From Neocallimastix lanati (nom. inval.) (Eukaryota; Neocallimastigomycota; Neocallimastigomycetes; Neocallimastigales; Neocallimastigaceae), in NCBI GenBank assembly GCA_016946835.1, contig JACVTC010000359.1, forward strand, positions 1 through 38,839: a DNA stretch of 38,839 nucleotides, written 5' to 3'. The notes under the pieces are model-generated. The model made no database searches, was not told where the DNA came from, and saw only the letters and a program-made list of their open reading frames with translations. A program made the position numbers and the translations under genes. Positions 1 to 38,839 of the stretch are shown piece by piece. Positions within the stretch are counted from its first letter, which is position 1. Every line of letters starts with the position of its first letter.

Positions 1-3000
1 TGAAGTATTAATAAAAATAAAATAAAATAAAATAAAGATTGAAGTATTAATAAAAATAAAATAAAATAAAATAAAGATTGAAGTATTAATAAAAATAAAA
101 TAAAATAAATAAATAGTAAGATATTAGCAGTAATAAAATAAAATAAAATAAATAGTAATAGATTAACAGTAATAAAATAAAATAAAATAAATAGTAATAG
201 ATTAACAGTAATAAAATAAAATAAAATAAATAGTAATAGATTAACAGTAATAAAATAAAATAAAATAAATAATAAGGTATTTACAGTAATAAAATAAAAT
301 AAAATAAAGAGTGAAGTATTAATAAAAATAAAATAAAATAAAATAAATAGTAAGATATTATCAGTAATAAAATAAAATAAAATAAATAGTAATATATTAA
401 CAGTAATAAAATAGAATAAAGTAAAGATTGAAGTATTAATAAAAATAAAATAAAATAAAATAAAGATTGAAGTATTAATAAAAATAAAATAAAATAAAAT
501 AAATAGTAAGATATTAACAGAAATAAAATAAAATAAAATAAATAGTAATAGATTAACAGTAATAAAATAAAATAAAATAAATAGTAATAGATTAACAGTA
601 ATAAAATAGAATAAAATAAAGAGTGAAGTATTAATAAAAATAAAATAAAATAAAATAAAGATTGAAGTATTAATAAAAATAAAATAAAATAAAATAAAGA
701 TTGAAGTATTAATAAAAATAAAATAAAATAAAATAAATAGTAAGATATTAACAGTAATAAAATAAAATAAAATAAAGATTGAAGTATTAATAAAAATAAA
801 ATAAAATAAAATAAATAGTAAGATATTACCAGAAATAAAATAAAATAAAATAAATAGTAATATATTAACAGTAATAAAATAGAATAAAATAAAGAGTGAA
901 GTATTAATAAAAATAAAATAAAATAAAATAAAGATTGAAGTATTAATAAAAATAAAATAAAATAAAATAAAGATTGAAGTATTAATAAAAATAAAATAAA
1001 ATAAAATAAATAGTAATATATTAACAGTAATAAAATAGAATAAAATAAAGAGTGAAGTATTAATAAAAATAAAATAAAATAAAATAAAGATTGAAGTATT
1101 AATAAAAATAAAATAAAATAAAATAAAGATTGAAGTATTAATAAAAATAAAATAAAATAAAATAAAGATTGAAGTATTAATAAAAATAAAATAAAATAAA
1201 ATAAAGATTGAAGTATTAATAAAAATAAAATAAAATAAAATAAATAGTAAGATATTAACAGTAATAAAATAAAATAAAATAAAGATTGAAGTATTAATAA
1301 AAATAAAATAAAATAAAATAAATAGTAAGATATTACCAGAAATAAAATAAAATAAAATAAATAGTAATAGATTAACAGTAATAAAATAAAATAAAATAAA
1401 GAGTGAAGTATTAATAAAAATAAAATAAAATAAAATAAAGATTGAAGTATTAATAAAAATAAAATAAATAGTGAAGTAATATAAAAAAATGAAGTATTAA
1501 TAAAAATAAAATAAATAATGAAGTAATATAAAAGATTGAAGTATTAATAAAAATAAAATAAATACTAAAGTAATATAAAGGAGTGAAGTAATAATAAAAA
1601 TAAAATAAAATAAATAATAAATTAATATAAAAAAAGGAGGTATTAATAAAAAAAAAAAAAATTAAAATAAAATAAAATAAAATAAAGAGTGAAGTATTAA
1701 TAAAAATAAAATAAATAATGAAGTAATATAAAAGATTGAAGTATTAATAAAAATAAAATAAATACTAAAGTAATATAAAGGAGTGAAGTAATAATAAAAA
1801 TAAAATAAAATAAATAATAAATAAATATAAAAAAAGGAGGTATTAATAAAAAAAAAAAAAAAAATTAAAATAAAATAAAATAAAATAAAGAGTGAAGTAT
1901 TAATAAAAATAAAATAAAATAAAGAGTGAAGTAATAATAAAAATAAAATAAAATAAATAATAAATTAATATAAAAAAAGGAGGTATTAATAAAAAAAAAA
2001 AAATTAAAATAAAATAAAATAAAATAAAGAGTGAAGTATTAATAAAAATAAAATAAAATAACGAGTGAAGTAATAATAAAAATAAAATAAAATAAATAAT
2101 AAATTAATATAAAAAAAAAGAGGTATTAATAAAAAATAAAAAAAAAATTAAAATAAAATAAATAAAGTAAAGAGTGAAGTATTAATAAAAATAAAATAAA
2201 ATAAAGATTGAAGTATTAATAAAAATAAAATAAATAGTGAAGTAATATAAAAAATGAAGTATTAATAAAAATAAAATAAATAGTAAAGTAATATAAAAAA
2301 ATGAAGTATTAATAAAAATAAAATAAATACTAAAGTAATATAAAGGAGTGAAGTAATAATAAAAATAAAATAAAATAAATAATAAATTAATATAAAAAAA
2401 AGGAGGTATTAATAAAAAATAAAAAAAAAAAAAAAAAAAAAAAAAATTAAAATAAAATAAATAAAATAAAGAGTGAAGTATTAATAAAAATAAAATAAAA
2501 TAAAGAGTGAAGTAATAATAAAAATAAAATAAAATAAATAATAAATTAATATAAAAAAAGGAGGTATTAATAATAAACAAAAAACAAATTAAAATAAAAT
2601 AAATAAAATAAAGAGTGAAGTATTAATAAAAATAAAATAAATAGTGAAGTAATATAAAAAATGAAGTATTAATAAAAATAAAATAAATAATGAAGTAATA
2701 TAAAAGATTGAAGTATTAATAAAAATAAAATAAATACTAAATATAAAGGAGTGAAGTAATAATAAAAATAAAATAAAATAAATAATAAATTAATATAAAA
2801 AAAGGAGGTATTAATAAAAAATAAAAAAAAAAATTAAAATAAAATAAATAAAATAAAGAGTGAAGTAATAATAAAAATAAAATAAAATAAATAGTGAAGT
2901 AATATAAAATAGTGAAATATTAATAAAAATAAAATAAAATAAAATAAAATAAAATAAAGAGTGAAGTATTAATAAAAATAAAAAAATAGTGAAGTAATAT

Positions 3001-3655
3001 TAAGTATGGATGTATTAATTAAAATAAAATAAAATAAAATAAAGAGTGAAGTATTAATAAAAATAAAATAAATACTAAAGTAATATAAAGGATTGAAGTA
3101 ATAATAAAAATAAAATAAAATAAATAGTAAATTAATACATAAAAGGAGGTATTAATAAAATAAAAATTAAAATAAACCAAATAAAATAAATAGTGAAGTA
3201 ATATAAAAGATTGAAGTAATAATAAAATAAAATAAATAAATAATAAAATATTAACAATAATAAAATAAAATAACATAAATATTAAGGTATTAATATAAAT
3301 AATATAAAATAAAATAAATAGTAAAGTAATATAAAAATATGAGATATAAATAAAAAATAAAAAAATTAAAATAAAATAAAATAAATTAATAATAAAGTAA
3401 TATAAAAGAGTGATATATTAATAAAAATAAAAAAAATTAAAATAAAAAAAAAAATAAACTAATAAAGTAATATAAAAGAGTGAAGAATTAATAAAAAATA
3501 AATAAAATAAAATAGAATAAAATAAAATAAAAGTAAAATAAAGAGTGAAGTAACACGAAAGAGTGAAGTATTAATAAAAATAAAGTAAAATAAATAGCGA
3601 TATAATATAAAATAGAGAAGTAATAATAAAAATAAAATAAAATAAAAATTATAAA
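1..3655. repeat. 39-bp A-rich minisatellite array, decaying into a composite repeat
   Basis: From 1 to about 1470 the DNA is head-to-tail 39-bp units of two main kinds. One starts GATTGAAGTATTAATAAAAA, the other TAGTAATAGATTAACAGTAA, and both end in AAATAAAATAAAATAAA. The motif TGAAGT recurs at 1, 40 and 79, an exact 39-bp period. From about 1470 to 3000 the array becomes a composite of shorter pieces in which a GGAGGTATTAAT block recurs at irregular spacings of roughly 140-280 bp, beside A tracts. From 3000 to 3655 it degrades. The + strand is almost without C; C appears mainly in the AACAG motif. Open frames on the minus strand here read only F, Y, I and L and are products of the repeat. 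It extends past the left edge of the window. Confidence 0.95.
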
Positions 3656-5828
3656 CTCAAAAAAAAAGCTTCACTGATAATAAATTATTTTGTTATAATT
3701 AGGTTGTTTAATAAATATAATTTAAAATTTTTATTTGTATTTTTGAAATTTTTATTATAATTTATTTTATATTATTTTGATACAATATCATTAAATTATT
3801 TTACTATTAATATTATTTTTCAAAATAAAAAAAAGTTCTGAATTTAATAATGAGAATAAATTTAATTTTTTATTTTATTATAAAAATTAAATGAAATATA
3901 AATATCATTTAATATAAATATATAAAAGATATTTTTTAGTATAAAAGTTTTATTGCTTTTTTAAAGTTAAAATAGTTAAAGCTTTATTAAATTTTTGATG
4001 ATAATTATTAATAGTTTTATATTTTTATATCTTTTTATATAATTAAATAATTTGTATAATATGAAAAGTAATCTAAAAAAAATATTGTAAACTGTAAGAT
4101 CAAATAAAAAAGTTATATATAATTTTATTATTAAGCTTTGAACTATTTCTTTTTATTTTCATTATTAATATTAATAGTAAAAAATAAATATACATATTTG
4201 TTATATAAAAAAACTATTTTTTTTTAAATTTTAATATAATTTTTATAAATTATATATTTATATTTTAATTTTATATAATTAAATGATAAACGAAATAATA
4301 TTTAACAAATAAAAAACTATTTTATAGAATATTAATAGCCAATTTTGAAGTAATTATGTTAGTTTAGAATCTAGAGATTAAAATAAACTCCCGAATAATT
4401 TTTATTTATTTGAAATACCAGATGAAGTAATTGGAATATTGGAAAATGTTGAAATATTCACCTAACCCCGAAAGAATTGTGTTGGATCATACATTTCGCC
4501 ATGTGGCTTATAATAATTTCAAAATAAAGCCATACATTTTTAAAATATTCTATACAATCATAAATAAACATTCATATAATAATATATTTTCAATTAAATA
4601 TTTTTATATTTATTAAATAAATATTTCAAAAGAAATAATAACATGCTTTATTATAAAATAATAATAAAAATCATTTTTACAATTAAATATTAATAAATTA
4701 TACAAATAAAAAAAGAAATATTTATTATTTATATAATTATTATTTATTTAGTAACTATTATTTAATTAATAAAAAACAAGCCACCTCTAGAAATGTGCCA
4801 CATTGCAAAATGCATTAGATTTCTTTTATATCTATGTCTGATGTTTTAATTTGAATAGAAATATTTGGGTTAGGGTTTATTATATTGATTACTTTATTAT
4901 ATTTAAAATTAAATAAATATAAAAACATCTTGGTTTTTTTAATTTTTTTAAATATTTTTTTAAATTTTTTAAATAAAAAAATATAAAAATAAAATATTTT
5001 TACACAAGATTCTTTAAACCATGTATATGGTTGTATTACTTATTATTAATACCGTTGATATATTAACCCTTTCAAATTTAAATAATTCGTTAATTGATTG
5101 TATTCTGTTTATTCTATTTGTTCAAAGATTTCTAAAAAATGAATATTTATTTCTATTTTAATTTCTACTCAAAACATCAACCCCTCTTCCATAGAGCATA
5201 TGAAAGTTCAATGAGTTTATAAGCGAAAAATCAAGCTTATGATACATCCCTTATCCATTTGCTTATTCGAAAAATACTTTAAATATAGATATAAAGTACT
5301 TATTAAATAAAAGAAATAAAACATAAAGTATATTTATCCCATATTTAATTAAATAAAAAAATTGAAGTTACTTATTGAATTAAATAAATAAGATATAAAG
5401 TACTTGTTAAATAAAATAAATAAAATATAAAATATAAAAAAAAATAATTATATATTATAATAAAATTTATAAAAAAAAAGCTTAAATATATATGTTTATA
5501 TAATAGAAGATAAAAATTTAAATAATAAATTTGAATATTTTTATTTAACAATACAAAATTGCAATTTACTATAAATATTTTAATATGAATAGTTTATACC
5601 ATGTTATAGTAAATATAAAAAAAGTAAAAGATATATTATAAATATAAATAATATTACTTTAATTTTATTTACTTTTATTTAATATTTAATAATTTTTATA
5701 AAGTTATACAAATAGAAATAAATCAAAAAAAAAATATTATTTTTTTCTTAATGGTTTTTCTTTTATTCTATTTCTAAAAATATAAAAGCTTAAAAAAATT
5801 TATTTTTTTTATATTAGTATTAAATTTA
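3656..5828. other. AT-rich intergenic DNA with small relics
   Basis: This 2.2-kb stretch has no credible gene. It is mostly A/T, with a few more complex islands: 4375-4545 (listed separately), 4778-4880 and 5160-5270. The island at 4778-4880 carries a GCCACATTGCAAAATGC motif that resembles motifs near 4500 and 35890. No tRNA, rRNA or recognisable transposase domain could be read. The right part (about 5700-5828) is the probable 3' flank of the minus-strand chitin-binding gene. Confidence 0.6.
4420..4616 (+). pseudogene. Short coding-like fragment, possible transposon or gene relic
   Basis: The sequence from about 4428 to 4545 is richer in G+C than its surroundings. It reads LEYWKMLKYSPNPERIV followed by LDHTFRHVAYNNF before running into pure A/T sequence and a stop at 4614-4616. 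The composition change is abrupt, which suggests an inserted or decayed coding fragment and not a complete gene. A comparable (A/H)F-x-(N/H)VA peptide can be read on the opposite strand at 4790-4815 and 35888-35912. I do not recognise the family; a transposase remnant is one possibility. No signal peptide is visible and neither a true start nor a true end can be defined. Confidence 0.3.
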
Positions 5829-6539
5829 TTATAAACATAAATCGCTATATTCAGATTGACAACCCTCACCACAGTACTCATGACCAAAGCCGCATCTACC
5901 ATCTTTACTACAACAATTACCAAAGGAACATTTTTTGAAACCATATTTTGGACCACAATGAGTTTCTTTAGGAGGATCTTCAGGTAATTTTGGATTTGGA
6001 TCAGGTAATTCTCCTAAACATAAGCCATAGTTAGATTGACAACCTTCATAGCAGTATTCATAACCAAATCCACATTTACCTTCTTTGCTACAACAATCAC
6101 CGAATGAACATTTTACATATCCATTATTTGGACCACAGTTTTCTATTTTAGATGTAGATGTACTTTGTGAAAATGTAAAGGTAGTCATCTTTGTGGTGGT
6201 TTTAGTGGTTTTAGATTGAATAATAGTATTTTTCTTTGATGTAGTTTTATTTTTTTTGGTGGTTTTTTTAGTAGATTTAGTTATATATTTACTGGTAGTT
6301 TTACCTTTAGATGTAGTTTTAGCTTTGGTTGTGGTTTTCTTTAAAGAACCACATCTACCATATTTACTCTGACAACCTGAACTACAATGCTTTTCAGAGG
6401 TACCACAATATCCCCATTTACTACAGCATTCATTATTGGTACATTTTTTATTTCCGTAGTCTGGTCCGCAACGCTCTGCATATGCATAATTAATAATAAT
6501 TAGAATGATTAAAAATACATTTAAAATAATTAATTTCAT
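5829..6539 (-). CDS. Secreted protein with three hevein-type (CBM18) chitin-binding domains
   Basis: This 236-residue protein has a signal peptide (residues 1-21, ending YAYA). Three chitin-binding type 1 domains follow, at about 22-64, 133-175 and 193-236, each with the CGP...CCSK.G.CG....C..GCQS spacing and eight cysteines. Domains 1 and 2 are joined by a Thr/Lys/Ser-rich linker (65-132), domains 2 and 3 by a Pro/Glu/Asp linker (176-192). The family binds GlcNAc polymers by stacking on aromatic residues. Domain 1 keeps the aromatic pair (KWGYCG), but domains 2 and 3 have KEGKCG and KDGRCG, so their binding surface is altered. No catalytic domain follows. It probably acts outside the cell or in the cell wall. 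The start is the first ATG after an A-rich leader with A at -3. It is divergent from the Stealth gene across 791 bp. It has no introns and looks complete. Confidence 0.93.
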   Translation of the reverse strand: MKLIILNVFLIILIIINYAYAERCGPDYGNKKCTNNECCSKWGYCGTSEKHCSSGCQSKYGRCGSLKKTTTKAKTTSKGKTTSKYITKSTKKTTKKNKTTSKKNTIIQSKTTKTTTKMTTFTFSQSTSTSKIENCGPNNGYVKCSFGDCCSKEGKCGFGYEYCYEGCQSNYGLCLGELPDPNPKLPEDPPKETHCGPKYGFKKCSFGNCCSKDGRCGFGHEYCGEGCQSEYSDLCL

Positions 6540-7330
6540 TTTACTTTTATTTTAATTGTACTAATTTTATAATTTAACTTTAACTTTAATTATTTAATAT
6601 ATTTATTTAAAATTATAATAATATTAAAAGCTTTTTATATATTTTATTTTTTTTTTATTTTTTTAATTATTTTTTTTAGTATTTTTTTTTTATTTTTTTT
6701 TAAATTTTAATAAATAATTATAACGCAATTACTTTATTTTTATAATAATTTGGTCTAATCGAGTTTAATAAAAATAATTTCCAATATACATATATAATTA
6801 ATATAAAACAATATATAAAATATATTAATAAAAAATAATTATAATACTTTCAAAGTAATATTAATAATAAATATAATTTAATATAAAATATATTATATTA
6901 AAAACTAAAATTAAAATAAAAGAAATATCTTATTCCGTTACACGAAATAAATAATATATAATATAATATATATTAATAACTTTATAAATAAACATTTTAA
7001 AATTTATATAAATTTCATATATAATATATCTATATATTTTAAAGAAAATTATTAAAATATTAAAAATAAAAAAAAAAAATTAAAATAAAAAAATAAATAA
7101 AATAAAAAATAAAATATAATAAAGAAAAATTATATACAGTAAAGCAAATTAAAGTAAAATAAAATAATATAAATATAATAAAATTATAATAAAAATATAA
7201 TAAAAGTAAAAGTGTTTATTTAATGAATTATATTAAATATTTACACTTTAATAAATACATAATATAAAATAATATTTGTTCATAAATGATTTTATAATAA
7301 TGTAATTAAAAAATAAATATTTATAAAATA
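6540..7330. promoter_or_regulatory. Shared divergent upstream region of the chitin-binding and Stealth genes
   Basis: This 791-bp interval lies between two start codons facing away from each other, so it must hold both promoters. It is nearly pure A/T. On the chitin-binding side, 6640-6705 is dominated by T tracts (A tracts in the direction of transcription). On the Stealth side, 7050-7110 is A-rich. Both start codons sit in an A-rich context with A at -3. No specific factor site can be named from the sequence, and several TATA-like strings occur, as expected by chance in such DNA. Confidence 0.5.
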
Positions 7331-9850
7331 ATGATTTTAAAAATAAATTTAATTTCAATTTTTATTTATTTTATTTTTTCAAATTGTAATGTCGGCGGAC
7401 CGAGAGTTGAAAAAACAATAATCAATGAAGAAAATATCCACTATACAATTCAAAATGAAAATTATTATTTTGAAAATTATAAAGGTGAAGAATTAGATTC
7501 TGAATGGAACTGGGTAAAAAATATATCAATAGTGTATACTTGGGTTGACGGTTCGGATATCAATTTTTTAAATATAAAAAATAAATATAGTAATGGAAAT
7601 CGCAAACCCAGTAGTAGATTTCGGTCAGTCGATGAACTGAAATATTCTATAAGGTCACTAGAAAAATATATGCCTTGGTTTAATGGAACCATATATATTG
7701 TAACATTAAATCAAGTTCCTAAATGGTTAGATACTCGAAATAAGAGAATTAAAATTATTAATCATAAAGATATTATTCCAAAGCATATCTACCCTACGTT
7801 TGATTCTAACACGATCGAACTTTTTTTAGATAAAATACCAGAAATTACTGAACGATTTATATATTTTAATGATGATTTGTTTCTAAATAACTATGTTCAT
7901 CCAAGTCTATTTTTTACAAAAGAAGGATTTTATCCAAAGATATATAGAAATACAATGAATCTCTATGTTAATGAAGTACAAATTAATGAATTTATATTAA
8001 ACAATACACATTCGTTTTGCTGTAACAATTTTTTTACTGATAGATTAGCAAAAGATTATTTTAATGATAAATTTGTATATCAATATGTCCATCATGTTCC
8101 TTTTGTGCTTTATAGAGATTTATTTGAAAACTATCGTCAACTTTTCAAAGAAGAATTTAAAAGTAGAATTGCGTATCGTTTTAGAAACCATTTTAAAATT
8201 CAAACACTTTATCTTTACCAAGTATTTATGGAGTATGCAACGCAACATGTTGATTTTCCTTTTAAACTCGGAGGAAAAGGTAAAGCTCAAAATTTCCAAG
8301 GATTACCTTTACCTCAAGAAAGCACGATAAAAAAATTTTCAGCTGAAGTTGTAGATTGTTGGACAGCAAAAAAATATATACGATTTGGTGATGTCGTTAA
8401 CGATGATAGAAAAAACAAGTCCACTTTCAAAATGTTTAAAGAGGACACAAAATTAATATTTTTTAATATGAATGATAATTACAATAAAAACAGCGTATCT
8501 TATGATTTTATTGAATTTTTATATGAAAAATTTCCATCTCCTTCTTCTTTTGAAAATAAAACAATGACTTCGATTGAAACATCATATTTTTCAAAAATCG
8601 ATAAAATAAATGAATTTTCTAATAAAATGATAGAAGCATTACCAGACAAATTTAATCAAACAATTATTGAAAATTTTCAAAAAGTCATTACAGAAAATAA
8701 ACATGAATTAATTAAAAAGTATATTAATGATACCCAAACAATATCAGGTTCATTAAAAGAAATTAGTGATAATGAAAAAGAAGAACTCAATATACTTTTG
8801 AATTATAACGGTACTGAATTAGAGAAAAAATGGAAATGGTGTGAATCAATATCTATTGTGTATTTAATAGAAAATCATAGAAACCATACGCATCTAGAAG
8901 TTGACCTTTTATCATTGAAATACTCTTTACGATCCATTGAAAATTATTTACCTTGGTTCTTAGGTAAAATATTTATTATTATTCCAAATTTGAGTATTAT
9001 TAAATATTTACCATGGCTAAATTTAAAAAATTCAAGAATTAGTCTAATTAATCAAACCGATATTTTACCAAAACAATTCCAATTAAGCGCCAATAGACAT
9101 TTGGTAGAACTTTATTTGGACAAAATTCCAGGTCTATCTGAAAAATTTATATACATGAATAGTTATTATTATTTTAAAAAATATGTTCATCCACGCTTCT
9201 TTTTTAGTAAAGAATTTTATCCCAAGTATTATTTTAGAAATTGTCTGAATAGAGAAGGAGAAGAAATAGCAAAGGACGAGGATATTTCCTTTTACAAAAC
9301 CTATTCAATTATTAAGGAATATTTTGGAAAAAACTATATTAAATTACGCTATCTAAAAGAAGTACCTTTCACATATTATCGTGATTTATATGAACCGGTT
9401 AGAACACTTTACAAATCTTATATAGAAAAATCAATATTAACTGATATAAATAATAATAATAATAATTTAAACTTTGAATTGCTCCCACTGTACCTTTTAT
9501 CTACTTACAATGTATACGGAACGGAACAACCCTTCTTTCCAGAATATGTTGTTGGCTTTGGAAAATTAATGAATCTTCCACCTCCAATTCTTAATAATAA
9601 TAGAACTATTGATTACTATGGTTTTGATATTGCGTCTCCTGAAATTGAGCAAAAGACTATGATTCTATATAGCTTTTTTTCCAATAATACCATTGATAAC
9701 TATAGTACTATTTATAATATAAAAAATTCTAAAAGTATTTTTTTTAATATATTAATAAAAAATAGAAATAAAATTAGTATTGACCATTTAATATCATTAT
9801 TTAAAATGCTCAACTCATTCTATGATAAAAAGTCTTTATATGAAAATTAA
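7331..9850 (+). CDS. Secreted tandem Stealth-family protein (GlcNAc-phosphotransferase-like), second module degenerate
   Basis: This 839-residue protein has a hydrophobic N-terminus (1-18), so it is probably lumenal or secreted. Module 1 carries all four Stealth regions: CR1 IVYTWVDGSD (67-76); CR2 from about 97 to 206 with RFRSVDELKYSIRSLEKY and the acidic FNDD (179-182); CR3 around 254-310 with VPFVLYRDLFE; CR4 around 374-407 with FFNMND and FPSPSSFE. Stealth proteins move a hexose-1-phosphate onto a sugar acceptor; the family includes bacterial capsule enzymes and animal GNPTAB. Module 2 (about 494-839) repeats the layout (ELEKKWKW..ISIVY, LKYSLRSIENYLPWF, VELYLDKIPGLSEKFIYMN, EVPFTYYRDLYEPVRTLY). 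TWVDGSD has become LIENHRN, FNDD reads MNSY, and NMND aligns with NILI. Module 1 is probably the enzyme and module 2 a non-catalytic partner. Acceptor and donor are unknown. It is a single exon. Confidence 0.9.
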   Translation: MILKINLISIFIYFIFSNCNVGGPRVEKTIINEENIHYTIQNENYYFENYKGEELDSEWNWVKNISIVYTWVDGSDINFLNIKNKYSNGNRKPSSRFRSVDELKYSIRSLEKYMPWFNGTIYIVTLNQVPKWLDTRNKRIKIINHKDIIPKHIYPTFDSNTIELFLDKIPEITERFIYFNDDLFLNNYVHPSLFFTKEGFYPKIYRNTMNLYVNEVQINEFILNNTHSFCCNNFFTDRLAKDYFNDKFVYQYVHHVPFVLYRDLFENYRQLFKEEFKSRIAYRFRNHFKIQTLYLYQVFMEYATQHVDFPFKLGGKGKAQNFQGLPLPQESTIKKFSAEVVDCWTAKKYIRFGDVVNDDRKNKSTFKMFKEDTKLIFFNMNDNYNKNSVSYDFIEFLYEKFPSPSSFENKTMTSIETSYFSKIDKINEFSNKMIEALPDKFNQTIIENFQKVITENKHELIKKYINDTQTISGSLKEISDNEKEELNILLNYNGTELEKKWKWCESISIVYLIENHRNHTHLEVDLLSLKYSLRSIENYLPWFLGKIFIIIPNLSIIKYLPWLNLKNSRISLINQTDILPKQFQLSANRHLVELYLDKIPGLSEKFIYMNSYYYFKKYVHPRFFFSKEFYPKYYFRNCLNREGEEIAKDEDISFYKTYSIIKEYFGKNYIKLRYLKEVPFTYYRDLYEPVRTLYKSYIEKSILTDINNNNNNLNFELLPLYLLSTYNVYGTEQPFFPEYVVGFGKLMNLPPPILNNNRTIDYYGFDIASPEIEQKTMILYSFFSNNTIDNYSTIYNIKNSKSIFFNILIKNRNKISIDHLISLFKMLNSFYDKKSLYEN

Positions 9851-10703
9851 ATTATTTTAACTTTAAATTTTGTAAAAAATAGAATTAAATATTGTTTTCT
9901 TATAAAAATAAACAAAATAAATTATTAAATAATAATAAAATAGAATAAAATTAAAAATATTTTTAAAAATATTTAAATATATAATATTAAAAGAATTGAA
10001 AAAAAAAAAAAAAAAAAAAAAAATAAAATAAATTATATTATTATATAATATAAATATGTAAAAAAAAATAAACTTTAAAATAATAATATTATAAATAATT
10101 ATTACTATTACATTTATATATGTTTATTATTATAAAATTAGTTAAAATTATTTAAATTTAGAAAAGATCAAACCAAAGTAAACCAGAAATATTAACTAAT
10201 TTTATTATTATTATTTTTCTTTTTAATTATATTATTATATTTTAATATATATATTTTATTTGAATTTTAATCTAATTTTAATTATAAATGAAATATATAA
10301 TGTATCTATTTTAGGTTTTAATAAAATATTAAGATAAGGACAATTTTAGTTAAATTAACCAATAAAATTTTAGTAACAAAAATGTTTTTATCTACAATTA
10401 TTAATAATTTTTTTAAAAATTACATTTTTATCTATTACTATTACTTTTAACATTTTTTTTAATTTTTATTTATATAAATCTATTTATTATTAATTGAAAT
10501 TATTCTTTAAAAAAATAATGTAAAGTTTTATATTTACTTTTATCTTTTATATCATCATTTAAATTTTATATTTTAAGGTAAGTTTATTATTTATTTTATA
10601 TATATATAATTACTTTATTTATTTTATTAAAGATACTAATATTTTTTTAAAAATAAAATTATATTTATTTATTGCTATAATTAATCTAATCTACATTTTT
10701 CAT
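9851..10703. other. AT-rich intergenic DNA with a 25-A tract
   Basis: This is the downstream flank of the Stealth gene. It is almost wholly A/T, with a homopolymer of 25 A at 9999-10023 and no open frame with coding composition. Nothing else can be supported here. Confidence 0.6.
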
Positions 10704-10980
10704 CTACTAAATTTTTAGTTTTTATTTATAATAAAAACAATGAACAATATAATCTATATTCCCAGACAAAACTGTATTTCCTAGAGTGAAAAAAATTTAT
10801 ATCATTTAACTTTAATATAAAAATCATCATAAAATTCTACGGATTTTCCATTACCAGGGTAATAAATAAATAATCCTGTCATAAAGATCGATTATTAAAA
10901 TTGAATTTTGCCTTTGATTTCTTATGATGAATTAGTTTATACGTCTTTAGTAAATCCTAGTAACTGTCACTACTTTTTTC
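10704..10980 (-). pseudogene. Decayed copy of the 3' end of the giant lectin-like gene
   Basis: This segment aligns along its length with the 3' end of the giant minus-strand gene (13594-13870). Shared blocks include ATAATAAAAAC near 10730 and 13617, CTGTATTTCC against ATGTATTTCC, AATCATCATAAAA near 10823, and TTGAATTTTGCCTTTG near 10900 against the same 16 bases near 13785. The equivalent of the gene's stop codon lies at about 10704. Small insertions, deletions and substitutions break the frame, so it cannot encode the matching residues (about 3230-3322, the last beta-trefoil-like unit). It lies in the same orientation about 2.6 kb downstream of the intact gene's end, with a minisatellite between them. 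A tandem duplication followed by decay of one copy is the simplest explanation. Confidence 0.8.
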
Positions 10981-11469
10981 TTTACTTGTTAAATTCCTAA
11001 AGTAAATAAATAAAGGAAAGGAAATATATTTATTCTTAAAGATATGAACAGATATAAGGTACGCCATATAAGTTTTAATTTTTAAATAATAATTATAACA
11101 GATTTATTTATTTTATTTTTATTATTTTTATTCTATTTTTTTTGTTTACTTTTTAAATAATTAAATAGTATTATAATAACGCGTTAAAATATGAAATTTT
11201 CATAAACAAGTATATTTGTAGTTTCATTTTTGTTGAATTTCAATCTTAGATGAACTGCATTTTGATACTGGGTACGCGGACATTTAAGTGAACAACTCTT
11301 AAGAAGTTCACACAGTTCTACGGTCTCATATACTATAGCGTTTACTAAATATTTTGCTTATACAGTATTGATCATCGTCAGCTCTCTTGAGTTACATTTT
11401 CATAGATTCAATATAAACATTTTCATTAACAAAAGCGCTATCGAGATACATAATTTACAATGACTAGAT
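10981..11469. other. Intergenic DNA between the relic and the minisatellite
   Basis: The AT content is high up to about 11210. From 11230 to 11469 the sequence is more complex and includes an imperfect inverted repeat around 11290-11313 (GTGAAC ... GTTCAC). It may be degraded coding sequence, but no frame stays open and no family is recognisable. Confidence 0.4.
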
Positions 11470-12725
11470 GCGCTACAGAACTTGCTTAGAAGAACTAGCC
11501 GTGCAACAGAACTACTTACCTTCAAGGACTACTGTTGTTACTGAACTACTTTCCTTCAAGGACTACTGGTTCTACAGAGCTACTTAAGTTACCTTCAAGG
11601 ACTACTGGTGCTACTGAACTTTCCTTCAAGGACTACTGGTGCTACAAAGCTACTTAAGTTACCTTCAAGGACTACTGGTGTTACTGAACTACTTTCCTTC
11701 AAGGACTACTGGTTCTACAGAGCTACTTAAGTTACCTTCAAGGACTACTGGTGCTACTGAACTTTCCTTCAAGGACTACTGGTGCTACAAAGCTACTTAA
11801 GTTACCTTCAAGGACTACTGGTGTTACTGAACTACTTTCCTTCAAGGACTACTGGTTCTACAGAGCTACTTAAGTTACCTTCAAGGACTACTTGTGCTAC
11901 TGAACTACTTTCCTTCAAAGACTACTGGTGCTACTGAACTACTTACCTTCAAGGACTATTTGGTGCTACAGAACTACTTACCTTCAAGGACTACTGGTGC
12001 TGCAGAACTACTTACCTTCAAGGACTACTGGTGCTGCAGAACTACTTACTTTCAAGGACTACTGGTGCTACAGAACTTGCTTAGAAGAACTAGCCGTGCA
12101 ACAGAACTACTTACTTTCAAGGACTACTGGTGCTACTGAACTTTCCTTCAAGGACTACTGGTGCTACTTAACTTTCATTCAAGGACTACTGGTGCTACTT
12201 AACTTTCATTCAAGGACTACTGGTGCTACTTAACTTTCATTCAAGGACTACTGGTGCTACTTAACTTTCATTCAAAGACTACTGGTGCTACAGAACTACT
12301 TACCTTCAAGGACTACTGGTGCTACTGAACTTTCCTTCAAGGACTACTGGTGCTACAGAGCTACTTAAGTTACCTTCAAGGACTACTGATGCTACTGAAC
12401 TACTTACCTTCAAGGACTACTGGTGCTACTGAACTTACCTTCAAGGACTACTGGTGCTACTGAACTTACCTTCAAGGACTACTGGTGCTACTGAACTTAC
12501 CTTCAAGGACTATTTAGTGCTACAGAACTACTTACCTTCAAGGACTACTGGTGCTACAGAACTTTCATTCAAGGACTACTGGTGCTACAGAACTTGCTTA
12601 GAAGAACTAGCCGTGCAACAGAACTACTTACTTTCAAGGACTACTGGTGCTACTGAACTTAAAAGGAATACTACCCCTGCCGCCGTTTCACCGTGCTATT
12701 GAACTTACAAGAACTACTGCAAATG
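11470..12725. repeat. GC-richer minisatellite with 31/34-bp units and higher-order repeats
   Basis: Units are built on the core TTCAAGGACTACTGGTGCTA and come mainly as a 34-bp form (spacer with CAGAACTACTTACC) and a 31-bp form (spacer with CTGAACTTTCC or CTTAACTTTCA). Several longer units contain GAGCTACTTAAGTTACC. A higher-order unit of 143 bp is marked by TCTACAGAGCTACTTAAG at 11571, 11714 and 11857. A distinct 47-bp insert containing TTGCTTAGAAGAACTAGCCG is present three times, at 11472-11518, 12067-12113 and 12584-12630. Four 31-bp units run in series at about 12160-12270. Open frames across it change frame from unit to unit, so they are products of the repeat and probably not proteins. 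The array fades out by 12725. Confidence 0.93.
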
Positions 12726-13593
12726 CTGCCATACTGATTGTTAATTTGTTAATTTTATTTTACTTAGTCTTTTATATAAAATTTACTTTTTTATCTTTAA
12801 ATAATATAATGTATTTTTTAATAAATGTAATACATAAAAATATTTAAATCTAATAAAGTAATTGATATATATTTGCATCTAATTCTAAAAAAATTTCATT
12901 TTTTTTCATTTTTATTTGAGTTTGTGTTATATTTAATTTATTGTTACTACCATTATATTATTATAAAATAATATTTTTATGGTTTATTTTACTTATATTG
13001 TATATCCATTTATTATATTCTATAATACATTATTTTAAAAGTTCTTTTAAAATCTAATTTAATAAATAAACTATTGTAATAAAAAAAATTATTTCTATAA
13101 CAATGAACTGTTTAAACTCTATATATATCAAATAGGTCTTACGATATAAAAATTTCAAATAATAATAACCCCAGATTATTTTTTTATTTTTATTTTATTT
13201 TATTTTTATATTTTATTTTATTTTTATTATTTTTTTAAATTTTACATATTTAAATATTTTTTAAACATTAATATAAATTATTTTAATTACATTAGTTAAT
13301 TTATTTTTTTTTGAAATTATATATTTTATTTCTCATTATAAAAATTAAAATCCTTTTTATTTATTTTTTTAATATTATTATTTCTAATTATTAATTATTG
13401 CTATTATTATTTATTTTTAAAATTGTATTTTTTTATATTTATTTATTATCAATTATTATCTTTTTTTTTATATTTTGTAGTTTCATATATTATCTATTTA
13501 TATTTTATTTTTTTTATTGATAATAATACTTTTATTTAATATATATATCTATAATTTTATTTTCTAATGCATTATATTTATTTTTTTAAACTA
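12726..13593. other. AT-rich 3' flank of the giant gene
   Basis: This is plain A/T-rich DNA between the minisatellite and the stop codon of the giant minus-strand gene. It presumably holds that gene's 3' UTR and polyadenylation signals. On the minus strand AATAAA-like strings are frequent, so none can be singled out. No gene is seen. Confidence 0.5.
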
Positions 13594-16500
13594 CTATTTT
13601 TTTGGTTCAAGTGTATAATAAAAACGTTGACCGATATAATTATCTTCCCAACCAAAAGATGTATTTCCGGAAGGTGAAGAATCTTCACAATCTCTAACTT
13701 TAAGAGTAGAATCATCATAAAAATCTACACATTTTTCGTTTCCGTCATAATAAACATAAATATTTCTTTCATAACGACCTCCATATTTGAATTTTGCCTT
13801 TGCATTCTTACACTGGGTTATTTTTAAACGTCTTTCATAACCGTCCTTACTACTAAGATTTACGTCTAAACAATAGTCCGATTTATTTCCATTTCCACCA
13901 TTAGTAGCATTTGATAAGTACCAAGTAGATTTTGAATTCGAAGAAGTCATTAACCAAGAATAATATTTAACACTACTTGATAGTTTAAATCGGTCTTGAC
14001 TTTCAATATTTTTGACCCCTAAATATTCTTTGTGTCCTTTATCATATTTACTACGGAAGGTGTGAACTTCATATATATCCGGTACGTCATAGGATATGAT
14101 CCATTTATATTTATTATCATTTTCATTGCACGTACTGTAGCTAATACTACTGTTTTTGTCTACATAAAGACATTCTGTTTTATCATCATTCATCCAAAAA
14201 CCAAATTTGTCATTTTTGCTAATAATTGCCATGTTGGTATTGGATGCGTCTGATGATAATCCTATCTGATTATTAGAACTTTTAATTAAATATTTTCCAC
14301 TGCCGACGTTCTTTAATAAACCATTACCACTCTTTGCGATTTCCCAAATAAATTCATTACCATTGCACTTATTATTTAGACTTACCGAGAGTTTACCAGA
14401 GCTGTTCACAGACAAACATCCAAGTCCGTTTTGATTATTAATTATATAGACCTTCTGAGTATCAGCTAATAAAGGCTTATAAGAAGAAAACATCCAAACA
14501 TGTTTAGGATTGCTTGAATCACATTTTTGAAGTTCGTTTGTTGGATAAAGACAGTCCTTCTCGAAACCCTCAATCCAAAATCCATATTTAGATTTTGATG
14601 GATCGGCAATGTTAAGGACATTGGAATCATAGAAATAGGAAGTAATCATTAATTTATCGTCCGAGCTTTTTCGTAAAAATTGTCCAGTTTCAACATTTTT
14701 CCATAGTCCACTTCCATTTTCTGGTATTTCCCATAAGTAGGAATTACCGTCACATTTATTATCAATCTTAACTTCATTACTAGATTTTCCTACCGCGTAT
14801 AAACAACCTTTAGTAACACTATTATAGATGTAAACTCGCTTAGTTTTTACCGGAGGTTTCTCAGACAAAATCCATCGTCCAGCATCTCCATATCGAGTAC
14901 ATTCGTTATTTTTAACGGTACTATCGGATTCATATTTATTTGAGGTGGTTAAATGGAAACAGCCAAGAGAATAAGGTTTTTTGATATCTAATTTCGTTAT
15001 ATCATTCATGACACTACTATTTGTTATGTCAGAATCAGTATTTACAATACCATTTCTATTAGATGATATATAGGTATTAGAACCAACATTTCTCCAAATT
15101 CCTTTTCCACTGTAAGGTATTTCCCATAAAAATAAGTCTCCATTACATAAGCCGTTAGCTCTTATACTTTTATCACTACTTCTTTCATTAACATAGAGAC
15201 ATTTGTTGGTATCTTTTTCATAAATGTAAACACGTTTCACCTTATCAGGGGCTTGTGGTGGATACGAGAAATAGACCTTTTTTTCATTTTTATAAATTTC
15301 ATAAAATTGCAATCTATTCTCCGTACAGGTTAATCCTACCTCTTTTTTATCCTTCTTTTTGTTAAAAGCACTAAAACTACTTATATCGTCTTCTGTATCC
15401 TCGTTTTCAAATAAATTCTCATAAGAAACAACGGTAGCTGTATCTGTCAAACTGTTACTTTGATCCATATATTGTATTACAAAATCGTAATTTTCATCGA
15501 ATTTAGCATGCGCAATTTTTTCGGTTTCGGAAATTGCATAATAGGACACTTCACCCTTGAACAATATTTCCTTTTTATTTTTTGGATCATTTTTATCAAT
15601 TGATCGATATTTAAATCCTTCCTTTGTAAGAACTAACCCGACATGACTGCACATTATTCTATGCCCTAAGTAGAAAATATCTCCTGCAATTAACCCGTTT
15701 CCTACCGTGTCCTTATTGAAATTTTGTATGACCTCTTCGGTATCCAAGTTTTTGAACCTGCAATTTAAATTTGGATTTTTATCGCTTTTGTAGTTATTAT
15801 TAAAATTAATTTGAATATCATTTTCAATGCAGGTAATACCATAATTATAGACCCGATTGAGATTCCATTCATCTTCAATTAAAATTTCGTCTCCGTTGCT
15901 AATCAATGTTCCATTCGTTGCAATTTGTAAAGAAGATATGTTATCATCGTAAAATCTATAGAAATTGGTGGTATCAATTTTGAAATTTCCTATAGTTTCC
16001 AATTTATAAATGGTATTACATTCGGCATCATTACCTTTTGAAACTAATCCATTTTTACATCGACTTTCTATATAAGGTCTATACTTCCAGAAGACATTCT
16101 CAGTATTGTTTTCTTCCGCTATTAAAATCTCATCATTAGAGTTACATATCATAGTGACATTCGGTTTTCCGATAGATACTAATGGTTTTACGGTTTGTCG
16201 ATTGGAGACCATAAAGTTTCCAGTAGCAATATCTAAATAAATCTTTTCTTGCTCTTTATAACTGTGTAAGGCATGATTATTATGATCTACAAGTTGATAG
16301 GTTTCTTGATCAATCGAAAGGTCGCTTCCAAAACTTCCTTTTTCATTTTTCTTAATGTACGATAGACATTTAACAGTACCGTAATTAAGAGAATTTTCCT
16401 CGCCCAAACAAATCTCATTATTATACTTTTTATTAAGTAAGTAATTTTGGTGCTCTCTGCATTTATCCATTACTTTATCAATAATTTGATTATTATCATC

Positions 16501-19500
16501 ATCATATAAAGCTAAAAAGGTGTTTGCTTCTACCTGATCACATCGCAGAGATATGCTTTTAGGAGGTTTAGTTATATATTCCGCTGGGATATCCTGAAAT
16601 ACGGAATTTCCATTAATGACTAATGGGGCAGACATATCATTAATATTTAACTGTAAATTGTAGACCTTCTCATACGAGAAAAATTTATAATCAGTAACAC
16701 TGATATTAGCACATTCCGTTCCATCTTTATCAATAATTTTATCTCCAGGATATAAAACTTTATCATAGGTGAATAAATTATTGGCATCGTAGGTTTTAGT
16801 AATCATATTTCTTAATCTATTACCATTACTATCTTTTACATAGAAACCATATTCAAGATCACAACGTATTTCGGCATAGTCAGCATTCACCTTATTTGGT
16901 ATTTTAGTGATATAGGTATTATCACCATCTAGTGTATAAACAAGATTGAAAGTATCCTTTTCTTTTTGGAAATTGATATAACGCAGTTTGTTATTCAAAC
17001 CTTTACCCTTATCAGGCTCATAATACGTATGATTATTATAATTGAATTGAATACCCTTTTCTGTGAGCTTAAAGCATTCCTGAAAAGCGGAATTGTACAA
17101 AAGTTCTCCAACATACAAGTTATCAGGCGCATATATTCTTGTTTCTTCATCATAATTTTCTCGTGTGGAAAGAATTTGCTTCTTTTCTAATGCAGGATAC
17201 CTCCAATATTCGTTACCTTCCTCATCATTAATAACGGCATACATGACTTTATTCCTTTCAAATATACATTTTAAAATTAGATCGCTCGTGAAAGCATTGT
17301 TAAATACATTGACGTCATTTAACAATAATTTTCCCTCGTATTGATTGAACTTTAGATTATTATTATCTATAAGTTCTGAAACTTCGGCGTCCATCGGAAT
17401 TGGTTTGGTTTGATCACTGAAAAAGAGACCAATTTTCTTTTTCCCATTGGAATCCATAACAGATTTACCATTTTCATCCATGATTTCATCAATTCGAATA
17501 CATGGCTTTTTGAATTTATCATCCACGTAGATCATATCATAGATGATTTCATCCTTTTCAAGGGAAGTTCTTTTCTCCACCTTTGGATATTCCAAATAGA
17601 CTTTTTCTTTATTTGGACTATATAAAACAAACTTATTACCTCCATGGTAGTTCATACATTTTCCAATGAGCTGATCATTTCCACTTAGATTATTCACTTT
17701 ATCAATCACGGTACCTTGATTGAAAAAAAGACCGAATTCATCCGAGCTTTTAACTTTAACATAATTATCTGCCATCTGTTTATTCATTTTTTCTTTATTA
17801 CTACTTTCGGTATCAGTTTTTTCTTTCTTATAATTTTCCATTTTATAAATAGTAATGTTGCCATGATTAAATTGCGTGAACAATTCCCCATCCTCAAAGA
17901 AAAGGCATCTTTCACCGGTTTCCTTATTAAATAAACTTTCACCATAAAATAAGGGCTTCGATTCTGAAATTTCATATTTTTTAGAGTATTTTGGTAAAGT
18001 CATGATTCTTTTATCATCGCGATAGATCGCTGCCTTCAAATCCCCATAGATCGTTTCACATCTTACACTATAAGTATGTTTTTCATTTTTCATATTGGCA
18101 GGCGTTATTTCCCTATCATCAATTAAATTAATAGATGTTCCGTTGGAAAAATAAACGTATACACCGGTTTCTACGACATCTAAATATTCTATATTATCAT
18201 TAACGTTTTCTAAAACATCAATGTCCTCCTCATCTTCTGGATCCACCTTTGGATTTGCTGAGTCTTCTGTGGCGACTTCCTCTGCGTTTTTAAGAAGTGA
18301 GTCTTTCGTATTAACATTAATTAGTCTTCCCTTATTAATCTTTAAACAAAATTTACCGTTAGAATCGGTTTCATCTGGAATTAATTCTTGCATTGGACGC
18401 AATTGATGAGTTGCCGTATTAGCAATTAATGCTTTAAACTGTTGGGTTGGGTAATTCCATATGACGTCTTTACTAACCTTATCAAAAATTTCAATATTAT
18501 TTTCATCTTTGCAACGAAGTTCAATAGCATGTTTATCAGGATTATATATAGTAATGGTGGTTCCTTCAATTTTTTGGTCATTAATATCCTGAATATAAAG
18601 TTGTTGATCATCCAAATATAAAGTTCTACCTTTTATTTTTGAATCATATTTTTCAGTGATTAAATCACCCGTACTATTAAATAGCCCCTCGGCCTTGAAC
18701 GTTAAACATGCTACATTTTCATTTTTGTCATTTTTATAATAAATCGAACGATCCACCACCATTGAATTACTGTAGGGTTCATTCGTAATGGAATAAATGA
18801 TACGGCTTGGATATTCCCATACAACTGAATTAGTATTGTCTAGTAGAACTACTCCATATTTGTCGCTATTAATATTACATCTGAGTTTAGTTGGTAACGC
18901 CAAATTTTCATCCTCTAAATCCAAAACATTTTGATCGTCCAATGTTAAATAACCGGTTTTCTTATCCAACTGTAATTTCGATTCCGTATTGATTTCATAC
19001 GGGAAATACGGTTCTTTATCTCCGTAGAAATAAACTCCTTTCGTTCTTAAGGTGACACAAGGAAATTCATTGATGATTTTACATTTACTGTTTTTATTAA
19101 CTTTACATATACTATTAATCTGATCAACGCTTATGTTATAGGAAAGTGTTTTATTGTAAAAATGATTCTCATTTAATTCGTCTTTAAATACTTTGTATTT
19201 ATTGGCGTTAGCTTGGATTTTCACATGTTCCTTTCTACACTGGGTTGGTGATGGATCCCCTTTACATTTACAGTACCATAACGCATCTAGACAATAGCTT
19301 TCATCCTTCTTCAAAATAAACTCATAATCGTTATTATCTTTTCCGAATATTCCCTTTAAGGTATCCTCCTTTTGTTTCTTTTCTTCTTCGCAATCTTTAT
19401 CCCTTTTAGTATCATCTCGGTAGATGAGCGCTTCTAAATTTTTCAGATAATGTTCTTCATTATCACTGATCATTTCTGTCAATTTTTTCGTTGGAGGGAA

Positions 19501-22500
19501 AGTCCAAATTAAAGTATCCGTCGGATTATTTTTATTGTCAAATTTTCTTTTTAAAATTCGAATGTATCCATTGGTGTCTGGTGTAATATACATAATGTAG
19601 TAGCATACTTTGGAATCCTTACAAGTTTCCCCTTCGATTCCCGTAGTGAACAAAACATGATCGTTACAATCATAAATATTGAAAACCCCATTGTCATTTA
19701 ATTTTCCATACACAATTCTCGAATTTCTATCGGTAATCGGTTTCAAGTCAATGTAGGAATCATCGATAACGATATTTTTATCATCGACCTTTTCAAATTT
19801 TTGAAGTAAATTTTGATATTTTAGATGAAAACTGGTAAGAGGCATTACCGCTGTACTGTAGTAATTATCATTTTCATCAAAAATATAATTGTCCTTAGAG
19901 GATTCCAAATCAACCTCATTTGAGATTTCCAAATCTCTATATTCCTTTGATTTTCTAAGTTCTTCATACGCGTCTTCGGTATATCTATTAATAATTTGTT
20001 CGCCCACTCGTATGATAGAATTGTCGAATCCAGAAATCTTGTTTTCCGATTTATAGGTGGTAAGAAAAGGTAAATTTGGATTTCTTGCTTCTGCCTCACA
20101 TGCATTATAAAATTCGTGTTCTTTATAGATCAAAAATTCATGATACGGGGCGTGATTCCACATATTCCAAACTTCCTCTCCGTTTTCATTGACAATTCTA
20201 AACGTTCCCGCATTCAATACCTCCAATCTATACCTTCTATACAAATGTTTATTATCCTTTTCAGGATCATTTAGCGTACTCATGATCACATAGTCAAACT
20301 TATTTAATATCCTCATGACTCCATCTCTCCCCACAATTAGCTTATACGGTCCTTTTCCTTGCCATAAATTCGCGGTTTTGCTTTCCCATATGGTGACGTT
20401 GTTGTCTTTAAAAACCAGATTACCACTACTATTTAAGATTAAATGAAATCTTTTATTTTCTGATTTTAAACCTTCATTCGAATAGATGGTATTGTTACAT
20501 CCCCCGAAGTACATAAAGTTTCCTTTATAAGCAATTCCATCCGGGAGTTGTAAATACGAATTATTTTTTTTTATTGAAGGATTAATGGCTTCGTATAAAT
20601 ATTTCTCTGGTATATTTTTAGTTACATCTTCATTCTTAAAGGGATACCCATACTTCACTGGTAAGTAATATCCATCACGGTCAAGATAGGAACTATATTC
20701 ATTGGCTTTGATTTTGTAACGCCAAATAGGTACACCTAATGGATCATACAAGGTTAATCCATCATACGTGTTGTACCTATTTTGATCAAAAGTACTTACG
20801 ACTAAATAGGAGGTCTCTGGAACGGTACTTAATCCGTTTCCATTCCAACCCACGATTAAGTGCTGATGTTCCGGCTTTATATTCGACCATAATACTACAT
20901 TTTTTGTTTTAAATTTATTTTTATTGGTTAAATTTTCAATATAACTTTTTATTTTACTATTTACCTTTGACGTATCAGAAGGAGATGGAGAAGAAGAAGT
21001 AGTAGTAGTAGTGGTAGTAGTAGATGTTTCCGTAGTGGTTTGTGAACTTCCATTTCCCTGGGTTCCATTATCCGTTGTAGCATTACCATTTTGCGATTTT
21101 TCTTGACTTTGCGCCTCATTTATTTTTTGAATACTATTCTGAGTCATTCTACATTTACTTTTAATTTGGTCACAATTTAAAAGCATATAATCCTCTATGG
21201 CCTCCACAATACTACTATCCATTAGCGATTCACATTTATCCAAAATAGTACAGTCAACGGTTCCAGAATTACCGGTCTCACCATTATCCGAAGAAGAAGA
21301 GGAAGGTTTTTCATTCATTTTCTCACTACAAATAAAATCGATTTCATCTTGAGAATAATAAATATTGTTTCTATTTTTTTTATCCTGACAAGTATTGGAA
21401 TTTCTTAGTTCCGATTTAAATGCATTAAATAATTTATTGTCGCTTTTCACGGTAACATGATTAACGATACATTTATTATCTTTATTTTTAGTGGGATTTT
21501 GACAGTTACAGAACCAAAGCGCATCCTTACAGAAAACGTCATCCTTACTTTTAATAAAATTGATATCAATATTATCTTTTTCGAGATGCTTCAAATATTC
21601 GGTTACCTTAGAAACTTCTTTAGGCTTATCATTAGGATCCGGTCGAATATTATTTGGATCGAAATCTGGTAAATCTGGATTTTCCATGTAGTTGACGCCA
21701 TTGAACTCCTCAGCATAAGTTCCAACGGGCTCAAACATTGTTTCTTCGGTGAGAACTTCAAGATGGTTTAAATTAGATATTTTGAAGTAGGCCTTACTTT
21801 TAGCGTAACTAGTCTGCGTATTAAAGTATTCGACATCATTATTACCGAAAACCAGATCATTATCTTTATTCATGTATAATTCAAGGGCATGGCCTGTACT
21901 ATATTCACCAGCTAAACTAGAGATTTTCTTTATATTCTGATCTGTACCTATTTTTTGTCCAGTTTCTAAGAAATAATCAAAGGTTCGAGTTTTTGGTGCA
22001 CTAGGACGCAAACTGGAGTAGATATTGGTGAACTCACTATCCTCGAGTTCGAAATGGTAGTCATCCGTGTTTCCTTTACAATCCAACAACAGAGACTTAT
22101 AATTTTTATCTTTTATAAGTTTACTATCGAAAACTTGATCCATCATATGGGTGACCGCGTCATCATCAATATCAATATTGACAATACTTCGAGTATTGAT
22201 ATTAGAACGTGTTTTATCATTATAATCATAACAGGATGCAATTTGGTAGTTACGAGTAATTTTTTTATATATCAATACTTGACATGGTGTGTTTCCGTTA
22301 TTGACAACGCTTTCTTCAAAAGTATAGGAAACCCCTTGACTGGTAGTTTTATCCGTTCCTTCAGTCTTCGAATAATCATTACTAGTGGATTGTGATTCAC
22401 TTTTTCCCGAAGTATTACCTATTTCCCTTGTTTCCGTTTCGTCATTTCCTCTACTAGTTGACTTTGACCTTTCTATGGCATTCATTACGGATCTGGAGCC

Positions 22501-23562
22501 ACCATTAGACTTTGTAGTACTTTCGGATTCAGAAACAGAATCACTTTCGCCTCTTGAATTTCCTGTGGAATCAGATTTTCCAACTGTATGATCCGTGGTA
22601 GTACCAGTTGATTTATTATGAGTGGTACCCCTATCTCTAGAATTCGTTATATTGACGTCATGACTCGTACCTTTAGATGTGCTTTTCTCACCTCCCCCAT
22701 TGACACTAAAAAATGGAACTCCTATACTAACCCCACCATTAAGTCCCGAAGTTTCATCACTATGTGATCCCGTATTATCACTACTTGAACTACCCTTATT
22801 AGAAGTACTTCCATTATCACTAGTATTTTGTGTACCATCCGAGTTACTATCATTTTCTTCATGGTTCCACGTATTCTCTGTATGCTTTTCGTTTACCTTT
22901 GTTATATCTTTTACTATTTGTTCATCCCAAGTTTTAGCTTCATCCTCTTGTATTGAGTTGGATAGAGCTTCTTCCACGATTTCAGATATAGTTTTACTGA
23001 AACTGGAGGATGAATTTTGGTCGCTATGGTTTTCTATCGTGTAGACGTCGCTGGTGCCATGAGTTTCTTGTACCGAAATAGAATACGATTCATCGAAATT
23101 TACGGTATAACTTAAGGAGGAACTACCACCGACTCCTAAACTTTGAGTTGTGATATCAATGAGTTTCCAGCCTTTTAAAAAATTAGGGGCATTGACCATT
23201 CCCGTTAACTCCTCATTGTAAGGATTTGCTTCCGGACTGACACTTGTCAATAGATTACATGTTCTTCCGTCGGATAAATCAAATTTTTCATACTCTTTTT
23301 TCTCCTCTCTCTTTCTTTTTCTAGAAACTATTTTTCGTTTTGCTGGTATCCCATAAATATTGACCAAGTTTTCCTCGTCCGTACAATTGCCATAGTAAGT
23401 ATAAAAAGGATTATCAAAAAAAAATTCGTATTCTGAATATACTGACCTGATATCTTTAACATCAAGTTTATCAAATTTTATTTTGCCATGGTTATTATAA
23501 ATACATAATGAACCAAACGTAATCGTTATTAAATTTGATAAAATTATGTAGCTTATTAACAT
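13594..23562 (-). CDS. Giant secreted multi-domain lectin-like protein (3322 aa)
   Basis: A single uninterrupted frame with a signal peptide (1-18). A basic stretch RKRKREEKK (81-89) resembles a Kex2/furin site. Residues about 143-420 are Ser/Gly/Thr-rich with a hydrophobic island GGVSIGVPFFSV (276-287). A cysteine module (CKDALWFCNC, near 680) recurs near 1430 (CLDALWYCKC). Residues about 885-1150 resemble bulb-type mannose lectins, e.g. LILNSSGNLVF and WES. From about 1550 to 2765 roughly ten repeats of 110-150 residues share an (L)RC start followed by a W/Y-x-YP end, as in WEYP, WNYP and WRYP. Residues about 2775-3322 hold four ricin-like beta-trefoil units (VYIY..CLY..LWEIP; last unit CLDVN...CVDF). 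There is no catalytic domain, dockerin or C-terminal membrane segment. The role is probably glycan binding or adhesion outside the cell; a scaffold role is possible. Tandem repeats without introns suggest growth by internal duplication. Confidence 0.85.
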   Translation of the reverse strand: MLISYIILSNLITITFGSLCIYNNHGKIKFDKLDVKDIRSVYSEYEFFFDNPFYTYYGNCTDEENLVNIYGIPAKRKIVSRKRKREEKKEYEKFDLSDGRTCNLLTSVSPEANPYNEELTGMVNAPNFLKGWKLIDITTQSLGVGGSSSLSYTVNFDESYSISVQETHGTSDVYTIENHSDQNSSSSFSKTISEIVEEALSNSIQEDEAKTWDEQIVKDITKVNEKHTENTWNHEENDSNSDGTQNTSDNGSTSNKGSSSSDNTGSHSDETSGLNGGVSIGVPFFSVNGGGEKSTSKGTSHDVNITNSRDRGTTHNKSTGTTTDHTVGKSDSTGNSRGESDSVSESESTTKSNGGSRSVMNAIERSKSTSRGNDETETREIGNTSGKSESQSTSNDYSKTEGTDKTTSQGVSYTFEESVVNNGNTPCQVLIYKKITRNYQIASCYDYNDKTRSNINTRSIVNIDIDDDAVTHMMDQVFDSKLIKDKNYKSLLLDCKGNTDDYHFELEDSEFTNIYSSLRPSAPKTRTFDYFLETGQKIGTDQNIKKISSLAGEYSTGHALELYMNKDNDLVFGNNDVEYFNTQTSYAKSKAYFKISNLNHLEVLTEETMFEPVGTYAEEFNGVNYMENPDLPDFDPNNIRPDPNDKPKEVSKVTEYLKHLEKDNIDINFIKSKDDVFCKDALWFCNCQNPTKNKDNKCIVNHVTVKSDNKLFNAFKSELRNSNTCQDKKNRNNIYYSQDEIDFICSEKMNEKPSSSSSDNGETGNSGTVDCTILDKCESLMDSSIVEAIEDYMLLNCDQIKSKCRMTQNSIQKINEAQSQEKSQNGNATTDNGTQGNGSSQTTTETSTTTTTTTTSSSPSPSDTSKVNSKIKSYIENLTNKNKFKTKNVVLWSNIKPEHQHLIVGWNGNGLSTVPETSYLVVSTFDQNRYNTYDGLTLYDPLGVPIWRYKIKANEYSSYLDRDGYYLPVKYGYPFKNEDVTKNIPEKYLYEAINPSIKKNNSYLQLPDGIAYKGNFMYFGGCNNTIYSNEGLKSENKRFHLILNSSGNLVFKDNNVTIWESKTANLWQGKGPYKLIVGRDGVMRILNKFDYVIMSTLNDPEKDNKHLYRRYRLEVLNAGTFRIVNENGEEVWNMWNHAPYHEFLIYKEHEFYNACEAEARNPNLPFLTTYKSENKISGFDNSIIRVGEQIINRYTEDAYEELRKSKEYRDLEISNEVDLESSKDNYIFDENDNYYSTAVMPLTSFHLKYQNLLQKFEKVDDKNIVIDDSYIDLKPITDRNSRIVYGKLNDNGVFNIYDCNDHVLFTTGIEGETCKDSKVCYYIMYITPDTNGYIRILKRKFDNKNNPTDTLIWTFPPTKKLTEMISDNEEHYLKNLEALIYRDDTKRDKDCEEEKKQKEDTLKGIFGKDNNDYEFILKKDESYCLDALWYCKCKGDPSPTQCRKEHVKIQANANKYKVFKDELNENHFYNKTLSYNISVDQINSICKVNKNSKCKIINEFPCVTLRTKGVYFYGDKEPYFPYEINTESKLQLDKKTGYLTLDDQNVLDLEDENLALPTKLRCNINSDKYGVVLLDNTNSVVWEYPSRIIYSITNEPYSNSMVVDRSIYYKNDKNENVACLTFKAEGLFNSTGDLITEKYDSKIKGRTLYLDDQQLYIQDINDQKIEGTTITIYNPDKHAIELRCKDENNIEIFDKVSKDVIWNYPTQQFKALIANTATHQLRPMQELIPDETDSNGKFCLKINKGRLINVNTKDSLLKNAEEVATEDSANPKVDPEDEEDIDVLENVNDNIEYLDVVETGVYVYFSNGTSINLIDDREITPANMKNEKHTYSVRCETIYGDLKAAIYRDDKRIMTLPKYSKKYEISESKPLFYGESLFNKETGERCLFFEDGELFTQFNHGNITIYKMENYKKEKTDTESSNKEKMNKQMADNYVKVKSSDEFGLFFNQGTVIDKVNNLSGNDQLIGKCMNYHGGNKFVLYSPNKEKVYLEYPKVEKRTSLEKDEIIYDMIYVDDKFKKPCIRIDEIMDENGKSVMDSNGKKKIGLFFSDQTKPIPMDAEVSELIDNNNLKFNQYEGKLLLNDVNVFNNAFTSDLILKCIFERNKVMYAVINDEEGNEYWRYPALEKKQILSTRENYDEETRIYAPDNLYVGELLYNSAFQECFKLTEKGIQFNYNNHTYYEPDKGKGLNNKLRYINFQKEKDTFNLVYTLDGDNTYITKIPNKVNADYAEIRCDLEYGFYVKDSNGNRLRNMITKTYDANNLFTYDKVLYPGDKIIDKDGTECANISVTDYKFFSYEKVYNLQLNINDMSAPLVINGNSVFQDIPAEYITKPPKSISLRCDQVEANTFLALYDDDNNQIIDKVMDKCREHQNYLLNKKYNNEICLGEENSLNYGTVKCLSYIKKNEKGSFGSDLSIDQETYQLVDHNNHALHSYKEQEKIYLDIATGNFMVSNRQTVKPLVSIGKPNVTMICNSNDEILIAEENNTENVFWKYRPYIESRCKNGLVSKGNDAECNTIYKLETIGNFKIDTTNFYRFYDDNISSLQIATNGTLISNGDEILIEDEWNLNRVYNYGITCIENDIQINFNNNYKSDKNPNLNCRFKNLDTEEVIQNFNKDTVGNGLIAGDIFYLGHRIMCSHVGLVLTKEGFKYRSIDKNDPKNKKEILFKGEVSYYAISETEKIAHAKFDENYDFVIQYMDQSNSLTDTATVVSYENLFENEDTEDDISSFSAFNKKKDKKEVGLTCTENRLQFYEIYKNEKKVYFSYPPQAPDKVKRVYIYEKDTNKCLYVNERSSDKSIRANGLCNGDLFLWEIPYSGKGIWRNVGSNTYISSNRNGIVNTDSDITNSSVMNDITKLDIKKPYSLGCFHLTTSNKYESDSTVKNNECTRYGDAGRWILSEKPPVKTKRVYIYNSVTKGCLYAVGKSSNEVKIDNKCDGNSYLWEIPENGSGLWKNVETGQFLRKSSDDKLMITSYFYDSNVLNIADPSKSKYGFWIEGFEKDCLYPTNELQKCDSSNPKHVWMFSSYKPLLADTQKVYIINNQNGLGCLSVNSSGKLSVSLNNKCNGNEFIWEIAKSGNGLLKNVGSGKYLIKSSNNQIGLSSDASNTNMAIISKNDKFGFWMNDDKTECLYVDKNSSISYSTCNENDNKYKWIISYDVPDIYEVHTFRSKYDKGHKEYLGVKNIESQDRFKLSSSVKYYSWLMTSSNSKSTWYLSNATNGGNGNKSDYCLDVNLSSKDGYERRLKITQCKNAKAKFKYGGRYERNIYVYYDGNEKCVDFYDDSTLKVRDCEDSSPSGNTSFGWEDNYIGQRFYYTLEPKK

Positions 23563-25429
23563 AATATTTTTTTTTGACTTTTATTATTTTTTTACTCGCT
23601 TATTCCTGAATATATATTTATTTTATTAATTTTTTTTTTATTTTTTAATTATTTTTTAAATAATTTAAATTTACAATTATTTAATTTCAATTTTTTTTTG
23701 TTTTAATTTATTATTATTTTTTTTATATATTTATTCATTGAATTTCTATTTTTTATTTATTTATTTAATACTTATATTATTTATTTATTTAATTTATATA
23801 AAGTATTAAATTATTTATTTATTATTTATTCATTTAATTTTTATATATTTTTAGGTTTTTTATTTATATATAATCAAATAATAATATTTTTTTTATAATT
23901 TTTAATAATAATAATAATAATAATATGAATATTATTTTTTCATATTTATATAGATTTATTTTAATTATATTTCCTTTTAATATAATTTATTTTCTGGTTT
24001 ATATATTTTTATTAATTTTATATGACTTAAAATTTTATTAAATTTATATAATTTATATTTAATATATTATATATAAATATATCAAATAAAAATATTATTA
24101 CTTATTTATTTAAATCTATTGTAATACTATATAGTTTTTTTTTTTTAAATAAAAAAAACGGAAACAATAAATCATTTAAAAAAAATTTTTAATTTAATAA
24201 ATATTTTTTTTAATTTTATTTTTAAAATTTTTTAATTATTATATATTAAAAATATAAATTAAATAATTAACCAAAATTGAGGTAAGGATTTTTAATTATT
24301 TCCTTTATTGAAAATAAATTAAGTAGGTTAAAAATTTAAATTTTTATAATTTATATTAAAATTTTAATACAAATATTTTGATATGGTTTTAAATTACTTA
24401 ATTACAACCGAATACTTTTACTTTTACATTATTGGTTTAATAGTATGATTAACAGAAAATGAACACAATAATCATATAATTAAACCCACAAAAATAAAAT
24501 ATTATATAAATAAAATAATATATTTTGTTTTTATAATAGTACATAATAATTTTATGTTTCAAAGTAAATTAGGTAATTTTCTTTTATATTTTTTTAGTTA
24601 ATAATTTTATTCATTATTAAAGTTTTCAATATTGATATTACAAGTAATTATATATATTTATATTATATTTATAATATATTTAAATTACTATTATAAAATA
24701 CAATCTTATTCAGTCAATTATATATATAAATTTATATCAATGATATATTTATATATCCTTTTATATGGGACTATGAATTAAATATATATGTATTAAAAAG
24801 CGGATAAAAATTAAAATTTATCATTTAATAAATAATTAATATATATTTATAATAAAAACTAAGTATATATACATTTAATAAAAATTAATGTTACTTATTA
24901 TATTGAATAAAACTTGTAATAATTATAATTAATATATTTAATTTATATAAAAATCTATAATAAAATAGTAATTAGATATAAAATTATAAAAATAATATAA
25001 ATCAAATAAAAAAAATTAAAGTAATAAAATTTTTAAAAATAAAATATATATATATATATAAAATTAGAGAAAAATTTAATATTAATATACATAGAAAAAA
25101 GCAGAAAAATAATATGAATATTAATATATAGAAAAAGCTGTAAAAAAAAAAAATTGAATAAAAATATAGATAAAAAGTAGTAATAAAAAAAAATTAAATA
25201 ATAAAATATAGATAAAAAGCAGTAATAAAAAAAATTGAACAATACAGATAAAAAAATCTGAAAAAAAAAAAAATTGGAAAATAACATATATAAAAAGTCT
25301 TAAAAAAATTAAATATATATGTATATATAAAAACCAAAAATAAAAAAAAAAATAAAAAAAAAAAAAAATAGAAAAAAATAGTTTTAAAACTATTAACAGT
25401 ACATAAAAAAAAAAATTAAATTCAATAAA
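23563..25429. promoter_or_regulatory. Shared divergent upstream region of the giant gene and the 1351-aa gene
   Basis: This 1.87-kb stretch lies between two divergent start codons and contains no credible gene. It is almost wholly A/T. T-rich tracts lie next to the giant gene (23563-23900) and A-rich tracts next to the plus-strand gene (25000-25429), so each gene has an A-rich leader on its own coding strand. No specific regulatory site can be named. Minus-strand open frames at 25033-25792 read only F, L, I and Y, or shadow the start of the plus-strand gene. Confidence 0.5.
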
Positions 25430-28400
25430 ATGAATAAATATATATATGTCATCTTTATAATTTACTTTAATTTCAGTATCGTTTTCGGTAATACTGAAAT
25501 TAACATTGACAATCCGTTTTTTTTTGAAGACATATTTCTTCTTCGGCAATGTCATAATTACCAAAATTTTGGAATAAATAATATGGTCGATACAGTAATC
25601 GATGATATTATCGATAATATTATCGGTGACTTTAGCACTGAGGAAAAAATTGATAACTTCAATAATGATATCGGGTTTTCTCTTTTTGACATTCCTAATT
25701 ACGCCAGAGATAAAAATAATATCTACAAAGAAATAACCAGCATGGACGACAACATTTATTACGAAGATGATTATAACGAAAAATTTTTTCATTTATTTAA
25801 CAGTTTTGCAGGAAAAATTGGTAATAACATTATAATGGAAGCATATAACAGGTATGAAAGTACTGATATCTACAGCACTGACAAATATAGTTTACATTAT
25901 TACAAGTTATTAAATTTTTTTTTGGATGAAAGTGAAGAAGAAATTACGGATAAAACAATAGAAAATTGGATAACTGAAATGATGCAAGATTGCTCTGATA
26001 TTAAAAATAATATAATAAAGGATGACCTATCCGTTATTGCCATATTATTTAGAGAAATGAAAACGGTGAATAAGTTATTATTTGGTAGAAAATTATCCAA
26101 ATTAGATTTATTTTTTAACGATATATTTTGCGAGAGTGACATCACCCTTTTATACAATATTGATGTCTTAATAAATAGTATTTCATCAATAATGGTGAGT
26201 CAAAGGAATTATGAAATTACGAGTACCATGAAAGAAATTAATAGAAGCCAAATCGAAGAAATATTTAATAAAAATCAAACAATTTCTGAAAACATGTCTT
26301 TGGCATATCTTCAATCGATGATCAAATATTACACCAATAACAACAACAGTAACAAATTCGTCGGTGTATATGATACCTTTAATGCCATAACCAGTTATAT
26401 TTATTATCACTTTAATAATTTTGAAATAGAATTTAATAATAATAAAAGAGAAAACAATGAAAATAAAAAAAAAGAAAATAATAAAAATGAAAAAGAGAAT
26501 GGGGAAGAAAACAAAGACAATGAAGATAGCAAGGATAACAAAACGGAGAAAAAATTTAAATTTAAAGGATTAAAAGACAATTACGCTATGCAGGCATTCG
26601 ATTACTTAATGGAATTTGTTGATAAGAACAACAGAAAAAGTTATAACGACCTGGATAGCATCAATTTAACAGAGTTGGACGATATTATAAAACAAAATAT
26701 TTTTACCATTTATGAACAGGTGACAGGAAATGATGAAATTCTAAAAAAATTCTTTAGTGGAATGTTTCAGATCTTTGAATATTTCTCAGTTAAAAACAGT
26801 TTAAATTATCGAAAATACCTATCAGAAAATGCATCAAATGAATTCATAGATTATAAAGAAAATCCAAAGGAAATGGCAAAAGCCGTCGATGAGTTAAGGA
26901 AATTAAAAATAATTGTAGAAACCGTCAATGATATTATTTATCAAATAAATATAAAAGAAGGAATGAAAACCATCTACAATCCTAAGGAACCAAACTCAAT
27001 GATTTATCTAAAATTTTATATGATCATTAAGCAAGATGAACTCATCGACAATACAAACAACTTCCTTGAAGATATTTCAGAATTAAAAAAAATATATAAA
27101 AGTATTAATAAATTAACTAATGATGAAATTAGTATGGATTTATTCTATAAAGATTCCTCGGATACCCTCGTCATTGACAATGAATCTATAGGCGGAATCG
27201 AAGGTTCCTTTATGAATAATTTTACGTATCTTTTAGAAGCGGTATTAAAAAAAATTAGGGAGGAAGAATTTTATTCTAAAAGATGTATGAGTAAATTGAA
27301 CCATAAAGATTCCACAATGAAAGAAAACGAAAATTACCGTAATTTTATATCTTCGAAATATCAAATTTTGCCTAAAATTTATTATGATATTAAAAATTAT
27401 TATTTTGATTTAGGAAGCGATTGTAGTAATAATAAAAATGAAATGCTTTTATGGAATGAACAATTCGCTAATTTTTGTTTCCCTTATATATTTTGTGCTA
27501 ATCCCGATAATTACGAGAAGGACAGTAATACGGATGAAAAGAGTAAATCTGGTAAGACTGCCGATTCCAAAGAGACTAAAGATAACGAAGATAAATTTTT
27601 AATTTTTTATAATATCAAAAATAACACTCTCGGAAATTTAAGATACGATGATATTAGGATTAAAATTAATTCAATAGATTCATTTGAGAGTAATGAAATT
27701 GATTCCATTTTAAATAATATAAAGGCATATTTAGAAGAAAATTATATTCAAGAAAGGATTAAATCTTTATATGATTTAAAAAATATATACGAAAAAATAT
27801 TATATTTCGATAAATTTATTTTTCAAAATTTACCCTATAACAAAGTAGAAACATTCAAAATTTCAATGGATCCAACAGATTTGGATCTATTAAATGGTAT
27901 ATTTAATATAAAAATCAAATATAAAGATATTCTAATGGAGCATGTCCCTGATGACATTAAAAACAATTCCGTGGAAGATGCGGAAGACGCCCAAAAAGAA
28001 AAATTTATGGATACCATGGACGTCATCATCAATGATAACGAAGACATGCTCTTTGATAATTATATAGATAAAAATGTTTATCAATTTTCTTGTGATACAA
28101 ACTACTATACCGAAGCTAAAAATAAGTATGAGTTACGGAAAACGGAATATTTAAATCATAATTATATTATCAAGAATGTATTTGTAAGATATTTAATTGA
28201 AAATACAATTTTATATCAAAATGTGATTACCTTATTTAATGAGAATGACATCTATAGTAAAATAAACGAGGAAGCCTTTAATTCCGATATTTACTCCTAT
28301 GCAAGTAAACGATTTATTGATACAAAAGATATTCCATTTTATTTTTTCAATTACGGTATCGATGAGTATGTACAATATATAAATAAACATCACTATAATA

Positions 28401-29485
28401 CTATAATGGATATTGTTTCAAAAAATGAAACTTTAAAAACCGAATTTATTAATACCTTTGAGAATAATAATTCAATTGATACAAATAAATTTAGTCCTGA
28501 AGTTACTAATAATAATTTAACAAAACTAATTATGATGCAAGATATTTTAGTAAAATATCTCAATGATAATCCTATCCCAACTTCATCGCTTAAAAAAAGA
28601 GAAGAGGATAATAAAGAAGAGGAGAATAAAGAGAATGAAAATAAAGAAGACGATAATAAAGTAGATGAAATTAAAGAAGATGTGAAAAATGGAAATGTTA
28701 AAAATGAAAATGTTAAAAATGAGGAGGTTAAAAAAGAAGATAATAAAAATGAAAATGTTAAAAAGGAAGGTATTAAAACTGAAACTAATACTTCCGAAAG
28801 TAATAACAATAACAGTAATAATAAAGCGGAAAATGATAATAATAATAGTAGTAATAAAGCCGAAAATGATAATAATAATAGTAGTAATAAAGCCGAAAAT
28901 GATAACAATAAAAGTAATAATAGAGCCAAAAATGATAATAATAAAAATAATAATTATAGTAATAATAAAGCCGAAAATGATAGCAATAAAAGTAATACTA
29001 AAGAACAAAGGAATGAAGATGATGATGGAGAAAGTATAGAAAGCCTTAGAGGAAAATTAAGATTAAAGGATTTCGAACTTAATCCAACACTTGAAGAAAT
29101 GTATGAATCCTCCAATTTTATATTTCATTTGGCTTATCATCTAGACTATATCAGTGAAAGAATGGATGAAACCAGTGCAGGCAAAAAACCAGATATTGAT
29201 AGTAAATTTTGGAATAAAATGGATGAATATTTCAGCAATGAAATGAAAAGCCTTATTACCATAATTAAAGTGGTCGAGGCTGTGAGTGATTACCATCATG
29301 ATCGTAAAATAGCAAAAAAAATATATGAAAAACAAAAAAATGCAGCTAAAAATTCTGAAGAAAATAAAGAACACCATCAGGAAAAAGTAGATAAAAATAA
29401 AGGTAAAACTTATACGTCAGCGAATACAACAAAAAAAAATCCATCTTTAAAGAAATCTCCTAGCTGGTATAAAGGTAAATCATAA
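25430..29485 (+). CDS. Large secreted orphan protein with charged and Asn-rich linkers (1351 aa)
   Basis: This single-exon protein begins with a signal peptide (1-20, ending IVFG). I do not recognise a domain family. The bulk is acidic, rich in N, D, E, I and Y, looks mostly alpha-helical and is poor in cysteine. A first charged linker (about 337-380) is rich in N, K and E. A second, about 1055-1190, has VKNENVKNEEV-type repeats, then four tandem 11-residue copies of NKAENDNNNSS (28820-28951). A C-terminal block (about 1200-1290) returns to ordinary composition and ends in a basic tail. Coding composition, a clean start (A-rich leader, A at -3) and length make it a real gene. It is divergent from the giant lectin-like gene. 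Possible roles are secreted structural or surface protein; none can be assigned. No membrane anchor is seen after the signal peptide. Confidence 0.85.
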   Translation: MNKYIYVIFIIYFNFSIVFGNTEINIDNPFFFEDIFLLRQCHNYQNFGINNMVDTVIDDIIDNIIGDFSTEEKIDNFNNDIGFSLFDIPNYARDKNNIYKEITSMDDNIYYEDDYNEKFFHLFNSFAGKIGNNIIMEAYNRYESTDIYSTDKYSLHYYKLLNFFLDESEEEITDKTIENWITEMMQDCSDIKNNIIKDDLSVIAILFREMKTVNKLLFGRKLSKLDLFFNDIFCESDITLLYNIDVLINSISSIMVSQRNYEITSTMKEINRSQIEEIFNKNQTISENMSLAYLQSMIKYYTNNNNSNKFVGVYDTFNAITSYIYYHFNNFEIEFNNNKRENNENKKKENNKNEKENGEENKDNEDSKDNKTEKKFKFKGLKDNYAMQAFDYLMEFVDKNNRKSYNDLDSINLTELDDIIKQNIFTIYEQVTGNDEILKKFFSGMFQIFEYFSVKNSLNYRKYLSENASNEFIDYKENPKEMAKAVDELRKLKIIVETVNDIIYQINIKEGMKTIYNPKEPNSMIYLKFYMIIKQDELIDNTNNFLEDISELKKIYKSINKLTNDEISMDLFYKDSSDTLVIDNESIGGIEGSFMNNFTYLLEAVLKKIREEEFYSKRCMSKLNHKDSTMKENENYRNFISSKYQILPKIYYDIKNYYFDLGSDCSNNKNEMLLWNEQFANFCFPYIFCANPDNYEKDSNTDEKSKSGKTADSKETKDNEDKFLIFYNIKNNTLGNLRYDDIRIKINSIDSFESNEIDSILNNIKAYLEENYIQERIKSLYDLKNIYEKILYFDKFIFQNLPYNKVETFKISMDPTDLDLLNGIFNIKIKYKDILMEHVPDDIKNNSVEDAEDAQKEKFMDTMDVIINDNEDMLFDNYIDKNVYQFSCDTNYYTEAKNKYELRKTEYLNHNYIIKNVFVRYLIENTILYQNVITLFNENDIYSKINEEAFNSDIYSYASKRFIDTKDIPFYFFNYGIDEYVQYINKHHYNTIMDIVSKNETLKTEFINTFENNNSIDTNKFSPEVTNNNLTKLIMMQDILVKYLNDNPIPTSSLKKREEDNKEEENKENENKEDDNKVDEIKEDVKNGNVKNENVKNEEVKKEDNKNENVKKEGIKTETNTSESNNNNSNNKAENDNNNSSNKAENDNNNSSNKAENDNNKSNNRAKNDNNKNNNYSNNKAENDSNKSNTKEQRNEDDDGESIESLRGKLRLKDFELNPTLEEMYESSNFIFHLAYHLDYISERMDETSAGKKPDIDSKFWNKMDEYFSNEMKSLITIIKVVEAVSDYHHDRKIAKKIYEKQKNAAKNSEENKEHHQEKVDKNKGKTYTSANTTKKNPSLKKSPSWYKGKS
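28820..28951 (+). repeat. In-frame 33-bp minisatellite inside the 1351-aa gene
   Basis: Four head-to-tail 33-bp units encode 11-residue repeats: two of NKAENDNNNSS, then NKAENDNNKSN and NRAKNDNNKNN. A further imperfect copy (NKAENDSNKSN) follows after a short gap, near 28965-28997. Because the unit length is a multiple of three, gain or loss of copies would keep the frame, so this is a likely length-polymorphic spacer. Confidence 0.9.
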
Positions 29486-30290
29486 CGAACTTTTTTTCAT
29501 TTAAATATTATTTTCTGTCATAAAGATCTATCTATATTTTTATATATATATAAAGATATATATACAAATTTTATATATAGCAAAAAAAGGTAATTTTGTA
29601 AAGTTAGTCTTGCTTAACTTAAACTTCTTTAATATAAAATAAAAAAATTAATCATTTAAATACTAAAAAATATAAATTAAAAAAAAAAAAAAAAAAATTT
29701 AAATATTTAAATATTAAGAAATTTAAAAAAAAAAAATTGAAATTTATTAAATTCAAAATAATATTAATAATAAAATATAATAGAGTATAACAAAAATATT
29801 TAATAAATAAAATTGTAAATTTTAAATGTTTAATTGATATATATTAAAGTAAAAAAAAAAAAAAAAAAAAAATACTATAACTTCTATTATATTTATTTAT
29901 TTTTCATTTTTAATTTTTTTATTTAAATTTTATTAATCATTAAATTTTTTAATAAAATTTACTCTAATGATATTACTATTTTATAATAAAAATATTAATA
30001 TTAAATTTTAAAAATAAATAATAAAATCAAATAAAAAATTAAAATAATTAATTCAATAAAACATCTATTTTTAATAAAATAATAAAATTAAATAATTAAA
30101 ACATCATGATATTGAACAATTTTAAAATATAAATATAAATAAAAAATAAAAGTATTTTTTTAATAATTGCCAATAATGTCCTAAAATATTCTTTCTAATT
30201 TTTAGTGCTATTAATACAATAATGTATATATATTTTCTTTAGTAAATATATATAATTAATAATACTTTATTCGAAAAAAAAATTAATTAA
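29486..30290. other. AT-rich intergenic DNA
   Basis: This is the downstream flank of the 1351-aa gene. It has several A tracts (about 29680-29696 and 29853-29871) and no open frame with coding composition. Nothing else can be supported. Confidence 0.5.
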
Positions 30291-30757
30291 ATAGAGTGAC
30301 TAATATTTAAAATAGCTTAATAGAATATTTAAATTGCTGGTCATATTCGAAAGTAAACTTTGGCTAAATTTTATTTAATATTACTAATTAAAGATCTTGA
30401 AATAATTTTACTTAAAATAAACTTTTTTTTTCAATCCATCAGTTTAACCTATAAAAATTGAATTGATCAATATGTATACATAATTCTCAAAATTCAATAT
30501 GGTCATATTTGAATTTTAAATAAATATAGTGACTAATATTTAAAATAGCTTAACAGAATATTTAAATTGCTGGTCATATTCGAAAGTAAAACGATGAGTA
30601 AATTTTATTTAATATTACTAATTAAAGTTCTTGAAATAAATTTATCTAAAATAAACTTTTTTTTACAATCAATCATTTTAACCTATAAAAATTGAATTGA
30701 TCAATATCTATACATAATTCTCAAAATTTAATATGGACATATTTGAATTTTAATATA
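30291..30757. repeat. Two-copy tandem duplication with a period of about 233 bp
   Basis: Copy 1 (30291 to about 30525) and copy 2 (about 30526-30757) share long blocks. GTGACTAATATTTAAAATAG occurs at 30296 and 30529, TTGCTGGTCATATTCGAAAG in the middle of each, and AACCTATAAAAATTGAATTG near the end of each. The copies differ by scattered substitutions and one- to few-base indels, such as ACTTTGGC against ACGATGAG. No coding frame runs through either copy. It is either a recent local duplication or two copies of a non-coding element; no terminal inverted repeats or target duplications are visible. Confidence 0.9.
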
Positions 30758-31870
30758 AAAATTTTAACTTTAATTAATATGTTTACTTATCCATTTTAAT
30801 TAAAAATTCCCTAAATAGGTATTCATTAAAATATATATTAATGGATTAAATAACTCTAAATTAAAAGTTAAAATATTACTTTTTTAATCAATTTTTAATC
30901 AGATTTTTAATCAGATTTTTAATAATTTTAAAAGTCTGTTACATTTTCATTTTTTTAAAGATTTAAGCAAATAAAATGAGAGATAAACACAAATTTTTAA
31001 TTTAATTTAACTTTATAGATTTGAAATTCTAGAAAATCGAATTTTTCTTTAATAAAAAACGTCACCAATTCATAATTTCATTTTAAATATAATTCGTAAC
31101 TGTTTCATTTTATTTTAATTAATTTTAATATATTAGGGTTCCTAATATTAATTGTTTGACATTTTTATTACGTATATTTATTTTTTTCATAATATTTAAT
31201 TTTATTAATAGTTTAATCTAATATATCGTGTGACAATGAAATTTATGGCTTATATTTATTTTTACTAATTAATCTCATTAATAACTTTAATAAATAATAT
31301 TTTAATGTTTTTAGTACTAACAAAATTTAAATTTTACATTCATCGTTATTAATTAACCCTATCTTTAACCTTAATAAATAGCATTTCTTTTAAGTGGATA
31401 TACTGTAAAAAAAAAAAAAAAAATTAAATACAATTTTTTCATTTTTAATATATAGAAGTAATTTTACTTTTATATGTCATTACAATTAAAATATTAAATT
31501 TCCATAATATGATAAAATCTTATTTGTTTTGAAATATAATATTTAATGTGCAACATTAAAAATTAATGTTATATAAATGAAAATTACATTTTTTATCCTA
31601 TGACCCTTAAAATATTTTATACAATATTATAAATATTAAAAATATATAAGATTTAATTAATTGTAATTAAAAATAACAATATTATATAAATTATAATATA
31701 TATTTTTCTTTTAAAGCAAAAAATATTACTAATAAGCGAAACGAATTTTATTTTAAATTAAATAATAATCTAATATTTTAATAATTATATATAATATATA
31801 ATTTTTATTAGCTAAAAAATTTATACTATTATAAAAAAACTGAATAGTGTAATAAAATAAATATAAAAAA
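30758..31870. other. AT-rich upstream region of the LRR gene
   Basis: No gene is seen. A short tandem repeat of TTTTTAATCAGA lies at about 30890-30920. The last bases before the LRR start are A-rich, as for the other genes in this window, and will contain its promoter and leader. Confidence 0.5.
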
Positions 31871-33887
31871 ATGTTAAAAGATAAAAATTGGTTATCTTTT
31901 CTACTATTTATATTTAATATATTTATTATTAATATAAATGAAGTTAAAGCACAGGCCATAGAGGACTGTAAAATATTTTATGAAGCATTCGACCATTTCG
32001 GTAAAAGTAAAGCTAATTTTGATGTTGATACCGAAAATTGTTGTAATACACATAGTATGGTGACATGTAAAGACAACCATATTACAGAAATGTAAAATAA
32101 AATAAAGATAAAGCATTATTTTATCTTATATTTTAATAAAACCAATAAATAAAAATAATAAATAAAAATAAAAGAAAAATTATATATATCATAAATAAAA
32201 ATTCAATACATTAGACTAACGATACACCTATATTTAAAATAACAGAAAAATTAGAAATTTAGATTGTTATAATAGATTAAGTCATGAAGATATGGATGCC
32301 ATGATAAGCAAATTTGGTGAATTACAGTATTTAACTACATTGTAATTGAAAATATTTTAAATAAAATTTAAAAGATAACTTTAATTATTTCATTTCTAAT
32401 TTACAAATTTAATAATTAAATTTATATTTACAAATTTTATATTATACATATAAATGATAGTGATTTAAGCTATAGTACTTGGTGCGATGATTTCTTTCCT
32501 AAAAATATATCAAAATTAAAAAACTTAAAATCTCTGTAAATTTCAATATTAAAAATCTTAAATGTTAAATTTTGAATTATACTATTTTATAAAAATTTAT
32601 ATTTCTTTTCGTTAATAAATAAAATATAATATAATATAATATAATATAATATAATATATTATATTATTATATAATATAATATAAAAAAATTAAATAAATA
32701 TATATTTTCTAAAATATTTATATTTTTTTTAAAAAAATTTAAATATATTTTTATATAATTAACTTGAATAATTATTATTAAAACAATAATAAACGATATT
32801 AGAATTATGGTGAAAAATACGTTTACTCATGTGCTTCCTGAAAGTATATCTGAATTGACCAATTTAGAGATATTGTATATTTTCATTTTAATTTCTTTAT
32901 ATATATGATAGAGTTGATTTATTTGAAATATTACTTAACAAATAATTTTTTTTATTTTTAATGATTAATAAAATTTTATATATCGCAATAAAAAAATTTA
33001 TTATAATTCATATATATTACTTAATATAAAATAATAGAAAATTATCAAATAATAAATTTTTTGGTGAAATCCCTAGCTCTTACGGTAATCTAAAAAATTT
33101 AAAAATTTTGTGAGTGACTTATCGATCAAATGATTTTGATATATAAATATATTATTTTATTTTTATTTTCTTTGTAAATAGAAATAAAATAATAATTCTA
33201 AATGTTTTACTTATTAAATATTCAAATTTTAATTAATTTTTATATATAAAAGATTATTAGATAATAATGGATTATCCGAATATGTTCCTTATTCTTTCAA
33301 AAATTTAAAAAATCTGAAAACTTTGTATGGATTATTAAATATTTACATTCTTTATTTGTTTTATGTTATTTTAATAAATAGCAAAATTTTAAATATTAAC
33401 AAAATAATTTAATAATAATTTTAGAAATTTAAATAATAATCGAAAATTAAAAGGTTATATTCCTAAAGATTTAAAAATTGAACAATGCGATTATGGCGGT
33501 ACAAAGTTATGTTCTTTAAAAAGTAATACTTGTAATAATAATTTCGAGAGAAAATGTATTTTAGCAGATCTTCAAGAAATTAACTCTTCTAACGGTATTC
33601 CAGAAAATGATATTAAAGAATACGAAAATGAAGCTTCATCTAAAAGTAAAGATGATTCTCCAGTTACAATTTTTATTTATTCCATATTCTTTATCATTGG
33701 TATACTTGCTATTTTGTACATTTTAATATGTTGCTGTTGTGGTTTTGGCGCTATATCTATGCTACGTTCAAGAAAGAGAAATCGCTCAATAGACTCTAAT
33801 AATAAAAAGGGTAGTTCTACAAATGAGGACAACGCCGAAATTTTAGATAAAAAACCATCTGAAGAAGTGAAAATAGACTTCAAATAA
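31871..33887 (+). CDS. LRR single-pass membrane protein, seven exons
   Basis: Joined exons: 31871-32091, 32255-32341, 32461-32535, 32803-32874, 33038-33109, 33253-33324 and 33425-33887. They give 353 residues and a TAA stop. All six introns are phase 2, start with GT (one GTGAGT) and end with AG. Intron 1 has a CTAAC branch-like site about 35 bases before its acceptor. Exon lengths 87, 75, 72, 72 and 72 keep the frame. Product: signal peptide (1-27), an LRR N-cap with DC...NCC...VTC (about 31-68), then about six LRRs of the plant-like type (LSNNKFFGEIPSS.GNL.NL). A Cys-containing C-cap follows (about 221-244), then a membrane helix (about 279-301), CCCC (302-305), a basic RSRKRNR patch and a 35-residue tail. 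There is no kinase domain. It is probably a cell-surface recognition or adhesion protein. The second intron's acceptor (GATAG, 32460) is the least certain boundary. Confidence 0.85.
32622..32685. repeat. ATAAT pentanucleotide microsatellite in intron 3 of the LRR gene
   Basis: A run of AATAT units switches at about 32657 to the complementary order (TATTATATTATTATAT) and then returns. It can fold on itself as a hairpin. It lies wholly inside the 267-base intron 3, the longest intron of the gene. Confidence 0.85.
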
Positions 33888-34859
33888 ATAATAAGTTAAA
33901 ATTAAAATTTAATTTAACTTTTTAAATTTTTATCTATATTTTAATTCCATATTAATATAGTTAATTAGAAATAAATAATCAAAAATTAAAAAAAAATTAA
34001 TATTTAAAGTAAAAAATAAAAAAAAAATATTACAATTAATAATTCAGAAAAAAATAATTTTTATTCTAAACCTCATATAATAATTTATAATATCTATTAT
34101 TTTAATATCTATAATATTAAATTAATTGATATTACTACTCTATTTAGGCTTTTTAAATACTTTAAATTTTATTTAATAATTAAATGTGTATTTATTAAGC
34201 TCTAATTGTTAAAATTTTACAGTAAACCTTTAATTTAAATTTATTGAAAAAATATATATATATATAATATTACATAAAAAATTAAAACCAAAATTATCGA
34301 AATATAAATTTCGATTTATTATTAAAAAAATAGAAAAATTGAGTAAATAAAAAAAAAATATTATTAATTAATTTAAAAATATTACTGTAAATAATAAATT
34401 ATTTTAAATCTATTTCTAAAAATAAAATAATCGATTTTACTAGAAACAATAATACTAGAAATAATAATAAAAATAAAATTATAAACTGATTATTTGTATA
34501 TTTATTAAATAAAGAATATGTATATCTCTTTGGTTGAATTGTAATTAATTATAAATATTTATTTATTTAAAAACAATTTTTCTTTTAAAATGTTTAAAAT
34601 ATTTCTAAATTTTAAAGAAAATTTTTAATGTAAAAATAATATTTTCAAAATAACGGAAATATGTATAAAAAATTAAATTAAATATTTTATCTAATCACAT
34701 CTTTTATTTAAAAAAAAAAAAGATTTTTAGATAAACTTAATAATGTGAAACAAAGACAATTAATAGACAATATTTTTAAATAAAGTTATATTTCGTCTAC
34801 TGTTCCTTATTTTATAGAGATTGCAGAATTTCAAACAAATGTAATACATTAATTTATCT
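33888..34859. other. AT-rich 3' flank of the LRR gene
   Basis: No gene, structured RNA or organised repeat is seen in this interval. It is A/T-rich with scattered homopolymers and presumably contains the 3' UTR of the LRR gene in its first part. Confidence 0.5.
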
Positions 34860-34869
34860 ATCTTTTAAA

Positions 34870-35079
34870 TTGATGATGAAATGGTATTTCGTTGAATCTA
34901 CCCTTGGTAATAGCGTCAACGTCGAAATGATAAGGCATAGATTTTCACTTCACAGTGAAAGATCCGATACATATCCAATTGTTAACACTAACCCAGTAAT
35001 TATTACTCGCAATAATGGACACGGTGTTATCATCGATGAATGGGAAAAGCTAGTAACAATTGATTTTACCACACACTAA
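34870..35079 (+). pseudogene. Short orphan ORF (69 aa), probable gene fragment
   Basis: The frame reads MMMKWYFVESTLGNSVNVEM and ends IIDEWEKLVTIDFTTH before a TAA. Its base composition is much richer in G+C than the flanks and typical of coding DNA in this window, so at least part of it was probably once coding. There is no signal peptide, and I recognise no domain. The upstream boundary is unclear: composition becomes A/T-rich before 34860, which suggests a 3' remnant of a longer gene or of a mobile element. It ends about 90 bases before an LTR-like relic. It could instead be a small real gene. Confidence 0.35.
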
Positions 35080-35170
35080 TAAAATTATATTAAATATTTC
35101 ATTTCTTCAATTTTTTATTTGAATTATACAATTTTATTATTTTTATAAATTATTTTTTTTATTTCCGGTT

Positions 35171-35295
35171 TGTACCGCCCTATGACCCCTCAAGACATGT
35201 GAATATTAAGGCAGTCACAACACTTTATAAATATAGTCTCTACTGGACAGCCTTACTATTTATTCAGCATTGGCGCTCTAACCAAACATATTATT
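35171..35295 (+). mobile_element. Possible LTR plus primer-binding-site relic
   Basis: An island of higher G+C starts TGTACCGCCC, contains TATAAATATAGTCTCTACTG (a TATA-box-like context) and ends TTCAGCA at 35269. Directly after comes TTGGCGCTCTAACC, a TGG-starting string of the kind that pairs with a tRNA 3' end as a retrotransposon primer-binding site. The more complex sequence continues to about 35470 without an open frame. This arrangement fits a short LTR and the start of an internal region, truncated afterwards. There is no second LTR, no gag or pol frame and no target duplication, so the call is weak. It could be another decayed element. Confidence 0.3.
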
Positions 35296-35470
35296 GCCGA
35301 GATTTTCTAGCACGATTTTTCTAGGAATGCTTTTTCGGTTCCTAACCCCTAAAAGTGAGGCTTAGTAACCTAACCCGAGTGGGTCACGTGCTAACTCCAC
35401 TTGGTAATAGTATTTAGTTAGAAAATTGATTATTCCTAATTTAGCTACTTGCGTATGAACCCATATGCTA

Positions 35471-35593
35471 TTATAAATTAAATAAAGTTATTTTCAAAGT
35501 CTAAAAAAAATGCTTAAACTTTGAAAATAACTTTATTTAATTTATAAGTCTAAAAAAGATGCTTAAACTTATAAAAATATTTACAATATTTTT
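35471..35593. repeat. Cluster of three hairpins, two with the same 17-nt loop
   Basis: Hairpin 1 has perfect 30-bp arms (35471-35500 and 35518-35547) around a 17-nt loop, CTAAAAAAAATGCTTAA. Hairpin 2 starts inside the right arm of hairpin 1: 9-bp arms (35541-35549 and 35567-35575) around CTAAAAAAGATGCTTAA, the same loop with one change. Hairpin 3 has 9-bp arms (35573-35581 and 35585-35593) and a 3-nt loop. Each overlaps its neighbour by a few bases. A perfect 30-bp inverted repeat is unlikely by chance even in A/T-rich DNA. Confidence 0.9.
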
Positions 35594-36804
35594 GTATAAA
35601 ATATAACTTAATATAATAACCTGTTTATATAAAGGTATATTAAATAAATAAATGATTAATATAAAATAAAATAACTTCTAATGATATTTAATGTTTATAA
35701 AAAAAGTAAATACATAATAATCAATTTTAAAACTATATATTAATATCTTTTTCTTAAAATAATATTAATAAATTTAAAATAGATTTTTTTAAATAATTAA
35801 ATTAAAAAAATTTAACACTATTAAATTTACTTAAATTTTTATTTATTTATTTTATAAAGTGAGGCGTTAAATTAGAACTAATATTCTATTTATAAGCCAC
35901 ATTTCGAAATGCAACATATTCAATATATATATTTATTAATATTTTTTAAAGTAAACTATAAATAATAAAATTTTATCAAAATATTATTAAAAATTATATG
36001 TAGTAATATATATATACATATATTAATAACAATTTATAATATATAAATAATAAATTAAAATATATTAATACTAGTTTTAAATAATGTTTAAATTTATTTT
36101 ATAATATAAAGAAATTAAAATTTTATTTGATAAAATTATTACATCAGTCAACTTAATAAAAAAAAAATTAATTTACCGAGTTTGGTAAATTTTCTATGTA
36201 TCAAGTTTTTTATTTTTAATTATTATTTTATTATTACAAATAAGGAATTATTTTATTCTTTTTGGTTAAATTAATTTTATTAAAACCCTTAACTTTAATG
36301 TTTAAATAGATCGATGAAAAAGAAATACCATTTAAAATAAAATTAAAGAGTTAACTCATATTTTATTTAAGTTTTTTCTTTTCCTTTCTTCTAGAAAATA
36401 AGTCATACAATCATAGCATTTTGAATATATTTTATAATAAAATATTAATTAAAAGTATTATTAAATTATTATTATTTTAATTTACTCTAATAACAAATTT
36501 AATTTTAATACATTTTCATCATTTACTTTAATAACTAATAAATATTCGATACAAATGGCATTTATCCCTTTCATCCCTTTTAGAATAAAAAAAATAAAAG
36601 TAACTATAATTAGTCTATTTTATTGAAATAAAATTCAATTAGTAATATACATATGATAATTTTATTTTTCAATATATCAAACATTGATTTAATATCTTTT
36701 TTTTGAAAACAAACCTTATTTTATAAAAATCTAAATAGAGTAAATAAAATTATCAATTTTATAATTTATTATATTTTTTTGTTACCTTTTTAAGTTAAAT
36801 GATT

Positions 36805-36851
<47 letters not shown>

Positions 36852-38265
36852 AAAAATAAAATAAAATAACAATAACAATAATAATAAGAATATCAATAAT
36901 AATATTTTTTTTTTTAAAAAAAAAATAAAATAAAATTTTATATTAGAATAAAAATAAAATTAAAAAAAAAATAGTTGATATTAAAAATAAAATAATATAA
37001 ATAAACGAAATAAAATAAAAAAATAAATATTAACATTAAAATAATACACATTTAAAATAATATTATTAAATATTTTTATATTTAAGATTACCTTCAGTAA
37101 AAATATTAATAAACATAAACTTTTTTATTTATTACATAATCATCTAAATAAAAATATAATAATAATATTTTGCATAATTAAAAAAAAAATAAAAAAATAA
37201 CTCATAATATGAAAATATAATAAAAATTTATATAATTTAATTCTTAATATATTAATTATATATATTGAAATATTAAATCAGTTTTTAAATATATATATTT
37301 AATAAATAGATTTATATATTATTATTTAATTAAAATTTATTAGTTTATAATTTTTTGGATCATTTCATTTATTTTATTTTATTTTTATCCACTTTATGTT
37401 ATTTACTAAATTATATTAACATCCGTTTTAAAATTATTTAATTGGTAATATAAAAATTAATATAAATATTATTTTATAATTAATTTTTTTATTTTTGAAT
37501 ATCAAATACATTAATAATATATAACAAATTTAAAATGTTTATAATAAATTAATTATGTTGTGTAACATTTTAGGGTTTATTGATATTAATAAAATTTTAA
37601 ATTATATACATATAATGATCATAAAATATTAAAATCAGTAATATTTAAAATTTAATTTAAGAATTAAATGAAAAAATTATTTTTTAAAAAATAATGATAC
37701 AATATTAATATATTAAAGGAAAATTTATATATATTTTTTGTAGTACAATTTAATTAATAACTTTAATTTTTTATCAATATTTTTTTATTATAAAATCAAA
37801 TTAAAATTTAATTATAATAATAATTATTTTATATATATATTTATATACATAAAAAATATTACATAATAAATAAAAAAAAAGAAAACAATAATAATAATAA
37901 TTTAAAAAATATTTATATTTTAATATATTCAATATAATTTTTTACTAAATTTTAATATTAAATCAAAATTTCATTGTTTAATATAGTACAAACGGGTTCA
38001 TTTATCACATTAATTTCCTTTAATATATTGATAACTATAACACGAACGTTAAAAATAAAACGTATTTAAACAAAAAAGAAATAATTTGAATTTAATAATC
38101 TAAATTCTAAAACTTTTATATAAAAAATATTAATATATAAAAGTAAATAATTATATTACTAATTATAATTATAAAAAAAAAGTTAAATAATTAATTATAA
38201 ATAATTAACAATAAATAAATAGAATAAGTTTATTAGAATTATTAATATGATATTTTTACTATAAA
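35594..38265. other. Long AT-rich intergenic DNA
   Basis: No gene is seen over 2.7 kb. The interval contains an isolated GCCACATTTCGAAATGCAAC motif at 35888-35907, a 43-A homopolymer (listed separately) and many short A and T tracts. The last 200 bases are the upstream flank of the broken gene at 38266. Confidence 0.5.
36806..36848. repeat. Homopolymer of 43 A
   Basis: An unbroken run of 43 A, the longest in the window. It could be a poly(A) tail of an inserted retrocopy, but the sequence to its left shows no coding remnant, so ordinary slippage in A-rich DNA is more likely. Its length may be unreliable in the assembly. Confidence 0.95.
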
Positions 38266-38839
38266 ATGGATAACCCAATTCATATTCTTATTTACTATTT
38301 GTTTGTTTTTATTCTCTCCAAATTAAAGAATTATCAGAAATATATCAGAGACGGTGAAGATGTAATGCTTTGCCGTTTCAATGATATAAAAACCTGTGAG
38401 TACGATTACTACGAAGACAATATCGAAGATTATAAACTTTGTATCTCGTTTGCATTGTTTGATGATTTCGATAGTATTTACGAGTTTCCCGAATCTGTCG
38501 ATAAATACTTGATAAATTTATACAATAGTTCGATTTTATCAGAGGAGTATGAAGATTACTCCCAGGAGTTCGAAAAAATATATTTTGATTTCTATTTAAA
38601 TTATTTAAAATATCTGCGAATGAAGAAAAATATAACCATTTATACAAAATTCTAATGAAGAATTTAATCATTGATAAAGAAAATATAAAAAAAGATATTG
38701 AAAAGAAAAAATAGATATCTAGTCAGATTATCAAAGATGAAAACTTTAAAGAAATAGCAGAACAGTTATTTTATAAAGATTTATTTGAAAATTTTTCAAA
38801 ATCTCTAAAAGAAGTAAATTACAATCGCAATTTATTTTT
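38266..38839 (+). pseudogene. Acidic gene with hydrophobic N-terminus, apparently frameshifted and running off the window
   Basis: The first frame codes for 129 residues with a hydrophobic N-terminus (IHILIYYLFVFIL, residues 5-17) that could be a signal peptide or anchor. It is then acidic and Tyr-rich with three cysteines (MLCRF, KTCEY, KLCIS). Coding-like sequence does not end at its stop (38653-38655). A frame that overlaps from about 38613 reads on as NEEKYNHLYKILMKNLI up to a TAG at about 38709-38711, and the same frame then continues with FKEIAEQLFYKDLFENF to the window edge. This pattern fits a gene with one frameshift (near 38612) and one nonsense codon, though sequencing errors in an A-rich area could give the same picture. 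No family is recognised. The composition resembles the 1351-residue secreted protein at 25430, but no alignment is claimed. Confidence 0.5.

What the first reader, a model, noticed from the sequence alone, without database searches (positions are those of the whole stretch)
13594..23562. 3322-residue secreted protein combining bulb-lectin-like, tandem RC/YP and beta-trefoil repeats
One intron-free frame joins several putative sugar-binding repeat types and no enzyme domain. The middle holds about ten repeats of roughly 130 residues, each with a conserved cysteine early (starts near residues 1559, 1682, 1832, 1967, 2096, 2228, 2338, 2469, 2575 and 2742) and in many copies a W/Y-x-YP end. I do not know this architecture. 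It could be a surface adhesin, a plant-cell-wall binder, or a scaffold for other secreted proteins. Anaerobic fungi use very large repeat-bearing scaffoldins whose repeats might look like this, so that link deserves a direct test.
Basis: partly seen in the sequence, partly recalled or inferred. Interest (0 to 1): 0.75.

Follow-up and report, generated by a model that had tools for sequence, protein, structure and literature searches.

The report
Giant secreted multi-lectin of gut fungus
An anaerobic gut fungus carries a real gene for a 3,322-residue secreted protein built largely of sugar-binding-type modules and ten copies of an undescribed two-cysteine module; it most likely sticks to sugars rather than holding together the fungus's cellulose-digesting complex.

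Summary
One intron-free frame of 3,322 codons (381 kDa) lies on the minus strand at 13594-23562. Ten ~123-residue units, each with a cysteine pair, are real and recur in paralogues. It is no assembly join: related frames of 2,891-3,044 codons exist in the same 199 Mb genome, with dN/dS 0.15-0.22. The genome is dockerin-rich, so the host is almost certainly an anaerobic gut fungus.

The bulb-lectin module is supported (best E 1.3e-8 to solved lectins), but its mannose motif is absent. Ricin-type trefoils are supported. The RC/YP unit matches nothing significantly in Pfam or PDB; two beta-rich models are weak, so kinship with bulb lectins is only suggested.

The scaffoldin link is not supported: a different family in this genome, with other repeats and frames up to 6,055 codons, fits published ScaA better, though I found it with a probe recalled from memory. 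Best reading: a secreted, anchorless multivalent lectin.

Unexpected: contig C204 carries this locus circularly permuted and overlaps itself, implying a ~51 kb circle or tandem unit.

The parts
13594..23562 (-). whole gene: 3,322-codon intron-free frame, 381 kDa unprocessed, 37 N-glycosylation sequons, 68 cysteines
   Evidence: paralogues
23506..23562 (-). signal peptide, residues about 1-19 (cleavage site inferred)
   Evidence: hydrophobic N-terminus; no signal-peptide program was run
23158..23505 (-). N-terminal cysteine-bearing segment, residues 20-135
   Evidence: conserved C20, C60, C102 in five sequences
22288..23157 (-). Ser/Thr-rich segment, residues 136-425, with alternating (period-2) pattern in most of its length and a glycine-rich apolar turn near 274-292; not a loose linker
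   Evidence: period-2 signal (absent in window residues 221-300); dN/dS 0.087 and 0.071; no PDB or Pfam match
21688..22005 (-). first bulb-lectin-like stretch, residues about 520-625 (degenerate)
   Evidence: profile comparison with the main bulb-lectin module P 0.00075, reversed control 0.5; no Pfam hit alone
20968..21537 (-). cysteine-rich segment and Thr/Ser linker, residues 676-865; motif FCKDALWFCNC, repeated as YCLDALWYCKC near 1424
   Evidence: sequence
20068..20925 (-). main bulb-lectin module, residues 880-1165; Pfam B_lectin stretch at 1010-1061
   Evidence: no QxDxNxVxY mannose motif
19468..19860 (-). further lectin-like stretch, residues 1235-1365 (assignment weak)
   Evidence: conserved in the family; comparison with the main lectin module P 0.062 against 0.46 reversed
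18805..19200 (-). RC/YP unit 1, residues 1455-1586
18445..18786 (-). RC/YP unit 2, residues 1593-1706
   Evidence: model
17986..18411 (-). RC/YP unit 3, residues 1718-1859
17581..17991 (-). RC/YP unit 4, residues 1858-1994
17194..17559 (-). RC/YP unit 5, residues 2002-2123
16801..17157 (-). RC/YP unit 6, residues 2136-2254
16474..16791 (-). RC/YP unit 7, residues 2258-2363
   Evidence: model
16072..16428 (-). RC/YP unit 8, residues 2379-2497
15778..16056 (-). RC/YP unit 9, residues 2503-2595 (weakest, E 6.8e-9)
15256..15603 (-). RC/YP unit 10, matched residues 2654-2769 (partner cysteine 2638 lies just before)
14113..15246 (-). ricin-type beta-trefoil repeats, residues 2773-3150; missing in the paralogue C185
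   Evidence: RicinB_lectin_2 E 0.001, below cut-off; absence in C185
13597..14115 (-). C-terminal ricin-type trefoil, residues 3150-3322
   Evidence: Ricin_B_lectin E 1.7e-4, below cut-off; shared with the family

Best explanation
The gene encodes a secreted, anchorless, very large multivalent lectin of an anaerobic gut fungus. Shown: the frame, the family, its constraint, a bulb-lectin module and ricin-type trefoils. Inferred: after secretion through the classical route the protein is N-glycosylated and disulphide-stabilised; the ten two-cysteine units form a rod of small beta domains that spaces the lectin heads; the lectin modules and trefoils bind glycans of plant fibre, of the fungal wall or of rumen microbes by avidity from many weak sites. 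Its use is adhesion or cross-linking outside the cell, not catalysis and not docking of enzymes. Which glycan is bound is unknown; the canonical mannose motif is missing, so the bulb modules probably bind something else or act as structure.
For: Signal-like N-terminus and no other hydrophobic segment. Bulb-lectin profile matches to 27 solved sequences at E up to 10, best putidacin L1 1.3e-8 and plant agglutinins 1.3e-5; Pfam B_lectin 8.7e-5 in the window, 1.1e-6 in C174, 4.2e-6 in L048. Ricin-type trefoil 1.7e-4 and 0.001 in the window, 9.3e-9 and above the curated cut-off in L049. Whole-frame purifying selection, dN/dS 0.22 (C185-C247) and 0.15 (C174-C180), including the Ser/Thr-rich part. 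The bulb-lectin module heads a wider family here: 96 matches, 56 of them (counted by hand, one per frame, alleles and duplicates included) in frames of 1,000 codons or more; two that I read combine Ser/Thr-rich N-part, bulb lectin and ricin trefoil. No Pfam enzyme or dockerin match.
Against: No binding, expression or proteomic datum was available. All lectin matches inside the window itself are below Pfam's curated cut-offs. The mannose motif QxDxNxVxY occurs in 0 of 6 family sequences. The RC/YP units, the largest part, have no proven fold or function: models have pLDDT 68 and 63, and Foldseek gave 0 matches at E <= 0.001. The Ser/Thr-rich N-terminal part is unexplained by a plain adhesin. 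One RC/YP-like unit passed in one of the two ~1,900-codon relatives (L049 E 1.2e-5; not L048).
Confidence: 0.55

Rival explanations
1. It is a lectin-guided membrane-active or antimicrobial protein: the Ser/Thr-rich N-terminal part is a long amphipathic beta hairpin of the kind used by beta-pore-forming proteins, the lectins and trefoils aim it at glycans of rumen competitors.
For: Strong period-2 alternation in residues ~160-240 and ~281-420 and a conserved glycine-rich apolar turn (GGVSIG... in the window, GGGSIGAFGIGVNG in C185); strong constraint there, dN/dS 0.07-0.09; best solved match of the lectin module is a lectin bacteriocin, putidacin L1, and pyocins L1/L2 follow; lectin plus pore former is a known arrangement in fungi (recalled).
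Against: No Pfam or PDB match for the N-part. The arms would be some 130 residues long, far longer than known pore hairpins (recalled). Alternation is absent at window residues 221-300. The like-looking N-parts of L048/L049 do not align with it better than a reversed control (P 0.052 against 0.032).
Confidence: 0.2
2. It is a fungal scaffoldin (ScaA type) whose RC/YP units are the long-sought fungal cohesins.
For: Very large, secreted, repeat-rich, non-catalytic, no bacterial relatives found, in a genome with at least 150 dockerin matches; published scaffoldins vary widely in size and the fungal cohesin is described as elusive (PMC8262932, passages).
Against: Another family with different, cysteine-rich GYY...LIxC repeats has frames of 5,209 to 6,055 codons, 143 of 150 scored candidates matching (813 candidates), and fits the >500 kDa description; it shows no similarity to this family (best blastp E 0.40, best RC/YP domain E 0.012 at 3.3 bits). 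Neocallimastix genomes are reported with 60-98 scaffoldins (PMC12341934, passages), while this family has about four distinct loci. The reference family was found with a probe from memory, so this is not a direct comparison with ScaA.
Confidence: 0.06
3. The RC/YP array is a purely structural spacer or wall component with no ligand of its own.
For: Units are 11-26% identical with little kept beyond the cysteine pair and hydrophobic pattern; no conserved surface motif.
Against: dN/dS in the array is low for C174-C180 (0.096), and unit-by-unit identity between paralogues is kept in register.
Confidence: 0.17
4. The frame is an assembly join or a pseudogene.
For: Fragments with stops elsewhere (C747, C35, C223, C33, C24) and a broken copy on C324.
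Against: Intact frames of the same order of modules on C185, C410, C174, C180 and the identical locus on C204; dN/dS well below 1.
Confidence: 0.02

Closest known systems
Bulb-type (GNA-like, beta-prism II) lectins, Pfam B_lectin PF01453
   Same: Residues 1010-1061 and neighbours match by profile; plant agglutinins and curculin/neoculin among the hits.
   Different: No intact QxDxNxVxY motif; embedded in a 3,322-residue chain; below Pfam's cut-off.
Lectin-like bacteriocins (putidacin L1, pyocins L1 and L2)
   Same: Best profile match of the lectin module (E 1.3e-8; 6e-5 and 3.3e-4 for pyocins).
   Different: Those are ~260-280-residue bacterial proteins; the match covers about 40 residues; no evidence of bacterial killing here.
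Ricin-type beta-trefoil lectins (PF00652, PF14200)
   Same: C-terminal repeats in the window and, above cut-off, in a relative.
   Different: Window matches are below cut-off; no toxin or enzyme domain attached.
Fungal ScaA scaffoldins of anaerobic fungi
   Same: Very large, secreted, repeat-rich, non-catalytic.
   Different: Smaller; different repeats from the family here that best fits ScaA; carries lectin modules.
Chimerolectins (lectin plus another domain; PMC12355970, seen in a search listing only)
   Same: Combination of lectin types with another module in one chain.
   Different: Size, the ten RC/YP units and the Ser/Thr-rich N-part.

Membership tests
Fungal scaffoldin (ScaA) | binds fungal dockerins (published KD 994 nM, PMC8262932 passages) | not testable with these tools
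   no binding data
Fungal scaffoldin (ScaA) | repeats homologous to published ScaA | tested here: inconclusive
   no ScaA sequence obtainable (Haitjema 2017 not held; supplements capped at 0); no similarity to the ScaA-like family of this genome, itself identified with a recalled probe
Fungal scaffoldin (ScaA) | size above 500 kDa | tested here: not met
   381 kDa; but the same paper says classified scaffoldins span a wide size range
Fungal scaffoldin (ScaA) | present in cellulosome fractions | not testable with these tools
   no proteomics on hand
Bulb-type lectin (main module) | beta-prism II sequence profile | tested here: met
   solved bulb lectins and lectin bacteriocins at E 1.3e-8 and below 1e-3 for 15 of 27 listed sequences; Pfam 8.7e-5 but below the curated cut-off
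Bulb-type lectin (main module) | mannose site QxDxNxVxY (motif recalled) | tested here: not met
   0 of 6 family sequences
Bulb-type lectin (RC/YP units) | profile or fold match to beta-prism II | tested here: inconclusive
   profile comparison P 0.017, 0.078 and 0.008 against reversed 0.18 and 0.46; 0 PDB sequence matches; Foldseek rank 1 is bulb lectin 5j76_B but E 0.49, TM 0.24
Ricin-type beta-trefoil | Ricin_B_lectin profile above cut-off | tested here: inconclusive
   window 22.2 bits against 29; relative L049 36 bits
Aerolysin/ETX-MTX2-type beta-pore former (N-part) | profile match and membrane hairpin | tested here: inconclusive
   no Pfam or significant PDB match; alternation and apolar turn present

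The most novel reading that the evidence does not exclude
Giant lectin genes of this anaerobic fungus sit on circular or head-to-tail repeated DNA units of about 40-55 kb, one giant lectin per unit. The window would be 38.8 kb of such a unit of about 51.3 kb. Combined with an undescribed two-cysteine beta module used ten times per protein, this would be an amplifiable, fast-changing secreted lectin system comparable in logic to subtelomeric adhesin families. Contig C204 starts at window 13390, runs to 33390, later holds window 7331-9850 and 12136-22131, and its start recurs 51.25 kb on at 99.8% identity; C180 repeats its first 10 kb after 53.83 kb at 99.9%; C588 and C172 show same-strand pairs 39.8 and 54.7 kb apart by coordinates only. 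Neighbour genes are not shared between the contigs read.
Probability: 0.3. Interest if true: 0.75.

Novelty: new variant of a known kind. Interest (0 to 1): 0.5.

Why it matters
Anaerobic fungi attack plant fibre better than most microbes, yet how they attach to fibre, to each other and to rumen partners is poorly known. A constrained family of giant secreted lectins gives named genes to test. It also removes one candidate for the missing fungal cohesin and points to another family in the same genome. The two-cysteine module is a protein domain without a Pfam or PDB counterpart at the sensitivity used. If the ~50 kb circle or tandem reading holds, anaerobic fungi would have an unusual way to multiply secreted lectin genes.

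Tried and rejected
Relatives outside the genome: the search for related loci in viral contigs with the repeat region, the whole-family and the N-part alignments (3, 177 and 25 pattern matches) and in genome contigs with the whole-family and N-part alignments (101 and 31 pattern matches); none was confirmed as a relative.

RC/YP as bulb lectin: tried by profile comparison, PDB profile search and two AlphaFold models; left undecided. Negative control A3 against A4 gave P 0.94. The second model was never fold-searched because the machine stayed busy.

CcdA, DUF2865, DUF4420 and other weak Pfam hits were rejected as chance: below cut-off and inside biased or short stretches.

Relation of the Ser/Thr-rich N-parts of L048/L049 to the window's: not better than reversed. 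Shared satellite at contig ends: the unit occurs 36 times in the window and in none of the loci fetched, few of which reach contig ends. Telomere repeat TTAGGG x2: 0 in the window. Shared neighbour genes as a sign of a mobile element: none among the flanks read. Three searches for the trefoil region in the genome and more did not complete, so its spread is unknown.

Literature: Haitjema 2017 and Gilmore 2020 are not held. Of 15 listed papers for bulb-type lectin with Neocallimastix or anaerobic fungi (298 fit two of three terms), none shows the phrase 'bulb-type lectin'; this is no proof of absence from print. The lectin reported for these fungi in PMC6712302 (passages) is another type, Gal_Lectin.

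Full report
Setting. The window is the whole of contig C289 of a genome of 199,045,447 bases in 762 contigs. It is extremely AT-rich: intergenic 1 kb bins fall near 9-15% G+C and the gene itself is about 30-37%. The genome gave 150 matches over the cut-off to the fungal dockerin family CBM_10 among 150 scored of 1,440 candidates, with 0 of 14 control genomes ringing. With a size close to the Neocallimastix assemblies in PMC12341934 (187-201 Mb; passages) the host is almost certainly an anaerobic gut fungus of that kind; no tool named it.

The observation. The frame at 13594-23562 is on the minus strand, 3,322 codons, ATG to stop. Ten units with paired cysteines fill residues 1455-2769. Controls: a profile from window units alone finds ten units above 10 bits in two paralogues, none in 100 shuffles and none in reversed sequence. 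Four other cysteines lie inside the array besides the twenty (2368, 2385, 2502, 2601, which also lists 1494 just before it).

It is a gene, and one of a family. Searching residues 1500-2780 in the same genome gave 28 matches. Whole-length relatives are C185 and C410 (frames 2,976), C247 (2,891, cut by the contig end), C174 (2,991), C180 (3,044 and 2,797) and C562 (3,018, cut by the contig end); C204 carries the window's own locus (frames 3,202 and 2,340) and C324 is split. Identity to the window is 44% for C185 and C247 and 29% for C174 and C180. Module order is kept, except that C185 lacks the trefoil block at window residues about 2800-3100. dN/dS is 0.216 for C185-C247 and 0.146 for C174-C180; the Ser/Thr-rich part gives 0.087 and 0.071. 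Against this, the C-terminal 40 codons of C185-C247 give 0.98, where C247 runs into its contig end, and their repeat region is too alike to judge (dS 0.006; ratio 0.51). Fragments with stops are scattered on C747, C35, C223, C33 and C24.

What the modules are. Residues 880-1165 hold a bulb-lectin module. Pfam alone is weak (E 0.0091 for the whole protein; 8.7e-5 for the piece, 1.1e-6 in C174, all below the curated 32.4 bits), but a profile of five family sequences matches 27 solved sequences at E up to 10, best putidacin L1 at 1.3e-8 and plant agglutinins at 1.3e-5. The mannose motif is missing in 6 of 6 sequences. Residues 520-625 look like a further degenerate copy (P 0.00075 against 0.5 reversed). 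The C-terminus holds ricin-type trefoils (E 0.001 and 1.7e-4, below cut-offs). A search with the bulb module gave 96 matches of 98 candidates; by my hand count 56 lie in frames of at least 1,000 codons, 45 of at least 1,700 and 9 of at least 2,700, alleles and duplicates included. Two of the ~1,900-codon relatives, C227 (L048) and C193 (L049), of which I read 1,912 and 1,684 residues, show a Ser/Thr-rich N-part, a bulb lectin (4.2e-6 in L048) and a C-terminal ricin trefoil (9.2e-5 in L048; 36 bits, above cut-off, in L049); L049 also has one RC/YP-like unit at E 1.2e-5, L048 none that passes.

The RC/YP unit. No significant Pfam match (units 2 and 4 tested) and no PDB sequence at E up to 10 for a 26-sequence profile. 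Comparison with the bulb module gives P 0.017 or 0.078, with the next module (1235-1365) 0.008 against 0.46 reversed. The model of unit 2 has ten strands, pLDDT 68.1, pTM 0.59; Foldseek returned 886 matches at E <= 10 and none at E <= 0.001, with bulb lectin 5j76_B first at E 0.49 and TM 0.24, and bulb lectin 3mez at ranks 32 and 46 among mostly propellers and OspA. A model of unit 7 is poorer (63.1) and was not searched. I conclude: a small beta-rich disulphide domain, possibly a far relative of bulb lectins, unproven.

The N-part. Residues 136-425 are Ser/Thr-rich, yet strongly conserved and alternating in a way typical of long beta strands: for example residues 341-420 of the window exceed all of 500 shuffles for S/T, while residues 221-300 show nothing. 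A glycine-rich apolar turn is conserved. No relative is known from Pfam or PDB. It may be a stalk or a membrane-active hairpin.

Scaffoldin test. Published scaffoldins are described as above 500 kDa and repeat-rich, binding dockerin with KD 994 nM, with the cohesin domain still elusive (PMC8262932, passages). A probe I wrote from memory of the scaffoldin repeat matched 143 of 150 scored candidates (813 in all) in this genome, in frames up to 6,055, 5,752, 5,669, 5,286 and 5,209 codons. Stretches of two of these (L046, L047) are full of GYY...LIxC repeats and do not resemble the window family (best blastp E 0.40; best RC/YP domain 3.3 bits, E 0.012). That family, not this one, is the likely ScaA. 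The step rests on my recall for the identity of the probe.

How it most likely works. Secreted, without anchor, the protein presents several lectin heads on a chain of small disulphide domains and binds glycans by avidity, for attachment to fibre, wall or neighbours. Shown: frame, family, constraint, lectin modules. Inferred: secretion route, rod shape, ligand, use. Confidence 0.55; the main rival is a membrane-active or antimicrobial lectin (0.2).

The unit. C204 (60,691 bases) reads window 13390-33390 in its first 20 kb at 99.9%, holds window 7331-9850 at 45195-47714 (100%) and window 12136-22131 at 50000-59999; its start recurs after 51.25 kb at 99.8% over 8.7 kb. Thus the window's order is permuted in a circle. 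Near the very end of C204 the copy degrades (79% with stops), as unpolished ends do, or as a diverged copy would. C180 (78,045 bases) repeats its first 10 kb after 53.83 kb at 99.9%. C588 and C172 show the same by coordinates only (39,839 and 54,734 apart). Circle, tandem array and assembly artefact are not told apart. Neighbouring genes differ between contigs, against a conserved mobile element.

Noticed in passing
whole window; C204 (L035, L036, L037): C204 carries the window circularly permuted and overlaps itself with a period of about 51.25 kb; C180 has a period of about 53.83 kb, C588 and C172 similar by coordinates. Circle, tandem array or assembly artefact.
   Followed up: partly
L046, L047 and other places: Large family of GYY...LIxC repeat proteins with frames up to 6,055 codons, the likely ScaA-type scaffoldins of this genome.
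   Followed up: partly
places; L048, L049: Wider family of bulb-lectin proteins of about 1,700-2,570 codons, many on short contigs.
   Followed up: partly
window 1-3594: Satellite array of period about 39, extremely AT-rich with purines on one strand, at the contig end.
   Followed up: partly
window 11501-12659: Minisatellite of period 31/65/143, unusually G+C-rich for this region.
   Followed up: no
window 7331-9850, +: 839-aa protein with Stealth CR2 (E 5.3e-57) and CR1 regions, that is a phosphotransferase-type protein; relatives on large contigs.
   Followed up: partly
window 5829-6539, -: 236-aa secreted protein with three chitin-binding (CBM18) modules, Chitin_bind_1 E 6.2e-25.
   Followed up: no
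window 25430-29485, +: 1,351-aa secreted-looking protein with no Pfam match at E up to 1.
   Followed up: no
L042 against L045: C185 and C247 are nearly identical in the repeat region (dS 0.006) but dS 0.2-0.29 in the N-part, which points to recent gene conversion or recombination.
   Followed up: no
window residues 678-696 and 1424-1442: The motif F/YCxDALW-x-CxC occurs twice, flanking the lectin region.
   Followed up: no
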